Shown piece after piece: positions 1-64,000 of a stretch of 64,000 bases of DNA. The translations under genes and the position numbers were made by a program. Below the pieces are notes generated by a model, which was not told where the DNA came from, did not search any database, and saw only the letters and a list, made by a program, of their open reading frames with translations. This DNA comes from Bacillota bacterium. Lineage in GTDB: Bacteria; Bacillota; Clostridia; Ch29. The first letter of the stretch is position 1; every line of letters begins with the position of its first letter. The DNA lies in assembly GCA_013540605.1 (NCBI GenBank), contig JABVCK010000001.1, positions 1 through 64,000 of the forward strand, in the 5' to 3' direction.

Positions 1-155
1 GACTCTAAGACTTCATCAACATCGATATTTGCAGCTATCAGGATATCTTTGATGAATTCCGCCCTGGTGACATATACAGTATTGTCCATCCCGAGCGATG
101 CGACAGGCACGCCGATAACAATTAAAACGGCCAGTAAAACACATATTTTTTTCAT
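1..155 (-). CDS. Secreted protein with start of an SLH-like domain (partial, runs off window)
   Basis: The minus strand opens with an ATG at 155, preceded by a good GGAGGAT ribosome binding site around 160-168. The first 51 codons are visible. Residues 2-22 form a basic start and hydrophobic core typical of a signal peptide (MKKICVLLAVLIVIGVPVAS). The mature part then reads VTRAEFIKDILIAAN, which resembles the beginning of an S-layer homology repeat. I infer an exported, possibly wall-attached protein. The rest lies outside the window, so neither the number of SLH repeats nor any catalytic domain is known. Confidence 0.7.
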   Translation of the reverse strand, partial: MKKICVLLAVLIVIGVPVASLGMDNTVYVTRAEFIKDILIAANIDVDEVLE

Positions 156-405
156 ATGAAATCCTCCCAAAACTTTTATTTTGCAGTGCTGTTATGATTA
201 TATCATCTAAATAATCCCAATAGAACCTTATATATATAAATTATGGAACACTATGAATATAATATCAATTGACTGGTAAGGCCACCTGACAGTATGAACA
301 TACTAATATTTATGCAAAACGGAACAAATGTTAATAAATAGTCAAATATATTGAGAAAACGGATGATTATTATCGAATTTTGAAGATTATAGCATAATGT
401 CATAT
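156..405. other. AT-rich intergenic region
   Basis: This divergent spacer lies between the exported SLH-like protein (minus strand) and the FadR-type regulator (plus strand). It is very AT-rich with no plausible coding frame. An imperfect TGGT-N4-CCA motif around 275-287 is faintly like the downstream palindrome, but too degenerate to call. Apart from promoter DNA for the two flanking genes I see nothing definite here. Confidence 0.4.
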
Positions 406-434
406 TTGAAATAAACAAGGGGCTGGTATATGAT
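406..434 (+). promoter_or_regulatory. Probable sigmaA promoter of fadR1
   Basis: A TTGAAA -35 box at 406-411 and a TATGAT -10 box at 429-434 are separated by exactly 17 bp. Transcription would start near 441, a short distance upstream of the perfect palindrome at 454-476, so a protein bound there would block the polymerase. Confidence 0.55.
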
Positions 435-453
435 AAAACTAAACAGCATAGTT

Positions 454-476
454 GTAAGGTGGTATGACCACCTTAC
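454..476. promoter_or_regulatory. Perfect palindromic operator, GntR/FadR type
   Basis: Two perfect 10-bp arms (GTAAGGTGGT and its reverse complement) flank a 3-bp ATG spacer. The core TGGT-N3-ACCA matches the TNGT-N3-ACNA style of site bound by FadR-subfamily GntR repressors. It sits about 13-35 bp after the predicted transcription start and about 18 bp before the preferred start codon of the FadR gene. Autoregulation is the simplest reading. No second perfect copy was seen in the window. Confidence 0.7.
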
Positions 477-493
477 CGAAAGAGGTAGAGAAT

Positions 494-1201
494 ATGTTTG
501 AGCAGATTAAAAACGAAAAGATGTATATGCTTATTGTTAATCAGATTAAAACCCTGATCGAAGAAGGAAAACTGGCCGAGGGAGAAAAACTGCCCTCGGA
601 AAGAGACCTTGCAAATCAATTCGGCGTTAGTAGGCCTACAATAAGGGAAGCAATAACCGCCCTTGATATCATGGGCCTGGTCGAAGTAAAAGTAGGACTT
701 GGTACATTTGTCAAAAGCCGTCCTTTGCAAAAAGATCTGTACGAAATCGAAGCGGAATTATGGTCAACGATCAGTCCTACCGCCTTGTTTGAGGCAAGGG
801 TAGTAATCAGGCCGCAGCTTGCAAAACTGGCGGCACTAAGGGCAACGTATGAGGATCTGGAAGAAATCAGAAGGATTCTAGACCAGATGGATGAAGCCGG
901 GTGCAGTGAAAACGAGATAGAACTTTTCCAGGAATTGGATGCACAGTTCCATTTGGCAGTCGGTAAGGCAGCACACAGTGAGGCGCTATATTTATTTGAG
1001 GAGAGCATGTTCAGTCACAGAGCAAATAAGCTGTGGAAGGACTTGAAGAAACAGAGTCTTGAAATCCCAGGCAGAATGGAACTGTACAGGGAAGAGCATA
1101 GAGAAATATTCAAGGCAATCTATGAAAGGAACCCTGCACTGGCCGAAGAAGTCACGAGAAGGCATTTGAGCGATATCAAGCAGTATATGTTCGGAGAATA
1201 A
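494..1201 (+). CDS. GntR-family (FadR/FCD) transcriptional regulator 1
   Basis: This is a 235-residue regulator of the GntR family, FadR subfamily. The N-terminal winged helix carries the signature PSERDLANQFGVSRPTIREA, followed by LVEVKVGLGTFV. The C-terminal half is an all-helical FCD ligand domain with the usual metal or acid ligands: Asp and His in ELDAQFHLAVGKAA, His in EEHREIF and His in RRHLSDI. An upstream in-frame ATG at 464 lies inside the palindromic operator, so I prefer the ATG at 494. That choice also aligns with the paralogue at 9452 (MFEQIKNEKMY versus MFTPVKSKKMY). It heads the TRAP-AOR1 operon and probably represses it in response to a carboxylic acid; the ligand is unknown. 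Confidence 0.9.
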   Translation: MFEQIKNEKMYMLIVNQIKTLIEEGKLAEGEKLPSERDLANQFGVSRPTIREAITALDIMGLVEVKVGLGTFVKSRPLQKDLYEIEAELWSTISPTALFEARVVIRPQLAKLAALRATYEDLEEIRRILDQMDEAGCSENEIELFQELDAQFHLAVGKAAHSEALYLFEESMFSHRANKLWKDLKKQSLEIPGRMELYREEHREIFKAIYERNPALAEEVTRRHLSDIKQYMFGE

Positions 1202-1415
1202 CGTTAAGATGTACAGTATTAATGTTTCGGATTAAAGGTTTGGAAAGGGGGGTGGCAGTATAGGGGATATAGAATAGCAAAAAAGCCCGGTACATATAAA
1301 TACTTGCATATGAATGAACGTAATAAGCCGGGGAAAACAAATTTTCATAGCAAAACACAAGGAGGAACAGGAAGAGCTCCTCGCCAAAAAATGCGTTATA
1401 CAAGGAGGTTGAAAA

Positions 1416-2480
1416 ATGTACGGCAGAAAGGTTAGATGGTTAAGTGTTGCGTTGATGGTTTTCTTAGCAGCCAGTTTATTCGTGGGATGCACTCCCAAAG
1501 AGCAGACAGGCGGTACTGCAGAAACTCCTCCGGACCAGTCGGCAAGACCTCAATATATGGAAATAGCATGGGGCAGCTCGTCAACCGGTGGCGGCTACTA
1601 TTATGCAACAGGAGTGCTCGCTCCGATACTTACGGACGAAATAGACTATCTAAACGTTACAAATGTTGCCACAGGAGCATCTGCGGATAACGTCAAAAGG
1701 ATACTGATGGGTGAACTGGATTTTGGCATGGCGCACGGTTCGAATATCTATGAAGGCGCCAAAGGAATAGACAGTTTCCAAGGGCTTAATGGGGACAACA
1801 TCAGATTAGTAGCCTACTATATGCCTGGACCTCACTACTTTGTTACACTGAAGAAACAGAACATCAGGAGCATGAAGGACCTGGAAGGGAAGAAGGTCGC
1901 GTGTGGACAGCCGGGTTCCGGTGCTCAGTATAATTCGGATAAAATACTCGACATCCTGGGTTATAACGTAAAGCGTGAATACCTGCAGTTTGCTGATGCA
2001 GCCCGCGCATTGGTTGACGGTCAAATATCAGCCGTAGGTGCAACCGGTATCCCCGTAGGCGCAATCTCCGAGCTCTCGGAAACACAGGAAATAGTAATTA
2101 TTCCTTATACTGATGAAGAGATGGATAAGATACTGGGAGAAGTGGCTTTCTATTACGGAGATTCCATTCCTGCAGGAGCGTATAAGGGGGTAATGGAACC
2201 CGTTCAAACACCCTTTGTGCCGATGTTTATCGTTTGCCACAAAGACGTGCCGGACGAGGTAGTTTATGATATTCTGGAAGTTATTTTCAGGCCTGACGTA
2301 TACAAAAAACTCGGAGAAGGCTTCGGACAGTGGAAATTTACAAAACCGGGACTGGATTTGATGAAGAGGCTTGGCGCTCCTCCGATACATCCAGGGGCTG
2401 CAAAATTCTATGAAGATTTCAAGGACAAATACAACTTTGATGAGTACGGCAATGATGGCTGGGATGACAAGAATAAATAA
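1416..2480 (+). CDS. TAXI family TRAP transporter solute-binding lipoprotein
   Basis: This is a 354-residue periplasmic-type binding protein of the TAXI (TRAP-associated extracytoplasmic immunogenic) family. It begins with a lipoprotein signal peptide ending in FVGC, so the mature protein should be anchored by a lipidated Cys at about residue 25. Family features follow: SSSTGGGYYYATGVLAPIL near the start and a SMKDLEGKKVACGQPGSGAQ segment in the middle. The start codon follows a strong AAGGAGG site. It captures an organic anion, probably a carboxylate, and hands it to the fused permease at 2856-4718. The substrate cannot be read from the sequence, but the AOR, amidohydrolase and lyase downstream suggest an acid that is degraded to an aldehyde. 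Confidence 0.9.
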   Translation: MYGRKVRWLSVALMVFLAASLFVGCTPKEQTGGTAETPPDQSARPQYMEIAWGSSSTGGGYYYATGVLAPILTDEIDYLNVTNVATGASADNVKRILMGELDFGMAHGSNIYEGAKGIDSFQGLNGDNIRLVAYYMPGPHYFVTLKKQNIRSMKDLEGKKVACGQPGSGAQYNSDKILDILGYNVKREYLQFADAARALVDGQISAVGATGIPVGAISELSETQEIVIIPYTDEEMDKILGEVAFYYGDSIPAGAYKGVMEPVQTPFVPMFIVCHKDVPDEVVYDILEVIFRPDVYKKLGEGFGQWKFTKPGLDLMKRLGAPPIHPGAAKFYEDFKDKYNFDEYGNDGWDDKNK

Positions 2481-2517
2481 CAGCAGCACGGTTTGAAACG
2501 GCTATCTATAGCCTGAG

Positions 2518-2548
2518 AGAGGAGATAGTCACAGGGATTATCTCCTCT
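2518..2548 (+). promoter_or_regulatory. Intercistronic hairpin after the binding-protein gene
   Basis: The arms AGAGGAGATA and TATCTCCTCT pair over 10 bp around an 11-nt loop, with no U-tract after them. This looks like an RNA-stabilising or attenuating hairpin. Such elements often let a binding protein be made in excess over its permease. Confidence 0.5.
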
Positions 2549-2576
2549 TAACCTATAGGAGGAAAGGAGACACACC

Positions 2577-2826
2577 TTCTATCAGTTGCCAGTGATCAGT
2601 TACCAGTGGTCAGAGTATAGTTACCAGTTAACAGATGACAGACAATAGTTCACAGTTCCTAGTTGCCAGTACATAGGGTGGAGCTAAAAGGGAAAGCCTA
2701 TAAGATTACCCCTGGAGACTGATAACTACGAACTAGAAACTCAACTACTGTGATCTGTGATCTACGAACTACGAATTACCACCTAGTACCTAGCACCTGT
2801 GATCTGTGATCTAGCATCTAGAAATG
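2577..2826 (+). repeat. Dispersed inverted-repeat element, family A, copy 1
   Basis: About 250 bp with no coding frame, built from short related words. The left arm holds CAGTTGCCAGT, CAGTTACCAGT, AGTTAACAGATGACAGAC. The right arm holds ACGAACTACGAATTACC, ACCTAGCACC and CTGTGATCTGTGATCT. The right arm is roughly the reverse complement of the left arm, so the whole can fold as a long imperfect hairpin. The same architecture recurs at about 24447, 26838, 41549 and 46054. Here it separates the TAXI binding protein from its permease. Confidence 0.75.
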
Positions 2827-2855
2827 TCTCCAAATAAAGAAAGGGGTGAGAGGAT

Positions 2856-4718
2856 ATGAAAAGGGAGCTTCAGGGTAATTGGAAAAAAGTCTTCTACTGG
2901 ATCTCAGTAGCAATGGGTGCCTTCTATTTTTATACGGCAGGCTTTGGCCTTGTTTCCACAGAAAGCCACAGGGGAATGTATCTGATGTTCAACTCAGTCC
3001 TATGCCTTATTCTATATGGGGGTTCCAAAAGGTCGAAAAAAGTAGGCCTGATTGACATCGCTTTAATCCTAATGAGCATCGTGACCTTCGGGTATTGGAT
3101 TAAACAGTATCCGTCATATGCAATATATAGGTTTGCCAGTCCTAATATCTACGATACCGTATTCGGAGTTGTTGCAATCATAGTTCTCCTTGAATCGGTA
3201 AGGAGGGTAATGGGCTGGGTGCTGGTAATTATTACGACTGTTTTCCTGGGCCAGCTGTATTACGGCCCTTATCTCCCGGGGATACTTTCGCACCGGGGCT
3301 TCTCGCTCGTCAGGATAATCGAGTTTTCATACAGCACTATGGAAGGCATGTTTGGAGTTGTAACAGATACCTTTGCAACCTACGTTATCCCATTTATTAT
3401 TTTTGGGTCAATATTGGAGGTCTCAGGGGCAGGGGAATTTTTTATTCAGCTGGCAAAATCCGCGACAAAAAACTGGGTGGGCGGTCCGGCAAAAATGTCG
3501 GTGCTGGCTAGCGGACTGATTGGTTCAATTACAGGCAGCTCGGCTGCAAATGTAGTGACTACCGGAGTATTCACCATACCCATGATGAAAAGGGTTGGGT
3601 TTAAAGGGGAAGAAGCAGGCGGCATAGAAGCGGCAGCTTCAACCGGTGGGCAGTACCTGCCTCCTGTTATGGGTGCCGGGGCTTTCCTGCTGGCTGTTTT
3701 TTCAGAAACAAGCTATCTTAAAGTGGCTGCCATGAATGTGGTGCCTGCGCTGCTGTACTTCTATTGGGTAGGCTGGTCGATACACCACCGCGCCCTCAAA
3801 ATGAACATACAGGTTAACCGTGATGAGGAAATTCCACCGGCCAAAGAGACCTTAAAGAAAGGCTGGTACTATTTCCTACCTATGATTACCATCGTTGTTC
3901 TTTTGCTGATGCATTATTCACCGCCGTTCTGCGCGTTCTATTCTATACTGCTGACCATAGCGCTCAGCTGGATCAACCCCAAGAACAGGATTACCCCGAA
4001 GAGATTCGCCGATGCCCTGGCTTCTGCTGCAAAGAACAACCTTTCGGTAGGGGCAACCATAGGGGTTCTGGGACTCGTGCTGTCTGCCATCGTATTGGCC
4101 GGCCTGGGTGCCAAGTTTGGTGCTCTGGTTGTGGCATTGTCGCACGGGAACCTGTTCATTGCTATTATTTTGATTAGCGTTGTTTCAACACTGGTAGGTA
4201 TGGGAGCAACCCAGACAGGCACTTATATAGTCGTGTCGCTTGTTGCTGTACCGGCGCTTACCAGTATGGGAGTGAGCCATCTTGTAGCACATGTGATTTC
4301 TTTCTGGACAGCCGGGCTATCAAATGTAACTCCCCCGGTTTGCGTATCCGCCTACGCTGCGGCAAGCATAGCCGATGCTGATCCTATGAAAACCGGTGTA
4401 TGCGGTTTGAAGTATTCAACCATGCTTTACGTGGCGCCGTTTGTGTTTGCCTATTTCCCGCAGATGCTGCTTCAGGGAACCCCATTCCAGATAATATACA
4501 TATTTGCCCTGTATCTGCTGGCGACTCCCATAGCAACCGCAGCGCTGCAGGGATACTGGTTCAAGAGGCTTTCACTGCCTCAAAGGCTGTTTGTGGGGGC
4601 TATTGGTTTCTTTGTCCTGATACCTAATATGCTTTACAATGCGCTGGCCTTTGGTGCGCTGGGACTGTTCCACTACTATGCAGTCAACCGCCCTAAGAAT
4701 ACTTTGACACACGCATGA
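2856..4718 (+). CDS. TRAP transporter permease, fused 4TM-12TM subunit
   Basis: This is a 620-residue integral membrane protein combining the small (DctQ-like, 4 TM) and large (DctM-like, 12 TM) TRAP subunits. The N-terminal 170 residues hold several hydrophobic helices. The large subunit starts near residue 175 and carries the family signature GSITGSSAANVVTTGVF, later repeated as the pseudo-symmetric GMGATQTGTYIVVSL. Such fused permeases pair with TAXI binding proteins, and the one at 1416-2480 is the obvious partner. Uptake would be driven by Na+ or H+. The gene starts at an ATG after AAAGGGGTGAGAGG. A family A repeat separates it from the binding-protein gene. Confidence 0.93.
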   Translation: MKRELQGNWKKVFYWISVAMGAFYFYTAGFGLVSTESHRGMYLMFNSVLCLILYGGSKRSKKVGLIDIALILMSIVTFGYWIKQYPSYAIYRFASPNIYDTVFGVVAIIVLLESVRRVMGWVLVIITTVFLGQLYYGPYLPGILSHRGFSLVRIIEFSYSTMEGMFGVVTDTFATYVIPFIIFGSILEVSGAGEFFIQLAKSATKNWVGGPAKMSVLASGLIGSITGSSAANVVTTGVFTIPMMKRVGFKGEEAGGIEAAASTGGQYLPPVMGAGAFLLAVFSETSYLKVAAMNVVPALLYFYWVGWSIHHRALKMNIQVNRDEEIPPAKETLKKGWYYFLPMITIVVLLLMHYSPPFCAFYSILLTIALSWINPKNRITPKRFADALASAAKNNLSVGATIGVLGLVLSAIVLAGLGAKFGALVVALSHGNLFIAIILISVVSTLVGMGATQTGTYIVVSLVAVPALTSMGVSHLVAHVISFWTAGLSNVTPPVCVSAYAAASIADADPMKTGVCGLKYSTMLYVAPFVFAYFPQMLLQGTPFQIIYIFALYLLATPIATAALQGYWFKRLSLPQRLFVGAIGFFVLIPNMLYNALAFGALGLFHYYAVNRPKNTLTHA

Positions 4719-4763
4719 AACAAATACATTAAATGATTTAATCCACAGGAGGTGTTTTCCAAT

Positions 4764-6602
4764 ATGTACGGCTATATGGGAAAATCATTAACTATTGATC
4801 TAACAAAGAATCAGTTCTCAACTGAACCCCTGGACAGGGAAAGAGCCAGAAAATTCCTGGGGGGCAGGGGCTTGGGCGCCAGGGCGCTGTTTGACCACGA
4901 TATTACGGTTGATGCCTTCGACGAGAAAAATCCCGTAATAATTGCGACCGGTCCTCTTACCGGAGCGCTCTTCACAGGCTCTAAATTTGTTTTTATTACA
5001 AAGTCTCCATTGACGGGTATCTTCAATGATTCTTACTGCGGGGGCAGCTTTGCCTCAGAGATAAAATTCGCGGGCTACGACATGATTACAATATTGGGTA
5101 AGGCTGCAAAACCAAGCTATATATATATCTATAATGATAAGATCGAAGTCAGGGACGCCGGGCACTTATGGGGTCTAGGTTCGGATGAAACGGAATCAGC
5201 GCTTAAGAAGGAGCTGGGCCGGGAGTTCAAGGTTGTCACAATCGGGCCTGCAGGGGAAAAACTGGTTCCCTACGCCTGCGTATCAACCGATTTCTATCAC
5301 CAGGCAGGGAGGGCCGGCGCCGGAGCAGTACTAGGCGCCAAGAATATTAAAGCTATAGCCATAAAAGGAAGCCAGGGTATAAAGGTGGCCGAACCGGACA
5401 AACTTTTCTCCTTTGTAGTTAACGAACTACCGGTGATGTTTAAGAATTCTGTGTTCGGAGAAAACCGGATAAGGTATGGTACGAGCTACACAACGACCTC
5501 AACCAACGCCCTTGGTATTATGCCGACCCGTAACTTTCAAACCGGAACATTTGAAAATATTGACGATATTAACGCCTTTGCAATGAGGGAAAGGATAGTG
5601 GAAAGGGATAAGGCCTGCTATGGATGCCAGGTACCATGCGGCAAATACAGTGTGGTCAAGAAAGGCAAATACGTAGGAACAAAAGTGGTAGGTCCTGAAT
5701 ACGAAACCATAGGCCTTCTTGGTTCGAACTGCGGGGTTGGAGAAATTGAAGCTATTGCAAAGGCTAACCTGTTGTGCGACCAGCTAGGCCTGGACACCAT
5801 GTCAGCGGGTTCAGCCATTGCCTTTGCCATGGAGTGTTTTGAGAGAGGCATACTGACCAAGGACGATGTGGACGGGCTGGATCTGAGGTTTGGAAACGAT
5901 GATGCACAGATGGAGCTTATACGGAAGATTGCCTTCAGGGAAGGAATAGGAGACATACTGGCCCAGGGAGTTAAGAAGGCATCAGAGATAATAGGAAAAG
6001 GCTCGGAAGAGTTTGCGATACACAGCAAAGGCTTGGAGCTGGCTGCCTATGACCCGAGAGGCGCCTTTGCAATGGGCCTTGCCTATGCTACTGCGAGCAG
6101 GGGCGGCTGCCATAGAAGGGCTAAACCCGTTGACGTTCCGGGACTATCACAGGACGAGTACAGCAGCTTCGGATGGAAAGGGAATGCAGCACTGGTTGAA
6201 AGGCTTCAGGATTTCAGGGAGATTGTTCATTCGGCGTTGATCTGCGACCCGGCGCTCAGGTTTGGATTTGAAATGAAGCTTAAGGGTTTGACCGATGTAA
6301 TCAATATGGTTACGGGTATGGACTTTACCTTCGACGAGCTATCCCTGATGGCGGACAGAATAGCAACCCTTGCGAGAGCTTATAACGTAAAGCAGGGTAT
6401 AACGCGCAAAGACGATACCTTGCCTTCGAGGATTCTGAACCAGCCTCTGCCTGAAGGGCCTGGTAAAGGCCAAATCATAGGGCAGGAGACCATGGACAGG
6501 ATGCTGGATGAATACTACGAACTTAGGGGCTGGGATAAGGAAACCGGTGTTCCTACTAAAGAAACCCTTGAAAGGATGGGTTTGGATTTTATAGAGCTAT
6601 AA
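4764..6602 (+). CDS. Aldehyde:ferredoxin oxidoreductase 1 (tungsten/molybdopterin enzyme)
   Basis: A 612-residue enzyme of the AOR family, which oxidises aldehydes to carboxylic acids and passes two electrons to ferredoxin. The N-terminal AOR domain shows FLGGRGLGARALFD and TGPLTGALFTGSKF, which line the bis-pterin cofactor. The 4Fe-4S ligands are the C-x2-C-x3-C motif CYGCQVPC near residue 285 plus a late Cys in HSALICDPAL. GPEYETIGLLGSNCG is the family signature. A GTG at 4752 lies within the ribosome binding site, so ATG 4764 is the proper start. The next gene encodes its likely electron acceptor. Whether W or Mo is used cannot be decided from sequence, though the family normally uses W. 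Confidence 0.93.
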   Translation: MYGYMGKSLTIDLTKNQFSTEPLDRERARKFLGGRGLGARALFDHDITVDAFDEKNPVIIATGPLTGALFTGSKFVFITKSPLTGIFNDSYCGGSFASEIKFAGYDMITILGKAAKPSYIYIYNDKIEVRDAGHLWGLGSDETESALKKELGREFKVVTIGPAGEKLVPYACVSTDFYHQAGRAGAGAVLGAKNIKAIAIKGSQGIKVAEPDKLFSFVVNELPVMFKNSVFGENRIRYGTSYTTTSTNALGIMPTRNFQTGTFENIDDINAFAMRERIVERDKACYGCQVPCGKYSVVKKGKYVGTKVVGPEYETIGLLGSNCGVGEIEAIAKANLLCDQLGLDTMSAGSAIAFAMECFERGILTKDDVDGLDLRFGNDDAQMELIRKIAFREGIGDILAQGVKKASEIIGKGSEEFAIHSKGLELAAYDPRGAFAMGLAYATASRGGCHRRAKPVDVPGLSQDEYSSFGWKGNAALVERLQDFREIVHSALICDPALRFGFEMKLKGLTDVINMVTGMDFTFDELSLMADRIATLARAYNVKQGITRKDDTLPSRILNQPLPEGPGKGQIIGQETMDRMLDEYYELRGWDKETGVPTKETLERMGLDFIEL

Positions 6603-6642
6603 CGACAAAAAATATGATAATCCTTTGAGAAGAGGTGGAAGT

Positions 6643-7050
6643 ATGGCAAATCAGAAAATTAACGTAAATCATGACCTTTGCACCGGTTGCAGAATGTGCG
6701 AGCAGGTTTGCTCAATGAATTATACCAAGGATGAGATAAATCCGCAGAAATCGAATATAAGGGTAGAGACCGATGCGTTGATCGGATACGACAGACCTGT
6801 TGTCTGCAGCCAGTGTGAGGGCAAATTCTGCATGAAGGCATGTCCCTTTGAAGCGATCAAGATTAATGAAAAAACAGGCGCGGCGGAAGTGGACCGAGAG
6901 GAATGCACGGGATGCTGGGCTTGCATTGATGCATGCCCGGAAAAAGCGATGTTCAAGAACCTTGAGGACGGCGTCGCTATGAAATGCAATCTTTGCGGGG
7001 GGAATCCCCAGTGCGTAAAGGTCTGCACAATGAAAGCCATAACCTTCTAG
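6643..7050 (+). CDS. Four-cluster ferredoxin-like subunit of AOR1
   Basis: A 135-residue iron-sulfur protein with four Cys clusters in order: CTGCRMCEQVC, CSQCEGKFCMKACP, CTGCWACIDACP and CNLCGGNPQCVKVC. This is the arrangement of HycB/AorA-like electron-transfer subunits that carry up to four 4Fe-4S centres. It lies 40 bp after AOR1 and should pass electrons from the pterin enzyme to free ferredoxin or NAD. I chose ATG 6643 after AGAGGTGG rather than the upstream TTG at 6625. A close relative, also beside an AOR, is at 18828-19223. Confidence 0.9.
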   Translation: MANQKINVNHDLCTGCRMCEQVCSMNYTKDEINPQKSNIRVETDALIGYDRPVVCSQCEGKFCMKACPFEAIKINEKTGAAEVDREECTGCWACIDACPEKAMFKNLEDGVAMKCNLCGGNPQCVKVCTMKAITF

Positions 7051-7137
7051 TCTGATAGATATTATGCTCCCGGTGACGGGTGAAAACTGTTTGTGCATTC
7101 AAATGCGCATTACACAAAATGAGCGGGAGGGAGTTAA

Positions 7138-8133
7138 ATGATAAAGGCGATAGATGCCCATGCTCACTATCTGCCGTCCGGTTTTGTCGAGCTGATCAGG
7201 AAGGATGACAAATATCTGGCAGAACTGGTGGAGAAGGATGAAAACACAAAGCTGATACAGTTTAAAGGCGGCTACGCGCACCCCTATAATCAACTCTTTA
7301 TTGATCCGAAGGCAAGGCTGCAATATATGGATGAGCACAATATTGAATGCCATGTACTGTCAGTTTCCCCCAGGCTGTTCTACTATGGCGCTCCTGCCGA
7401 AATAGCAGCTGAGATTGCCTATACGTGCAACAATGAGATTCACTCTGTAGTTAACAGGCATAGGGGAAGATTCGTAGGGATGGCGACAGTACCGCTGCAG
7501 GATATAGAGATGGCGGTAAAAGAATTGAAAAGGGTAAAGGACGAACTCGGGTTTTCTGCAGTTGAAATCGGCAGCGAGGTAAATGACAAGAAACTGTCCG
7601 ATCCGTATTTCCTGCCCTTTTTCGAAGAAGCAGCGAAGAATGATATGTTCATCCTGATCCATCCCCAGGCAGTAGGTAAAATAAAATACATGGAAGAGTA
7701 CTACCTGGGTACAATACTCGGACATCCGTTTTATACAACCATTGCGATTGCCAACCTGATTCTAAGCGGGATATTCGATAAGCTTCCGAAGCTCAAGATC
7801 GGCTTATCCCATGGTGGCGGGTATTTGCCTTACCAGCTGGGAAGGCTTGAGCATGGTTTCAGGGTAAGAAAGGAAACAAAGGCGGATATTCAGAGAAGCC
7901 CTATGTCATATATCAAAGACCATGTTTACTTTGATACAATAACCCATTCAAAGGAGGCGTTGGGATTCCTGATAAAAACAGTTGGAGCTGACAACGTCTT
8001 TATGGGCACGGACTATCCCTTTGACATGTGCGAGATGGAACCGGTGAATATGATACAGGAACTGGGCTTGAGCAAAGAGGAGGAAGAGAAAATCCTGTTC
8101 GGAAACGCCTGTGAGCTGTTCAAGATCGGTTAG
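7138..8133 (+). CDS. Amidohydrolase-family enzyme, ACMSD-like decarboxylase/hydrolase
   Basis: A 331-residue TIM-barrel metalloenzyme of the amidohydrolase-2 family. That family includes aminocarboxymuconate-semialdehyde decarboxylase, 5-carboxyvanillate decarboxylase and gamma-resorcylate decarboxylase. The N-terminal metal motif H-x-H appears as IDAHAHYLP. Further ligands are seen in FILIHPQAVG, LSHGGGYLP and FMGTDYPFDM, the last giving the conserved Asp. The start ATG follows GGGAGGGAG. It lies in the TRAP-AOR1 operon, which suggests a non-oxidative decarboxylation or C-C bond hydrolysis of the imported acid or a product of it. The exact substrate is unknown. Confidence 0.82.
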   Translation: MIKAIDAHAHYLPSGFVELIRKDDKYLAELVEKDENTKLIQFKGGYAHPYNQLFIDPKARLQYMDEHNIECHVLSVSPRLFYYGAPAEIAAEIAYTCNNEIHSVVNRHRGRFVGMATVPLQDIEMAVKELKRVKDELGFSAVEIGSEVNDKKLSDPYFLPFFEEAAKNDMFILIHPQAVGKIKYMEEYYLGTILGHPFYTTIAIANLILSGIFDKLPKLKIGLSHGGGYLPYQLGRLEHGFRVRKETKADIQRSPMSYIKDHVYFDTITHSKEALGFLIKTVGADNVFMGTDYPFDMCEMEPVNMIQELGLSKEEEEKILFGNACELFKIG

Positions 8134-8172
8134 AGACGGGCTTTGAAGCTGCATGAAAGGAGAGTGTTATAT

Positions 8173-9408
8173 ATGTCTGGTCAGCCGTGGAAATCCGATA
8201 AGTGGTTTACCAGCCCGTGGAATTTCCAGGAGGAAGTGGTTCGGGATATAAGCTTCGCTGATAAGATTAAACTGCATGATGTTACCCTTCGGGATGGAGA
8301 GCAGCAGGCAGGAGTTGCTTTTAACAGGGACCAAAAGGTTGCAATAGCTGAGAAGCTGGCAGAACTGGGTGTTCACAGGATAGAAGCAGGAATGCCTGCG
8401 GTTTCAAAACAGGATGAGGAAGCTATCCGGGAGATAGTCAAGAGAGACCTGGGTCCGGAAATATTCGCGTTTTCCAGATGCATGAAAGAGGATGTGAAAA
8501 GAGCGGCCGATACGGGCGTTAAGGGTATTGTAGTGGAAATTCCCTCCAGCGAACATATCATTCAAAATGCATACAGATGGCCCCTTGAGAAAGCCATAGA
8601 TCTATCGATTGAAGCTACCCAATACGCAAAAGAACTTGGGCTGTATACCGTCTTTTTCCCTATAGACATGAGCCGTTCAGATATGAAGTGGGTTCTGGAC
8701 CTTGTTGAGCGGGTTGCCAACGAAGGGCATATGGATGCGCTGGCTGTTGTGGATACCCTTGGTGGATTAAACCCCCATGCAATACCTTATCTGATCAGGA
8801 AAACGAAGGAAAGGATACAGAAACCGATAGAGGCACATTTCCATGACGACTTTGGTATAGGCGCGGCAAATACGATAATGGCCCTTGCATCCGGGGCGGA
8901 AGTTGCCCACACAACCGTTACAGCGATGGGGGAAAGGGCAGGGAATTCGCCCTATGAGGAAGTCGCATTGGCGTTGCTGACAATGTACGGCAAAGATATT
9001 GGGCTTAAGTATGAAAAAATGTACGAAGTTTCGAAATTTGTGAGGGAAATTGCACACCTTCAGATAAGGCTCAACAGACCGATAGTAGGTGAGATGGTTT
9101 TCAATATTGAATCCGGAATAATAGCGGACTGGTATAAAAACTGCGGCAATGAAGCGCCGTTGGAACTATCCCCCTATACTACAGATCTTGTAGGACAGAA
9201 ACCCACAAGGGTGGTTCTGGGTAAAAACAGCGGGATGCCTTCCATAGAGATTTGGCTTGATGAAATCGGACTATCCGGGATTGATAACGACCGGAAGGCG
9301 GAGATCCTTGCCAGGGTAAAGGAGAGGGCCTTAATAAAAGGCTGGCTGCTGGATGAAGACGAGTTTAAGGACATTGTTCATAAAGTTACAGGAATTGATG
9401 CCGAATAG
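8173..9408 (+). CDS. DRE-TIM metallolyase family protein (HMG-CoA lyase / homocitrate synthase-like)
   Basis: A 411-residue protein of the pyruvate-carboxylase-like/HMGL superfamily. The DRE catalytic motif reads LHDVTLRDGEQQAG near residue 35, and the divalent-metal H-x-H motif reads EAHFHDDFGIGAANT. The length and the LGKNSG segment near the C-terminus are shared with homocitrate and isopropylmalate synthases. It could therefore be an acyl-CoA/2-oxoacid synthase or an aldolase/lyase. The start is ATG 8173 after GAAAGGAGAG; an in-frame TTG at 8143 is less likely. It follows the amidohydrolase by 39 bp in the FadR-controlled operon. The reaction is not resolved by sequence. Confidence 0.75.
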   Translation: MSGQPWKSDKWFTSPWNFQEEVVRDISFADKIKLHDVTLRDGEQQAGVAFNRDQKVAIAEKLAELGVHRIEAGMPAVSKQDEEAIREIVKRDLGPEIFAFSRCMKEDVKRAADTGVKGIVVEIPSSEHIIQNAYRWPLEKAIDLSIEATQYAKELGLYTVFFPIDMSRSDMKWVLDLVERVANEGHMDALAVVDTLGGLNPHAIPYLIRKTKERIQKPIEAHFHDDFGIGAANTIMALASGAEVAHTTVTAMGERAGNSPYEEVALALLTMYGKDIGLKYEKMYEVSKFVREIAHLQIRLNRPIVGEMVFNIESGIIADWYKNCGNEAPLELSPYTTDLVGQKPTRVVLGKNSGMPSIEIWLDEIGLSGIDNDRKAEILARVKERALIKGWLLDEDEFKDIVHKVTGIDAE

Positions 9409-9451
9409 ATTGATAAATATCCTTAATATTAAGCAGAAGGATGTGCGAATC

Positions 9452-10153
9452 ATGTTTACCCCTGTTAAAAGCAAAAAGATGTACGTTCTTGCGGCAGACC
9501 AGATAAAGGGACTCATAGAGGAAGGCAGGCTGAAGGCCGGGGAGCAGCTGCCGTCGGAAAGAGACCTGGCTATCCAACTCGGGGTAAGCCGTTCTACCGT
9601 AAGAGAAGCAATGACCGCTTTGGAGATACAGGGTTTGATAGAGGTCCGTTCAGGACTGGGTACCTTTATCTGTGAACAACCGGATAAAGGAAGTCCGGTC
9701 CTCGTATTGGATGATATTGATGAGGGAACCAGTCCTTTTGAAGTCTTTGAAGCACGGATGATCATTGAGCCGGTTCTTGCACGTTTGGCTGCACAGCGGG
9801 CAACCAAGGAAGTTCTGGATGACATGAGAAGGAATGTTGATGCGTGCGAAATGATCAATGATTTTGACTATGAAGCATTTGAAAGGCTGGATGAGGAGTT
9901 TCACCTGATTATTGCCAGGGCGGCAAACAACGAGGCGCTGTATAAATTTGAAGAGAGCATCAACAGCAAGAGGATGGGCAGATTGTGGGGCAGTCTCAAG
10001 CTAAAGAGTTTGCAGAAGGAGGGAAGGATTAAAAAGTATAAGAACGAGCACAGAGAAATATTAGAGACAATAACTGAGAGAAATCAGGGGAAAGCAGAGC
10101 ATCTGGTGAGAATGCACCTGAAGGATATAAAGAGGCATATTTTTGGGGACTAA
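9452..10153 (+). CDS. GntR-family (FadR/FCD) transcriptional regulator 2
   Basis: A 233-residue paralogue of the regulator at 494. The winged helix reads PSERDLAIQLGVSRSTVREA and is followed by LIEVRSGLGTFI. The FCD domain has matching ligand residues: Asp/His in LDEEFHLIIARAA, His in NEHREIL and His in RMHLKDI. The start is ATG 9452, which aligns with the first regulator. It is only 43 bp after the lyase gene and so may be the last gene of the AOR1 operon as well as a local regulator of AOR2, 170 bp downstream. Two similar regulators flanking one pathway suggest cross-talk or response to substrate and product. Confidence 0.9.
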   Translation: MFTPVKSKKMYVLAADQIKGLIEEGRLKAGEQLPSERDLAIQLGVSRSTVREAMTALEIQGLIEVRSGLGTFICEQPDKGSPVLVLDDIDEGTSPFEVFEARMIIEPVLARLAAQRATKEVLDDMRRNVDACEMINDFDYEAFERLDEEFHLIIARAANNEALYKFEESINSKRMGRLWGSLKLKSLQKEGRIKKYKNEHREILETITERNQGKAEHLVRMHLKDIKRHIFGD

Positions 10154-10192
10154 CCGGAGTGTTCTCATCGTATTGCGTAACTCATTCTTGAA

Positions 10193-10228
10193 ATCACCTG
10201 TGGGTATATTGCCTGTCCCACAGGTGAT
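10193..10228 (+). promoter_or_regulatory. Strong 12-bp stem-loop in the leader of AOR2
   Basis: ATCACCTGTGGG (10193-10204) pairs perfectly with CCCACAGGTGAT (10217-10228) around a 12-nt loop. It is followed by a C-rich strand that can form a short second stem with GCGGGC near 10240. There is no U-tract, so it is not a classical terminator. A structured leader about 100 nt ahead of a pterin-enzyme gene could be an attenuator or metabolite sensor; I could not match it to the Moco RNA consensus by eye. Confidence 0.5.
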
Positions 10229-10324
10229 GCCCCCCTTTATGCGGGCACTGTAGTCTCCAAAACTTGAAAACCTGCAAACGCAGATGGTCCAGTACGTAGT
10301 CTTTTGTGATAGGAGGAAATTGCA

Positions 10325-12034
10325 ATGTATAGGATTATTCGAATTGATTTGAACGAAAAAAGAGTTCAATCAGAGGTTTGTAAACCCGAGTTGGATGTAA
10401 TCGGAGGCAGGGCTTTGATTAGCAAAATTATGCTTGAGGAGATAGAACCTACCTGCGACCCCCTGGGACCCAGGAACAAATTAATATTTGCGGCCGGGGT
10501 TCTTGCAGGGACAACCGTTTCCTGTGTAAACCGCATATCAATAGGCGGAAAAAGTCCGCTGACCGGCACAATAAAGGAAAGCAATGCAGGCGGAACCACA
10601 GCGTACAAAATGGGTAGGCTGGGCATAAGAGCCCTGGTATTCGAAGGCATTCCAAGGGATGATAAATTGTATATACTGTATGTGTCGGAAGAGAAAACCG
10701 AATTGATAGAAGCAGATGGACTAGAGGGCATGGGAGTTTATGACAGTGCAAAGGAGTTGAGGAGACGTTTCGGAGATAAGGTTGGGATTGCCCTTATCGG
10801 TCCGGCAGGCGAGAAGATGCGTTTAGCTTCAGGCATAGCTAATACTGATAACGAGGGTATACCTTCCAGGTATTCGGCAAGGGGCGGACTTGGCGCTGTT
10901 ATGGGCTCCAAAAAAATCAAGGCTGTAGTGATTGATGATCGTAATGCCAAAGGGCCGTTCATTGCTAATGAAGAACAGTTTAGAAAAGTTAGGGATACAA
11001 TTTCGGATATTATCATTAACAATGAGCAAATTGCAAACTCATATACAAAATTCGGTACTGCGAACCTGGTTAACCTGACCAACAGTATGGGCGCCCTGCC
11101 GACCCGGAATTTCAGTACAGGAAGCTTTGAGGGAGCAGAGGAAATCAACGGTCAGAAATTGTATGACCTTATAACAGAACGGAAGGGAGAGGGCAAACCC
11201 AGCCATGCATGCATGCCGGGATGCCTTATTCGCTGTTCGAATGTGTTTCCCGGTGAAGACGGCAAGACAATAGTATCGCCCATTGAGTATGAAACGATAG
11301 GATTGCTTGGCTCCAACTGTGGGATTGCCTGCCTTGATACCATAGGAAGACTGAACTACCTGTGCAACGATATCGGGCTTGATACGATAGAAATCGGTGG
11401 AGCAATAGGAGTAGCGATGGAAGCAGGAGTGATAAGCTTTGGCGATGGAGAAGGGGCTGTAAACCTGTTAGAGGAAGTGAAAAAGGATACGTACCTTGGA
11501 AAGCTCATCGCTTCAGGAGCCACATTGACAGGAAAGGTCCTTGGGGTAAACCGTATTCCCGCTACCAAGGGACAGACGCTGGCAGCATATGACCCGCGCG
11601 CTATTAAAGGCCTTGGGGTTACTTATGCAACATCAACAATGGGTGGCGACCATACTGCCGGGCAAACTCTGAGGGCTCCGGTAGACCACAGAAAACCGGA
11701 AGGACAGGTGGAAGCGTCGAAAAATGCTCAAATATCCAATGCAATACATGACTGCATTGGGACTTGCTTCTTTGTTGGCGGAGCTATTAAAGGAGACCTT
11801 CAGTTGTTGGGAGATTTGATCGGGAGCATGACCGGAAAGCCATGCCGCGTTGAAGATATGAAGGAACTGGCGAAGGCAACGCTGTTGAGAGAAAAACAAT
11901 TCAATACGCGAGCCGGTTTTAACGAAGGCGATGATATGCTTCCTGAATTCTTCTATTATGAGGAAAACCCTGCAACCGGAACCGTATTTGATGTGGACAG
12001 GGAGGAAATGAAGCTGGTTCATAAATTTGAGTAA
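10325..12034 (+). CDS. Aldehyde:ferredoxin oxidoreductase family protein 2
   Basis: A 569-residue member of the AOR family, about 40 residues shorter than AOR1 and AOR3. Pterin-domain motifs include DVIGGRALISKIML and GKSPLTGTIKESNAGG. EYETIGLLGSNCGIA matches the family signature. Its first cluster-ligand motif is CMPGCLIRC, a C-x3-C-x3-C spacing rather than the C-x2-C-x3-C of the other two. A late Cys pair occurs in DCIGTC. No dedicated ferredoxin gene follows. Its neighbours are instead a tautomerase, a C_GCAxxG_C_C protein and a MoaD-like carrier, so it may act on a different, perhaps aromatic or oxo-acid-linked, substrate. Start: ATG after GATAGGAGGAAATTGCA. Confidence 0.9.
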   Translation: MYRIIRIDLNEKRVQSEVCKPELDVIGGRALISKIMLEEIEPTCDPLGPRNKLIFAAGVLAGTTVSCVNRISIGGKSPLTGTIKESNAGGTTAYKMGRLGIRALVFEGIPRDDKLYILYVSEEKTELIEADGLEGMGVYDSAKELRRRFGDKVGIALIGPAGEKMRLASGIANTDNEGIPSRYSARGGLGAVMGSKKIKAVVIDDRNAKGPFIANEEQFRKVRDTISDIIINNEQIANSYTKFGTANLVNLTNSMGALPTRNFSTGSFEGAEEINGQKLYDLITERKGEGKPSHACMPGCLIRCSNVFPGEDGKTIVSPIEYETIGLLGSNCGIACLDTIGRLNYLCNDIGLDTIEIGGAIGVAMEAGVISFGDGEGAVNLLEEVKKDTYLGKLIASGATLTGKVLGVNRIPATKGQTLAAYDPRAIKGLGVTYATSTMGGDHTAGQTLRAPVDHRKPEGQVEASKNAQISNAIHDCIGTCFFVGGAIKGDLQLLGDLIGSMTGKPCRVEDMKELAKATLLREKQFNTRAGFNEGDDMLPEFFYYEENPATGTVFDVDREEMKLVHKFE

Positions 12035-12105
12035 AGAGCTTGTGCAGGTTTTCCGGCATGGAACCGGGATTATGTTAAATAATGCAGTAAAGGAGGTGAC
12101 TGAGA

Positions 12106-12297
12106 GTGCCGATTATTCACATAAATATGACCGAGGGCAGGACGGAAGAACAGAAGCAAAAAATTGCCGAAGGTATTACGGATGTTATGGTTAAGGAAGC
12201 AAAGGTCAAGGAAGAGGCGGTAAGAATAATATTCAACGATTTAAAAGGTGAGAACCTGGCCATAGGCAAGAAGCTGTTCAAGGATTTGAACAAATAG
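12106..12297 (+). CDS. 4-oxalocrotonate tautomerase family protein
   Basis: A 63-residue protein that, after removal of the initiator, begins with the catalytic Pro-1 of the tautomerase superfamily (PIIHINMTEGRTEEQKQKI). The size equals the canonical 62-residue hexameric 4-OT subunits. Arg-11 is conserved in EGRTEEQ, and a second Arg is present in VRIIFND. It starts at a GTG after AAAGGAGGTGACTGAGA. It follows AOR2 by 71 bp and probably isomerises an enol or unsaturated acid intermediate of that pathway. Confidence 0.87.
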   Translation: MPIIHINMTEGRTEEQKQKIAEGITDVMVKEAKVKEEAVRIIFNDLKGENLAIGKKLFKDLNK

Positions 12298-12357
12298 CAG
12301 GATAGGGTTTTGCAGCAAAGAATAAATCATTGGATTAACAAGGGGTATATAAGGCTG

Positions 12358-12411
12358 GGGTAATGCCACATCCATATGAGCGAGGAGTTTTCAAGGGAGG
12401 TGGTATTACCC
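12358..12411 (+). promoter_or_regulatory. Long-stem hairpin upstream of the C_GCAxxG_C_C gene
   Basis: GGGTAATGCCAC (12358-12369) pairs with GTGGTATTACCC (12400-12411), giving 12 pairs of which one is G-U, around a 30-nt loop. It lies in the spacer between the tautomerase and the next gene. No U-tract follows, so an RNA-processing or regulatory role is likelier than termination. Confidence 0.4.
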
Positions 12412-12442
12412 TATTTAATAGTAAGATTGGAGGCGTTCCAAT

Positions 12443-12907
12443 ATGGATGCTTTGCTTGCGGAAGCGGCAAAAAAATGTGAGGAATACAGACTCATGAGAT
12501 ACCACTGTTCAGAATCCAGCATACGTGCCCTATCGGAAGTATTTGATATTGACCTGTCCGAAGAACTGCTGCGAGTGTCCAGCGGTTTTCGGGGTGGAGG
12601 CGGCGGATACCGCGAACGCTGTGGTATTGTTGAAACCGGGATCATGCTGATTTCACTCAGGTACGGCAGAATAAGCCCTGGAGATAGTGCCGATGAATAC
12701 AGCTATCTGATAAGGGTTCTTCACGAAAGGTTTTTAGCTGAACTGGGAAGCTATACATGCCGGGTTTTAAGGCCATTTTCACAGCGCATAGCACCGGATA
12801 ATAGCGGCTCATTCGTATACCGGGAAGGGGTAAAAATCGTTGCAAGGCTATTGCTGGAAGCAGACGGTTTAATATCGGATATACCTGAAGAAGAAAGGAA
12901 CAAGTAG
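12443..12907 (+). CDS. C_GCAxxG_C_C family redox protein
   Basis: A 154-residue protein of the C_GCAxxG_C_C family (putative redox-active proteins with spaced cysteines). Expected landmarks appear in order: Cys in RYHCSESSIRAL, the Gly-rich stretch FRGGGGGYRERCG, and Cys in GSYTCRVL. The biochemical function of the family is not firmly known; members often occur near oxidoreductase or metal genes in anaerobes. The start ATG follows TTGGAGGCG. It sits between the tautomerase and the MoaD-like carrier of the AOR2 cluster. Confidence 0.65.
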   Translation: MDALLAEAAKKCEEYRLMRYHCSESSIRALSEVFDIDLSEELLRVSSGFRGGGGGYRERCGIVETGIMLISLRYGRISPGDSADEYSYLIRVLHERFLAELGSYTCRVLRPFSQRIAPDNSGSFVYREGVKIVARLLLEADGLISDIPEEERNK

Positions 12908-12995
12908 TCGCCGGTGAAGGAAAAGGGTATAATAGAAGTGCATAGATGGATCGTGCAGAGACAAAAGCTAATAAACAGGCAGGTGAGAGATAGAG

Positions 12996-13271
12996 TTGAA
13001 GATAGTGAATATTAAGCTGTATGTACCGGAAGCCAGCAATTTTGCGAATAAGAGCTTGAAATTTGAAGTTGAGGATACGGCGGACTTTGAACGCAAACTG
13101 GTAGGCTTTTTCGTCAGCAATGATTTAAAACAGCTCTTGTACCCTGATACCGGTAAGATAAAGGATATTTATTCATACGTTCACGATGAAAAAGTCTACA
13201 CAAACATTAACGATATTCAGCTGAAGGACTATAATGAAATAACTATGTTTGCATACATTCTCGGGGGCTAA
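12996..13271 (+). CDS. MoaD/ThiS-like sulfur-carrier protein (AOR2 cluster)
   Basis: A 91-residue ubiquitin-fold protein that ends in the diglycine FAYILGG, the terminus thiocarboxylated in MoaD- and ThiS-type sulfur carriers. The N-terminal strand MKIVNIKLYVPE and the final hydrophobic strand fit the beta-grasp fold. The start is a TTG at 12996, after GCAGGTGAGAGA. MoaD homologues beside AOR genes are usually taken to supply dithiolene sulfur for tungstopterin. No MoaE, MoeB or MoaA gene is nearby, so its activating enzyme must be elsewhere. Confidence 0.8.
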   Translation: MKIVNIKLYVPEASNFANKSLKFEVEDTADFERKLVGFFVSNDLKQLLYPDTGKIKDIYSYVHDEKVYTNINDIQLKDYNEITMFAYILGG

Positions 13272-13326
13272 GAATTACGTAAAATATGTGTCCCCTGACA
13301 TTAATTCAAACAGGAGGAATGGAGCT

Positions 13327-14262
13327 ATGGAAGGAAAGAACATATGCGTTGTAGGTATTGGAGGGCTTGGGGGGTATTTTGGAGCAAAGCTTGCCAAGGC
13401 GTTTGAGCAGTCGCCTGATATGAATGTAAGCTTTGTAGCGAGAGGAAATCATCTTAAAGCGATTCAGGAAGACGGCCTTACCCTGATGTCCCCGGAGTTT
13501 GGTGTTGTAAACTGCAAGCCGGCAATGGCAACAGACAAGTTCAAAGATCTTCCGAAGACCGATTTGTTTATCCTTGCGGTTAAGGGCTATGACCTTGAGG
13601 AAACGGCAGTGAATCTCAGGGATGTTGTGAAAGAGGATACAGTAGTTATTCCTTTGCTTAATGGAGTGGATATATACGACAGGCTCAAAAGCATAATAAA
13701 GGAAGGGATTATTCTGCCTGCATGCGTATATATCACCGCATATATTGAAGGGCCGGGGATTACAAAGCATGAGGGGAATCCGGGCAGGATTGTGTTCGGA
13801 AGGGACAAACAAAGACCGGATTTTGTTCCGGAAGCTGTAATTGACATTTTCAACAAGGCTAATATAAACAACGTTTGGAGAGATGATATTGAGAGTGAGA
13901 TCTGGGAAAAGTTTATTTTTATCGCTAGTTTTGCTCTGGTCACTGCTCATTATAACAAGCCTATGGGTGATGTTCTGAACGATAAGACCATGAGGGAAGA
14001 GGCGGTAGCAATAATGAATGAAATCTCCGGCTTAACGAAAAAGAAGGGCATAGCCATTCCTGAAGGAATCGTAGATATCACATTGAGAAAAGCAGCTGCC
14101 TTTCCCTATGATACTCAGTCTTCACTGCAAAGGGATATTAACCTCAAGAAAGCAAAGAACGAGCTGGACGCCATAGGGGGAGTCATAGTAAGACAGGGGA
14201 AAGAGCTGGGGCTCAGCACTCCGGTTACGGAGAGGCTGTACAGCAGTTTGAAGAATATGTAG
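13327..14262 (+). CDS. Ketopantoate reductase / ApbA-PanE-like 2-oxoacid reductase
   Basis: A 311-residue NAD(P)-dependent oxidoreductase of the ApbA/PanE fold. The Rossmann motif GIGGLGGYFGAKL is near residue 9. The inter-domain segment NGVDIYDRLKSII corresponds to the family NGV substrate loop, and the C-terminal helical domain contains DTQSSLQRDI, equal to the family S-S-x-x-x-D signature. True PanE belongs to pantothenate synthesis, but no pan gene is near. The position at the end of the AOR2 cluster suggests a catabolic 2-oxo or 3-oxo acid reductase. ATG 13327 after CAGGAGGAATGGAG is preferred to the far-upstream in-frame start at 13249. Confidence 0.82.
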   Translation: MEGKNICVVGIGGLGGYFGAKLAKAFEQSPDMNVSFVARGNHLKAIQEDGLTLMSPEFGVVNCKPAMATDKFKDLPKTDLFILAVKGYDLEETAVNLRDVVKEDTVVIPLLNGVDIYDRLKSIIKEGIILPACVYITAYIEGPGITKHEGNPGRIVFGRDKQRPDFVPEAVIDIFNKANINNVWRDDIESEIWEKFIFIASFALVTAHYNKPMGDVLNDKTMREEAVAIMNEISGLTKKKGIAIPEGIVDITLRKAAAFPYDTQSSLQRDINLKKAKNELDAIGGVIVRQGKELGLSTPVTERLYSSLKNM

Positions 14263-14289
14263 ATTTGGTGCTATGCTGTCCTGCATTGC

Positions 14290-15096
14290 ATGGGAACCAT
14301 CAAAGAGATAAAAAGAAGGCCGAAGAATATTTCAAATGTTACTATAGATGATATTTTGCAGTTTGTTCAGGAAGTAGATATTTAGGACATAGCTTTTTTA
14401 CTGGATGGAGTAAGGGTGAACCTAAAGGCATCGGAAATGGGAGAAAAGGAGAGGGCAGGCTTAGGCACGGGTGCTTTTTATTGGGAATTGATTAGAGATG
14501 GCGTCCTCAGTGATGACATTATCAATAATATAAAGCGCAGGGTTGGAGCTGCTGCTGATGCAAGGATGGCAGGAATCGATGTTCCGGTATTCGGATGTTT
14601 TGGGAGCGGCAATCATGGGATAACCTTATTTATTACAATGGGAATGATGGGAAGGCATCTCAAGGTTGATAGAGAACAGCTTGCCAGGGCTTTAGCTGTT
14701 TCACTTCTGGTTGTTGGAATCATCAAAACCAGAACGGGCATACTTACTCCCCACTGTGGGTGCTCCGTTGCAGCCGGAACGGATGCGGCAGCAGGCATTG
14801 TATATATGCTGGGTGGAAGCAGCAGTCAAATTAGGAATGCGGTACATCTGATGATGGCAAACTTGACAGGGATGATTTACGATGGTGCCAAATACGGCTG
14901 TTCACTTAAGATGGTAACCGCCGCCGGTACTGCCGTAGAAAGCGCCTACCTGGCTATAAAGGGTGCTGATGTGCCTGGCAATAACGGAGTTGTTGGGTAC
15001 ACCTTAGAGAAATCCATGGATAATCTTAGAGTCATTACTGAAAAAGGAATGGGAAACGTTGATATGGCGGTATTGAATATTTTATTAGACGTTTGA
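14290..15096 (+). pseudogene. Decayed L-cysteine desulfidase / UPF0597-family gene
   Basis: The reading frame from 14386 to 15096 encodes the C-terminal half of an L-cysteine desulfidase or serine-dehydratase-alpha-like (UPF0597) protein. It has FGCFGSGNHGIT and TPHCGCSVAAGTDAAAG, including cluster-type cysteines. Immediately upstream, in the same frame, are VTIDDILQFVQEVDI, then a TAG at 14383-14385, then DIAFLLDGVRVNLKASEMG, which continues the family sequence. So one in-frame stop interrupts the gene. The N-terminal half of the usual roughly 430-residue protein is also missing. A fragment starting near 14416 might still be translated but should be inactive. Confidence 0.75.
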
Positions 15097-15162
15097 TTTT
15101 GAACGCAAACACTATCGGCATTTGAAGAAACATTGTAATGGGAAAATAAGGGATACACGTTA

Positions 15163-15206
15163 ATCAAAAGGGGACACGCCTTTTCAAAGGAGTGCCCCCT
15201 TTCCTT
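15163..15206. repeat. REP-like GGGGACA palindrome, family B
   Basis: TTAATCAAAAGGGGACACGCC is followed by a partly complementary GGAGTGCCCCCTTT. Related palindromes occur near 24634, 35760, 37910, 41654, 44890, 45944 and 58112. It overlaps the junction between the decayed desulfidase and the protease-gene relic. Confidence 0.6.
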
Positions 15207-15263
15207 TACTGTAACTCCCTTATAGGTCACACTGATTTCCCACAGAGGAACACATTGAACTGA
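15198..15263 (-). pseudogene. Short relic of a subtilase (AprX-like) gene
   Basis: Read on the minus strand this stretch gives ISVQCVPLWEISVTYKGVTV. It matches the segment SVQCVPLWENSVTGKGVTV of the intact subtilase at 24788-26080 almost residue for residue, and about 33 of 39 bases agree. Outside these roughly 22 codons the similarity stops. I read it as a shred of a second protease gene left by rearrangement next to a family B palindrome. Confidence 0.6.
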
Positions 15264-15292
15264 AATAATGTAATAATCGTATCATTTTTTCA

Positions 15293-15310
15293 TTGGTATA
15301 GTTTTTGCTA
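15293..15310 (+). promoter_or_regulatory. Sigma54 (-24/-12) promoter of the aminotransferase
   Basis: TTGGTATAGTTTTTGCTA contains GG at 15295-15296 and GC at 15307-15308 separated by exactly 10 bp, with the TTGC -12 element conserved. Start of transcription would be near 15319, shortly before an AAAGGAGG ribosome binding site. A sigma54 activator gene follows the aminotransferase. Confidence 0.7.
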
Positions 15311-15414
15311 AATAAATTATTAACAAGAAAGGAGGTATAAGTGTATGTTAAGGGACTCACCTGCCCGAAATAGTAACCGAACTGCCTGGGCCCAAATCCA
15401 AGGAGATTCTGAAG

Positions 15415-16683
15415 ATGAGGGAAGCATATGTACCGAAGGCCGTATTCTATACTTTGCCGGTTGTAATCGATAGGGGAGAAGGCGCTGCGGTGCAGGACGT
15501 GGACGGCAACATTTTTTTGGACTTTGCCGGTGGGATAGGTGTTTTGAATATCGGATACAGCCACCCGGAGGTTGTGGAGGAAGTCAAGAAACAGGCTGAA
15601 AAGTTCCTGCATGCGAGCATTAACGTTATCCAATATGAGAACTACTTTAAACTTGCAAAGAGACTATGCGAGGTTACACCCGGGGATTTCCAAAAGTCTG
15701 CAATGATGGTCAACAGTGGAGCCGAAGCCGTTGAGAATGCCGTAAAAGCCGCCCGCAGGTTTACCGGGAGGACAGAAATCATTGCCTTTGAAGGAGCATT
15801 TCACGGCAGAACCTTGTTAACAATGACCTTGACCAGCAAGGTTAAACCGTATAAGTACGGTTTTGGCCCCTTTGCTCCCGGCGTACATAAGATGCCTTAC
15901 CCCTATTGCTATAGATGTCCCTATGGTCTGTGTAGGGAAACATGCGGCCTTCACTGCGCAAAACGTTTTGAAGACCTGTTCCTGCAGGAAGTAGCTCCGG
16001 AGGATATAGCGGCAATAATTATTGAGCCTGTTCAGGGCGAAGGGGGATTCATTGTACCCCCCGATGACTTCATTAAAGAATTAGGAAGAATATGTGATAG
16101 GTATGGAATACTTCTTATCGCGGATGAAATACAGAGCGGTTTTTACCGGACCGGGAAATTGTTTGCATGTGAGTATTGGGGTGTAGTACCGGATATGATT
16201 ACCACTGCAAAATCCCTTGGGGCAGGGCTGCCGCTGAGTGCTGTTGTTGCCAGAAAGGAAATACTGGATAGTGCGGAATTCGGCCAGCTTGGGGGAACAT
16301 ACAGCGGCAATCCCGTTGCCAATGCAGCTGCTTTGAAAGTTATTGAAATTATGCAGAGAGATGACTTCGATGATAAAGCAAATATGATAAACAAGCTAGC
16401 GTTTGAGAGGCTGGGCGCTATGAAGAACAGGTTCGAAATCATAGGAGACGTAAGAGGAAGAGGTGCAATGATAGCATTAGAATTTGTGAAGGACAGGGTA
16501 TCCAAGGAAGCAAATAAGGACGCTGTACAAAAGATAATTCGAAATGCGTTTGCACAGGGACTGATCCTGATTTCCGCGGGAGTAAGGGGAAATGTTATTA
16601 GATTTTTAATGCCTTTGGTCATAACAGAGGAACAGTTAATGAAAGGTCTCGATATTCTGGAAAACAGTATTGAGCAAATCTAG
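15415..16683 (+). CDS. Class III aminotransferase, 4-aminobutyrate aminotransferase-like (possible 5' frameshift)
   Basis: The gene encodes a PLP-dependent class III aminotransferase of the GABA/ornithine group, 422 residues from ATG 15415. Key motifs are NSGAEAVENAVKAAR for PLP phosphate, IIADE-type LLIADEIQSGF, the PLP lysine in ITTAKSLGAG, and GGTYSGNPVA. A Cys-rich insert (YCYRCPYGLCRETCGLHC) is common in clostridial relatives. Family N-terminal sequence (LPEIVTELPGPKSKEILKM) is encoded just upstream in frame from 15361, but its natural ATG at 15345, with a strong AAAGGAGG, is one base out of frame. Either there is a frameshift in AAGGG, or translation starts at 15415 after AAGGAG. It converts an amino acid or amine to a semialdehyde, a substrate suited to AOR3. 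Confidence 0.88.
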   Translation: MREAYVPKAVFYTLPVVIDRGEGAAVQDVDGNIFLDFAGGIGVLNIGYSHPEVVEEVKKQAEKFLHASINVIQYENYFKLAKRLCEVTPGDFQKSAMMVNSGAEAVENAVKAARRFTGRTEIIAFEGAFHGRTLLTMTLTSKVKPYKYGFGPFAPGVHKMPYPYCYRCPYGLCRETCGLHCAKRFEDLFLQEVAPEDIAAIIIEPVQGEGGFIVPPDDFIKELGRICDRYGILLIADEIQSGFYRTGKLFACEYWGVVPDMITTAKSLGAGLPLSAVVARKEILDSAEFGQLGGTYSGNPVANAAALKVIEIMQRDDFDDKANMINKLAFERLGAMKNRFEIIGDVRGRGAMIALEFVKDRVSKEANKDAVQKIIRNAFAQGLILISAGVRGNVIRFLMPLVITEEQLMKGLDILENSIEQI

Positions 16684-16705
16684 CCGGCTTATTAAGCCGG
16701 TTTTT
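16684..16705 (+). terminator. Rho-independent terminator after the aminotransferase
   Basis: CCGGCTT and AAGCCGG pair around ATT and are followed by TTTTT. It lies immediately after the stop codon. Confidence 0.8.
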
Positions 16706-16862
16706 ACATCTACCGGCCAATTATAATACCGGAGCAAAAAGGAAAGGCAAAGGTATTCTCAAATTTGCGACGAATAATATATAATAATTAGAAATATTTG
16801 TTTATAGGAGAGAAGAATTTTTTATAATGAGTAACAGTATAACAGGTAAAGGGTGATGTTTT

Positions 16863-18656
16863 ATGCCAAGCTTAAAGGGAATACATAATACGGTCCAGCA
16901 GGTGGCCGAAGCTATTTCGCTTGCCGTTGGCATTGAAACAGAAATCGTCGATAACGAGCTTACAATTATTGGCGGCACAAGCTTTTACAAGAAACAAATC
17001 GGGCAGAAGGAAGAGTGCGGGAAAATAGAAGGCAATTATCTATATGCAAGGGTTCTTAGAGAAGGAAAGACCATGGTCGTAAAAGATGCTGTGAAGGACC
17101 CAACCTATGGTGAATCCTGCCTGGCAGGAACTACCAGGGAGCTGGCCGAAATCTGCACGCCAATCAAAGCGGGTGGTGAGATTATCGGAATTATCGGGCT
17201 GGTAGCTTTCAAACAGGAGCAGCAGAAACGTCTTAATAAGGATTCCCACAGCATGGTCCTGTTTGTTGAGCGGATGGCAGACCTCCTGGGGGCAAAAGCG
17301 GCAGAAAATGATTCATACAGGGAAATGGAGAAGGTGAAAAATGAGATCATGACTATCCTGGAAACCATTCATGAAGGGATGCTGGCGGTTGATAAAAAGG
17401 GCTATATCACCTACTGTAATTCTGTTGCAGGGACGCTTCTAAAGACGCCATGCAAGGAGATAATAGGGAAACACCTCTCCACTTTCATGCCTGGGACGCC
17501 GGCTTTAACGGTTGTTGACAGTGAAAGGGGCTATACAGAGCAGGAAGAAATCTATGAGAAAGGATACGGGAAGCTGCATTTTATCGTAACTGCCAAACCG
17601 ATCAATGGGAAGGAAGGCCCCACGGGGGTGGTTATTTCTTTCCGTGATATAATAGAAGCCCATAAGCTGGTCTATAATATGAAACAGCGGAATGTCAAAT
17701 ATACTTTTGAAGATATTATTGGCGTAAGCGACGCCATAACTAAGGTTAAATATCAAGCATTGCAGGTGGCCCGGGGAAACTCCACAGTTCTGATTACCGG
17801 CGAAAGCGGTACGGGGAAGGAATTGTTCGCCCGGGCTATACATTATGCAAGCGCCCGGCAAAAGGGACCGTTTATCAGCGTAAACTGCGGGGCTATACCC
17901 GCAAACTTACTGGAAAGCGAACTCTTTGGCTATGAGAAGGGCGCCTTCACGGGAGCTAAGGAAAAGGGCAAGGCCGGTAGATTTGAGATGGCCGACGGAG
18001 GCACCATTTTTTTGGACGAAATTGGAGAGCTGCCCCTGCAATTGCAGGTGAAACTCCTTCATGTCCTCCAGAACAAGCGTTTCGAAAGAGTAGGTGGTAC
18101 AAAGACAATAACCACGGATATAAGGGTAATAGCCGCTACCAACCGTGACCTGGAAGAGATGATTCGCGACAGGGCCTTTCGTGAAGACCTGTATTACCGG
18201 TTAAGCGTTATCCCATTGAGAATCCCGCCGCTTAGGGAAAGGCCTGCGGATATACCGCTTCTGATTCAGTTTTTCCTTAAGAAGTACAATGCTTTCATGA
18301 ACAAGAGCGTTGATGGGCTTGCTAAGGTAGTGGAAGAAATCTATTGTGCTTATGATTGGCCGGGGAATGTGCGTGAGCTCGAAAATGCCGTTGAATACGG
18401 AATCAACATGACCTTTGATGATAAAATCGGAATTGACGCGGTCCCGCCACGGATTAGAAAGATATATAATTCATCCACTACTCCGAGCAGTGCGCTCACA
18501 TTGCAGGACCAGCTTAAGGAAACCGAAAGGGATATCCTGCTCAGGAAGCTGTCCGAATACGGCAGTTCACGGGAAGATAAGATGGCGATTGCCAGAGAAC
18601 TCAATATCAGCAGGGCTACTCTATATAGGAAGCTGGCAGAACACAAGCTATTATAA
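16863..18656 (+). CDS. Sigma54-dependent transcriptional activator (GAF-like/PAS sensor, AAA+, Fis HTH)
   Basis: A 597-residue enhancer-binding protein. Residues 1-130 form a GAF-like sensory domain ([20 protein letters not shown]). A PAS domain spans about 160-270 ([19 protein letters not shown]). The AAA+ domain is at about 285-520 with Walker [16 protein letters not shown], the sigma54-contact loop GAFTGA, Walker [10 protein letters not shown] and a conserved RPADIPLL. The Fis-type helix-turn-helix is at the end ([18 protein letters not shown]). It lies between two units that both have sigma54 promoters (15293 and 18770) and most likely activates both. The inducer is probably an amine, amino acid or aldehyde. 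Confidence 0.93.
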
Positions 18657-18684
18657 GGTGCAAGGTCGAGAATAAATGTTCAGT

Positions 18685-18727
18685 AAAGACTTCGAGGATA
18701 ACAGGTAACTGTCCGAGAAGTCTTTTT
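18685..18727 (+). terminator. Terminator after the sigma54 activator
   Basis: AAAGACTTC pairs with GAAGTCTTT across a 23-nt loop and runs into TTTTT. It lies about 30 bp after the activator stop codon and insulates the next operon. Confidence 0.65.
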
Positions 18728-18769
18728 GCATGGGAAGGAATTACAATAATATTAATATGGGTTATCTAT

Positions 18770-18787
18770 TCGGCACGGAATTTGCAC
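18770..18787 (+). promoter_or_regulatory. Sigma54 (-24/-12) promoter of the ferredoxin-AOR3 operon
   Basis: TCGGCACGGAATTTGCAC has GG at 18772-18773 and GC at 18784-18785 with 10 bp between. It matches TGGCACG-N4-TTGCA at every key position except the first T. It is about 40 bp upstream of the ferredoxin start codon. Confidence 0.85.
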
Positions 18788-18827
18788 ATATCAATTATAG
18801 AACCTCAGACGTGAAAGGGGGAATTAT

Positions 18828-19223
18828 ATGAGATTGAAATTCGATAAGGACAAATGCATCGGGTGCAAACTATGCCAGCTGGCATGTTCTGCAGTTAATG
18901 AGGAAGTGTTCAATCCTTCGCTGGCGAGACTGTTTGTTGAAACCTACTATGCAGGCTTGGAACTGAAGGCAGAGGGCAGGGTCTGCACCCTCTGCGGACA
19001 GTGTGTGGAAGTCTGTCCCGTTTCTGCCATCAAAATGGAAGAAAGAAAGCTGGTACTATATGAAGAAGTATGTATAAACTGTGGCATATGCGTGGATAGC
19101 TGCCCGGAGGGTGTGATTGTTCAAAAGAAAAATACCGTAGGAATATGTGGGCTTTGTGAAGGTGACCCGTGGTGTGTAAAATCCTGTCCTCATGGTGCGC
19201 TTTGTTGTACGGAGGTGATATGA
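18828..19223 (+). CDS. Four-cluster ferredoxin-like subunit of AOR3
   Basis: A 131-residue iron-sulfur protein with Cys clusters CIGCKLCQLAC, CTLCGQCVEVCP, CINCGICVDSCP and CGLCEGDPWCVKSCP. It is homologous to the protein at 6643-7050 and should relay electrons from AOR3 to cellular ferredoxin. It is the first gene of a sigma54-driven operon. Its stop codon overlaps the ribosome-binding region of the AOR3 gene, so the two products are probably made in equal amounts. Start: ATG after GAAAGGGGG. Confidence 0.9.
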   Translation: MRLKFDKDKCIGCKLCQLACSAVNEEVFNPSLARLFVETYYAGLELKAEGRVCTLCGQCVEVCPVSAIKMEERKLVLYEEVCINCGICVDSCPEGVIVQKKNTVGICGLCEGDPWCVKSCPHGALCCTEVI

Positions 19224-19225
19224 AT

Positions 19226-20986
19226 ATGATGGGATACCAGAACAGGGTTTTAAGGGTTGATTTAACAGGAAAAAGATATTCGGAAGAACCTTTAAGGATT
19301 GAATGGGCAAAAAAATACCTGGGAGGAAAGGGTCTAGGGATAAAGTACCTATATGAAGAACTTAGGCCAGGTACCCACCCCCTTTCATCGGATAACAAAT
19401 TGATTCTTATGACAGGCCCGCTGACAGGGACGACGGTTCCATGCTCAGGGAAACTGGCAATAATATCCCGTTCTCCCGCTACAGGCACCATTCTGGATTG
19501 CTCTATAGGCGGGCATATAGGCGCGGAGATCAAGTATGCGGGCTATGATGCCATTATCATTGAAGGTGCTGCCGAAAGCCCAAGCTATTTATACATAAGG
19601 GATGGGGAACTGGAATTTATAGCCGCCGGAGACCTATGGGGCAAGGGTTCCCATGAGGCTGAAAACGAACTTCTAAGAAGGCATGGAAGGGACAGCAGAG
19701 TGCTCAGCATAGGTCCTGCCGGAGAAAACCTGCTGCCGATGGCCTGCATAAATACCGAATTCTTCAGACAGGCGGGTAGAGGCGGTATAGGGGCGGTTAT
19801 GGGGAGCAAGAAATTAAAGGCTGTTGTCGTAAAGGGTACGGGAGGCGTCCGGACAGCGGATATTAATAAAGCGTTGCCAGCCATTAATGAACTCATGAGA
19901 AATAGTACGCTTACGGATGACAATCTCTGGGCTTATAGCGACGGTACACCGTTGCTGGTCGATATGTCTCAGGCAAGCGGAATCCTGCCTACAAGAAATT
20001 TTCAAGACGGTACCTTTGAATACGCCAAAAATATTAACTCAGAAACTATGACAGGAGCCAGATATGGAAAGAGGGGCTGCCATAGCTGTGCCTTAGGGTG
20101 CGGTAATATTACCAGAATCGGGAAGGCCATGGTTGAGGGTCCTGAGTATGAAACACTGGCCCTTTGCGGTTCCAACTGCGGTATCGGAGACCTCGAAGCT
20201 ATTGTGAAGTTTAACCGGCTGTGTGATGACTTTGGGTTAGATACCATCAGTACGGGCAATATCACAGCATTTGCCATGGAGATGACCGAAAGGGGGATTA
20301 AAGATTTCGGTATTCGCTTTGGGGATGTAGAGGCTTATCTTGAAATACCCGGAAAGATTGCCATCAGAGAAGGGATCGGTGCAGAACTGGCACTGGGCAC
20401 CAAAGCTCTTGCTGAACGCTATGGTGGTTTTGATTTTGCAATGCAGGTTAAGGGCTTGGAATTTCCCGGTTATGAGCCAAGGGGATCATGGGGTATGGGT
20501 CTGGCTTATGCCACCTCCGACCGGGGGGCCTGTCATATGAGAGCATGGCCTGTGGCTCAGGAAGCGTATGGGGAAGTGGATGCTTTTACCATTGAGGGGA
20601 AGGCCAAGATGGTAGCAGAATTGCAAAATTATAACAGCGTAAAATTTTCAGCAATAATCTGTGACTTTTGGGCCCTTGATTTGAAGACCCTGGCTGAAGT
20701 ATTGTCACTGGTTACAGGTGAAAATTTATGTGCAAGCGACATGGATAGGATCGGAGATAGAGTGACAGGCATAGCGCGGTTATTCAACAACAGGGAAGGT
20801 TTCAACAAGGAACAGGATACGCTGCCCGGACGCATTTTTAAGGACGCGCTGAAGACCGGGAGTACCGCAGGGAAATATATCCCGGAAGAGCAATTCGAGA
20901 TGATGCTGGCAGAATACTATAGGATTAGGGGATGGGAAGAGGACGGCACAATCAGTCAAAGAAAGATTGAAGAATTGGAAATTTAA
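19226..20986 (+). CDS. Aldehyde:ferredoxin oxidoreductase 3 (amine-module enzyme)
   Basis: A 586-residue AOR-family enzyme. The N-terminal pterin domain shows YLGGKGLGIKYLYEEL and TGPLTGTTVPCSGKLA. The 4Fe-4S motif is C-x2-C-x3-C in RGCHSCALGCGN, with the late Cys in FSAIICDFWAL. The signature GPEYETLALCGSNCGIG is present. Several in-frame ATGs occur; ATG 19226 has the best spacing from GGAGGTG, while 19220 is too close. It is flanked by its ferredoxin, a MoaD-like carrier and two aminotransferases. This suggests that its substrates are semialdehydes or amino-aldehydes produced by transamination, oxidised to acids with reduction of ferredoxin. Confidence 0.93.
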   Translation: MMGYQNRVLRVDLTGKRYSEEPLRIEWAKKYLGGKGLGIKYLYEELRPGTHPLSSDNKLILMTGPLTGTTVPCSGKLAIISRSPATGTILDCSIGGHIGAEIKYAGYDAIIIEGAAESPSYLYIRDGELEFIAAGDLWGKGSHEAENELLRRHGRDSRVLSIGPAGENLLPMACINTEFFRQAGRGGIGAVMGSKKLKAVVVKGTGGVRTADINKALPAINELMRNSTLTDDNLWAYSDGTPLLVDMSQASGILPTRNFQDGTFEYAKNINSETMTGARYGKRGCHSCALGCGNITRIGKAMVEGPEYETLALCGSNCGIGDLEAIVKFNRLCDDFGLDTISTGNITAFAMEMTERGIKDFGIRFGDVEAYLEIPGKIAIREGIGAELALGTKALAERYGGFDFAMQVKGLEFPGYEPRGSWGMGLAYATSDRGACHMRAWPVAQEAYGEVDAFTIEGKAKMVAELQNYNSVKFSAIICDFWALDLKTLAEVLSLVTGENLCASDMDRIGDRVTGIARLFNNREGFNKEQDTLPGRIFKDALKTGSTAGKYIPEEQFEMMLAEYYRIRGWEEDGTISQRKIEELEI

Positions 20987-20996
20987 CGGGGTGGAT

Positions 20997-21227
20997 ATGA
21001 AGATTAAAGTAACAGTAATTGGACCGTTGAGTGAGTATTTTGATGGACAGAAAACAAGGGAAATATATTTGTCCGGCGAGGCGGCTTTAGGTAACATTCT
21101 TGATCAGGCAGGTCTTCCGCGGGAGAAATACAGCTTTGCCATTGTAAACGGTATTAAGGTGAATGCCGCTTACATAGCTAAAGAAAACGACGAGGTTGTT
21201 GTATTTCCGCTGATCTCCGGAGGGTGA
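20997..21227 (+). CDS. MoaD/ThiS-like sulfur-carrier protein (AOR3 operon)
   Basis: A 76-residue beta-grasp protein ending in the diglycine VFPLISGG. The family pattern V-x-N-G near the middle is seen as AIVNGIKVNAAYIAKENDEV, very like MoaD/ThiS. I prefer ATG 20997 after GGGGTGG over the in-frame start at 20967 inside the AOR3 gene. It probably provides thiocarboxylate sulfur for the tungstopterin or molybdopterin dithiolene. It is a different protein from the 91-residue carrier of the AOR2 cluster, so each of these AORs has its own carrier. Confidence 0.85.
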   Translation: MKIKVTVIGPLSEYFDGQKTREIYLSGEAALGNILDQAGLPREKYSFAIVNGIKVNAAYIAKENDEVVVFPLISGG

Positions 21228-21230
21228 TGG

Positions 21231-21434
21231 GTGGATAGGACATTACAGGTGAGTCTCAAAGATGAGAACCCCGGATCATTTTTGAGAAAGAACGAGCCGG
21301 ATAAAACAGGAATTTGGCGGGTAAAATAGTACGCCAATAGGACTACCTGCGTCTACTGCAGGCACCTGGGAAAGCGGCACGACTTTTGCAGTGAAGCTAG
21401 ACAAATGCTAAGACAAAAGGAGGGAGAGTTGTGA
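21231..21434 (+). pseudogene. Relic resembling the N-terminus of a PorD-like ferredoxin
   Basis: A GTG at 21231, four bases after the MoaD stop and behind GGAGGGTG, opens a 32-codon frame. The frame ends NEPDKTGIWRVK, then TAG at 21327-21329. The frame then continues as YANRTTCVYCRHLGKRH to a stop at 21432. K-T-G-x-W-R followed shortly by C-x2-C resembles the start of 2-oxoacid:ferredoxin oxidoreductase delta subunits, but the remaining cluster cysteines are lost. I read it as a truncated, stop-interrupted remnant. A short translated peptide of 32 residues is the alternative. Confidence 0.45.
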
Positions 21435-22834
21435 AACCTAATAAAGAAGAAGCCCTTAAGGAAGCTATAAAGGTGCTGGACTTTATAATCAAAGATGATT
21501 TGGCGAAGGACGAGAAGGACCAGATAGTCCGGGAATCCATCGATAACTTTAACGAACATGTCAATCCGGGATGGCTGGTCTATCGGAAGTCGGTTTCCAC
21601 AAACGCAGCCTTTGTTGAGTGGGAAGATTCCATGGAAAGCTTTAAGGATTTATATGGCAATGAGTTTATAGACTGCCTTGGAGGCTTCGGGATTTATACC
21701 TGTGGACACCGCAATCCGGATATCATCAAATACGTGCATGCCCAATTAGACCGCTATGCCCTGCACAGTCAGGAACTGGTAGACCCGCTGAGAGGCTATC
21801 TGGCCAAGATAATGGCGCTTTGTACACCGGGTGACCTTCAGTATGCATTCTTTGCCAACTGTGGCTCGGAGGCTGTAGAAATGTCTTTAAAGCTGGCACG
21901 GTTAGCCAGCGGGAAGAAGTTCTACATTTCCACCGTAAATGCTTTTCACGGAAAATCCTTGGGAGCTGTATCCATGACCGGAAAGAGCACCTACAGAAAG
22001 CCTTATTTACCGATGATCCAATCAGTACAGCATGTTGAGTATGGAAATGCCGATGCAGCAGAAGCGGCAATAAAAAATCTTATTGCCGTTGGGGAGACGG
22101 TGGCTGCCATGATCGTGGAACCTATTCAGGGCGAAGCAGGCATCATTGTTCCACCCGAAGGGTATCTCAAGCGGTTGCGGGAAATCTGCAACAAATATGA
22201 TGTAGTATTGATTTTTGACGAGATACAGACGGGAATGGGAAGGACAGGAACCCTATGGGCCTGTGAAGCAGAAGGGGTAACGCCTGACATATTGGTATTC
22301 GGTAAGGCTTTTGGTGGTGGGGTAATGCCCATTACAGGAATCATAGCAAGACCCCATCTGTGGACGGATGATATTAAAAACAATCCCTGGATTTTAGGCT
22401 CGCCGACCTTCGGGGGAAATCCGCTGGCATGTACGGCTGCCATTGCAGCGCTTAAATATACGCTGGAGAATGATATCCCTGGACAAATCAAGGTGAAAGG
22501 AGAGTACCTGATCGGGAAGGTTAGAGAACTACAGAAAAGGCATCCTATTCTTGTAGATGTTAGAGGCAGAGGTTTTCTTATCGGTTTGGAATACCCCACA
22601 GCGGAAATGGGCTGGGCGGTCTCCAAGGGACTGTTCAAGAGGGGAGTTATGACCGGAGGAACCCTAAACAGTTCCAAGACAAACAGAATTGAACCACCTG
22701 GAATCATTAGCTATGAGACAATGGATAAGATCGTTGCTAAATTAGATGAGACACTTACTGAAGTAGAGGAAGAGTTCCATGTCACCCGGGAATGTGTGGC
22801 AGCCTGTTCAGGTACCAGGCCATTGAGGACATAA
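21431..22834 (+). CDS. patA: Putrescine-type aminotransferase (class III)
   Basis: A 467-residue class III aminotransferase closely resembling E. coli putrescine aminotransferase (PatA/YgjG). Shared stretches include FIDCLGGFGIYTCGHRNP, LHSQELVDPLRGYLAK and VEPIQGEAGIIVPPEGYL. The PLP lysine is in DILVFGKAFGGGVMP. The enzyme would transfer the amino group of putrescine or another diamine to 2-oxoglutarate or pyruvate, giving 4-aminobutanal. It starts at GTG 21431 behind AAAAGGAGGGAGA. It lies in the same transcription unit as AOR3, which could oxidise the aldehyde to 4-aminobutyrate. That in turn is the substrate type of the aminotransferase at 15415. Substrate assignment is by family similarity only. 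Confidence 0.85.
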   Translation: MKPNKEEALKEAIKVLDFIIKDDLAKDEKDQIVRESIDNFNEHVNPGWLVYRKSVSTNAAFVEWEDSMESFKDLYGNEFIDCLGGFGIYTCGHRNPDIIKYVHAQLDRYALHSQELVDPLRGYLAKIMALCTPGDLQYAFFANCGSEAVEMSLKLARLASGKKFYISTVNAFHGKSLGAVSMTGKSTYRKPYLPMIQSVQHVEYGNADAAEAAIKNLIAVGETVAAMIVEPIQGEAGIIVPPEGYLKRLREICNKYDVVLIFDEIQTGMGRTGTLWACEAEGVTPDILVFGKAFGGGVMPITGIIARPHLWTDDIKNNPWILGSPTFGGNPLACTAAIAALKYTLENDIPGQIKVKGEYLIGKVRELQKRHPILVDVRGRGFLIGLEYPTAEMGWAVSKGLFKRGVMTGGTLNSSKTNRIEPPGIISYETMDKIVAKLDETLTEVEEEFHVTRECVAACSGTRPLRT

Positions 22835-22920
22835 AGGCGGAGACAGTATACGGCGTGGGTCTTGTTGCGTTGAAGGGACAGACACAGGTGTTTTCATACT
22901 ATTCGTTAAAGGGGGAGGTA

Positions 22921-24411
22921 ATGAGGGTTATGGGAAATGCGGTGCAAGCGTTAGACAAAAAGAAGAAAAGCCTGCATAAGCATCTAAGAACCTACGGAAT
23001 AATCCTGCTGCTTTTCGTTTTAGTAGGGGTGCTGACTCCTGACAATGTGGAAGAGTATGGTATACTGACATTAATACCGGCTGCATTTTTATTGGTATAT
23101 ATATTCTATACCAAGAGGATTCTGGAATCCCTGGCACTTGGAGCATTGCTAGGTTATATCATGAAGTACAAGTTAGGATTTTTCGGGCCGATTAACGAGA
23201 TGCTGCTCAATACGATGCTTGATGAAGACATCGCCTGGTTATTTATAGTATGTGGACTGATGGGTAGTATCATAGCGCTGATTGAAAAGGGAGGAGGAGT
23301 TTATGCCTTTGGCGAGTGGGTAACAAAAAGAGCAAAAACCCGTAAAGGAACGTTACTGTGGACTTGGGTACTCGGATGCGTAATCTTTATTGACGATTAT
23401 CTAAATTCACTAACCGTTGGCTCATGCATGGCGCCGATAACCGATAAACATAAAGTATCGAGGGAATATCTGGCCTATGTTGTAGATTCTACGGCAGCAC
23501 CGGTATGTGTGCTGATACCGATCTCAACATGGGCTGTTTTTATTGGCAGCCTGTTGGAGCAAAACGGGTTTGCACCGGGAGGCCAGGGGGTTGTATATTT
23601 TATCAGAACCATACCATTTAACTTTTACGGTTGGTTTGCAGTTCTGATAGTTCCCCTGGTGGTACTTGGTATCATTCCTATGTTCGGTCCGATGAAAAGT
23701 GCAGAGCGCAGGGCTTTGGAGACAGGCGTACTGGCCCCTCCGGGGTCAGAAAAAATCGACATAAGAGCAGGAGAGACAATTCAGATACCGGATAGGCCGA
23801 ATGTATGGAATTTCTTCCTTCCCATCTTAGTACTGGTTGCAGCGACACTCTATTTTGATATTGATATGCAAATGGGCGTAATCACCACTCTTGGTTTTTT
23901 ATTTGTATTATATATTCCCCAAGGGCTGCTAGATCCGGAAGAATTTGCAGACACTGTGATAAAAGGCATAAAAAATATGTTGATGCCATTGGTCATGGTG
24001 GTTCTGGCCTATGCATTTGCTGCCGCCGGTGAAGAGATAGGCTTTATTGACTATATGATTGAAACAGGGAAAAGATTCATGACCCCGCAGCTTTTACCAC
24101 TGATTGTCTTTTTAATCTTTGGAACCACTGAGTTTATCATGGGTATTAGCTGGGGCATGTATGTCATTGCCCTACCGATTGTGATTCCCCTATCCATAGC
24201 CATTGGCGCCAACCCTTTCATAGCAATAGGCGCCGTATGCTCTGCCGGAGTATGGGGAAGCCATATATGCTTTTATTCAGACGCAACAATTCTGTCATCC
24301 GCTGCATCGGGTTGCGACAATTTCCGTCATGCTATCACCCAGATGCCCTTTGGCGTGCTGGGAGCGGTTATGACGGCTGTTTCGTTCCTGGCAGCCGGAT
24401 ACCTATTGTAA
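22921..24411 (+). CDS. NhaC-family Na+/H+ antiporter or related amine/acid exchanger
   Basis: A 496-residue polytopic membrane protein of the NhaC antiporter family with about 11-12 hydrophobic segments. Typical motifs are CVIFIDDYLNSLTVGSCM in the middle and GVWGSHICFYSDATILSS near the end. ATG 22921 after GGGGGAGGT is preferred over a long in-frame extension beginning at 22792 inside the patA gene. Family members exchange Na+ for H+ or, in some cases, organic substrates. Placed at the end of the amine operon, it may import the amine substrate, export the acid product or manage ions. Confidence 0.85.
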   Translation: MRVMGNAVQALDKKKKSLHKHLRTYGIILLLFVLVGVLTPDNVEEYGILTLIPAAFLLVYIFYTKRILESLALGALLGYIMKYKLGFFGPINEMLLNTMLDEDIAWLFIVCGLMGSIIALIEKGGGVYAFGEWVTKRAKTRKGTLLWTWVLGCVIFIDDYLNSLTVGSCMAPITDKHKVSREYLAYVVDSTAAPVCVLIPISTWAVFIGSLLEQNGFAPGGQGVVYFIRTIPFNFYGWFAVLIVPLVVLGIIPMFGPMKSAERRALETGVLAPPGSEKIDIRAGETIQIPDRPNVWNFFLPILVLVAATLYFDIDMQMGVITTLGFLFVLYIPQGLLDPEEFADTVIKGIKNMLMPLVMVVLAYAFAAAGEEIGFIDYMIETGKRFMTPQLLPLIVFLIFGTTEFIMGISWGMYVIALPIVIPLSIAIGANPFIAIGAVCSAGVWGSHICFYSDATILSSAASGCDNFRHAITQMPFGVLGAVMTAVSFLAAGYLL

Positions 24412-24446
24412 CCATGCTGCTGAAAACCACTGCCGCAACAGCATCA

Positions 24447-24632
24447 AATCACAGAACACAGATTCTAGATCGCAGATCGCAGATGGCAGATCGCAGGTGC
24501 CAGGTGTTAGGCGCTAGTCCATAGATCACAGTTCACAGATCACAGACGCCCGGGTTAGGGTTTTAAGTTTTTGCTCTATAGCCTTGCCCTGACGTCTGTT
24601 ATCTGTCATCTGACAACTGGCAACTGATAGAT
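24447..24632 (-). repeat. Dispersed inverted-repeat element, family A, copy 2 (reverse orientation)
   Basis: The words GATCGCAGATCGCAGATGGC, GTGCCAGGTGTTAGG and ATCACAGTTCACAGATCACAG are followed by a core (CCTTGCCCTGACGTC) and then CTGACAACTGGCAACTGAT. Its reverse complement aligns in order with copies at 2577, 26838 and 46054. It lies between the antiporter gene and the subtilase gene. Confidence 0.7.
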
Positions 24633-24633
24633 C

Positions 24634-24790
24634 GCGTGTCCCCTTTCCGATCGGGGACATTCCGCGGCAAGGAATACATCGGGGACATTCCTCGAACCCA
24701 AGAGCCCGGTTTCAATGAAGAGGTGTGTCCCCATACCTTAAAAGCAGCGGTGTGTCCCCTTTCCTTTAAGGAATGGTCCCCCTTTGATCA
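24634..24790. repeat. Cluster of REP-like GGGGACA palindromes, family B
   Basis: Several copies of GGGGACATTCC, GTGTCCCC and the variant CGCGGCAAGGAATAC lie head to tail and head to head, ending at the stop codon of the subtilase gene. Half-elements face each other with complementary sequence, as expected of REP-type elements mobilised by RAYT (Y1) transposases. No such transposase gene is in this window. Confidence 0.65.
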
Positions 24791-26080
24791 GTTCAAACGG
24801 GCGGCATTTCTTGCATCTATGATGCCGAAGCCCTGGATGTTTTTGTCTATATCCGGATAGGGTTTTGCCGTTTCTATAAGCCGGGCCTTGACCATGTCCG
24901 GAGTTAACGAGCTGTCCGCCTGAAGCATCTGGGCTATGACTCCCGCACAGATAGGGGTTGCCATAGATGTGCCGGAAAGGGAAATATACCATTTGTTGAT
25001 TCTATTTCCTTTCTTCTGTTTATCCAGAGTTGACCCGGGTGAGCGGAGAGATATAATATTCACGCCCGGTGCAAGCACATCGGGTTTATTCAGGTTGTCT
25101 GCAGTAGGTCCCCGGCTGGAAAAATTAGCCACGTTATCGTCTCTGAGATACGCAGTATTCATATCATCAAGGGCGCCCACTGTAATAACGCTGGGATGAA
25201 TTCCTGGGGTGTTTATTGTTCTGGGGGCAGGCCCACTGTTTCCTGCCGCTACACAGACTATAATATCCGAGCGCCATGCCTTTTCTACAGCCTGGCAGAT
25301 GGGATCATCCGCATAGGGCTCTTTAGCTTCGCTTCCCAGGGATAGATTTATTATCCTGATGTCATAGGCCTGTTTGTTATCGATACACCATTGAATGCCT
25401 TCTACGAGAACAGAAAGGGTGCCTGAGCCCTGCTGATTAAGAACCTTAACTCCAACCAGGTTAGCTTCGGGTGCCGGACCTTTGTACCGCGCGTCCGATT
25501 TGCTGCCGTTAGATGCGATGTCTCCAGCTACATGGGTTCCGTGACCATTGTCGTCATAGGACTCCTTTTCGTTATTAATGAAATCTGCAAATCCGATTAT
25601 TCTCCCTTCAAGATCGGGGTGGTTGTATATCCCTGTATCCAGGACAGCTACTGTGACTCCTTTACCGGTTACACTGTTTTCCCAGAGAGGGACACATTGA
25701 ACGGAGGGCGTAGCCACGTCCAACAGCGCTTTAACTTCACCGTCATACCAGATTTTTCTGACATTGCTGTCCCGCACGAGGGTTTCCAAACTGCTTGCGT
25801 TTACTTCGGTAGCAAAGGAATTTATAAGAGGCAGTTCTTTTTTTAACCTGCACCCGGCTGACTCAGCGACTGCCCGTGCGGATACCCGGTTATCCCTGGT
25901 GTTTTCAAGCTGGACTATTACAGGTATTTTCATGAGCTTTTGCTTTGTACTTTTATAAGTATCCTGGACGAAGCAGGGAATGCGCTCCGAAGGTCTATAC
26001 CATTCCAAGGTTTTTTTCCTAAGCGTCGGACAAAATTTATTAGCATAGGACCGAATCCAGTTAACGTCTTGAAAGGCCAT
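24788..26080 (-). CDS. Subtilisin-like serine protease, AprX type (S8 family)
   Basis: A 430-residue S8 peptidase with the complete catalytic triad: Asp in VAVLDTGIYNHPDL, His in NGHGTHVAGDI and Ser in LSGTSMATPICAG. The oxyanion Asn is in VAAGNSGPA. Residues 50-120 look like an I9-type inhibitor or chaperone propeptide. There is no signal peptide, and the length is close to Bacillus AprX (about 440), so I infer a cytoplasmic or late-sporulation protease. On the minus strand the start ATG follows GAGGAGGAAAAGCA. It is alone in its orientation, bounded by family B repeats at the 3' side. A 22-codon relic of a similar gene lies at 15198. Confidence 0.92.
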   Translation of the reverse strand: MAFQDVNWIRSYANKFCPTLRKKTLEWYRPSERIPCFVQDTYKSTKQKLMKIPVIVQLENTRDNRVSARAVAESAGCRLKKELPLINSFATEVNASSLETLVRDSNVRKIWYDGEVKALLDVATPSVQCVPLWENSVTGKGVTVAVLDTGIYNHPDLEGRIIGFADFINNEKESYDDNGHGTHVAGDIASNGSKSDARYKGPAPEANLVGVKVLNQQGSGTLSVLVEGIQWCIDNKQAYDIRIINLSLGSEAKEPYADDPICQAVEKAWRSDIIVCVAAGNSGPAPRTINTPGIHPSVITVGALDDMNTAYLRDDNVANFSSRGPTADNLNKPDVLAPGVNIISLRSPGSTLDKQKKGNRINKWYISLSGTSMATPICAGVIAQMLQADSSLTPDMVKARLIETAKPYPDIDKNIQGFGIIDARNAARLN

Positions 26081-26164
26081 TGCTTTTCCTCCTCGAATTG
26101 ATTGTTATGTAAACTGATAGTTATATAATATGAAGTAAAGAGAAAATCCGGGACTGTTCCGTTT

Positions 26165-26281
26165 ATGATCCGGGACAAAACCGTATATGTCAATAACGAA
26201 ACACATGAGATTATCAAGTTTCATCTGGTAACTGAAGGGAAGGCCAAGGAAATTCCTGAATGGGTTGAAGAAATGCTGTAA
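26165..26281 (+). CDS. Possible small hypothetical protein
   Basis: A 38-codon frame beginning ATG at 26165 encodes a charged peptide ending EIPEWVEEML, with no obvious ribosome binding site. It lies in the divergent spacer between the subtilase and the prolyl-tRNA editing gene. It may be a fragment of a larger lost gene or chance. I do not recognise it. Confidence 0.2.
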   Translation: MIRDKTVYVNNETHEIIKFHLVTEGKAKEIPEWVEEML

Positions 26282-26346
26282 AAAGATATATACTAATGAA
26301 AAGAAGGCTTAATAACATAACTGCGGAGGAGGTTTGCAAAAAACGC

Positions 26347-26835
26347 ATGGGTAACGAGAAAAGGGTTTATGAAGTGCTGGAGGATTTGGGTATAAGCTAT
26401 TCGGTCAAGGAGCACCCACCGGTATTTACCGTGGAGGAGGCTGAAGAATACTGGAGAGATGTCCCCGGCACCCACTGCAAAAATCTGTTTTTAAGAGACC
26501 AGAAAGGCAAGCGGCATTACCTTGTGGTGCTTGAGCACAGCAAGAAGGTTGATATGAACAATCTGGCCGGGCAGATAGGCGACGGGAAGCTGAGCTTTGG
26601 GTCTGAAGGCAGGCTTGAGAAATATCTGGGCTTGGCTACAGGGGCAGTTTCACCCTTTGGGTTGATAAACGACAGCAGCAAGGAGGTTAAGGTTGTTCTG
26701 GACGAAGATTTGAAAAAAGCCGAGCTGGTGAATTTTCATCCTAACGTAAATACGGCAACCGTAACCATATCCTACCGAGATTTTGAAAAGTTCCTGCAAT
26801 GGTGCAAAAATGACCTGATGTATGTGAATATCTAA
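26347..26835 (+). CDS. Prolyl-tRNA editing deacylase (ProX / YbaK family)
   Basis: A 162-residue protein of the YbaK/EbsC family, ProX branch. These proteins hydrolyse mischarged Ala- or Cys-tRNA(Pro) in trans. Characteristic features are HPPVFTVEEAEEYW near the start, CKNLFLRDQKGKRHYLVVL with the catalytic Lys, LGLATGAVSPFGLIND, and a C-terminal HPNVNTATVTISY. Two start codons are possible, 26296 and 26347. The second fits family length and has an upstream GGAGGAGG, though the spacing is long. Proline-linked function fits the nearby hydroxyproline dehydratase genes, but a repeat element separates them. Confidence 0.88.
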   Translation: MGNEKRVYEVLEDLGISYSVKEHPPVFTVEEAEEYWRDVPGTHCKNLFLRDQKGKRHYLVVLEHSKKVDMNNLAGQIGDGKLSFGSEGRLEKYLGLATGAVSPFGLINDSSKEVKVVLDEDLKKAELVNFHPNVNTATVTISYRDFEKFLQWCKNDLMYVNI

Positions 26836-26837
26836 GA

Positions 26838-27086
26838 ATCAGTTACCAGTTGACGGATGGCAGTTACCAGTTGCCTGTTGTCAGTTTCCAGAGATTGAGT
26901 TCACAGTTGCCAGTTGGCAGACGCCAGGGCAAAGCTAGAGAGAAAGTATCTAAATACTTTGCCTTAGCAACTATGAACTACCAACTACCAACTACCAACT
27001 ACCAACTACGAACTAAATTTAGCACCTGGCACCTGGCACCTAGCACCTGCATCTGTGATCTGTGAACTGTGATCTGTGATCTGTAA
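26838..27086 (+). repeat. Dispersed inverted-repeat element, family A, copy 3
   Basis: The left arm holds CAGTTACCAGTTGACGG and CACAGTTGCCAGTTGGC. The core is CGCCAGGGCAAAGCTAGAG. The right arm holds a five-fold tandem of ACTACCAACT, then CACCTGGCACCTGGCACC and GATCTGTGATCTGTGA. It occupies the whole spacer between the ProX gene and the RocR-like activator. Confidence 0.75.
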
Positions 27087-27113
27087 ACCGGATTTGTGAC
27101 AGGGGGGGAACGT

Positions 27114-28568
27114 ATGGATTACAAACTTCTTCTGGAGTCAATACTTGAACACCTGGATGAGGGTATACTGGTCGTAGACACAAAGGCCAATGTGACCTTT
27201 TTCAATGAGCCGGCAACGAATATTGCAGGCATTTCACCTGAGAAAGCCATCGGCAAAAACATACTTGAGATATTTCCGGGACTAACGCCCGAAAATAGTA
27301 CGTTTTATTATGTTCTGAGGAACAAGAAGCCGCTGGTGGACCATGTGCAGACTTATATGAACTACCAGAGGAAAATTGTTTCAACCGTTACCTCCACCAT
27401 CCCTCTGATTAACGACGGCGAGTTGATAGGGGCGCTTGAGGTATACAGGGATTTGACCTATGTAAAGGAACTGTCCGAGAAGGTTTTCGCACTGCAAAAG
27501 CAATTGTTTAAAAAGGACGGCAGCCAGGAATTATACAAGGGGAACGGAACCATATATATGCTTGAAGACATTGTCGGGAAAAGCAGGATGATTAGAGAAC
27601 TCCGGGAAAAGGTTCAGAGAATAGCCGACAGCAGTTCTCCGGTGCTTGTATACGGTGAGACCGGGACCGGCAAGGAGTTGGTCGTCCAGGCAATTCACAA
27701 CGCCAGCAAAACGAGAAAGGGAAAACCTTTCATCGCCCAGAACTGTGCCGCATTACCGAATACGCTGCTGGAGGGAATCCTGTTCGGCACCTCCTCCGGC
27801 AGCTTCACAGGGGCCAAGGATAAACCCGGCCTCTTTGAACTGGCTGATGGAGGGACATTGTATCTGGATGAAATCAATTCCATGGACATTGATCTTCAGG
27901 GGAAACTCCTTAGAGTCCTGCAGGACGGTGTGATAAGAAGAATAGGGGGAACAAACACCGTTAAAGTAGATGTAAGGGTTATGGCATCTACCAACGAACC
28001 GCCGCTGAGGTCGGTGGAGAAGAAAGCGTTGCGGCAGGACCTATATTACAGGTTGAATGTTATTGCTTTTAATATCCCATCCTTGAGGGAAAGAAAGGAA
28101 GATATCCCCCTTCTGGTGGAGCATTTTATACATCACTATAACGGCAAGCTGGATAAGAATGTAAGGGGTATATCCCAGGAAGCCCTGAACCTTTTTTACA
28201 GTTACAGCTGGCCGGGTAATATCAGAGAACTGAAATATGCCATTGAGAGTACAATGAACTTTATAGACAGCGAGATAATCGACATCCGGGATCTGCCGGC
28301 AAGTATATCAAACAGCATAATGTCTTCTCTAGAGAACAATTTACGGTATTCGGATTCCAAACCCATACCGGCGCTGGTGGAAGCCTTGAACTCCTATGAG
28401 AAAGAATTGATTGAGCGGGCTATTGAAGCGGCTAATGGCAACTGCGCAGAGGCAGCAAGGGTTTTAAAGATTCCGCGGCAAACGCTTCACAATAAAATAA
28501 AAAAACATGGCATAACGTGGCGAACCATCACAGAGGAATGTACTAAAAATGGTACAACAGACCAATAA
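27114..28568 (+). CDS. Sigma54-dependent activator, RocR-like (PAS, AAA+, Fis HTH)
   Basis: A 484-residue enhancer-binding protein. A PAS domain covers about residues 5-115 (DEGILVVDTKANVTFFNEPA). The AAA+ core has Walker A GETGTGKELVVQAIH, the sigma54-binding loop GSFTGA (Ser in place of the usual first Ala, as in RocR) and Walker B TLYLDEINS. The Fis-type HTH is near the end (AARVLKIPRQTLHNKIKK). ATG 27114 after GGGGGGAACGT is preferred to the in-frame start at 27096. A sigma54 promoter lies 110 bp downstream, ahead of the glycyl-radical operon, which is its probable target. RocR itself controls arginine/ornithine breakdown, so an amino-acid-derived inducer is plausible. Confidence 0.92.
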   Translation: MDYKLLLESILEHLDEGILVVDTKANVTFFNEPATNIAGISPEKAIGKNILEIFPGLTPENSTFYYVLRNKKPLVDHVQTYMNYQRKIVSTVTSTIPLINDGELIGALEVYRDLTYVKELSEKVFALQKQLFKKDGSQELYKGNGTIYMLEDIVGKSRMIRELREKVQRIADSSSPVLVYGETGTGKELVVQAIHNASKTRKGKPFIAQNCAALPNTLLEGILFGTSSGSFTGAKDKPGLFELADGGTLYLDEINSMDIDLQGKLLRVLQDGVIRRIGGTNTVKVDVRVMASTNEPPLRSVEKKALRQDLYYRLNVIAFNIPSLRERKEDIPLLVEHFIHHYNGKLDKNVRGISQEALNLFYSYSWPGNIRELKYAIESTMNFIDSEIIDIRDLPASISNSIMSSLENNLRYSDSKPIPALVEALNSYEKELIERAIEAANGNCAEAARVLKIPRQTLHNKIKKHGITWRTITEECTKNGTTDQ

Positions 28569-28572
28569 AGAG

Positions 28573-28613
28573 CTCAAACTGTCCCAATTATGGGACACGA
28601 TTTGAGTTTTTTT
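28573..28613 (+). terminator. Terminator after the RocR-like activator
   Basis: CTCAAA-CTGTCCC pairs with GGGACA and TTTGAG around AATTAT and is followed by seven T residues. It separates the regulator from the operon it probably controls. Confidence 0.85.
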
Positions 28614-28677
28614 GTAGTTACCAGCCCGAAAGACCGGCTTGCTCAGTTTCAAAGAAGCTTTGAGCCTGCGGGAGTGG

Positions 28678-28695
28678 TTGGCATAGCAATTGCAA
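28678..28695 (+). promoter_or_regulatory. Sigma54 (-24/-12) promoter of the hypE-hypD operon
   Basis: GTTGGCATAGCAATTGCAAT has GG at 28680-28681 and GC at 28692-28693, 10 bp apart, with TTGGCA and TTGCAA elements well conserved. The predicted transcription start, near 28704, is at the left edge of a perfect palindrome. Confidence 0.85.
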
Positions 28696-28700
28696 TATAT

Positions 28701-28733
28701 CATTGCAGGAATTCTATCAGAATTCCTGCAATG
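28701..28733. promoter_or_regulatory. Perfect 33-bp palindrome at the start of the hypE-hypD transcript
   Basis: Two perfect 15-bp arms (CATTGCAGGAATTCT and its reverse complement) flank ATC. The element starts at or next to the predicted sigma54 transcription start. It would therefore form a hairpin at the very 5' end of the mRNA, or act as a repressor site over the start point. Confidence 0.7.
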
Positions 28734-28771
28734 ATGGAGGGATTCACAAATATCTTCTAGAGGTGATGCTT

Positions 28772-29674
28772 TTGGCGACCGGAATCATATATAACGTGCA
28801 GAGGTACTCAATACATGACGGACCGGGAATACGTACCACTGTTTTTCTCAAAGGATGTCCTTTGGACTGTTGGTGGTGCCACAACCCGGAGAGCCAAAAA
28901 CCCGGGCAGGAAATAATCTTTTGGGAAGAGAGATGCCTCCGGTGCGGTGATTGTGCGGGAACATGTAAAAAAGGCGCGGTTGTTTTCAGAAATAACATGC
29001 CGGTAATTTTAACGGAAAACTGTGATTTATGCGGCAGTTGTTCAAGCAAGTGTCCGTCGGGGGCACAGGAAATGGTGGGAAGGAAGGTTTCGGCCGCTGA
29101 GTTGATGAAGGAAATTGAAAAGGATACAATATTCTTTGACGAATCCGGGGGAGGGGTAACCTTTTCCGGCGGAGAACCCCTGATGCAGCCCGATTTTTTG
29201 GATGAACTCTTAAAACGCTGTAAGGAAAAGCAAATAAACACCGCGGTTGATACATCAGGTTATGCATCATGGGAGACAGTGAACAGGATATCAGAAAACG
29301 CAGACCTGTTCTTATATGACATTAAACTGATGGATAACATTAGGCATAAAAAATACACAGGGGTGGATAACGACATCATAATCAACAACTTGAAACTTCT
29401 TGCAAGGAAACACAACAATATTGTAATAAGGGTCCCGGTAGTCCCCGGCATTAACGACAGCTCCGACGACATGCTGGCAATAGGAGAGTTTGTCCTTACA
29501 TTGGGCATAAAGAGCTTGAATATTCTTCCATACCATAATACGGGTATGGATAAATATAGAAGATTGCATTTGGAATATAAAATTCCTGAAACAAAACCCC
29601 CATCCCAGGAACGTATGGGAGAAATCAAAGACAGACTGGGAAGCCTTGGGCTAAATATCAAGATAGGAGGTTGA
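28772..29674 (+). CDS. hypE: Glycyl-radical enzyme activating protein (radical SAM)
   Basis: A roughly 300-residue radical-SAM activase. The SAM-binding cluster motif C-x3-C-x2-C is in GCPLDCWWCHNP. Two extra ferredoxin-like clusters follow at about residues 50-95 (CLRCGDCAGTCKKGA and CDLCGSCSSKCPSGA), typical of activases for non-PFL dehydratases. GGVTFSGGEPLMQPDFL is also conserved. It installs the glycyl radical on the downstream dehydratase, 6 bp away. A TTG at 28772 is 6 bp after AGAGGTG and fits best; ATG 28766 directly abuts that site. A longer frame from 28703 would run through the palindrome and is unlikely. Confidence 0.92.
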   Translation: MATGIIYNVQRYSIHDGPGIRTTVFLKGCPLDCWWCHNPESQKPGQEIIFWEERCLRCGDCAGTCKKGAVVFRNNMPVILTENCDLCGSCSSKCPSGAQEMVGRKVSAAELMKEIEKDTIFFDESGGGVTFSGGEPLMQPDFLDELLKRCKEKQINTAVDTSGYASWETVNRISENADLFLYDIKLMDNIRHKKYTGVDNDIIINNLKLLARKHNNIVIRVPVVPGINDSSDDMLAIGEFVLTLGIKSLNILPYHNTGMDKYRRLHLEYKIPETKPPSQERMGEIKDRLGSLGLNIKIGG

Positions 29675-29680
29675 TTTCAA

Positions 29681-32041
29681 GTGAATGAAAGGGTGGCAAA
29701 ACTAAGGCAGCAGAGCCTGGACACAATACCGACGTTATCCATCGAGCGGGCAGAGCTGGTTACAGAGGCCTATGAAAAGTACGCAGGGAAGGTTTCGGTC
29801 CCCGTACTTAGGGCATTGACCTTTAAACACCTTATGGAGAATAAAACAATCTGTATTAACGATGGGGAACTGATAGTCGGAGAGAGGGGGCCGTATCCCC
29901 AGGCTGCACCCACATATCCTGAGCTGTGCTGTCACAGCCTTGAGGACCTGGATATAATTGATGGAAGGGACAAGATAGCCTTCAAGGTTAGCGATGAGGT
30001 CAAGAAGATTCAGCAGGAGAAAATTATACCTTACTGGAGGGGTAAATCCATTAGGGATATGCTTTTCGACCAGATGAGCGACGAGTGGAAGGAGTGCTAT
30101 TTTGCCGGTATATACACCGAATTTATGGAGCAAAGGGCGCCGGGGCATACAGTGGCCGATGGAAAGATATATAGAAAGGGTTTCCTTGATTTCAAACGGG
30201 ACATACAGCAAAGCCTTAGCAGCATAGATTATCTAAATGACCCCGAAGCCTATGATAAACAGGAAGAACTCAAGGCCATGCTTATATGTGCTGATGCCAT
30301 AATCAGGTATGCCGAGCGTCACGCAGAAAAGGCTAGGGAACTGGCAGAGTTGGAGAAGGACCCAAAAAGGAAAAAGGAACTTGAGAAGATTGCCGAAGTA
30401 TGTTCATACGTTCCCGCCAATGCACCCAGGAGCTTCTGGGAGGCTTTACAGGCCTATTGGTTTATACACCTTGGGGTGATAACCGAGCTCAATACATGGG
30501 ACTCCTTCAATCCCGGCAAACTGGACCAGCACCTGTATCCCTTCTACAAGAAAGAAACAGAAGAGGGTACCTTAACCCGCGATGAAGCAAAGGAACTTGT
30601 CCAGTGTTTCTGGGTCAAGTTCAATAATCAGCCGGCACCACCCAAGGTCGGTGTTACGCTGCAGGAAAGCGGAACCTATACGGATTTTGCAAATATAAAC
30701 ATTGGCGGGATAATGCCGGATGGAACCGACGGAGTCAACGATGTAACCTATATGCTTCTTGAAATAATAGGTGAAATGAAGATTCTGCAGCCAAGTACAA
30801 ATGTACAGGTCAGCAGGAAAAACCCTGATAAGTTTGTTAAGAAGGCCTGTGAGATAATCCGGATGGGTATGGGGTTCCCCTCGGTGTTCAATACCGACGC
30901 TGTGGTGGAAGAGCTTATACGGCAGGGTAAAAGTATAGAGGATGCCCGGTGCGGCGGCACCAGCGGATGTGTGGAAACCGGAGCCTTTGGGAAGGAAGCG
31001 TATATCCTGACCGGATACTTCAACATTCCCAAGATACTTGAAATAACGCTTCACAATGGGATGGATCCGGCTACCGGGAAGAAACTGGGAATAGAGACAG
31101 GGGATCCGTGTACCTTTGAGACGTATGATGAGTTGTTCGATGCGTTCAAGAAACAGATGCACCACTTCATAGATATAAAGATCAGGGGCAATAATATAAT
31201 TGAAACGCTCTATGCAAAGTATATGCCTGCTCCCTTCCTCTCGATAATAATTGATGACTGCATCAAAAAAGGTAAGGACTATAATGCCGGCGGCGCCAGG
31301 TACAATACCAATTACATCCAGGGTGTTGGTACAGGAAGCATCACCGACAGCCTGGCAGCAATAAAGTATCACATATACGACAATAAGAACATTGCCATGG
31401 CAGAGCTGATAGAAGCACTGGACAATAACTTTGAGGGCTATGAAAAAATCAGGCAGTTGCTCATAAACAAAGCTCCGAAATATGGCAACGATGATGACTA
31501 TGCGGACAGCATCATGGTTTCGGTATTTGATGCTTACTTCAACGAGGTTGACGGCAGGAATAACATGAAGGGCGGCAAATACAGGATAGATATGCTCCCA
31601 ACCACCTGCCACATATATTTCGGGTCGGTCATAGGAGCGCTGCCGGACGGCAGGAAGGCCGGAGAACCACTGTCCGAAGGTATTTCCCCGGTCCAGGGTG
31701 TCGACAAATACGGACCGACAGCGGTAATAAAATCCGCCGCAAAGATGGACCACCTGAAAACAGGAGGCACCCTGCTCAACCAGAAGTTCACTCCCCAGGT
31801 TATGGAGGGAGAAGAGGGACTGGAAAAACTCACACACCTGATAAGGGCGTACTTCAAAATGGATGGTCACCATATCCAGTTCAATGTAATAAGTGCGGAT
31901 ACCCTGAGGGCCGCGCAGGCTAACCCCGAAAAATATCAAAATCTCATTGTAAGGGTTGCGGGGTACAGCGATTACTTCAGGAACCTCAACAAGAAGCTGC
32001 AGGATGAGATCATTGCGCGAACCGAGCATATGGCCTTTTAA
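29681..32041 (+). CDS. hypD: Glycyl-radical dehydratase, probable trans-4-hydroxy-L-proline dehydratase
   Basis: A 786-residue glycyl-radical enzyme. The radical site is Gly761 in VRVAGYSDYF. The thiyl Cys is Cys430 with the catalytic base Glu432 in TSGCVETGAFGKEAY. From memory, long stretches match Clostridioides difficile t4LHypD, for example the N-terminal ERA-x-L-x-TEAY-x-KY, TEFMEQRAPGHTV, VKFNNQPAPPKVG and the C-terminal HHIQFNV. That enzyme dehydrates trans-4-hydroxy-L-proline to pyrroline-5-carboxylate, later reduced to proline. The nearby ProX protein and RocR-like activator agree with a proline theme. No proC gene is seen in the window. It starts at GTG 29681 after AGGAGGTTGATTTCA. 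It should not be confused with the hydrogenase-maturation HypD. Confidence 0.82.
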   Translation: MNERVAKLRQQSLDTIPTLSIERAELVTEAYEKYAGKVSVPVLRALTFKHLMENKTICINDGELIVGERGPYPQAAPTYPELCCHSLEDLDIIDGRDKIAFKVSDEVKKIQQEKIIPYWRGKSIRDMLFDQMSDEWKECYFAGIYTEFMEQRAPGHTVADGKIYRKGFLDFKRDIQQSLSSIDYLNDPEAYDKQEELKAMLICADAIIRYAERHAEKARELAELEKDPKRKKELEKIAEVCSYVPANAPRSFWEALQAYWFIHLGVITELNTWDSFNPGKLDQHLYPFYKKETEEGTLTRDEAKELVQCFWVKFNNQPAPPKVGVTLQESGTYTDFANINIGGIMPDGTDGVNDVTYMLLEIIGEMKILQPSTNVQVSRKNPDKFVKKACEIIRMGMGFPSVFNTDAVVEELIRQGKSIEDARCGGTSGCVETGAFGKEAYILTGYFNIPKILEITLHNGMDPATGKKLGIETGDPCTFETYDELFDAFKKQMHHFIDIKIRGNNIIETLYAKYMPAPFLSIIIDDCIKKGKDYNAGGARYNTNYIQGVGTGSITDSLAAIKYHIYDNKNIAMAELIEALDNNFEGYEKIRQLLINKAPKYGNDDDYADSIMVSVFDAYFNEVDGRNNMKGGKYRIDMLPTTCHIYFGSVIGALPDGRKAGEPLSEGISPVQGVDKYGPTAVIKSAAKMDHLKTGGTLLNQKFTPQVMEGEEGLEKLTHLIRAYFKMDGHHIQFNVISADTLRAAQANPEKYQNLIVRVAGYSDYFRNLNKKLQDEIIARTEHMAF

Positions 32042-32051
32042 GACGATCGAA

Positions 32052-32086
32052 AAAGAGGGAAACCGGAAAATCCGGTTTCCCTCTTT
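32052..32086 (+). terminator. Terminator-like hairpin after hypD
   Basis: AAAGAGGGAAACCGGA pairs perfectly over 16 bp with TCCGGTTTCCCTCTTT around a 3-nt loop, ten bases after the stop codon. The U-run is short but the stem is very stable. Confidence 0.8.
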
Positions 32087-32271
32087 GAGGTAATGGGGAA
32101 TTCCTTTTTGCCTGTTAATAGCGTTTAGAATTCTGGCGAACCGGATAAATTTTAGCAGGTATTTGTCATATATTGCGAATTATTGGAATAGGAGATTTGT
32201 CCTTCTAATAGAATATGTTAGGAAAGAGAAATAGTTGGCGGTTTTTCAACAAATTAGGAGGGCTTGGAAGA

Positions 32272-34626
32272 ATGCTAGGTAACATATTCTTCATATCTAT
32301 ACGCGGTGTTGATGATTTTTTATGCGGACTGCCCAGTGTGCTGTCATATTTGCTGCCAACCGGCATCGTTATTGCTTTGCTGAATATCCTCAGACAAAAA
32401 CTGGCATCTGAGACGCGGAAGTTGAAGGAAGCGCGGGAATATATGGACATCTCCCATCCACAGGATATGCAAAAGGACTTGGATAAATGTCTTGAGCTGA
32501 TTGAGGGAAAGCGTAGATCCTTTGATATGGAGAAGAGATACATAAAAAAAGACGGGGGAATAGTATGGACACAGATCAGCCGTTCCTTAGCCGTAAATTC
32601 TGCCGGAAAGCCTCTGTACTATCTTACCTATATACTTGACATAACCGGACGAAAGCAGGCGGAGGAAAACCTAAGGCACAGTGAAGAAAGATACCGCACG
32701 CTTGTGGAACTGCTGCCCGATGCGGTAATAGTCTGCAAGGGTGAAACAATTGTGTTTGCAAACAGCTCCGCAGTGAGGACTATTGGAGCTTTTGACAGCA
32801 GGGAATTGATAGGAAGATCGGTACTCGGCTTTTTAAAATGCGACGGCTGCAAAGATACAGAAGAGATGGAAGAACTGCTTAGAAGGGGAGAAATGCTCCC
32901 GATGGAAAGGACAAAGCTAAAACGGATCGACGGGAAAGAAGCCGTCGTTGACCTCTGGGCGACAGAATTTCACGACAGGGACTTCGGTGAAACCGTTCTT
33001 ATGGTGATACGCGATGTTACTGAAAGCGAGAGGATAAGGGCTGAAGCCAGTCTGCAGAGGGCTTATTTTCAGCAACTGTTCGAGAACTCACCCCAGGCAA
33101 TAGCGATGGTGGATAATGGCGACAGGATAGTAAACGTGAACAAAGGGTTCGAGCGTATGTTCGGATACTCGCCGGAAGAAGTGAAGGGATGCTGTCCCAA
33201 CGATATCGTTGTACCGGAGGGCTACGAGAAGGAAGCAGAAAAGATATCACGTATGGGACTGTCCGGGAAGACAGTCTATAAGGAAAGCAGGAGAAAAAGA
33301 AAAGATGGCACTGCTCTGGATGTTTCCATACTAACGTATCCCATAGTTTTAGACGGCGAGCAGGTTGGATCCTATGTTATATATTCGGATATACGTAAAA
33401 GGAAAAAGGCTGAGACAGCTCTCAGGGAAAGCCAGGAACGGTACCGCAAGCTGGTAGATATTGCTCCTTACGGAATACTGGTTATCAGCAGAGGGAACAT
33501 TGTTTTGGCCAATAAATCCGCTGTTGATGTCCTGGGTGTAAATAATGAGAACGCATTTTTGGGGAGGCATGTCTTGGATTTCATCCATCCCGAATACCGG
33601 CAGACCAGCCGGGATAGGATGGAAACGGTACAGGAGAAAGGAATCGGAGTGCCACCGATGGAGATTAAATTAGTCAGGGAAAACGGTGAAGTAATAGACG
33701 TTGAAGTAATCACCATTCCCTTTCCCGAGAAGGGTGAGAATAAGCTGCTTTGTGTGGTCAGGGATATTACCGGCAGAAAGCAGGCTGCAACTTTGCAGCA
33801 GGAGGTTTATGAGAAGGATATGCTGCTCCGGGAGGCAGCGGAGTATGAACGGCTTCGGAACGAGTTTTTCGCAAACATATCCCATGAACTGAGAACCCCA
33901 CTGACGTTAATGTTTACTACCCTCCAGGTGCTTGAACGGTGGGATGACATTAATAGAGACAAGATTTCCAGATATATAAAGGTGTTGAAGCAGAACTGCT
34001 TAAGGCTGCTCAGGTTGATCAACAACCTGATTGATATTACCAAGATAGATTCCGGGTTTTATGAGTTGTGTTTGCAGAATCACAATATAGTGAGCATTGT
34101 TGAAAACGTGGTTGATTCGGTTGCAGAATTTGTGCAAAGCAAAGATATTGAACTGGTATTCGATACTGAGGTGGAGGAAAAGATCACAGCCTGTGATCCG
34201 GACAAGATTGAAAGGATAATGCTGAACCTGCTGTCAAATGCGGTGAAGTTTACAAAACCGGGGGGAAGGATATCGGTTAATGTTTACGATGGGGGAGAGG
34301 ACGTAAGGATTAGCATAAGGGATACGGGGATTGGCATACCGGAAGATATGCTGGAGCTTATATTTGAGCGCTTCAGGCAGGTGGACGGATCCTTTACCCG
34401 AGACCATGAAGGAAGCGGTATCGGGCTTTCCCTTGTCAAATCCCTGGCCGAGATGCACGGGGGTGGAATTACGGTAAAAAGCGAGGCTGGCAAGGGCAGT
34501 GAGTTTATTATAAATCTTCCGGTACGGACCATTGCATCGAAATGCTCATACGCTGACGAGTATGAGATTTCAAAGGATAAGCAGATAGAGAGGATAAACA
34601 TAGAGTTCTCCGATATTTATTCATGA
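32272..34626 (+). CDS. Multi-PAS sensor histidine kinase
   Basis: A 784-residue kinase. Residues 1-40 include one hydrophobic segment (GLPSVLSYLLPTGIVIALL). Then comes only the second half of a PAS/PAC unit (EKRYIKKDGGIVWTQISRS), so the first PAS seems truncated. Three complete PAS domains follow (LVELLPDAVIVCKGET, LFENSPQAIAMVDNG, LVDIAPYGILVISRG). The HisKA H-box is FFANISHELRTPLTL, and the ATPase domain has NLLSNAVKFTKPGG and EGSGIGLSLVKSL. It autophosphorylates on the H-box His. No response regulator is adjacent, so it is an orphan kinase. ATG 32272 follows TTAGGAGGG. Its 3' end overlaps the convergent methylase gene by 10 bp. Confidence 0.88.
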   Translation: MLGNIFFISIRGVDDFLCGLPSVLSYLLPTGIVIALLNILRQKLASETRKLKEAREYMDISHPQDMQKDLDKCLELIEGKRRSFDMEKRYIKKDGGIVWTQISRSLAVNSAGKPLYYLTYILDITGRKQAEENLRHSEERYRTLVELLPDAVIVCKGETIVFANSSAVRTIGAFDSRELIGRSVLGFLKCDGCKDTEEMEELLRRGEMLPMERTKLKRIDGKEAVVDLWATEFHDRDFGETVLMVIRDVTESERIRAEASLQRAYFQQLFENSPQAIAMVDNGDRIVNVNKGFERMFGYSPEEVKGCCPNDIVVPEGYEKEAEKISRMGLSGKTVYKESRRKRKDGTALDVSILTYPIVLDGEQVGSYVIYSDIRKRKKAETALRESQERYRKLVDIAPYGILVISRGNIVLANKSAVDVLGVNNENAFLGRHVLDFIHPEYRQTSRDRMETVQEKGIGVPPMEIKLVRENGEVIDVEVITIPFPEKGENKLLCVVRDITGRKQAATLQQEVYEKDMLLREAAEYERLRNEFFANISHELRTPLTLMFTTLQVLERWDDINRDKISRYIKVLKQNCLRLLRLINNLIDITKIDSGFYELCLQNHNIVSIVENVVDSVAEFVQSKDIELVFDTEVEEKITACDPDKIERIMLNLLSNAVKFTKPGGRISVNVYDGGEDVRISIRDTGIGIPEDMLELIFERFRQVDGSFTRDHEGSGIGLSLVKSLAEMHGGGITVKSEAGKGSEFIINLPVRTIASKCSYADEYEISKDKQIERINIEFSDIYS

Positions 34627-35753
34627 AGCGGTTTTTCCCCATAAAACTGGTAGTAATCCACCTTAATCCTCCCGTTATAGAGCTTGCGTTTTCGGTCTGC
34701 AGTCCTTCCGTAGAACTCTTCAAAATCCTCGTTGGACGTAAGCACGTAAACGGACCAGGTTTGCCTATTGCTGAAAAGCTCGCCCAACGCTTTGTAGATG
34801 CTTTCCGCTTCGGATTTTTCGCCAAGTCTCTCGCCGTAAGGCGGGTTACAAATGGCAATACCGTAGTCTGAAGCCAGTTCGACCCTGGATACCGGTTTGG
34901 TTTCGAATATAATGCAGTCATCCACCCCGCACCTGGCTGCGTTATTTTGTGCTGTTTGAACCGCCCTGCTGTCGATATCAGAGCCGAATATATGGAGGTC
35001 TGTCTCAAGGTCGATACTTTTATACGCTGCTACTCTTGCTTTTTTCCAGGCATCCCTTCCAATCACGGGCCATTCTTCCGAAGCAAAGGTTCTGTTTAAA
35101 CCGGGGGCTATATTTCGGCCTATCATAGCCGCTTCGATAGGGATTGTACCTGAGCCGCAAAAGGGGTCCAGCAGAACCCTTTCTTTGTTCCAGAAGCTTA
35201 GCTGGACTAAAGCGGCAGCTAAGGTCTCCTTGAGGGGCGCTTCCACCGCACCTTCCCTGTATCCCCTTTTATGCAGGCCGGTTCCGCTGGTATCGATTGT
35301 CAGAGTCGCTATGTCTTTTAATATAGATACCTGTATGGTATATTCGGGACCGGTTTCGTTAAACCAGTCCGTCTTGTATTTTTGTTTCATCCTTTCCACA
35401 ACGGCCTTCTTAACAATAGCCTGGCAGTTCGGAACGCTGTGTAGTTTGGATTTCACCGACTTTCCAATAACGGTGAATTTACCGTCCTCAGTTATCCATT
35501 CATCCCAGGGAAGGGATTTGGTGTTTTCAAACAGCTCTTCAAAGCTGAGGGAGGTGAATTCTCCCATCTTGAGAAGGACCCTGTCAGCAGTCCGAAGCCA
35601 GAGGTTGGCAGTTGGAATAGCGCTGATATCTGCTTTAAAGGTAACCTTTCCGTTTTCAACACTAAGGTCACTATACCCCAGGTTCAGCAGTTCTCTTTTA
35701 ACCAGCGCTTCCAGGCCAAAGGTTGAAGTTGCGATAAGTTCAATATTTTCCAT
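34617..35753 (-). CDS. THUMP-domain class I SAM-dependent 23S rRNA methyltransferase (RlmL/YpsC-like)
   Basis: A 378-residue RNA methyltransferase. The N-terminal 160 residues form ferredoxin-like and THUMP RNA-binding domains. The Rossmann methylase follows with LLDPFCGSGTIPIEAAMIG and the catalytic NPPY motif in AICNPPYGERLG, typical of N2-guanine methylases. Homologues are E. coli RlmL (N-terminal half) and B. subtilis YpsC. The start ATG on the minus strand follows AAAGGAGTAATT. The ribosome binding site merges with a family B GGGACATTAAAGG motif. It is unrelated in function to its neighbours. Confidence 0.9.
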   Translation of the reverse strand: MENIELIATSTFGLEALVKRELLNLGYSDLSVENGKVTFKADISAIPTANLWLRTADRVLLKMGEFTSLSFEELFENTKSLPWDEWITEDGKFTVIGKSVKSKLHSVPNCQAIVKKAVVERMKQKYKTDWFNETGPEYTIQVSILKDIATLTIDTSGTGLHKRGYREGAVEAPLKETLAAALVQLSFWNKERVLLDPFCGSGTIPIEAAMIGRNIAPGLNRTFASEEWPVIGRDAWKKARVAAYKSIDLETDLHIFGSDIDSRAVQTAQNNAARCGVDDCIIFETKPVSRVELASDYGIAICNPPYGERLGEKSEAESIYKALGELFSNRQTWSVYVLTSNEDFEEFYGRTADRKRKLYNGRIKVDYYQFYGEKPLHE

Positions 35754-35779
35754 AATTACTCCTTTAATGTCCCCATACC

Positions 35780-36787
35780 TTAAATTGTATCCATCCCATA
35801 CCTTTTCAGAGCTTCATTTAATATACGGATTATTAAGTCGTCATACTTCATCCCTGCGGCTCTGATTATCAAAGTAAGGTCACTAAAGCCGTCGGCCAAT
35901 CCCGGCAAGGGGTTGATCTCGATAAAATATGGTTTGTTGTCTGCCTTTGACAGTCTAAGGTCAATCCGTGCGACATCGTTACATTGTAACGCGGAGTAAA
36001 CTTTCTTTGCAAACTTCTTAATCATTCTTTCTTCGTCCGGTGTAAGCAGTGCAGGACACGTATATGAAAGCAGGTCAATCGAGTGCTTCTTTACCCTATA
36101 GCTGTAAAACCCCTTTCCATTTTCCTTGTTGAAGTTTATTTCCATTATCGGAAGTATTTCAATATTGTCTCCGTTTCCCAGTATGCCGACGGTGAACTCC
36201 CGTCCGTCTATATACTCCTCAACCAGAGCCGGTTGATTGTAATGGACGACTATTCTTTCAACCAGAGAATAAAGCTCCTGGTTATTGTTTGCAATCGATG
36301 TGTCGATAATACCCTTGCTGGAGCCTTCAGCGTTAGGCTTAACTATGAGTGGATATTTCATCCCCTTCTTCAGTCTGTCATTCTTGCTGAAAAACACCTG
36401 AAAGTTGGCTGTTTTAATGTTTTCATGGGCTATGACTTTTTTAGCCAGCGCCTTATCAAGAGCTACTGCAAGGGTAGTTTCATCGGAGCCGGTAAAAGGT
36501 ATCGAAAGCATATTGAGCAGCGCCGGTATCTGCGCCTCCCTGCCTCTGCCTTTTAAGCCTTCTGCAAAATTGAAGACTATATCTATTCTTTCGGATTGTA
36601 TTGTGTTTATTATGCTGCCTGTTGCCTCCATGGGATATACTATGCAGCCTGCAGATTCCAGGGCCCGCTTTATATCGTTGACCGTATCAAGGTCATCGAA
36701 TTCAGCCTGGTCGTCCTCGTTCAATGTCAGCACATCCGATTTCAGGTTATACGTCAGCCCAACCCTTAGTTTGTTTCTACACCCCAA
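35780..36787 (-). CDS. ATP-grasp ligase, D-alanine--D-alanine ligase-like
   Basis: A 335-residue ATP-grasp enzyme of the D-Ala-D-Ala ligase family. Landmarks are DIVFNFAEGLKGRGREAQIP (substrate and N-terminal domain), PLIVKPNAEGSSKGI (ATP-binding Lys and glycine loop), and the metal-binding RIDLRLSKADNKPYFIEINPLPG. The VFN-type rather than VFP loop, and the position away from cell-wall genes, suggest a different amino-acid or peptide ligase rather than the housekeeping Ddl. It starts at a TTG, after AAAGGAG with a 10-nt gap. The gene is 26 bp upstream of the methylase and probably co-transcribed. Confidence 0.82.
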   Translation of the reverse strand: MGCRNKLRVGLTYNLKSDVLTLNEDDQAEFDDLDTVNDIKRALESAGCIVYPMEATGSIINTIQSERIDIVFNFAEGLKGRGREAQIPALLNMLSIPFTGSDETTLAVALDKALAKKVIAHENIKTANFQVFFSKNDRLKKGMKYPLIVKPNAEGSSKGIIDTSIANNNQELYSLVERIVVHYNQPALVEEYIDGREFTVGILGNGDNIEILPIMEINFNKENGKGFYSYRVKKHSIDLLSYTCPALLTPDEERMIKKFAKKVYSALQCNDVARIDLRLSKADNKPYFIEINPLPGLADGFSDLTLIIRAAGMKYDDLIIRILNEALKRYGMDTI

Positions 36788-36960
36788 TTTGAATCGTCTC
36801 CTTTAAAAATAATATACAAATTAATTTTACAACAAATCTTTCAATTTACAATATGCTTCAAAAGATGATATGCTAAATAAAGCGCAATTGTTTAATCGCT
36901 GTTATGGTTGGTGCGCAAGTCCGGCACTTTCCAATTTTCACTCCGGGAGGAAAAGCCTTA

Positions 36961-37905
36961 ATGATAATACTTGACGCTGTGCAAAGTATCTTGACGATAT
37001 TTGCTATGATGTCGGTGGGATACTATCTGACTGGTAGAGGATGGTTTGATGAAGATGTATCCGAGCTGTTCTCTAGGATGGTGATAAAGGTTTCGTTACC
37101 GGCTTTTATGTTTTCAAACATGATTTCAACCTTTGATAGGGGCAGGCTGACTGAACTGGCTGCCGGACTTGTGGTACCCTTTGTCTCCATGATGCTGCTA
37201 TATGTTTTAAGCAAATTTGTGGCAAAACTTCTAAGGATTCCTGCTGAAAGAAGAGGAATTTTTCAGTCGATGTTTGCATTATCCAACACCATTTTTATTG
37301 GGCTGCCGGTTAATGTGGCATTGTTCGGAGAAGACAGCATACCCTTTGTATTGCTCTATTATTTAGTTAATACAGTGGTGTTCTGGACAATCGGGGTTTA
37401 TGAAATAAGGCAGGAAACAGGGAGCGGCAAGGCTTTATTCTTTAGAGCGGATAACCTGAAGAGAATCCTTTCGCCTCCCCTCGCAGCGTTCGTGCTTAGC
37501 ATATCCCTGGTGTTTTTCAGCATTGACGTCCCAAGGTTCCTGCTCGATGCTGCAGGTTATATTGGAAATCTTACAACACCACTATCGATGCTGTATATGG
37601 GAATTATCATACATTCCATAGACGTTCATAGCATCAAACCCGACAGGGAGATGTTGGTGCTGCTTACAGGCCGGTTTATACTGGCTCCACTGCTTGTTCT
37701 TTTTTTAGTAAATTTCTCTGCTATGCCAATACTGATGAAAAAGGTTTTTGTTATAGAGGCAGCGATGCCTGTGATGACCCAGACGGCGATAGTAGCTCAA
37801 GCCTATGGTGCGGACCATAAATACGCAACGGTGATGGCTACGGTTTCAACGTTGGTCAGTCTTGCCTTCGTCCCGATTTATATGGTTCTGGCAAGCATGA
37901 TATAA
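36961..37905 (+). CDS. AEC-family (auxin efflux carrier-like) transporter
   Basis: A 314-residue membrane protein with about ten hydrophobic helices in two halves, as in the AEC/MdcF family that moves malonate, malate or other small acids. The family segment MFALSNTIFIGLPVNVALFG, with its central Asn-x-x-Phe and Gly-Pro-like bend, is present, and the C-terminal half has EAAMPVMTQTAIVAQ. The substrate is unknown. ATG 36961 after GGGAGGAAAAG is chosen over the in-frame ATG at 36904. Confidence 0.85.
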   Translation: MIILDAVQSILTIFAMMSVGYYLTGRGWFDEDVSELFSRMVIKVSLPAFMFSNMISTFDRGRLTELAAGLVVPFVSMMLLYVLSKFVAKLLRIPAERRGIFQSMFALSNTIFIGLPVNVALFGEDSIPFVLLYYLVNTVVFWTIGVYEIRQETGSGKALFFRADNLKRILSPPLAAFVLSISLVFFSIDVPRFLLDAAGYIGNLTTPLSMLYMGIIIHSIDVHSIKPDREMLVLLTGRFILAPLLVLFLVNFSAMPILMKKVFVIEAAMPVMTQTAIVAQAYGADHKYATVMATVSTLVSLAFVPIYMVLASMI

Positions 37906-37933
37906 TGAAGGGGACACGTGTGGGTGATATAAC

Positions 37934-38875
37934 ATGTTAGACAATTACTGCGAAAAAAAACTGGAGGAAGTGGTGTTTTCCCTTCTGGGGGAGAGATTTG
38001 AAATCACTCCGGTGGGGAACCACGAATTGGAGAGGCATCTCGTATACCGCCTTGATAAAGGACGGCGACTGCCTCTGATTTTAAAGCTGTTTTTTAAGAA
38101 AAACAGGTGGAACAGGGAAGTGGCATCGCTTAAAACCCTTGCCGGCAGTAGGGTAAAATGCCCTGAATTAAAAGGTTACGGGGTATTGGACGACGGCACC
38201 GAGTGGTTGATTACGGAATACATGAACGGGGAGATCTTCTTCAATGTTAAGGATAGTATCGACCTGGATAATAGGGCATCCATCTATGAACAGATGGGTG
38301 AGGAACTGGGGAAGCTCCATTCATTCAAAGACTTTGATTTTTTTGGCAACTGGGATGAGGAATGTAAAAGCCTGGACTATAGCTGTACCTATTCGGAAGT
38401 ATTCATCAGAAGGGCTGAGATGACCATAAACAACCTTCTCGGGCAATGTCTTCCGGAACATAAGATACATAAAAGAGCGGCAGAGGTGATAAGACAGAAC
38501 TACAGAAAGGTCTCAGGGGTGGAGAAGGCTGTCCTGTGTCATAACGACTATGATGAACGGAATGTTCTCGTCAGCAGAATTGACGGAGAATGGAGGGTGG
38601 AGGGCATAATAGATTTTGAGCAAAGCCTTCCATGGGATAGAGACAGAGACATTGTCGAACTGTACTATTCCCTTTTAATAGAGGGATCTGGACTGGAACA
38701 GGCATTTCTGAAGGGGTATAATAGGTATAGTGCAATAGAGGAAAGCTTTTTTGAGAAGATGGGATACTATCTTCTTTGTGCCGGAGTTAACATCTGCAGT
38801 TGGTCCTATGGAATAGCCCCAGACTATTACCACCGGGGAATGGAACTTATTCGGGATTTTTTGGAAAGGGTTTAA
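37934..38875 (+). CDS. Aminoglycoside phosphotransferase-fold kinase (APH family)
   Basis: A 313-residue protein of the APH/choline-kinase family. The Brenner motif with the catalytic Asp is VLCHNDYDERNVLV, and the Mg-binding Asp is in GIIDFEQSLPWDRDRDI. Family members phosphorylate aminoglycosides, macrolides, sugars or choline-like alcohols, and context does not decide which. It lies 28 bp after the transporter gene, following a family B word (AAGGGGACAC) that overlaps the leader. Confidence 0.82.
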   Translation: MLDNYCEKKLEEVVFSLLGERFEITPVGNHELERHLVYRLDKGRRLPLILKLFFKKNRWNREVASLKTLAGSRVKCPELKGYGVLDDGTEWLITEYMNGEIFFNVKDSIDLDNRASIYEQMGEELGKLHSFKDFDFFGNWDEECKSLDYSCTYSEVFIRRAEMTINNLLGQCLPEHKIHKRAAEVIRQNYRKVSGVEKAVLCHNDYDERNVLVSRIDGEWRVEGIIDFEQSLPWDRDRDIVELYYSLLIEGSGLEQAFLKGYNRYSAIEESFFEKMGYYLLCAGVNICSWSYGIAPDYYHRGMELIRDFLERV

Positions 38876-38905
38876 ATTAGTATTTGATGAAAGGGGAGGC
38901 AAATT

Positions 38906-39367
38906 ATGAGAAGGAAGGACAAGGAAATCACCGACAGGTTAGTTATCGATGATATTATCAACAGAGCTGAAGTATGCAGGGTAGCTTTTTGTAATGAGAA
39001 TATTCCTTACATAGTGCCGATGAATTTCGGCTATAGGGATAACTGCCTGTACTTCCATTCTGCCCGTGAAGGCAAAAAACTTGATATGATAAAGAATAAC
39101 CGTTTGGTGTGTTTCGAGATTGATATAGACCACGAGATTATCAAGGATGACAATCCATGTGGATGGGGCATGAAATATTACAGCGTTATCGGCTACGGAA
39201 AAGCAGAACTGATTGCAGAGATGGATAAAAAGAAGAAAGCACTGGATATCATAATGGGCAAATACTCTGATACAAAACACTATGATTACCCGGAAAATGT
39301 AGTAAGGAATATAGAAATAATAAAGATAACAATCGCCGAAGTAACTGGGAAAAAATCAGGATATTAA
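38906..39367 (+). CDS. Pyridoxamine 5'-phosphate oxidase-fold flavoprotein (NimA-like)
   Basis: A 153-residue split-barrel flavin-binding protein similar to NimA nitroimidazole-resistance proteins. YIVPMNFGYRDNCLYFHSA, with the conserved His in FHSA, and GYGKAELI are recognisable. It probably binds FMN, or heme in some relatives, and reduces a small molecule; no true PdxH residues are evident. The start follows GAAAGGGGAGG. It is 30 bp downstream of the APH-fold kinase gene, perhaps in one transcript. Confidence 0.82.
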   Translation: MRRKDKEITDRLVIDDIINRAEVCRVAFCNENIPYIVPMNFGYRDNCLYFHSAREGKKLDMIKNNRLVCFEIDIDHEIIKDDNPCGWGMKYYSVIGYGKAELIAEMDKKKKALDIIMGKYSDTKHYDYPENVVRNIEIIKITIAEVTGKKSGY

Positions 39368-39456
39368 AAGGCTATTTTGGTTAACATAAATTGTTCATTG
39401 CTTTTTCTCCCCGTTTAAGTTTATCATTTTTTTATAACCTGGAAGGGGGAGAATCA

Positions 39457-41046
39457 ATGAGAAAATGGCCACTGGTAATTGCAATAGCGGTTCTGGTTCT
39501 GGCATTCACTGCTGCAGCGCAGGCAGAAACGGTCAACAGGTTTAACATGTCTTACATCTATTTCGGAAGTACTGGAACATATATAGGAAACGTAGACAGG
39601 ACAATGGGCTCATTAGACCTTATATCGCCAACATATTTTGACATTGGTACAGATGGAAATTTAATCCTGTCGGACAAGATTGACAGGAGTTTTATTGAAG
39701 CCATGCGGGAGCGTGGCATAAAAGTTGTTCCTTTTCTGAGCAACCACTGGAACCGCGAGGTGGGAAGAGCTGCCCTTAAAAACATGGAAACGCTGGCGGA
39801 CCAGATAGCAGATGCAATTGACGAATTCGACATGGACGGTGTTAGCGTAGATATAGAGAACCTGACAGAGGCAGACAGGGACAACTACGTTGAATTCATC
39901 AAGGTTTTGAGGAGCAGGCTGCCCGATAATAAAGAAATCTCTGTTGCCGTTGCGGCAAACCCGACCGGTAAAACCACCGGCTGGCAGGGATTCTATGATT
40001 ATAAAGCCCTGGCCAAGTATTCCGATTACCTTGTAATAATGGCCTATGACGAAACGTCGGAGGGGGAGAAAGCCGGCCCGGTGGCAAGTATATCCTTTGT
40101 GGAGAAGTCCATACAGTATGCTGTTGAAAGGGTATCACCAAGGAAAATTGTTCTTGGAATACCGTTTTACGGAAGATACTGGAAGACAGGCCAGAGTTAT
40201 GGGGGATACGGCATCCACCTCAGCAAGGTGCAGGAACTGTTGAACAACTACAGCAGTACGGTCACATTCGACACATATTACGGTGTGCCTAAGGCAACGG
40301 TGACTATCCGGCCGCAGGACAACCCTCCGAACATTTTCGGAAAGCAGCTGTCACCAGGAAGCTATACAATCTGGTATGAAAATGACCTATCTATTAAATA
40401 CAAGCTCAGGCTGGTACAGAAATACAACCTTAAGGGTACCGCAAGCTGGAGTTTAGGCCAGGAAACTGCGGATACCTGGGATTATTACAAGCAGTGGCTG
40501 AACGGGAACTGGTTCGTTGATACTTTGGGGCACTGGGCGCAGGAAGCGGTGGCCAGCATGGAAGGCAAAGGCTGGATGAAAGGGGTTTCAAGCACCCACT
40601 TTGCTCCGGACCAAACGCTTACAAGGGCTCAGGCCGCGGCGATCCTCAGGAGGGCCCTCAACCTGGACGTGGATAACAGGGAAGCCAATAACGTTTTCAA
40701 AGACGTCGGTGCATCTCACTGGGCCTATGACGACATAAGGGCTGTATGGGAAAACGGGATTATGCAGGGAACCGACAAAAATAAGTTCAGCCCGGATGAC
40801 CCGCTGACAAGGGAACAGATGGCGGTTATGCTGGGCAGGATATTTGGGGCTGAGGAGGAAGAGATTGGGGAAAACCCGTTTAAGGATGTCAATTCAGGCA
40901 TGTGGTCGTATGACGCAATAATAAAAATGTATAGCTCGGGTATATTTCAGGGGTTTGAAGATGATACGTTCAGGCCGGCATCCATAATCACAAGAGCCCA
41001 AATGGCTGCCATTATGGACAGGATTTCCTCCCGCTTCACCAGATAG
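39457..41046 (+). CDS. Secreted glycoside hydrolase family 18 protein with three SLH repeats
   Basis: A 529-residue exported protein. Residues 1-29 are a signal peptide ending AAAQAE. The GH18 barrel spans about 35-355 with the catalytic motif DMDGVSVDIENL, where the final Glu is the acid catalyst, and the late barrel segment LVIMAYDETS. Three SLH repeats follow at about 360-525, such as WAQEAVASMEGKGWM with LTRAQAAAILRRAL. SLH repeats attach proteins to pyruvylated secondary wall polymer. The substrate is likely peptidoglycan or spore cortex glycan, as for YaaH/YdhD proteins, or chitin-like polymer. ATG 39457 after GGAAGGGGGAG gives the correct signal peptide. Confidence 0.9.
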   Translation: MRKWPLVIAIAVLVLAFTAAAQAETVNRFNMSYIYFGSTGTYIGNVDRTMGSLDLISPTYFDIGTDGNLILSDKIDRSFIEAMRERGIKVVPFLSNHWNREVGRAALKNMETLADQIADAIDEFDMDGVSVDIENLTEADRDNYVEFIKVLRSRLPDNKEISVAVAANPTGKTTGWQGFYDYKALAKYSDYLVIMAYDETSEGEKAGPVASISFVEKSIQYAVERVSPRKIVLGIPFYGRYWKTGQSYGGYGIHLSKVQELLNNYSSTVTFDTYYGVPKATVTIRPQDNPPNIFGKQLSPGSYTIWYENDLSIKYKLRLVQKYNLKGTASWSLGQETADTWDYYKQWLNGNWFVDTLGHWAQEAVASMEGKGWMKGVSSTHFAPDQTLTRAQAAAILRRALNLDVDNREANNVFKDVGASHWAYDDIRAVWENGIMQGTDKNKFSPDDPLTREQMAVMLGRIFGAEEEEIGENPFKDVNSGMWSYDAIIKMYSSGIFQGFEDDTFRPASIITRAQMAAIMDRISSRFTR

Positions 41047-41140
41047 GACGTCCAATGTCCCGAATAGATAAAGCCCTTGCGCGGCCGAGTCCGGCGTATT
41101 ATAATGGATATACCTGGACATACGGAATGGGGGTATTATC

Positions 41141-41548
41141 ATGTATAATATGAAAGGCCTTGCACATATTGGGCTGTCCACTCGCGACACAGAGGCATCG
41201 AAGAATTTTTATATCAATAACCTCGGTTTTTCACTGGTTTCTGAAACCAGACTTGATAGACCGGATGGATCATGGTTAAATCTATCTTTTCTGAACCTTA
41301 ACGGTCTTGTGGTTGAGTTGATTGAGGCTTCTGATAAGGCGAAAAGCGGTGTGGATGGCGTCGGAAGTATAAACCATATAGCTATAGAGGTGGAAAATTT
41401 ACCGGAAATAATGAATAATCTAAAATCCAGAGGCATTGTGTTTGAAAATGAAAATCCAAGGCAGATAAGAGAATTGTTTAATGGAGTTCAGGTAGCGTTT
41501 CTGAAGGGCCCAAACGGGGAAAGAATAGAACTGTTTGAGTATCTATAA
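41141..41548 (+). CDS. VOC-superfamily metalloprotein, glyoxalase I-like
   Basis: A 135-residue vicinal-oxygen-chelate protein with two beta-alpha-beta-beta-beta modules. The four metal ligands of glyoxalase I are present in order: His in GLAHIGLST, Glu in LVVELIEA, His in INHIAIEVEN and Glu in ERIELFEYL. It may be a lactoylglutathione lyase-type or methylmalonyl-CoA epimerase-type enzyme; the short size favours glyoxalase. The start ATG follows GGGGGTATTATC. Confidence 0.82.
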   Translation: MYNMKGLAHIGLSTRDTEASKNFYINNLGFSLVSETRLDRPDGSWLNLSFLNLNGLVVELIEASDKAKSGVDGVGSINHIAIEVENLPEIMNNLKSRGIVFENENPRQIRELFNGVQVAFLKGPNGERIELFEYL

Positions 41549-41655
41549 TGATACAGGTACTAGGTGCTAGGTGCTAGTTCGTAGTTGGTAGAATATAGAT
41601 CGCAGTTGGCAGATCGCAGGAAAATATGCAAATGATAACTGACAACTATGAATTA
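41549..41655 (-). repeat. Dispersed element, family A, short copy 4 (reverse orientation)
   Basis: Words GTACTAGGTGCTAGGTGC, AGTTCGTAGTTGGTAG and ATCGCAGTTGGCAGATCGC are followed by TGATAACTGACAACTATG. The central core found in the longer copies is absent, so this is a shortened version. It directly abuts the family B cluster at 41654. Confidence 0.6.
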
Positions 41656-41763
41656 GGGGCATTCCTCAAAGGAAAGGAATGTCCCTTACATTAATCAAAA
41701 GGGGACATTCCGCGGCAAGGAATACCCGCGTAGCAGCGGTGTGTCCCGTTACATTATAAAGGA
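41654..41763. repeat. REP-like GGGGACA palindrome cluster, family B
   Basis: GGGGCATTCCTCAAAGG faces GGAAAGGAATGTCCC. Then come ATTAATCAAAAGGGGACATT, the CGCGGCAAGGAATAC variant and a final GTGTGTCCC. The whole can fold into stacked hairpins. It fills the space before the flavin reductase gene. Confidence 0.65.
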
Positions 41764-41774
41764 GGAGAGTTTTT

Positions 41775-42290
41775 ATGTATAAAGAGTTTGACTTCTGCGA
41801 GGTTTCGCAGGAACTTTTGCAGCAGCTTCAAAAGGGAGCTTTCCTTACTGTTAAAAGTGGGAACAAAGTAAACACCATGACGATAGCGTGGGGATCGCTG
41901 GGGTATATGTGGAACAGGCCGGTTTTTACCGCAATGGTTAGATATTCCCGGTATACATACGAACTAATCAAGGATGCTTCGGAGTTCACGGTCAGCTTCC
42001 CTTTGAAGGGCCAGCTTGACAGAACGCTTAGCGTATGCGGAACAAAGTCAGGAAGAGATATAGATAAGTTCAAGGAGTGCAGTCTTACACTTAAAGAAGG
42101 GGTTTCGACGGAGACGCCTATTATCGATGATTGTGATTTGCATCTTGAGTGCAGGATTGTATACAGCCAGGAAATGAACGCTGAAAAACTTGACGGGAAG
42201 ATTAAGGGAAGCTCATACCCCGAGGGAAACTATCACGTGTTCTACTTTGGAGAAATCGTTAAAGTATACAGGAAAGAAGTTTGGGTTTAA
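41775..42290 (+). CDS. Flavin reductase-like domain protein
   Basis: A 171-residue FMN-binding split-barrel protein of the flavin reductase family. The FMN loop region is seen in NTMTIAWGSLGYMWNRP, and the conserved FTVSFPLKGQ and SGRDIDKF segments follow. Such proteins use NAD(P)H or act as flavin carriers in anaerobes. The start is at ATG 41775 after AAAGGAGGAGAG. No partner oxygenase or reductase is adjacent, so its physiological role is open. Confidence 0.85.
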   Translation: MYKEFDFCEVSQELLQQLQKGAFLTVKSGNKVNTMTIAWGSLGYMWNRPVFTAMVRYSRYTYELIKDASEFTVSFPLKGQLDRTLSVCGTKSGRDIDKFKECSLTLKEGVSTETPIIDDCDLHLECRIVYSQEMNAEKLDGKIKGSSYPEGNYHVFYFGEIVKVYRKEVWV

Positions 42291-42321
42291 TCAATAGAAT
42301 TAATTACTGCCAGCAGGAGAA

Positions 42322-42391
42322 ATACCAAAAAACCCAGACTGGTGGACTGGTCAACCAGTGCGATATATCTTTCCTTTTTGCTTTTTGGTAT
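42322..42391. other. Nested inverted repeats in the spacer after the flavin reductase
   Basis: An outer 10-bp stem (ATACCAAAAA with TTTTTGGTAT) encloses a perfect inner ACTGGT-CA-ACCAGT palindrome at 42346-42359. The spacer 42291-42620 has no convincing gene. It may hold a terminator-like or regulator-binding structure. A TATAAT box near 42586 lacks a clear -35 partner. Confidence 0.4.
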
Positions 42392-42620
42392 GCCGTTGTT
42401 GGATTGTATGCTATTGACAAGAACGTCTTCCAACGGCCCTGCTATAATTATAGCAAAAGTAATGTACTAATGACCATATCACAGTTATGAATTTCAACAG
42501 AAGATATGAAAGGAAAATCATTTTTCATTATGAAATAATTGCATGGGATAAAGTGCTTTATCACAAATAAAAGTGTGCTATAATTAATTGTAATAAAATG
42601 CAATGAAAAAAGGTGATATT

Positions 42621-43121
42621 GTGAACTTTGAAAACTACATCTGCAGCCTGAAAGACAGGCTGAGCCGCTATTTTGACCTGCAGGAAGGCTTTGAGTTTGA
42701 AGGAATGGAATTTGATCTTTACGCAAAGTCCTTTGTAAGAAATGAGAAATACATCCTAAGCAAGCGTTTTACAATTTACGGGTTTGAAAATAATGAGTAT
42801 TGCTTGATAAAGTGTGCTGAGCAGGTGGATGACGATGCGATTGATGCTTTTATTGACAGGATAAAGTCTGCGGTGGATAGGTTTATAATCCCCCATGAGG
42901 AGCACATGTCAAGCATAGTAACAGGGGTATTGGTTGTTGGACATACTCCTGGCCGGCAATTAATCAATAAAGTAAAGAAATTCAAGTTTCACAAAGGTTT
43001 CGCCTTCGGGTTTAAGGGCTGGGCGGACATACGATTAATTCTTGTAGATCTAAGCACAGGTGAAGTAGTTACGAACAAAAAGGGGAGAGATGTCGAAAAA
43101 TTTTACAGAATAAAAGAATAA
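42621..43121 (+). CDS. Conserved hypothetical protein
   Basis: A 166-residue soluble protein that I do not recognise. It has an acidic N-terminal half with EGFEFEGMEFDLYAKSF, a middle region SIVTGVLVVGHTPGRQLI, and a C-terminal segment FGFKGWADIRLILVDLSTGE. There is no signal peptide or membrane helix. An ATG at 42603 has no ribosome binding site. The GTG at 42621 lies 7 bp after AAAAGGTG and seems the better start. It precedes the cstA pseudogene in the same direction. Confidence 0.65.
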   Translation: MNFENYICSLKDRLSRYFDLQEGFEFEGMEFDLYAKSFVRNEKYILSKRFTIYGFENNEYCLIKCAEQVDDDAIDAFIDRIKSAVDRFIIPHEEHMSSIVTGVLVVGHTPGRQLINKVKKFKFHKGFAFGFKGWADIRLILVDLSTGEVVTNKKGRDVEKFYRIKE

Positions 43122-43201
43122 CCGGCATTTTCCCCGGAGCAAGGAGATTTACCAAGATACGCTTCAGTTGCAGCAAACAAACCAAAGAAAGGGGATAACA
43201 A

Positions 43202-44813
43202 ATGAACTCATTATTGGTTGTTCTTATCAGCATCGTGTGTTTCCTGATAGCCTATGTAACCTATGGTGCATGGCTGGCAAAGCAGTGGGGGATAGACCCC
43301 ACAAGAAAGACCCCGGCCCACACCAAAACGACGGCGTGGACTATGTACCGGCTAAAGCCCCGGTTCTCCTGGGCCACCACTTTGCATCCATAGCCGGTGC
43401 GGGCCCGATCACAGGACCCATAGCTGCGGCCATATTCGGCTGGGTGCCTGTTTTACTCTGGATTATTGTCGGGAGCATATTCTTCGGCGGCCTTCAGGAC
43501 TTCGGCTCCCTGTTCGCCTCGGTAAGGCACGACGGTAAATCCATCGGTGAAATAATCGAGGCCAACATGGGCAAAACCGGCAAGAAGCTGTTCGGGGCCT
43601 TTGCATGGCTGACGCTCTTGCTTGTTATAGCCGCCTTCACCAACATCGTTGCAAACACCTTTGCAGCCGTTCCTGCCGCTGCTTCAGCTTCAATGATGTT
43701 CATAGTGCTTGCCGTAGTATTCGGCTTCGCAGTCTACAGGAAGGGCGTTCCGCTGGGTATAGGCACTGTAATAGGTGTGGTTCTGCTGTTCACCTGTGTT
43801 GCCCTTGGGAACATGTTCCCCCTTGCACTCAGCAGGAATACCTGGATAGGAATACTTCTCGTATACATCTTCGTGGCATCGGTAACTCCGGTATGGATAC
43901 TGCTCCAGCCCAGGGACTACCTGAACTCGTTCCTGCTTTACGCCATGATAATCGGCGCTGTGCTCGGCCTTCTGATCGCAAGGCCCGCCATGGTGGCACC
44001 GGCGTTCACCACCTTTAAAGTAGGCAGCCAGTGGCTGTTCCCGATGCTGTTCGTAACCGTTGCCTGCGGCGCCATATCCGGTTTCCACTCGCTGGTCGGC
44101 TCGGGTACCACATCAAAACAGTTGGATAAGGAAAGCGACGCAAAACTGGTGGGTTACGGCGGTATGCTCATTGAGGGCGTGCTGGCAACCATTGCAATAA
44201 TCACCGCTGCATATATAGGTGCCGACAAATTCGCGGAACTTTCAGCAAACGGCGGTCCGACCAACGTATTCTCGGACGGTATAGGAAACTTCATGACCAG
44301 CTTCGGCATACCCTTTGGAATAGGCAAAGCCTTCGTAGCCCTTGCAGTATCGGCCTTTGCCCTGACCAGCCTTGACACGGGCACAAGGCTTGGGCGCTTC
44401 ATATTCCAGGAGTTCTTCGAAGACGTCACCAAGGAAAAGCAAAACCCGCTGGCAAACCGTTACGTTTCCACGCTGTTAACCGTTGTACTCGGCGGTTGGC
44501 TGGCACTGGGCAGCTGGAGCAGGATCTGGCCGGTATTCGGTCCGCCAACCAGCTTCTTGCAGGCCTCGCGCTGCTGTCCATAGCCGTATGGCTTAAAAAG
44601 TCTGGTAAAAATTACAGCATGTTCACAATACCAATGACCTTCATGGTCATCGTAACGGTACTTGCTCTGATACAGCTTATACAGATCAACCTGGCCGCTG
44701 CCAACTATATCCTGGTAGTATTCCCGGTACTGCTGCTGATACTTGCAGTTATACTGGCAGTCCAGGCTTATAAGATACTCGGCAGCAAAACAGAAGCTCC
44801 ACTGGGAAAATAG
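43202..44813 (+). pseudogene. cstA: Carbon starvation protein CstA, interrupted by two frameshifts
   Basis: Joined across two shifts, this 1.6-kb region encodes a CstA-type peptide/pyruvate transporter of about 537 residues. Frame one gives the start MNSLLVVLISIVCFLIAYV and WGIDPTRKTPAHT. At AAAA 43325-43328 one base seems missing, and the gene continues in another frame with NDGVDYVPAKAPVLLGHHF and GAGPITGPIAAAIFGW. Near 44541 a second missing base separates WPVFG from SANQLLAGLAL. Codon use is strikingly C-rich in third positions compared with its neighbours. It may be a true pseudogene or two sequence errors. The ribosome binding site AAAGGGGATAAC is intact and a strong terminator follows. 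Confidence 0.8.
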
Positions 44814-44843
44814 GTGACTGATATAGACTGATATATAAATTAT

Positions 44844-44887
44844 GTAGGGGCTGTCTCAAAAGAGGCAGCCCCTACAATTATTTTTTG
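44844..44887 (+). terminator. Strong terminator after cstA
   Basis: GTAGGGGCTG pairs with CAGCCCCTAC around TCTCAAAAGAGG and is followed by a run of T residues. The loop bases TCT and AGA can extend the stem. Confidence 0.88.
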
Positions 44888-44988
44888 GGGGGTGCGAGGA
44901 ACGTCCCCTTGGATTTTGATTAATGTAAATAACAAAAGCAGGATTGAACTCATAATATGTATTATTGATACTATGGGAGGTGACATGT

Positions 44989-45417
44989 TTGTTTTGTTAT
45001 ACCGTTGCGTGCAGCATTGAATGTGTTACACAGGAGATGCTTTTGTGGTCAAGGATTTCCAGCGAGCATCCATCATTTTTACTGACCGTTGCACGATTGA
45101 CCGGCAAAAGGCTTAGCAAAAGTATAGTCGATGAGTTGAAAAAGGCAGATGGAAAATTTGAGGAAAATCATGACTGCGTGAAAAGATTCGCGGATATGCT
45201 TTATGGAGGACATAAGGATATTCAAAGCGATGGGGTGGACATAAAAGTTTGTATGCGTAAGTTTTTAAGTGCCGACAAGGATTTTATCGAGACACTTATA
45301 AAATTAAAGGAGTACGGTAAAAAGGACGGAGTATGGCAGGCGCTCATAGAACATATCGAGAAGGAACAAAGGTATATGTACCGTTTGGTCGAAACGCTTC
45401 TTATGCAAATGGCGTGA
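44989..45417 (+). CDS. DUF2935-like helical protein
   Basis: A roughly 142-residue all-helical protein. The segment ECVTQEMLLWSRISSEHPSF, rich in Glu, Trp and His, resembles the metal-binding helices of the DUF2935 family found in Firmicutes. The C-terminal EHIEKEQRYMYRLVETLL supports this. The start is uncertain: a TTG at 44989 lies 6 bp after GGGAGGTG, whereas an ATG within that region is out of frame. The function of the family is unknown; a four-helix di-iron or ferritin-like role is a guess. Confidence 0.55.
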   Translation: MFCYTVACSIECVTQEMLLWSRISSEHPSFLLTVARLTGKRLSKSIVDELKKADGKFEENHDCVKRFADMLYGGHKDIQSDGVDIKVCMRKFLSADKDFIETLIKLKEYGKKDGVWQALIEHIEKEQRYMYRLVETLLMQMA

Positions 45418-45431
45418 TAATACAGACACCG

Positions 45432-45459
45432 GAAAGGTGAGGTTAAACCCTCACCTTTC
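45432..45459. terminator. Bidirectional terminator between convergent genes
   Basis: GAAAGGTGAG pairs with CTCACCTTTC around an 8-nt loop. It lies between the end of the DUF2935-like gene and the end of the minus-strand hydrogenase remnant. Confidence 0.6.
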
Positions 45460-45882
45460 AAGGTTTGTACTGCCTCAGCAGGAGCTGGTCAAAGCCTGTT
45501 TTTTCAAGCTCCTTAAGGTGCTTCAGAAGATGCTTGACAGCATCATTATCTATGGGATTGCCGGTTTCCGCTTCAGAAGCGTAGGAGTTAACGCTTTTCT
45601 TTCCATCCCCTGCACCTACGTTTGTCCTAGGACCGCCGACACAGCCGCAGGTGCAGCCCATACCTTCGATGAAATTTGCACTGATATCACCATCTCTGAG
45701 CTTTTCAAGCAATGAACGGCATTCACTGACGCCCTCTGCCTGAATCGCTCTGAACTTCAACGTCCTCTAGGGGTATATCCTGTCTAGAGCGGAATACTGT
45801 CTATTTCTTCCTTGAGCCGGTTCCTGTATGCAAGTCTTGTTAACTCCTGGAAGATTTTCAGCCTTCTTTCCTGGTAGTCCAT
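45458..45882 (-). pseudogene. Remnant of an FeFe-hydrogenase-like gene with internal deletion
   Basis: On the minus strand an ATG at 45882, behind GGAGGT, begins RRLKIFQELTRLAYRNRL, which resembles the N-terminus of clostridial iron hydrogenases of the large-subunit C-terminal family. It meets a TAG at 45784-45786. Only 24 bp later a second frame gives AIQAEGVSECRSLLEKL and FIEGMGCTCGCVGGPRTN, the C-terminal H-cluster region of FeFe hydrogenases. The roughly 300 residues normally between are gone, including most H-cluster cysteines. The gene is therefore dead, probably through an internal deletion. Confidence 0.75.
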
Positions 45883-45943
45883 GAACAGACCTCCTGACAA
45901 CAAGTAATACAGGGTTATTTTTTCTCTCTTTAAAAAAATTATT

Positions 45944-46050
45944 AAATCAAGGGGACACACCCTTAGATGACAGGGGACACACCCTTAGATGACAGGGGAC
46001 ACACCTTTTGTAAAGGAATGTCCCCTTTTGACTAAGGAATGTCCCCTTGA
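45944..46050. repeat. REP-like GGGGACA palindrome cluster, family B
   Basis: AAATCAAGGGGACACACCC, then two further tandem copies of GGGGACACACCCTTAGATGA, face GGAATGTCCCCTTTTGACTA and AGGAATGTCCCCTTGATTT. The outer ends (AAATCAAGGGGACA and TGTCCCCTTGATTT) are perfect inverted repeats, so the whole 107 bp forms one long hairpin. Confidence 0.75.
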
Positions 46051-46053
46051 TTT

Positions 46054-46291
46054 AGTCGCCAGTGACAAGAAATCAGATGGCAGTCGGCAGAGTATAGTTA
46101 TCAGTTAACAGATAACAAATGACAGACGTCAGGGCAAGGCTATAGGGTAAAAACCCAAAAGCCTAACTCGGATGCCTGTTAACTAGGATCTGCGACCTGT
46201 GATCTGTGATCTGTGAACTCCGAACTACCAACCACCTGCGATCTGCGACCTGCCAACTGCGACCTATATTCTACGAACTACCAACTACGGA
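46054..46291 (+). repeat. Dispersed inverted-repeat element, family A, copy 5
   Basis: The left arm has AGTTATCAGTTAACAG and ATGACAGACGTCAGGGC. The core reads AAGGCTATAGGGTAAAAACC. The right arm has GATCTGTGATCTGTGAAC, ACCACCTGCGATCTGCGACC and ACGAACTACCAACTACGG. The right arm runs into the 3' end of the EamA gene and supplies its last codons. Confidence 0.75.
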
Positions 46292-47143
46292 TGGGCCCTC
46301 AGCCTCCCTGTTGAATCTGTAGTTGACGATGCCGGCCGCGATTATTAATATGCTTCCGGCCAGACTGAATACATCAGGGGTTTCTCCCCAGGCAACCAGT
46401 CCGAGTATTATGGAAAAAATTATAGTTGAATAATCAAAAACAGACAGATCGCCCGCACCGGCGTATCTATACGCAAAATTAAGACACAACTGGCTCATAG
46501 CCGTAAAAAGGCCCATAAAAAGCAGGCCTGCCATCTCGGTAGCCGTGGGGATACTGAAACCGCCTAAGAATATCATAGGAATAGTTCCAAGGACGGAAAT
46601 CCCTGAATAATAAAGCAGGATAATATTCGGGGAATCGGTAGTGCGCAGGTGCCTGATAATAGTATAGCTTATTCCCGCAAGCAATGCCGATACCAGGGCC
46701 AGGACGGCCGGTACCAGATTATACTGGAACCCGGGCTTCAAAACCAGTGCTGCGCCGGCCAGCCCGAGGATTACTACGGGCAGATGATGTTTTTTAAGCT
46801 TTTCCCCCAGAAACAAGGTTGAGAGGATTATTACGAGAATGGGGGAAGTTTTATTCAACAAGGTTGCGTCTCCCAAGGGCAAATAATTTACCGCGTAAAA
46901 ATAGCACAGTCCCGCAAGGAAGCCTACAACGGCCCTCGCAGTCAGCATTTTTATATTATTGCCTTTTAGCGTTTCCCTGTCCTTTAATATGAGGAGCAGC
47001 ACCAATACGAACGCAGCGAAATTCCGCACGAATAGCTTTTCACCAAGGGGTACTGCACTGGTATACTTGGCGGCTGCTGACATTAGTGAGAATCCCAGAC
47101 TGCTTCCAATCATAAAAATAATACCCCTAAACCTGCTGTCCAT
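46271..47143 (-). CDS. EamA/DMT-family transporter
   Basis: A 290-residue membrane protein with ten hydrophobic helices in two EamA repeats (about 5-135 and 150-280), as in drug/metabolite transporters such as RhaT and YdcZ relatives. Motifs include NYLPLGDATLLNKTSPILV and NFAYRYAGAGDLSVFDY. The minus-strand ATG at 47143 follows GCGAGGTATC and is preferred to the upstream TTG at 47158. The final residues (VVGSS) and the stop codon are encoded by a family A repeat, so the natural C-terminus may have been replaced. The substrate is unknown. Confidence 0.87.
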   Translation of the reverse strand: MDSRFRGIIFMIGSSLGFSLMSAAAKYTSAVPLGEKLFVRNFAAFVLVLLLILKDRETLKGNNIKMLTARAVVGFLAGLCYFYAVNYLPLGDATLLNKTSPILVIILSTLFLGEKLKKHHLPVVILGLAGAALVLKPGFQYNLVPAVLALVSALLAGISYTIIRHLRTTDSPNIILLYYSGISVLGTIPMIFLGGFSIPTATEMAGLLFMGLFTAMSQLCLNFAYRYAGAGDLSVFDYSTIIFSIILGLVAWGETPDVFSLAGSILIIAAGIVNYRFNREAEGPSVVGSS

Positions 47144-47245
47144 TCTGATACCTCGCAATGATTACTATTATCCAATACTATTTTAGCATATAATGTTCGT
47201 AGTGGTAAGACCGGCAGCATGAAAACTTTCAAGGGAGGGTCGAGA

Positions 47246-48430
47246 TTGGATGCCAAGGGATGGGAATACTGGAGCATAGTGGAGAAATACACGGATGAGG
47301 TTATAAGGATAAGGCGGGATTTTCACATGAACCCTGAGCTGGGGAATGAGGAAGTCCGGACATCCGGGATTGTAGCAGGGGTTATGGAAGAGCGAGGCCT
47401 GGAAGTAAAAAGGGGAATAGCGGGTACGGGGGTAGTCGGATTGCTGGAAGGTGGAGAGGAAGGCAGGGTAGTAGCGTTGCGTGCGGATATGGATGCTCTG
47501 CCGATTCAGGATCTCAAAGACGCGGAATATTCATCAAGGTGTGCCGGGAAAATGCATGCCTGCGGGCACGATGCCCACATGGCGGTGCTATTAGGAACAG
47601 CAATGGTATTAACCGAATTAAGGCGCAAGTTAAAAGGCAAGGTTAAGTTCATATTCCAGCCGGCGGAAGAGACTACGGGAGGAGCAAAGAGGATGGTAGA
47701 GGAAGGTGTTCTGGACAACCCGAAGGTGGATGCTGTGTTCGGGCTCCATGTCTCCCCGGAAATCCAAACGGGTTGGCCGGGAATCAGATATGGCGTTGCG
47801 AATGCATGCTCGGATGCCTTCGGAGTATTGATAAAAGGAAAGGCTGCCCATGGGGCAAATCCGGAAAAGGGAACAGATGCCATAGCTATCGCCGCACAGC
47901 TCATAAACGCATACCAGTATATAGTAAGCCGCCAAATAGATCCCCTTAAGCCTGGGGTGCTGACCATAGGAACAATCAGCGGGGGGACGCAGGCCAACAT
48001 TATTGCGGACGAGGTTAAGCTTACGGGAACTATTCGGACCCTTCATGAAAACGTGCGGGAAACCATCATTGAAAGGATGGAAAGCATTGCAAAAAATCTA
48101 TGCCGTGGCATGGGAGGCGATTGTGAATTTCTCGTGATTCCGGGCTATCCTTCCCTGGTCAATGATGATCATATGGTAAAGGTTGTGGAGACTGCGGCGA
48201 GGAAGGTCGTAGGGAACAATCTGCTGTATATTGACAGCCCAAGGCTCGGGGTCGAAGACTTTGCATATTACCTGCAGAAAGTTCCCGGTGCCTTCTGGAG
48301 GCTTGGAACCGGTAATAAAAAAAAGGGAATAGAATGCATTCCCCATAATCCGTATTTTGATATAGATGAAGACGCATTGGCCGTCGGAGTGGCCATAAAT
48401 ACGCAGATCGTACTGGATTTTCTTGCTTAG
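47246..48430 (+). CDS. M20-family amidohydrolase (N-acyl amino acid / IAA-amino acid hydrolase type)
   Basis: A 394-residue zinc or manganese peptidase of the M20D group. Metal ligands and catalytic residues are in MHACGHDAHMAVLLG (Cys and His), FIFQPAEETTGGAKRM (Glu pair) and FGLHVSPEI (His). The dimerisation domain starts near residue 185, and the last His lies near HNPYFDIDEDAL. Such enzymes hydrolyse N-acyl amino acids or related amides. A TTG at 47246 lies 7 bp after GGGAGGG; an in-frame ATG at 47219 has no ribosome binding site. It is a single gene, divergent from the EamA transporter. Confidence 0.9.
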   Translation: MDAKGWEYWSIVEKYTDEVIRIRRDFHMNPELGNEEVRTSGIVAGVMEERGLEVKRGIAGTGVVGLLEGGEEGRVVALRADMDALPIQDLKDAEYSSRCAGKMHACGHDAHMAVLLGTAMVLTELRRKLKGKVKFIFQPAEETTGGAKRMVEEGVLDNPKVDAVFGLHVSPEIQTGWPGIRYGVANACSDAFGVLIKGKAAHGANPEKGTDAIAIAAQLINAYQYIVSRQIDPLKPGVLTIGTISGGTQANIIADEVKLTGTIRTLHENVRETIIERMESIAKNLCRGMGGDCEFLVIPGYPSLVNDDHMVKVVETAARKVVGNNLLYIDSPRLGVEDFAYYLQKVPGAFWRLGTGNKKKGIECIPHNPYFDIDEDALAVGVAINTQIVLDFLA

Positions 48431-48461
48431 CTTATTCTTAGCATGGAGGTTCACAATATTG

Positions 48462-48491
48462 TTGAGAAATATGAATTGTGGATGGTATAAT
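48462..48491 (+). promoter_or_regulatory. Probable sigmaA promoter of the ANTAR regulator
   Basis: TTGAGA at 48462-48467 and TATAAT at 48486-48491 are 18 bp apart. The predicted start is about 25 bp ahead of the gene's ATG. Confidence 0.6.
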
Positions 48492-48522
48492 AATTGAAAT
48501 GCTAAGAGTCCGAGGTGGGATA

Positions 48523-49095
48523 ATGAACCGCGCTAGTATTATCATTGCCGATAGCGGTGAAACATCAAGAAAAATAGTAAGCGACCTGATTTCAAAAAGG
48601 GGCTATAAAATATACCAGGCCAGTGACAACGCCGGCGTATTAAGAATGGCGAGGAGTCTGCACCCTGACCTCGTGCTTATGGATGTTAATCTTTGGGGAG
48701 CAAATGCCTATGAAACTGCAAGAATTATAGAAGAGGATAGGCTGTCAACCGTGGTATTCATGACGCCTAAACTGGACAATGAATTTATGGAGAGGCTAAA
48801 AACAATGAAGATATTTGCATATATAATGAAACCTGTGAACCCAGCGCAGCTGACACAAATGGTAGAATTTGCCATAGCTAATTCCACGAGGATAAGAAGT
48901 CTGGAAGAAAGGGTAGAAAAGCTGGAAAGCTCTCTGGCTGCACGGAAAAAGATCGAAAGGGCAAAGGGAATACTGATGGAAAAGCTGAGGCTTTCCGAGC
49001 AGCAAGCGTATGAGTATATGAGAAGAAAAAGCATGGATAAGGGAATATCAATGGAAAGCCTGGCAGACACTATTGTTAACGGCAATAGAGTATAA
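48523..49095 (+). CDS. ANTAR-domain response regulator
   Basis: A 190-residue protein with an N-terminal receiver domain, where the phospho-acceptor Asp is in LVLMDVNLWG and the conserved Lys in YIMKPVNPAQL. A short coiled linker (RIRSLEERVEKLESSL) joins it to a C-terminal ANTAR RNA-binding domain (RAKGILMEKLRLSEQQAYEY). ANTAR proteins prevent transcription termination by binding paired hexanucleotide loops in leader RNAs, often of nitrogen or amine catabolic genes. No cognate kinase is adjacent. ATG 48523 after CGAGGTGGGATA is preferred to the start at 48478. Confidence 0.9.
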   Translation: MNRASIIIADSGETSRKIVSDLISKRGYKIYQASDNAGVLRMARSLHPDLVLMDVNLWGANAYETARIIEEDRLSTVVFMTPKLDNEFMERLKTMKIFAYIMKPVNPAQLTQMVEFAIANSTRIRSLEERVEKLESSLAARKKIERAKGILMEKLRLSEQQAYEYMRRKSMDKGISMESLADTIVNGNRV

Positions 49096-49300
49096 GTTGG
49101 CATAAATTACAATGGCAGTAACTGGTGCATTTCCTTGAAATATATCGTTTATTGCTGTACAATAAATACCCATATGACCGCTCCTCGGTTCATTGGCAGG
49201 TTTTTTTCCTGCAAAACAAACTGGAATCTCGTGATAGGAAAATATAGTAGTCTTAGTAGTCGCTGTAGGGTTTTAAGGGGAAAAATTAGTGGAATCTCGT

Positions 49301-49335
49301 GATAGTAGTCGCAGTAGTCGCAGTAGTCGCTGTTG
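49301..49335 (+). repeat. Left-end subterminal repeats of the Tn554-like element
   Basis: GATAGTAGTCGCAGTAGTCG continues with a third AGTAGTCGC. A further degenerate set is at 49245-49266. These are probably recombinase accessory sites. Confidence 0.6.
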
Positions 49336-49394
49336 AAAGATAAAGGTAAATGGTATATACATTGTCTGTATCTCAAAAGAAAGGGGTTCAGACA

Positions 49395-50525
49395 ATGGAA
49401 ATAGTAAAGGTAAGGAATGAGGATAACCATATCAGATATTATCTGAATGATGACAATGGGGAGCCCATTGAAGAAATCCTGAAGTTCCTGAAATTCAAGG
49501 ACAATACAGGATATGCCAGGAACACACTGCGCATGTATTGTACTCATTTGAAACAGTATTATGAATATTTAGCAGAAAGGGGGAAAAGTTATCGGGAAGT
49601 AAACATTGATGATCTGGCCGGATTTGTTGCGTGGCTGCAGAACCCATACCTGGGACAGAAAGTAGTCCCCATCCGGTATGAAAATGCAAGACTGCCACAG
49701 ACGGTAAACAAGACAGTCGATACAGTAGTAGCATTCTATGGGTATCTTGTAAGGCATGATGAGTATGAAAAAAATCTCCCTGCGGCATTGGTTAAGTTTG
49801 TTAAGGCACCTGGGCGGAATTACCGTAGCTTTCTGTATGGAATCGCAGACAGGAAACCTGTCAAAAGCCACGAATTAAAGCTGAAAACACCCCGGCAGGA
49901 AATACGTACAGTGAAAAAGGAGGATATCCCATCCCTGTTGAACGCATGCACGAATTTAAGGGATTATCTGCTTTTATACATGCTCTTCGAAACAGGAATG
50001 AGGATTGGGGAAGCCTTGTCAGTATGGCTGGAAGATTTTGATATGTCAGAATGTATCATCCATATCCGGGACAGGGGCGAGATGGAAAATCTGGCTGAAA
50101 TAAAGACGGTGTCAAGTCCTAGACGGCTTGACATAACGCAGGAGCTGTCCGATTTATTCCTTCAGTATGTATGTAAATACCATACAGAAGAAGTGCGAAC
50201 AAACCATGTATTCATAAAGCTCCGGGGCGAATCCACGGGAAAAGCCATGGACTATGCGGATGTGGATAACCTGTTCCGTACCATACGCAGAAAAACCGGC
50301 GTGGAGATTACCCCGCACATGTTTCGGCACACATCGCTGAGCATGCTCTACTCTGCCGGATGGGAACCGGAACTGTTAAGAAAAAGAGCAGGCCATAAAA
50401 ACATCTATACAACACTGAACACGTATGTGCATCCTACAGACGAGGAAGTCACAGAAGCATTCAGAAAGACTGTAGAGACCATTCGATGCCCTCTTGGAAG
50501 TGTGGAGGTGCATGATGTTGAATAA
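49395..50525 (+). CDS. tnpA: Tyrosine recombinase TnpA of a Tn554-like element
   Basis: A 376-residue tyrosine site-specific recombinase. The N-terminal SAM-like core-binding domain is at about 20-130. Catalytic residues are Arg in FETGMRIGEALSVW, His-x-x-Arg in THMFRHTSLSM, His in RAGHKNIYTTLNTY and the nucleophile Tyr at the end of that segment. The size is close to the 361 residues of Tn554 TnpA. ATG 49395 after GAAAGGGGTTC is chosen. The end overlaps the start of tnpB, so the two are translationally coupled. Confidence 0.9.
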   Translation: MEIVKVRNEDNHIRYYLNDDNGEPIEEILKFLKFKDNTGYARNTLRMYCTHLKQYYEYLAERGKSYREVNIDDLAGFVAWLQNPYLGQKVVPIRYENARLPQTVNKTVDTVVAFYGYLVRHDEYEKNLPAALVKFVKAPGRNYRSFLYGIADRKPVKSHELKLKTPRQEIRTVKKEDIPSLLNACTNLRDYLLLYMLFETGMRIGEALSVWLEDFDMSECIIHIRDRGEMENLAEIKTVSSPRRLDITQELSDLFLQYVCKYHTEEVRTNHVFIKLRGESTGKAMDYADVDNLFRTIRRKTGVEITPHMFRHTSLSMLYSAGWEPELLRKRAGHKNIYTTLNTYVHPTDEEVTEAFRKTVETIRCPLGSVEVHDVE

Positions 50526-52485
50526 TGGAGCACTTGCGTTAAAGGAACAGAATACAGGCAGATATGGTGAAATTCTTTCCTATCTGTCCGAAGATGATGG
50601 CTACTGGATAGAAAATGATGTATGGGAAGTACAGAATAAAGCGTTTACGGACAATGGTCTGTTTCCGTATTTACGAAAAACCGCAACAAAAATTGATTTC
50701 AGCCACTATGAGGAAGAAACGATACGGAATGAGGCGAAGTATTATCTGCTGAGTTCGCTTAAAAAGGGAGACCTTAAACTGGGCAATGTGCTGAATATAT
50801 ACAGCATGCCGGTAAAAAGGCTGGGTGACTATTTAAGTGCATCAGATATCCGCGGAATAGAAGAACTCAAGGAGGATGAAAGATTCATCAGATATCTGAA
50901 TCAGCATTATGCCGGAAGAAAAGGAGGCCGTAAAAATTGGACCCATTATCTTGCCTTTAAAAACGGTTTTGTGGAATTCATCCATGATTTTTATGACGAG
51001 CGGGAGGAAATGGAAAAGGATGTCTGGCATGCTGCAAAGCTTCCGGGGATAAGGATATCCGCCTGCGACAGACGAGGAAGGGGTTCCATATCCTTTGCCG
51101 ATATCCCGGAGTATTACCGGCCGATGGTGAAAAGGTATCTCGGAAAACTGGTTACACGCAGGAGCTGGTCTTACTGTGGCGAGATGCTGGTATATCTGAA
51201 GTATTTTTTCGGGATATTTTACAGGCACGGTCACGGGAATGGTTTTCTTGAAAATCTTTGCAGGGAGGATATGGAAAAGTATCTCGTATGGACGATGGAA
51301 GAACATAAGGACAGTAATGCCACCTACAGAAGCAAAGCCGTGTCGTTCATAAGATATTTCCTGGATTATATCCAGATGGCTGAGTTTCCACTGGCACCGG
51401 AGAAAGATGTCGACAGGCTGATCTTTGATGATGACATTCCAAGGCGTGAACGGATTTCTGATACCATGGAGAAAGTGAAATATATACCGGAACCGGTCAG
51501 GGAACAGCTTGATGCCGCCATCACGGACATAGAACCAAAGGAAATGATGACAGTCTATGTGTTACTCAGAGAAACAGGCTGGCGTGGTACGGATGTGCTG
51601 AACCTGAGATATGACAATTGTCTCGATTATCTTTGGAACAAGGTTGAAAACCGTTACGTCCCCTACCTTTGCGGGGAAATAACCAAGACCGGGATACCAC
51701 GGCTTAAGATCCCGATAAGGGATGAAGTGGAGAAGATAATAAGGGAGCTTGCAGATGAAGCAGGAGAAAGAAGCACTGATGACAACAACCCGGAAAAGTA
51801 CCTTTTCAACACCTATGAAGGAAGAAATATGGGGATGCCGATTAGCAAACCGGCTTTTGTGCAGGCTGTCAGGGAGCTTATAGCAAGAAAAGGGATAACG
51901 GATGCATCAGGGGAGCTTTACCATTTCAAAACGCATGCATTAAGGCATACAAGGGCTGTCGAATATGCGGAACAGGGTATGCCGATAGGCGTCATCCAGC
52001 AGATACTCGGGCACTGCAGCTTGCAGATGACACTGCACTATGCAAAGGTTTCTGAAAATGCCCTATATGAGAAATGGAAAGTTACAGAAAGGCTGAATCT
52101 ATTCCATGTGGAGGGCGCAGAGCCACCAAAAGTTTCTTCCGAAAGGGCACAGGAAGAAAGTATACGATATGAATTCGTAAGGAAGACCCTGGATGCGGTA
52201 AGGGTGCCTTTCGGGACCTGTTTTAAACCATCAAAGATAGCTTGTAAGCACCAGATGGAAAAATGCTTGGAGTGTCCAAATTTTTGCAGCACAAAAGATA
52301 ACATTCCTGAGTATGAGGCTGAGATTAAGCGGGTGGAGGAATTAATCAGACTCAGCCGATACATTAGCCGCAAGGATTGGGAGGAAAAGAATACAGAATA
52401 TTTGACACTGTTAAAAAAGATGCTGGAACGTATCCGTAAAGAAGGAATTGTCCATAAAAACGGGCAATTCCGGGAGGGTATGTGA
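50512..52485 (+). CDS. tnpB: Tyrosine recombinase TnpB of a Tn554-like element
   Basis: A 657-residue recombinase matching the large TnpB of Tn554 (about 630). The catalytic domain includes RETGWRGTDVLNL, THALRHTRAVEYAEQG and LGHCSLQMTLHYA with the nucleophile Tyr. A C-terminal Cys cluster (CKHQMEKCLECPNFC) may bind zinc and is followed by a helical tail. ATG 50512 follows GTGGAGGTGC and overlaps the tnpA stop region. Two recombinases acting together on asymmetric ends are the hallmark of this family. Confidence 0.9.
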   Translation: MMLNNGALALKEQNTGRYGEILSYLSEDDGYWIENDVWEVQNKAFTDNGLFPYLRKTATKIDFSHYEEETIRNEAKYYLLSSLKKGDLKLGNVLNIYSMPVKRLGDYLSASDIRGIEELKEDERFIRYLNQHYAGRKGGRKNWTHYLAFKNGFVEFIHDFYDEREEMEKDVWHAAKLPGIRISACDRRGRGSISFADIPEYYRPMVKRYLGKLVTRRSWSYCGEMLVYLKYFFGIFYRHGHGNGFLENLCREDMEKYLVWTMEEHKDSNATYRSKAVSFIRYFLDYIQMAEFPLAPEKDVDRLIFDDDIPRRERISDTMEKVKYIPEPVREQLDAAITDIEPKEMMTVYVLLRETGWRGTDVLNLRYDNCLDYLWNKVENRYVPYLCGEITKTGIPRLKIPIRDEVEKIIRELADEAGERSTDDNNPEKYLFNTYEGRNMGMPISKPAFVQAVRELIARKGITDASGELYHFKTHALRHTRAVEYAEQGMPIGVIQQILGHCSLQMTLHYAKVSENALYEKWKVTERLNLFHVEGAEPPKVSSERAQEESIRYEFVRKTLDAVRVPFGTCFKPSKIACKHQMEKCLECPNFCSTKDNIPEYEAEIKRVEELIRLSRYISRKDWEEKNTEYLTLLKKMLERIRKEGIVHKNGQFREGM

Positions 52486-52811
52486 TGGTTGGAAGCATGA
52501 AAGGCATAGTAGCCTATAGGAGAAAACAGGAAGAAGATGCCCGAGAAAAGGCAGAAAAAGCCATTGTGGAGCTTCAGTTTATGGGAAAAGCCATAAATTT
52601 CAACAGTGTCTCAAAGCAAAGCGGAGTGTCAAAAAGTTTTCTGTATGGCGATGAGCAGATGAAGGAACGCATTGAACAGCTCCGCGAAAAAACAGTAAAC
52701 AAAGAAATGAATAAAAGGGCTAAATACGATAAGACAGCAAAATCACAGGATGTCGTTATCGAAGCAAAAGAGAAACGTATTGCAAAGCTTGAGGAAGAAA
52801 ACAGGAACTAA
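52485..52811 (+). CDS. tnpC: TnpC-like accessory protein of a Tn554-like element
   Basis: A 108-residue basic, mostly helical protein. Its N-terminal half contains a helix-turn-helix-like segment (NFNSVSKQSGVSKSFLYGDE), and the C-terminal part is a charged coiled coil (IEAKEKRIAKLEEENRN). The position, size (125 in Tn554) and HTH fit the TnpC/DUF6262 proteins that influence orientation and frequency of transposition. It starts at ATG 52485, overlapping the tnpB stop codon. Confidence 0.85.
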   Translation: MVGSMKGIVAYRRKQEEDAREKAEKAIVELQFMGKAINFNSVSKQSGVSKSFLYGDEQMKERIEQLREKTVNKEMNKRAKYDKTAKSQDVVIEAKEKRIAKLEEENRN

Positions 52812-52858
52812 AAGTTGAAGTAGAACATCTGAGAGGTTTGCTATACAGTATGAAATAG

Positions 52859-52886
52859 TCAACAGCGACTACATGTAGTCGCTGTA
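52859..52886. repeat. Right-end subterminal palindrome of the Tn554-like element
   Basis: ACAGCGACTACA pairs with TGTAGTCGCTGT, using the same AGTCGC word as the left end. Confidence 0.6.
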
Positions 52887-52951
52887 AGAAATGCCGTGTT
52901 TCAGGGGCTGGACGCCCCTGACCACGAGATTCGCAAAGGAGGTGTTGTAAT

Positions 52952-53713
52952 ATGAATAAAAAAGCAATTTCAATAATGGTTGCCGCTATGCTGATCGTAT
53001 TGGCCACTATGCCTACAGCCCTGGCTTATAGTGGACAGTACAGCGCGTTTCAAATAGCAAATAATCTTTTTGGTATCGGCAAATACTTTAGCGGATTCAA
53101 AAGTATTGTGATCAACAGCACGGAAAACAGAACCTACGTACAGCCGGAGCAAGCAAAAAATACTACTCAGGGTACTGTACAGCAGGCGCCATCAACAACC
53201 CAAAACAGTGCTCCGGTACAGCCTGTGAGCAGGGGCGGGTCGAACGCATCAAGACAGGCTGAGCTCACTTTTGCAAATCAAGGGCAGAGTGCAAGTTCAG
53301 AAAACAATGTTGTGAATGCTCCCGGGCTTTCAGCTCAAGAGAAGGAAATGATTCAATATATAAACGAAGAGAGAGTGAAGGCAGGAGTAAAACCACTGCA
53401 GGTGGATACTGAACTTTCGAAGGGAGCAAGGATGAAATCACAGGACATGGTGGATAACGGTTATTTTGCCCATAATTCGCCAACTTACGGTTCACCCTTT
53501 GATATGATGAACAGCCTGGGAATAAAATACAGGGCTGCCGGTGAGAACATTGCCCGGAACAGTTCTGTACTGAAAGCGCATGTATCGCTTATGAATTCGG
53601 AAGGCCACAGGAAGAATATTTTAAACCCCAACTATACCCATGTGGGGGTTGGAATAGTCAGCAACAGCAGTATGGGTGGAATAACCGTTACCCAGTGGTT
53701 CATTACAAAATAG
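52952..53713 (+). CDS. Secreted CAP-domain (SCP/PR1) protein, YkwD-like
   Basis: A 253-residue exported protein. Residues 1-25 are a signal peptide (VLATMPTALAYS). The middle 80-130 region is low in complexity, rich in Gln, Ser, Thr and Asn, and probably a linker. The CAP domain occupies about 130-253 with MIQYINEERVKAGVKPL, the conserved His in GYFAHNSP and in SEGHRKNILNPNYTHVGVG. Clostridial CAP proteins are wall- or spore-associated and of unclear biochemistry. The RBS AAAGGAGGTG lies only a few bases beyond the right end of the Tn554-like element, so the original promoter has probably been displaced. Confidence 0.88.
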   Translation: MNKKAISIMVAAMLIVLATMPTALAYSGQYSAFQIANNLFGIGKYFSGFKSIVINSTENRTYVQPEQAKNTTQGTVQQAPSTTQNSAPVQPVSRGGSNASRQAELTFANQGQSASSENNVVNAPGLSAQEKEMIQYINEERVKAGVKPLQVDTELSKGARMKSQDMVDNGYFAHNSPTYGSPFDMMNSLGIKYRAAGENIARNSSVLKAHVSLMNSEGHRKNILNPNYTHVGVGIVSNSSMGGITVTQWFITK

Positions 53714-53751
53714 AAAAAAACTCCTGACGATAACCGTCAGGAGTTTTTTTC
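53714..53751. terminator. Bidirectional terminator between convergent genes
   Basis: AAAAAAACTCCTGACG pairs perfectly with CGTCAGGAGTTTTTTT around a 5-nt loop. The A-run and T-run flanks let it serve both the CAP gene and the convergent coat-like gene. Confidence 0.88.
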
Positions 53752-54416
53752 TAACCTTTTCTTCTGATGTCTTCAAGCTGGGGAGGGAATAGCGGAAGGC
53801 CAAAGAATTCAGCACAAATGGCCTCTGCGAATTCTTCGCATGGAGGAATAACACAGAAACCGAAAGCAGGTATCAGGAGTTCCACCTCGGCTATAACCTT
53901 GAGTATAATTGTTACGCAAATATCCAGTTTAAACGTGAAATCGCCTACGAATACACCGTCCGCGCAGGATGCGCCTACTGTGGCTTCGATTTCGAAAGGT
54001 ATTATCGACTCGTCGGGAACAAACAGTACTACATCCTTTGGAACGGTTACAAAACCGGTGCCAAAGCCTCGAACGCCGTCGGCGTCAATAAATTCTATCC
54101 GGATAGGGATTTTTACAACCGCTCTGACCCTTGCAAAGTTTTCCCTGTCGGGCAGTCTGTCGACTCTTAAGTTCTTTATTATACCCCTTGAAGTAGTATT
54201 TCTACAGCTTACAAAATTCAAAGGCCGTGCAAAGGGGCCGCCTTCCGGTGTTATGGTTACTTCAACTTTCTCGAGTACTAGCTGTTGAAGGCATGCATCA
54301 TATACCTTTTTGACCTGAACACAAACCCTCTCCCTGAAGACTGGGCTGACTCCTTGCGCTGAGATTAAGCCGGGACCGTTGGGATTATCTTTGTTTGCAA
54401 GAGAGTAAAAGGACAT
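53751..54416 (-). CDS. Cys-containing beta-rich protein, probable spore coat or sporulation protein
   Basis: A 221-residue protein that I cannot assign to a named family with certainty. It has a short N-terminus, then FRERVCVQVKKVYDACLQQ, a beta-strand-rich middle with repeated FV and VTVP segments, and a hydrophobic Cys-containing C-terminal part (FGFCVIPPCEEFAEAICAEF). There is no signal peptide. The upstream sequence contains a good sigmaK-like promoter (54467-54495), which supports late mother-cell expression and hence a coat or exosporium role. The ATG follows AAAGGAGTTGAATAT. Confidence 0.6.
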   Translation of the reverse strand: MSFYSLANKDNPNGPGLISAQGVSPVFRERVCVQVKKVYDACLQQLVLEKVEVTITPEGGPFARPLNFVSCRNTTSRGIIKNLRVDRLPDRENFARVRAVVKIPIRIEFIDADGVRGFGTGFVTVPKDVVLFVPDESIIPFEIEATVGASCADGVFVGDFTFKLDICVTIILKVIAEVELLIPAFGFCVIPPCEEFAEAICAEFFGLPLFPPQLEDIRRKG

Positions 54417-54466
54417 ATATTCAACTCCTTTCTTTAATTAAATGTGTAGATACCTCATTGCAGTAG

Positions 54467-54495
54467 TAATATATGAATAGGACTCATAATTGGTG
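54467..54495 (-). promoter_or_regulatory. SigmaK-like sporulation promoter
   Basis: On the minus strand a CACC -35 element is followed by exactly 16 bp and CATATATTA, matching the sigmaK consensus mACm-N16-CATANNNTA. It ends about 50 bp before the start codon of the coat-like gene. Confidence 0.55.
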
Positions 54496-54564
54496 ATATG
54501 CAGTCAACCGCGGCCTTCTAATTTGCATGGGCCTGCATATTATTTAGATAGGGGTGAGTTGGAT

Positions 54565-55908
54565 ATGGAAAGAAGCATTGACAAGTACATCGCTGTGGAT
54601 AGCAGGGGAAACATATGGATCTTTTCTATAAACACCGCGGGCTACTTAAACTATATGGTCAAGAGAGGAAAGGATGAGGCTATTGGCAATACCCTTGATC
54701 TGGGAAAAAGGGTAAAGGAATTCTCTATGGATATGGACAGCAGGGATAACATTAACCTGATCGCTTTAACCTATGACAATGAGGTTGTATATATGAGATA
54801 CAACCTGGTGGAGTGGAACAAGCAAATTCTATACAAGTTTTCCGGTACATCCAATATAATATCAAGCCCTTATTTGGTGTCGGGAGATGAAACAATACAC
54901 CTATTATACTCCTTATCGGACAGTAATGGAAATTCGGCGTTATTTCACCACAGGTGGGATGGCAAACGGTGGACCGGATTCAAGGTGAATACTTTTGCAA
55001 AAGGCGCAAACCTGCTCTGTGTTGATATGTACTTAGGGGCTGGCGGTGCAGTACACTTAGCATACTCTGACGGAGATAGTGTGGAGTTGTGGAGATTTGA
55101 TAATGACAACTGGGTGAAAATGGCCGTTGGAAAAGGAGATGGTTATACAAAGGTAACGGATATGGTCCTGCAGGAGAACTATATGATGGTTATGAACGGC
55201 AGCAGCGCTTATTTTGTTAAAGATGTGGAAAGGCTGAATGACAATGGGGCGGTTGAGATTGTGACGGGCATGGGGTTCAAAAAGGGACCGATCATCGTCA
55301 ATAGAAAGAAAACACTGCACGTGGCCTGGGCAGACGATGGAAAGGTGAAATACTGCAGTTCCTATGACGGAGGCAGCAGCTGGAGCAGGGGAAAGCTGTA
55401 TAATAACATGCAGGAAAGTGACTTCGAGGTTTACGGTTTCATCAATAAATATACTCCACTGGTAAAAGCTAAAAGAGTTGTTGCGACGAATCCGGCTGAG
55501 CTACATATACCATTCCTCCACAGGCCCATGGAAAGAGTGAGGTTTTCAAGGGAAATTATGCAGAATTCGCCTCCTCCCGTAAACAGCGAAATGCCTGATC
55601 CGGTACAAGCCCGGTCACCGTATGAAACAGACAGGGTTACGCAGGCAGCGGTTAATGAAGATGCCGTTAATATGCTCCGTGAAGCCATATTGGAAGAAAT
55701 AAGGAATACAAAAAGCGATTTGGAGCAATACAGCCGTCAGCTCAACAAAGGACTGGAGGAAAGGGTTAAGAGACTGGAAGAAGAGATAGAGAATGTGAAA
55801 AGTAAGCTCCAGGGAATGAAGCCTGGGAGCAGGGTTTTGGTAAAGCCGGCAGGTAATGTGATAACCCAGGAGATGATCAACGAATGTCTGAAACGCAGCA
55901 AGGAATAG
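54565..55908 (+). CDS. Hypothetical beta-propeller-like protein with C-terminal coiled coil
   Basis: A 447-residue protein not matched to a known family. The first 320 residues carry repeated short motifs such as AVDSRGNIWIFSINTAG, HLLYSLSDSNGNSALFHHRW, HLAYSDGDSVELWRF and LHVAWADDGKVKYCSSYDGG. These resemble BNR or sialidase-type propeller blades. Residues 385-425 are a clear coiled coil (EERVKRLEEEIENVKSKL). There is no signal peptide. It is divergent from the coat-like gene and could be a spore-associated protein, but this is inference. ATG 54565 after GGGGTGAG is preferred to the in-frame start at 54490. Confidence 0.7.
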   Translation: MERSIDKYIAVDSRGNIWIFSINTAGYLNYMVKRGKDEAIGNTLDLGKRVKEFSMDMDSRDNINLIALTYDNEVVYMRYNLVEWNKQILYKFSGTSNIISSPYLVSGDETIHLLYSLSDSNGNSALFHHRWDGKRWTGFKVNTFAKGANLLCVDMYLGAGGAVHLAYSDGDSVELWRFDNDNWVKMAVGKGDGYTKVTDMVLQENYMMVMNGSSAYFVKDVERLNDNGAVEIVTGMGFKKGPIIVNRKKTLHVAWADDGKVKYCSSYDGGSSWSRGKLYNNMQESDFEVYGFINKYTPLVKAKRVVATNPAELHIPFLHRPMERVRFSREIMQNSPPPVNSEMPDPVQARSPYETDRVTQAAVNEDAVNMLREAILEEIRNTKSDLEQYSRQLNKGLEERVKRLEEEIENVKSKLQGMKPGSRVLVKPAGNVITQEMINECLKRSKE

Positions 55909-56006
55909 GAAGCAAGGATGGACGTTGACACCCGGAATAATCTTTGCTATTCTGAAACGGACGAGGAAAGTTGAGGAAAAACTGATTGCGAAGGGGAAGT
56001 GATACT

Positions 56007-56678
56007 ATGGAGTGGGATAAAAGCACTATAGCAAAACTAATAGACCATACCATGCTGAAGGCTGATGCCTCCGGCCGGGAGATTGAAGCCCTGTGCCAGG
56101 AAGCAACTGAGTACGGCTTCTGCTCGGTATGCGTCAACCCGTTCAATGTAGAACAAGCTGTACGGCTGCTTAAAAAAGGGAGCGTAAAGGTGGGTACGGT
56201 TATAGGTTTTCCACTGGGGGCGACCAGTACTGCCGCAAAGGTGTTTGAAAGCAATGATGCCCTTGCAAAGGGAGCGAAAGAGCTGGATATGGTAATTAAC
56301 ATAGGGGCAGTCAAAAACAACGATTTCGGAATAATCGAAAGAGAGATCTCAGAAATAAGGAAGATCTCTAAGGGTTTTGTGCTGAAAGTCATTATCGAGA
56401 CATGTTATTTGAAGGATGAGGAAAAAATAAGGCTTTGCAGGATAGCAGCGGAAAGCGGAGCAGACTTCGTGAAAACTTCAACCGGATTTGGAACCATGGG
56501 CGCTACAACCGAAGACGTCAGGATGATGCGGGAGACGGTAGGCGCAGCCGTTGGGGTAAAAGCCTCCGGTGGTATCCGTGACCTGGAGACTCTGAAGAAA
56601 ATGGTTATGGCAGGCGCAAACCGGATTGGAACGAGCAGCGGTGTTAAGATTATAAAGGAACTGGAAATGAACTTGTAA
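56007..56678 (+). CDS. deoC: Deoxyribose-phosphate aldolase
   Basis: A 223-residue class I aldolase that splits 2-deoxyribose 5-phosphate into acetaldehyde and glyceraldehyde 3-phosphate. The Schiff-base Lys lies in [11 protein letters not shown] and the second active-site Lys in [23 protein letters not shown] near the N-terminus and [14 protein letters not shown] near the C-terminus are family signatures. The start is ATG 56007 after AAGGGGAAGTG. It works with purine nucleoside phosphorylase (60024) in nucleoside salvage, although the two genes are not adjacent. Confidence 0.95.
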
Positions 56679-56732
56679 GAACTTGCGATGATCAGACCGG
56701 GCTGGCCCTGTGGGATATCAGCTAAAAGAATT

Positions 56733-56756
56733 AGGTGCATTCATGCACCTTTTTTA
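56733..56756 (+). terminator. Terminator after deoC
   Basis: AGGTGCAT and ATGCACCT pair around TC and are followed by TTTTTT. Confidence 0.85.
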
Positions 56757-56789
56757 TTGCATAAGAAAGTATACTTTCTTATGCAATAA
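56754..56789. repeat. Perfect 36-bp palindrome
   Basis: Two uninterrupted 18-bp arms (TTATTGCATAAGAAAGTA and its reverse complement) have no spacer. It directly follows the deoC terminator and is followed by AAAAA. It may be a second bidirectional terminator or a regulator site for the M23 hydrolase gene downstream. Confidence 0.65.
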
Positions 56790-56958
56790 AAAACGAGACC
56801 AATCAACAAATAGTTGCCTTCCTGTCTATATTATGATAAAGTATAAGACATAATATGGAAATGTTACAAATATATTAAATTTTCGTCAAAGAAAATGACA
56901 AAACCGAAAATTTTTTGTAAAATCATATATATAATATTATGACCAGGGGGGCGAACCG

Positions 56959-58083
56959 GTGAGGATAAAAAGAATTTTTTCAGGAATATTGGTGTTAATC
57001 ATTATGTTACATAGTTCCATTGCTTTTGCCAACCTGGCAGAGGAACAGAAAAAGCTTCAAAACGTAAATCAGGAGATAAAACGTGTCGAAAACCAGTTAA
57101 AAACAGTTCAGAATCAAAAGAATGCACTTCTGAAGGAACTGCAAAACCTGAACAACCAGCTCAATGATGCAGAGAACAAGCTCAATAAGGTAGAAAACGA
57201 CATCGCAGTTACCCGCCAGGAACTGGACAGGCTTTCCAAGGAACTGGCCCAGGCACAAAAAGACATGGAAGACAGGGATGACCTGTTCAAGCAGCGTCTG
57301 AGAAGCATGTACAAAAACAGCGGCTATGGGTACCTTGAGGTTCTGTTGAATGCTGAAGACTTTTCGGATTTTGTTTCAAGGCTGTACCTTGTGAGCAAGG
57401 TTGCTTCCTTCGACATCTCTGTCCTCGAAGAGATGAAGGAGTACAGGGATCTGGTCCAGCAGAAAAAGGACGAAGTGAAACAGAAGGAAATCAGGATGCT
57501 GTCCCTTAAGAACGACCTCCTCAATAAGAAGCAGGAGGTTCAGGCCATAACAGCCAGCAGGAACTCCACATTGAACAAGGTGAAAAGCCAGGAGCAGATG
57601 TACGAGGAAATGCTGGATGAACTAGAGAAGACTTCAAAACAGATAACGCAGACAATACTCAAGCTCCAGACCAAGAGCGGCTTTGTAGGAGGAACCTTTG
57701 TATGGCCCGTCCCTGGATATACCAGGATAACCTCTGATTTCGGCTACAGGATACACCCGATATACAAGACCAAGAAGTTCCACTCGGGTATAGACATAGG
57801 TGTGCCATGGGGTAAAAAGATAGTCGCTGCCGGTGTTGGAACAGTACTGTATGCGGATACCTATGGGGGATACGGGAAGACCGTTATGATAGACCACGGA
57901 GGCGGAATTGTTACACTGTATGCGCATAATTCCAGCCTCAACGTAAAGGCGGGTGACCAGGTAAAGGCAGGTCAGACAATAGCATTATCAGGAAGTACTG
58001 GGCTCTCAACAGGACCGCACCTCCACTTTGAGGTCAGAAAAAATGGTGAAGTAGTGGACCCGAAACCTTGGGTAGGAAGATAG
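56959..58083 (+). CDS. Secreted coiled-coil M23 peptidoglycan endopeptidase
   Basis: A 374-residue exported protein. Residues 1-25 are a signal peptide (VLIIMLHSSIAFA). A long coiled coil covers about 27-230, similar to PcsB/EnvC-type activators, and includes LFKQRLRSMYKNSGYGYLEV. The LytM-type M23 domain is at about 245-372 with zinc ligands His and Asp in KFHSGIDIGVPWG, a middle H-x-H equivalent and HLHFEVRKNG. It cleaves peptide cross-links and may work with FtsEX-like control in division or in sporulation. It starts at GTG 56959 after GGGGGGCGAACC. Confidence 0.92.
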   Translation: MRIKRIFSGILVLIIMLHSSIAFANLAEEQKKLQNVNQEIKRVENQLKTVQNQKNALLKELQNLNNQLNDAENKLNKVENDIAVTRQELDRLSKELAQAQKDMEDRDDLFKQRLRSMYKNSGYGYLEVLLNAEDFSDFVSRLYLVSKVASFDISVLEEMKEYRDLVQQKKDEVKQKEIRMLSLKNDLLNKKQEVQAITASRNSTLNKVKSQEQMYEEMLDELEKTSKQITQTILKLQTKSGFVGGTFVWPVPGYTRITSDFGYRIHPIYKTKKFHSGIDIGVPWGKKIVAAGVGTVLYADTYGGYGKTVMIDHGGGIVTLYAHNSSLNVKAGDQVKAGQTIALSGSTGLSTGPHLHFEVRKNGEVVDPKPWVGR

Positions 58084-58108
58084 ACCTGCAGTGATGCAGG
58101 TCTTTTTT
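58082..58108 (+). terminator. Terminator after the M23 endopeptidase
   Basis: AGACCTGCA pairs with TGCAGGTCT around GTGA and is followed by TTTTT. Confidence 0.88.
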
Positions 58109-58111
58109 ACA

Positions 58112-58186
58112 TGGTCAAAAGGAGACATTCCTTTAGAGGCGCTAGTTCGTAGTGGTTAGTTCCGAAATAAAGGTCGAGTTGAAAAG
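58112..58186. repeat. Fragmentary family B and family A repeats
   Basis: GGTCAAAAGGAGACATTCC is a degenerate family B half-element. It is followed by GCGCTAGTTCGTAGTGGTTA, a fragment of a family A arm. Nothing else was seen in this spacer. Confidence 0.45.
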
Positions 58187-58227
58187 GTAAGCTGCCGGTT
58201 AGAGAAATTAGAGCGGCTAATGCGATA

Positions 58228-59817
58228 TTAACGTTCGCTTCCCAATAGACACAACTGATTCATGCCTAGTAAGGCCTGCTTGACACCGGGAGCGTTTAGC
58301 TCATCAACAAGTATTATAAGAAAGTCACCGGGTAGTAATACAGTGCTGCCATTGGGGATGATCTCTTCCTGCCCTCTTTTTATCCCAACCAATAGGCAGT
58401 CCGGCGGCCAGTTAATTTCCTTGATCATCCTGCTGTCAATCGCGGTACCCATAGGAACGGGAATTTCCAGTAAAACCTTGGTTCGTGCATGACCTTTATA
58501 GGAGTTGCTGTTCTGAAGGATAGTCAGGTCCAAGAGAGATTCATATATTGGTCTGGATGATAAAATATCGGCAGTAACGTAGGAGGTCAGCGCTACAACA
58601 GATAACGCAAGAAGATGGCTGAAATTACCGGTCATCTCGGTTATCAGAATCACTCCTGTTATCGGGGCTTTGACTATCGCAGTGAAATATCCAACCATAG
58701 CAAGTATTATGAAATTGTTGACATATTGCTGATTAACCCCCAAAAAGGTTACCAGGGCACTTCCATAAAGATGACCCGTTAGGGCGCCAATTACCAATAA
58801 TGGGAGGAAAATGCCTCCCGGAGCACCGGAACCGTAGCTTATCATGGTAAAGAAAAACTTTACTGCCAGGAGTGACAGTAAAAAACCGAGCGGGAACATT
58901 GACTGTTCTAGGGACGCAATTAATTCGTGGCCACCACCCAGAGCCTGGGGAAAATAGAATCCCACAATACATGCAACAAGAAGCGCGGCTGCCGGTCTGA
59001 ACTGGATAGGCAGCCATTTTTGTTTCCTATAAAACTTCAGCGACTTTATTATAAACCTATTGAAAACAGTGCCGAACACCCCCAGAATTGCTCCGAGAAT
59101 TATCAAATATACGTAATGGTTAAGAGGCAGTACTGACACTATCTCCAGGCTAAAAGCAGGCGACATGCCAAAGAAATTTTTTGCAATATAGCCTGCGGTA
59201 AGAGATGCCGGCATAACGGCTAACAATACCATAGGAGAAAAGCTTTTATGAACTTCTTCAAGAGCGAACATTATACCCGCGAGGGGCGCATTAAATGCCG
59301 CTGAAAGTCCTGCGCTGGCACCGCTGGTTATCAGGAATTTTTCCTCAACCTTCATTTTGTTAAAAACACGGCAGAACCCCTGAGCGGCTGCGGCGCCTAA
59401 TTGTACAGAGGGGCCTTCCCTGCCAAGGGAGAGGCCTGCGCCTATGGACATAATACCCCCAATAAACTTACCAAGAATAACCTTCCACCAGTTCATTCCA
59501 AGCTTCCTCAGCAGCAGGCCTTCCACCTGAGGAATTCCACTGCCGGATATCATGGGCTCAAACTTTATCAAGGTACCGATAAGATAACCTGTCACAACCA
59601 GAAAAGCAGCCCAAAAAGGGACTAAGTAGGGTTTTTGAACTAAGAAAGCATAAGCTTCTCTCGCAAAAGCTTCGGATCTTCCCAAAAGGAATCTATACAG
59701 AACTACAATCAGTCCGGAGATTATGCCTATTAATACGCCATCGGTGACGAGCCCCATGCTGGAGTTTTTTCTCCAGGTTATCACATTATGTATGTTATTC
59801 TCTTTTGTTAATGCCAT
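58228..59817 (-). CDS. ClC-family chloride/proton antiporter with C-terminal TrkA-C domain
   Basis: A 529-residue membrane protein. ClC selectivity-filter motifs are GSGIPQVEG, GREGPSVQLG (with the gating Glu) and GAPGGIFLPLL. A Glu in IMFALEEVHKSF corresponds to the internal proton glutamate of E. coli ClcA, which favours exchange rather than channel activity. About 17 helices are predicted up to residue 420. The last 85 residues resemble a TrkA-C/RCK-C ligand-binding domain (MIKEINWPPDCLLVGIKRG). The minus-strand ATG is at 59817. It probably contributes to acid resistance or anion homeostasis. Confidence 0.92.
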   Translation of the reverse strand: MALTKENNIHNVITWRKNSSMGLVTDGVLIGIISGLIVVLYRFLLGRSEAFAREAYAFLVQKPYLVPFWAAFLVVTGYLIGTLIKFEPMISGSGIPQVEGLLLRKLGMNWWKVILGKFIGGIMSIGAGLSLGREGPSVQLGAAAAQGFCRVFNKMKVEEKFLITSGASAGLSAAFNAPLAGIMFALEEVHKSFSPMVLLAVMPASLTAGYIAKNFFGMSPAFSLEIVSVLPLNHYVYLIILGAILGVFGTVFNRFIIKSLKFYRKQKWLPIQFRPAAALLVACIVGFYFPQALGGGHELIASLEQSMFPLGFLLSLLAVKFFFTMISYGSGAPGGIFLPLLVIGALTGHLYGSALVTFLGVNQQYVNNFIILAMVGYFTAIVKAPITGVILITEMTGNFSHLLALSVVALTSYVTADILSSRPIYESLLDLTILQNSNSYKGHARTKVLLEIPVPMGTAIDSRMIKEINWPPDCLLVGIKRGQEEIIPNGSTVLLPGDFLIILVDELNAPGVKQALLGMNQLCLLGSER

Positions 59818-60023
59818 AGCTCAGCAACTCCGTAAAGGAAAAATAAACTCCGAAAAGATTATAATACTTTGACTATTATTTATCAATATTTATATACCAT
59901 GTATATTATGGTTGTCCAAAATTTAGTATCGGGATGATGAAGGCCGTATCGGCGAAAAGTGTATTAATGCTGGTAAATCCGGGGGGGATTAGGGTAGAAT
60001 ATAAGCATAAGGAGGGATTTGTA

Positions 60024-60845
60024 ATGATAGAGTACCATGATTACGCAAGGGCGGCGGAGTATATATCCGCAAGGCTCAGCAACCGGCCCTTAATAGGTTT
60101 GATTCTCGGTTCAGGATTGGGTGAGATGGCAGAACAGGTTGAGAATAAGACAATAATAGATTACAGTGAAATACCAGGTTTTCCGGTTTCTACAGTGGAG
60201 GGGCATGCGGGAAGGCTCGTAGCTGGAAAACTCATGGGCAAAGAATTGGTGGTTATGCAGGGAAGATTTCACTACTATGAGGGTTATTCCCTCGATGAAG
60301 TGACATTTCCCGTCAGGGTTATGAAGCTTATAGGGGTAGAATACCTGATAGTGACAAATGCGGCCGGTGGTGTGAACAGTGAGTTTGCCCCGGGAGACTT
60401 AATGGTTATAACCGACCACATTAACCTGCTGGGGGCGAATCCTTTGAGGGGTAAGAATTTGGAGAAAATGGGGCCCAGGTTTCCCGATATGTCCAGGGCC
60501 TACGACAGGGATCTTATAGACGTGGCCCTGAACTGCGCCGGGAAAGCCGGAATTAAAGTACATAGGGGAGTATACTGCGCTATGCAGGGACCAAGCTATG
60601 AAACTCCGGCCGAAATCAGGATGGCCAGGATAATCGGCGGGGATGCCGTTGGAATGTCGACGGTTCCGGAGGTAATTGCAGCTAACCACTGCGGGATTAG
60701 GGTGCTTGGGATATCGTGCATAACAAATATGGCCGCGGGTATCCTTGACCAGCCCTTGAAGCATGAAGAGGTTATAGAGGTTGGTAAGATGGCAAGGAAA
60801 GGTTTTATTGAGCTTATTAAAGGAGTAGTGGAGGAGATTTGTTAA
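60024..60845 (+). CDS. Purine-nucleoside phosphorylase
   Basis: A 273-residue trimeric-type (family II, PNP/MTAP) purine nucleoside phosphorylase. It phosphorolyses inosine and guanosine derivatives to free base plus (deoxy)ribose 1-phosphate. The phosphate-binding GLILGSGLGEMAEQVE, the His in VEGHAGRLV, QGRFHYYEGY, the base-binding TNAAGGVN and GPSYETPAEIRM are all present, as is VGMSTVPEVIAANHCG. ATG 60024 follows AAGGAGGGATTTG; the in-frame extension from 59934 is unlikely. It feeds the same salvage route as deoC at 56007. Confidence 0.94.
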   Translation: MIEYHDYARAAEYISARLSNRPLIGLILGSGLGEMAEQVENKTIIDYSEIPGFPVSTVEGHAGRLVAGKLMGKELVVMQGRFHYYEGYSLDEVTFPVRVMKLIGVEYLIVTNAAGGVNSEFAPGDLMVITDHINLLGANPLRGKNLEKMGPRFPDMSRAYDRDLIDVALNCAGKAGIKVHRGVYCAMQGPSYETPAEIRMARIIGGDAVGMSTVPEVIAANHCGIRVLGISCITNMAAGILDQPLKHEEVIEVGKMARKGFIELIKGVVEEIC

Positions 60846-60926
60846 AGGTTCTTCATAATTGCTACACAATGTTGAGTTAATGTAATGATTAAAGAGTTCA
60901 ATTAAAGCTTGAGGGGATTAGAGCAG

Positions 60927-61619
60927 ATGGCCAGTGTTAGCAAAGTGCTGATTGTCGATGATGAACAAAGGATTGTGGAAGTTGTTCGGTCCTACCTCGT
61001 CAAGGAGGGATACACGGTGGTTCAGGCCGGCAATGGTATCGAGGCATTGGAGTTATATAGACGGGAGGAACCGGACCTGGTAGTTCTTGACCTGATGATG
61101 CCTGGTATGGATGGGTGGGAGGTCTGCAAAAGAATAAGAGCGGAATCTGCAGTGCCAATAATCATGCTGACAGCAAAAAGTCAGGTCGAGGATAGGGTAG
61201 AGGGCCTTTCTATAGGGGCCGACGATTATTTAGTAAAACCTTTCAGTCCAAAGGAGCTTGTAGCAAGGATAAGGGCAGTGCTGAGAAGGACCGGGGAGGA
61301 AGGAAGAACTGCCGATGTCCTTGAATTGGACGGGGGAAGGCTGAAAATCGACATGCTTAAGCAGGAGGTTATCAAAGACGGTAGGAACGCAGGTCTTACC
61401 CAATTGGAATTCAATATACTGAAAACCCTGGCAAGCAATCCGGGCCGTGTATACAGCCGGGAAACGCTAATATACGCGGTGCTTGGCTATGATTATGAGG
61501 GCTATGACAGGACAATCGATACCCACATTAAAAATATAAGAAACAAGATTGAAGATAATAAAAGGGACCCCCGGTATATAAAAACTATATACGGAGCCGG
61601 TTATAAGTTTGGGGGGTAA
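60927..61619 (+). CDS. OmpR/PhoB-family response regulator
   Basis: A 230-residue two-component regulator. The receiver domain has the acidic pair in VLIVDDEQRIV, the phospho-acceptor Asp in LVVLDLMMPGMDG, Thr in IIMLTAKS and Lys in YLVKPFSPKEL. The C-terminal winged helix starts near residue 130 (LTQLEFNILKTLASNPGRV) and ends with IKTIYGAGYKF. ATG 60927 follows GAGGGGATTAG. The cognate kinase starts 3 bp after its stop codon. It follows the phosphorylase gene but need not share its transcript. Confidence 0.95.
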   Translation: MASVSKVLIVDDEQRIVEVVRSYLVKEGYTVVQAGNGIEALELYRREEPDLVVLDLMMPGMDGWEVCKRIRAESAVPIIMLTAKSQVEDRVEGLSIGADDYLVKPFSPKELVARIRAVLRRTGEEGRTADVLELDGGRLKIDMLKQEVIKDGRNAGLTQLEFNILKTLASNPGRVYSRETLIYAVLGYDYEGYDRTIDTHIKNIRNKIEDNKRDPRYIKTIYGAGYKFGG

Positions 61620-61622
61620 AGA

Positions 61623-62999
61623 ATGAGAAAAAGTTTAAGGGGGAAATTCCTTCTGGCCTTCCTGACCACAGCTCTGTGTTCCGTTTTACTCACAGGGTTG
61701 ATGATAAACAGAACAGTTGACGAAAGCTTTTACGAATACATGAAAAAGAATCAGGAAGACAGGTACTCTAAGATAGTGGATAGCCTGGCGGAATACTACA
61801 GGCAGTACGGAAGCTGGGATAAGCTGTACATCAGCAGTATAGCCCGCTCTGCCATGGGAAGCGTGGCTAATATCAGGGTTTTTGACGAAAAGGGTATAGT
61901 GATATACCAATCGGCGATGGGACACCCCCAGGGCATGATGAACAGAAGGTGGATGGGCAGGAGATGGACGGGCGAAGGAGAGGACGATTACAGCACAGCC
62001 AGGCTTCCCATTGAGGTAGATGGTATGAAGGTCGGAGAAGTGGAGATAGGCTATTTTGGGCCTACGGTACTCCTATCCCAGGATATTGACTTTAAGAAAA
62101 AGGTCAATTCGATTCTTATCGTGTCGGTTTTTTTAGCGATGGCTTTGGCAACGGTAGCAAGCTGGATATTCAGCAGAAAGCTGACAAAGCCAATTATAGA
62201 AATAATCAACACTACCAGCGATATGTCAAGGGGAAATTTGAAGAAACGGGTTACCGGGGTTGAAGGGAAGGATGAACTTGGCGAGCTTGCTAAATCAGTG
62301 AATAGGCTTGGCGAGTGGGTGGAAAACCTGGAGGATTTGAGAATCCAAATGACTTCCGATGTAGCGCACGAACTCAGGACTCCCCTGACCATCGTACTGA
62401 GCCACATTGAAGCAATCAAGGACGGGATATGGGAAGCTACTCCGGAAAGGCTCCAGGTCTGCTACGATGAAATACTAAGGCTTTCGTCTCTGGTTAAAGA
62501 TATTGAGAAGCTTTCAGGCTTTGAAAAGGGCTCGCTAAAACTGGAAATCGAGGAATTCAACCTTGCTCTTGTAGCAGGAGAAGTAAGGGACAATTTTAAG
62601 ATACTTTTTGATGAAAAAGGCGTAGAGCTCATTGCAGATATAGAGGAAGATTTGGTGTTAAAGGGAGACAAGGGCAAAATAAAGCAGGCATTGATCAACC
62701 TGCTCTCCAATGCCTTGAAGTTTACGGATAAAGGCGGTACTGTAAAGCTTGAAGCTGCGAAGAAGGGCAATGATATTGTGATTGTGGTCGAGGATAATGG
62801 GAGGGGTATACTCCAGGAGGACCTGCCCTTTATCTTCGAAAGGTTCTACAGGGGGGAAAAATCCAGGAACAGGGCTACGGGCGGTGCCGGCATAGGGCTG
62901 TCAATTACAAAGGCCATTATAGAGGTTCACCATGGGACTATCGAAGTGAAAAGCGAGGAGGGGAAAGGGAGCAGGTTTGAGATGCGCCTGCCATCTTAA
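61623..62999 (+). CDS. HAMP-containing sensor histidine kinase
   Basis: A 458-residue membrane kinase. One TM helix is at about 8-28, an extracytoplasmic sensor region lies between about 30 and 160, and a second TM is at about 163-183. HAMP follows (TKPIIEIINTTSDMSRGNL). The HisKA H-box is TSDVAHELRTPLTIV, and the ATPase domain has NLLSNALKFTDKGG, VEDNGRGI and GAGIGLSITKAI. It phosphorylates the regulator encoded just upstream. The extracytoplasmic loop contains a Met/Arg/Trp-rich stretch (HPQGMMNRRWMGRRW), unusual enough to suggest a metal, redox or envelope-stress signal. Confidence 0.94.
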   Translation: MRKSLRGKFLLAFLTTALCSVLLTGLMINRTVDESFYEYMKKNQEDRYSKIVDSLAEYYRQYGSWDKLYISSIARSAMGSVANIRVFDEKGIVIYQSAMGHPQGMMNRRWMGRRWTGEGEDDYSTARLPIEVDGMKVGEVEIGYFGPTVLLSQDIDFKKKVNSILIVSVFLAMALATVASWIFSRKLTKPIIEIINTTSDMSRGNLKKRVTGVEGKDELGELAKSVNRLGEWVENLEDLRIQMTSDVAHELRTPLTIVLSHIEAIKDGIWEATPERLQVCYDEILRLSSLVKDIEKLSGFEKGSLKLEIEEFNLALVAGEVRDNFKILFDEKGVELIADIEEDLVLKGDKGKIKQALINLLSNALKFTDKGGTVKLEAAKKGNDIVIVVEDNGRGILQEDLPFIFERFYRGEKSRNRATGGAGIGLSITKAIIEVHHGTIEVKSEEGKGSRFEMRLPS

Positions 63000-63001
63000 A
63001 T

Positions 63002-63030
63002 AAAAAAGCGCCGGAGGCGCTTTTTTATTT
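63002..63030 (+). terminator. Terminator after the two-component operon
   Basis: AAAAAAGCGCC pairs with GGCGCTTTTTT around GGA, ending in T residues. Confidence 0.9.
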
Positions 63031-63194
63031 AAGGTATAATAGGACAACTCTACGGATATAATATAATAATTATGTTTTTATTCAGAACTGACGATGAATC
63101 ATATATAGTTGCAATTTCATGTGAGTTTTGGTATAGTATAAAACTGTGTTGGATAAAGTTGCCAACATATATTGGGGCATCAGAAGGAGGAAGA

Positions 63195-63791
63195 ATGAAA
63201 AACCATAGAAACACGGCAGTATTTTTGCTAATACTCGTGGTCTTTGCCTGTGTTGGATGCAGTAACAGCAAAGACATGTCAGTATACGCAGATAATTATA
63301 TGGAAACTCCGGCTGCTCCCGTGCTGCCGGACCTGCGGATGAAGAGTGTGGTAGCCAGACCGAAGGTGCAGGTAAGCCGGGGAACCGGTCAGGAAATAAG
63401 CGACTGGGAACTGTATCTTTTAGCAAAGATGATCGAGTGTGAAGCAAGGTATGAGCCATACGAGGGAAAAGTGGCCGTAGGAGCGGTTATTCTGAATAGG
63501 GTTAAGAGTTCTAAGTTTCCGAACACGATAGAAGGGGTAATATTTCAAAAAGGACAGTTTCAACCAATTTCGGACGGCGGATGGGAAAAGAAAGAACCTT
63601 CGAAGCAGTCATACAATGCAGCTGAGGAAGCACTGCGAGGTATAAAACCAACTGGAGAAAACGGAGAAGATGTGGGCAATGCATTATTCTTCATATATGA
63701 GGAGATTGCAGGCGAAAGAGCAGTTTGGTGGTTCAAGAGCAGGTTGCGCTACATAACCAGCATAGGCAATCACGATTTCTATACATATTAA
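63195..63791 (+). CDS. SleB-like cell wall hydrolase lipoprotein
   Basis: A 198-residue lipoprotein. The signal peptide ends at VFACVGC, giving a lipidated Cys near residue 21. The C-terminal 135 residues form a Hydrolase_2 (SleB/CwlJ catalytic) domain with the catalytic Glu in LLAKMIECEARYEPYEG, then VAVGAVILNRVKSSKFP and GQFQPISDGGW. SleB-type enzymes are lytic transglycosylases acting on muramic-lactam cortex during germination; relatives in Clostridia also act on vegetative wall. ATG 63195 after AAGGAGGAAG gives the intact signal peptide, unlike the longer frame from 63072. Confidence 0.9.
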   Translation: MKNHRNTAVFLLILVVFACVGCSNSKDMSVYADNYMETPAAPVLPDLRMKSVVARPKVQVSRGTGQEISDWELYLLAKMIECEARYEPYEGKVAVGAVILNRVKSSKFPNTIEGVIFQKGQFQPISDGGWEKKEPSKQSYNAAEEALRGIKPTGENGEDVGNALFFIYEEIAGERAVWWFKSRLRYITSIGNHDFYTY

Positions 63792-63813
63792 AAGCCTCCC
63801 GTCAAGGAGGCTT
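63792..63813. terminator. Hairpin after the SleB-like gene
   Basis: AAGCCTCC pairs with GGAGGCTT around CGTCAA. It is followed by A residues rather than T, so termination of plus-strand transcripts is only possible, not clear. Confidence 0.4.
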
Positions 63814-63886
63814 AAAAAAAGAGGAATTCTCCGTGTAGTATAGAAAGATAAAGCATAGAATCGAGTTAAGTTAGGGAGGGTCAGGG

Positions 63887-64000
63887 ATGAAAACGGTGGT
63901 TGGAGATATAACCTCTTTGGAGGCAGATGTTATTGTCAATGCCGCAAATGGTATCGGACCAATGGGTGGTGGAGTTGCAGCGGCAATCAGGCGGATCGGG
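63887..64000 (+). CDS. Macro-domain protein (partial, runs off window)
   Basis: The first 38 codons are visible. They read VVGDITSLEADVIVNAANG followed by GPMGGGVAAAIRRIG, the signature of macro domains that bind ADP-ribose or O-acetyl-ADP-ribose and remove ADP-ribose from proteins or small molecules. The start is ATG 63887 behind GGGAGGGTCAGGG. Length and any additional domains are outside the window. Confidence 0.85.
   Translation, partial: MKTVVGDITSLEADVIVNAANGIGPMGGGVAAAIRRIG

Follow-up and report, generated by a model that had tools for sequence, protein, structure and literature searches.

A clostridial contig opens with co-directional genes for a regulator, an importer, an aldehyde:ferredoxin oxidoreductase (AOR), an amidohydrolase and a relative of isopropylmalate synthase. 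Do these genes form one metabolic module, and what kind of compound would it serve? The window analyzed here is the whole 64,000-nucleotide stretch at the start of contig JABVCK010000001.1 from a Bacillota bacterium (assembly GCA_013540605.1). We conclude that the regulated gene set probably imports an organic acid and breaks it down, and that this is probably a hydroxy- or oxo-carboxylate without an amino group. As a whole, the locus is best explained as a ligand-induced module for the uptake and breakdown of such an acid, a reading to which we assign a probability of roughly 0.4. The ligands of TAXI-TRAP transporters and the physiology of tungsten AORs are both poorly known, with a defined role for only 5 of 92 WOR clades (PMC13328260). 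At this locus each constrains the other: the ligand of one TAXI binding protein, once identified, would indicate what a WOR clade acts on.

Gene content and control of the operon

Gene identities were assigned from Pfam and NCBIfam profile scores relative to curated cut-offs. The seven open reading frames from the regulator to the LeuA-like gene are all present on the + strand, in the order given by the sequence-only reading (Table 1). The first two gaps are loose (214 bp between GntR1 and the binding protein gene, 375 bp between the latter and the permease gene), and those from the permease gene to the LeuA-like gene are tight (33, 22, 87 and 9 bp). A + strand terminator scan inside the seven-gene set yielded no good candidate, and an Rfam search of window positions 1–20000 gave no match. 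Because the contig starts at window base 1, the sequence upstream of 464 is cut off. The best promoter candidate comes from a consensus scan, in which promoter-like sites in the region are as numerous as expected from shuffled sequence.

Table 1. Features of the operon region in window coordinates.
Feature	Position	Strand	Remarks
Best sigma-70-like promoter, 5' of the regulator gene	406..434	+	TTGAAA-17-TATGAT, 10/12; consensus scan only
Putative FCD-GntR operator, perfect 23-bp palindrome GTAAGGTGGT-ATG-ACCACCTTAC	454..476	.	GntR1 start codon at centre
GntR1, GntR + FCD regulator (PdhR/LldR/NanR-like, not FadR sensu stricto)	464..1201	+	PF00392 71.9 bits, PF07729 77.4 bits
TAXI-family TRAP solute-binding protein (SBP)	1416..2480	+	TIGR02122 209 bits, cut-off 84
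Fused TAXI-TRAP permease (QM)	2856..4718	+	TIGR02123 566 bits, cut-off 321
AOR1, tungsten-type aldehyde:ferredoxin oxidoreductase large subunit (WorL)	4752..6602	+	AFOR_N, AFOR_C
WorS-like small subunit	6625..7050	+	16 Cys, four [4Fe-4S] motifs, CxxCx2-5CxxxC
ACMSD-related amidohydrolase, Amidohydro_2	7138..8133	+	Metal site retained, His in place of the ACMSD substrate Arg
LeuA/HCS-like DRE-TIM protein lacking the Glu/His that activate acetyl-CoA; proposed C–C lyase/aldolase for 2-oxo acids	8143..9408	+	HMGL-like domain
GntR2, second FCD-GntR, possibly end of the same transcript	9452..10153	+	50% identical to GntR1, 66% to C35 GntR
AOR2, short AOR of a large separate clade	10325..12034	+	76% identical to the AOR beside C35 GntR

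Both the GntR DNA-binding domain and the FCD ligand domain were detected by Pfam in GntR1, which had been proposed as a FadR regulator. A fatty-acid FadR identity is rejected by the curated FadR models, which score 33 and 30 bits against cut-offs of 189 and 249; models for PdhR, LldR and NanR score higher on GntR1, yet also stay below their cut-offs. Control by an FCD-family GntR protein is supported by the putative operator. Just two copies of the operator core, GTGGTNNGACCAC, exist in the 3.35-Mb genome. Both lie at FCD-GntR genes with a linked AOR gene, and the regulator at the other site (C35 GntR) is 54% identical to GntR1. As RNA, the palindrome is predicted to fold into a hairpin (z -3.6). 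Upstream of GntR2, no operator-like site of its own was found. The best matches of AOR2 from other genomes have a TAXI neighbor in only two cases, and the case for AOR2 as part of the module is weak; the membership of both AOR2 and GntR2 is uncertain.

Linkage of TAXI import to a tungsten AOR

The assignment of a TAXI-TRAP importer holds, as the binding protein and the permease both exceed the curated cut-offs. In this respect the system is like known TAXI TRAPs, such as the glutamate transporters represented by VcGluP and TtGluBP and the o-phthalate system of Azoarcus; unlike these, it is genetically tied to an AOR. In VcGluP, a glutamine (Q93) is critical for glutamate, with a 990-fold effect on affinity. 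No equivalent glutamine is found in the window binding protein, where, by sequence alignment only, MAHGSN aligns with ALAQND and a histidine would take its place.

This genome encodes 15 AORs and six full TAXI fused permeases, and four of these permeases have an AOR gene within 5 kb. About 0.27 such cases would be expected by chance; by our own arithmetic, the probability of at least four is about 6e-5. With the window permease as the query for TAXI-AOR adjacency in other genomes, its nearest foreign relatives are 46–54% identical, an AOR gene follows two of the nearest four, and the pairing of such a relative with an AOR is seen in two other genera (loci L115 and L116). The pairing thus exceeds chance, which supports a functional coupling of import with the AOR. 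A second operon of the same genome (C1:121-133 kb) combines TAXI, AOR and LeuA-like genes with a 2-hydroxyacid dehydrogenase gene; compared with the window operon, its LeuA-like protein is 40% and its binding protein 28% identical.

AOR1 was correctly recognized from the sequence: it contains both AFOR domains, is nearest to PfAOR and other AORs of known structure, and in the alignment retains the GPEYE and GGCH motifs and the cysteine cluster ligands. The adjacent gene does encode an iron–sulfur protein, as proposed, but with its 16 cysteines and four CxxCx2-5CxxxC motifs the product resembles WorS and is not a simple ferredoxin. Class II WORs are defined by an adjacent WorS with four [4Fe-4S] clusters (PMC13328260), and AOR1 followed by this small subunit appears to match the WorL-WorS arrangement of class II enzymes such as PfASOR and CbGOR, from which it differs in being part of an importer operon. 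In an AOR tree, in which 7 of 12 inner branches lack resolution, AOR1 clusters with C35a, and the AOR from the second LeuA-like operon falls elsewhere; neither operon is thus a recent duplicate of the other.

A LeuA-like family without the acetyl-CoA residues

The protein encoded by the last gene of the set (an ATG at 8173 may be its true start) is, in our assessment, the finding with the most value. Its closest fold matches are synthases (6ktq: Z 43.1, rmsd 2.2, 379 aligned, including the C-terminal subdomain), and matches to DRE-TIM enzymes with lyase or aldolase activity are weaker (Z 28–31). Alignment of the family showed that the equivalents of BjMAMS R89, D90, Q93, T257, H288 and H290 are invariant in all 47 members compared. 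In contrast, the position of E227 is occupied by Ile in 46 of the 47, and that of H388 by Ile, Val or Pro in all of them; the canonical LeuA encoded elsewhere in this genome retains both Glu and His. Each of the substitutions E227A and H388A abolishes MAMS activity (PMC11532901). The claim of lost residues is confined to this Glu and His, since MAMS Tyr399 aligns unreliably, also in the genome's own LeuA.

The family thus has the fold and the Arg, Asp, Gln, Thr, His, His site in common with isopropylmalate, homocitrate and citramalate synthases and MAM; unlike these enzymes, it has Ile, and Ile, Val or Pro, in place of Glu and His, respectively, and its genes lie beside importers and not in biosynthetic operons. 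HMG-CoA lyase and 4-hydroxy-2-oxovalerate aldolase are C–C-cleaving enzymes with the same barrel and metal site, but the curated family scores support neither identity (NF004283, 50 vs 246 bits; TIGR03217, 73 vs 286 bits). Of the initial proposal of an HMGL-like DRE-TIM lyase, the grouping has therefore shifted from HMG-CoA lyase to LeuA and homocitrate synthase, and the lyase part survives because the acetyl-CoA residues are lost: we infer a 2-oxo-acid C–C lyase or aldolase rather than an acetyl-CoA synthase.

The family was found at 51 loci across phyla (42–72% identity). Its genes sit next to those for importers and GntR regulators and, most often, for a D-2-hydroxyacid dehydrogenase (in 22 of 51 operons); further neighbors encode a LarA-type racemase, altronate-type, IlvD and fumarase-type dehydratases, FAH hydrolase, PanB, FAD hydroxyacid oxidase and alcohol dehydrogenases. 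An M24 partner proved only a distant relative of the DMSP lyase DddP (113 bits vs a cut-off of 600), and a sulfolactate or sulfopropanediol route suggested by a glycyl radical enzyme at L017 was rejected (best specific model 674 vs a cut-off of 1000). A literature search on the family returned nothing relevant. We tentatively propose, at somewhat less than even odds, an unrecognized DRE-TIM subgroup that kept the synthase fold, lost Glu and His, and now comprises CoA-independent C–C lyases for imported hydroxy or oxo acids in organisms from Clostridia and Synergistota to Rokubacteria and Alphaproteobacteria; here, the aldehyde would pass to a dedicated tungsten AOR and yield reduced ferredoxin. 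The widespread homologs lacking the acetyl-CoA residues imply misannotation as leucine or homocitrate synthases in many genomes. If the proposal is true, a synthase fold has turned lyase, and metabolic models in several phyla would be corrected.

The neighboring amidohydrolase is related to ACMSD, as had been suggested (194 bits against the human enzyme), and retains the HxH, His, His and Asp metal motifs in the alignment, so that it has the metal center in common with ACMSD and related decarboxylases and hydratases. ACMSD function itself is not upheld: the substrate Arg (human R47, Pseudomonas R51; position deduced from mutant PDB sequences) is His in the window protein, and Tyr or Val in most of its relatives near LeuA-like genes. 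No curated NCBIfam model matched it.

A candidate route and its alternatives

In the module that we favor, GntR1 would repress by binding the palindrome over its own start codon, and the TAXI-TRAP system would take up the acid, which the amidohydrolase might trim or hydrate, presumably by decarboxylase or hydratase chemistry. The product, a 2-oxo (or 2-hydroxy) acid, would be held by the LeuA-like enzyme via its metal, Arg and Thr and split at a C–C bond with no involvement of acetyl-CoA, to yield a small 2-oxo acid and an aldehyde; AOR1 with the WorS-like subunit would oxidize the aldehyde and reduce ferredoxin. The order of steps and the direction of the AOR are our inference. The sequence-only reading had outlined uptake, C–C cleavage or decarboxylation, and aldehyde oxidation as a complete route. 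TAXI-AOR coupling, the lyase assignment and the second TAXI-AOR-LeuA-like operon agree with this outline; completeness is not supported, as the commonest partner of the LeuA-like genes, 2-hydroxyacid dehydrogenase, or another hydroxy-acid enzyme, is absent from the window operon. Scattering of the six genes among relatives, which had been named as evidence against a joint route, is partly observed: three genomes from the same family carry LeuA-like orthologs about 72% identical in operons of a very different make-up, which encode ABC importers but no AOR, and the exact six-gene set was found in no other genome among those searched. Also speaking against the module are the synthase-nearest fold, the Gln kept near the CoA thiol and the ability of AORs to run reductively.

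The lack of conservation would suit a looser assembly, in which GntR1, TAXI and AOR form one unit and the amidohydrolase and LeuA-like enzyme serve an unrelated acid and are merely co-transcribed, and TAXI-AOR pairs do occur without a LeuA-like gene at L067, L072, L115 and L116. We consider this somewhat unlikely in view of the second operon with the same three components in divergent sequences, the short gaps (9–87 bp) between AOR1 and the LeuA-like gene, and the occurrence in other phyla of ACMSD-like genes close to LeuA-like ones (L031, L032, L040). It is unlikely, too, that the LeuA-like protein has remained an acyl-CoA synthase, with a different base, for chain extension or in the manner of Re-citrate synthase, with the operon making or extending a 2-oxo acid. 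Its nearest folds and models are indeed homocitrate and isopropylmalate synthases, there is no variation in the metal and 2-oxo-acid residues or in the Gln close to CoA, and the same superfamily includes Re-citrate synthases as a divergent branch (PMC12016533). Such an activity is hard to reconcile with the replacement of the Glu and His on which MAMS depends, with the importers, GntR regulators and enzymes of hydroxy-acid catabolism encoded nearby across phyla, and with the canonical LeuA and HCS-like enzyme encoded elsewhere in the genome.

For the AOR, a reductive role or mere aldehyde removal, outside the route of the imported compound, is improbable: AORs can work in both directions, and aldehyde detoxification or acid reduction has been assigned to many of them (PMC13328260, PMC10816221), but linkage to TAXI importers at four genome sites points to dedicated substrates. 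Least probable, and in our estimate a slim chance, is pantoate, or a comparable hydroxymethyl-branched acid, as the substrate, processed via ketopantoate or 2-ketoisovalerate. LeuA enzymes naturally bind 2-ketoisovalerate, and a predicted ketopantoate-reductase-like gene lies 4 kb downstream in the window (13324-14262). Moreover, PanB and Fe-ADH genes adjoin LeuA-like genes at L061 (PanB above the curated cut-off) and L046 (PanB family), and PanB-, Fe-ADH- and GarR-like genes, as read from sequence, surround the nearest foreign relative of the TAXI permease (L114). PanB is nevertheless present at only a few of the 51 loci, and elsewhere sugar-acid, tartrate/fumarate-type and IlvD dehydratases occur, a variety from which it follows that the family likely serves several acids.

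Features of the window and of TAXI permease-AOR sites elsewhere in the same genome
Feature	Position	Description
Putative operator	454-476	Perfect palindrome GTAAGGTGGT-ATG-ACCACCTTAC
GntR1	464-1201 (+)	GntR/FCD regulator
SBP	1416-2480 (+)	TAXI solute-binding protein
SBP-permease gap	2481-2855	Full of degenerate short repeats (CAGTTACCAGT..., CTGTGATCT...), probably the remnant of an intergenic repeat
Permease	2856-4718 (+)	Fused TAXI permease
AOR1	4752-6602 (+)	AOR
Fe-S protein	6625-7050 (+)	16 Cys, four cluster motifs
Amidohydrolase	7138-8133 (+)	Amidohydro_2 protein
LeuA-like protein	8143-9408 (+)	HMGL-domain protein
GntR2	9452-10153	Second FCD-GntR
Inverted repeat	10193-10228	GntR2-AOR2 interval; perfect, 12 bp, ATCACCTGTGGG...CCCACAGGTGAT, without a T tract
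AOR2	10325-12034	Second AOR
Genes 3' of AOR2	12443-14262	C_GCAxxG_C_C redox protein, MoaD/ThiS-like protein, ketopantoate-reductase-like protein (last two named by sequence only)
Region with third AOR (19169-20986)	15415-24411	Two aminotransferases, sigma-54 regulator, NhaC-like antiporter; resembles a locus for amino-acid fermentation
Glycyl radical enzyme and activase	28703-32041	trans-4-hydroxy-L-proline dehydratase (NCBIfam 1458 bits, cut-off 1100)
L065	C1:116000-134000; TAXI permease and AOR at 121-133 kb	DddP-like M24 protein, AOR, D-2-hydroxyacid dehydrogenase, LeuA-like paralogue (40%), Zn-ADH, TAXI SBP, permease, OYE-like flavoprotein
L067	C24	TAXI permease and AOR
L072	C21	TAXI permease and AOR

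Gene set and putative operator

The seven co-directional genes at 464-9408 have the coordinates and order described in the sequence-only reading, on a 342-kb contig whose base 1 is that of the window, in a 3.35-Mb genome. Spacing is tight from the permease onward (gaps of 33, 22, 87 and 9 bp) and looser on the 5' side (214 bp between GntR1 and SBP, 375 bp between SBP and permease).

The GntR1 start codon is the centre of a perfect palindrome whose core, TGGTNNNACCA, is of the type recognised by FCD regulators, FadR and PdhR among them. The exact core, GTGGTNNGACCAC, recurs at a single other site in the whole genome, on contig C35, 28 bp 5' of an FCD-GntR gene (66% identical to GntR2, 54% to GntR1), after which comes an AOR with 76% identity to AOR2. 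Because the core is limited to these two sites, the second at an AOR-linked FCD-GntR gene, the putative operator supports the view that GntR1 regulates its own gene, perhaps with cross-talk from GntR2, for which no operator-like core site of its own was found. By comparison with family models, GntR1 is not a FadR of the fatty-acid type, and that label is not retained. As RNA, the same bases are predicted to form a hairpin with the AUG in its loop (z -3.6), and a translational effect is therefore possible. The GntR2-AOR2 inverted repeat was not found in the paralogous C35 pair, whose genes are 19 bp apart.

TAXI importers and tungsten AORs

The TAXI importer and AOR belong together. The genome encodes 15 AORs and six full fused TAXI permeases, four of which (the window permease and those of L065, L067 and L072) have an AOR within 5 kb in a co-directional run, against a chance expectation that we calculated at about 0.27. 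Two of the four nearest foreign relatives of the window permease (46-54% identity) are followed by an AOR, directly in locus L115 and after a small VOC-family-like gene in L116; in L117 an AOR lies 7 kb off, adjoining another TAXI permease. No AOR was found at the closest foreign relative (L114), where the GntR is 52% identical to GntR2 and other genes read as Fe-ADH, GarR-like and PanB, nor within 1.5 kb of more distant permease relatives. Several of the 15 AOR-family genes in this 3.35-Mb genome have WorS-like partners, and further AORs adjoin other importers, of the ABC sugar type in L068 and of the DctP TRAP type in L074.

AOR1 is a normal AOR, nearest to AORs of solved structure. The protein previously read as a ferredoxin is an Fe-S protein adjoining AOR1, but its cysteines and cluster motifs fit WorS, a subunit of Class II WORs, instead (PMC13328260). 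The key determinants of glutamate binding in VcGluP are Q93 and Y45 (PMC11574862). Aligned with VcGluP, the window SBP matches at the Tyr and Ser positions but reads His at that of the Gln, a weak hint that its ligand lacks an alpha-amino group, as would fit a hydroxy or oxo acid.

A LeuA-like family without acetyl-CoA residues

The AlphaFold model of the LeuA-like protein is good (pLDDT 93.9) and has 6ktq, a homocitrate synthase, as its nearest structure (Z 43.1, 379 residues), so the predicted fold is that of a Claisen-type synthase, including the C-terminal subdomain. Among 84,980 species genomes scanned, we found 51 LeuA-like loci. Nearly all show 51-72% identity, and their hosts include Clostridia-like MAGs, Halanaerobiales, Synergistota, Rokubacteria, Armatimonadota, Actinomycetota and Alphaproteobacteria.

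We compared 47 aligned members with BjMAMS (6E1J; PMC11532901), in which R89, D90, T257, H288 and H290 hold the metal and 2-oxo acid, Q93 is a Gln near CoA, and Ala mutants of Glu227 and of the general base His388 are dead. The equivalents of the first six residues are invariant (47/47), whereas Glu227 is replaced by Ile in 46 of 47 members and His388, in every one of the 47, by Ile, Val or Pro. Both residues are also lost in the more distant L065 paralogue; both are kept in the other two LeuA-type proteins of the genome (C11, C35). Since the binding residues are invariant and the Glu and His replaced, the family, as judged from the alignment, can bind a 2-oxo acid without the known acetyl-CoA machinery. 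The main rival, a synthase using another base, would accord with the fold and the retained Gln; read most simply, the residue losses point to a lyase or aldolase acting on 2-oxo acids.

The substrates of the enzymes encoded beside the LeuA-like genes are 2-hydroxy or 2-oxo acids, or aldehydes or alcohols derived from them. Co-directional runs at the 51 loci include a D-2-hydroxyacid dehydrogenase (22), an importer (20; LIV-type ABC, DctP-type TRAP or tricarboxylate type) and an FCD/GntR-type regulator (14), and the minimal set is dehydrogenase, LeuA-like gene and importer with a GntR gene near (e.g. L029, L037). Rarer partners are Zn-/Fe-alcohol dehydrogenases, M24 proteins, LarA-type racemase, FAH hydrolases, altronate-type, IlvD/EDD and fumarase-type dehydratases, PanB and an FAD hydroxyacid oxidase. 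An Amidohydro_2 gene of the ACMSD-like cluster is such a partner at five other loci.

The window amidohydrolase is ACMSD-related, as proposed: among solved structures it is nearest to ACMSD (194 bits), with which it aligns at the metal ligands. An assignment as ACMSD itself is not supported, the substrate Arg being replaced by His in this protein; most relatives close to LeuA-like genes in other phyla have Tyr or Val there. ACMSD-related chemistry is likely, be it decarboxylation, hydration or hydrolysis.

Conservation and a candidate route

The six-gene set as such, for which comparative genomics had been suggested, was seen in the window genome only. Three genomes of the same family carry LeuA-like orthologues (~72% identical) in a different operon (ABC importer, acetate-kinase family, altronate-type dehydratase, GntR, 2-hydroxyacid dehydrogenase, LarA), with no amidohydrolase match at E 1e-40. 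Two overlapping modules recur, TAXI with AOR and LeuA-like with 2-hydroxyacid dehydrogenase and importer, and are joined twice in this genome, in L065 and, without the dehydrogenase, in the window.

From the computed genes, putative operator, linkages and residue losses, we infer the order, direction and chemistry of a route. An acid would be imported by the TAXI-TRAP system and trimmed by the amidohydrolase, the LeuA-like enzyme would cleave a C-C bond of a 2-oxo acid, and the released aldehyde would be oxidised by AOR1/WorS with ferredoxin; release of GntR1 would induce the operon. Pantoate-type acids are one candidate substrate class. The earlier interpretation of the whole operon is thus supported in part. 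The combination as such, which it called unusual, is not the unusual part; that is the cross-phylum LeuA-like family lacking acetyl-CoA residues, and also the TAXI-tungsten AOR coupling, which could reveal the role of both partners.

Among other neighbours, a conserved 115-118 aa protein, DsrE-like by eye, lies just 3' of the LeuA-like gene in L015, L018 and L022; the L022 copy has no Pfam match at E 1e-5. Glycyl radical enzymes stand beside LeuA-like, 2-hydroxyacid dehydrogenase and DctP TRAP genes in L014 and L017 (5066-7495); for the latter, sulfopropanediol dehydratase is the nearest specific family, but the score is below cut-off. WorX is reported near WORs, and the MoaD/ThiS-like protein 3' of AOR2 is possibly WorX.
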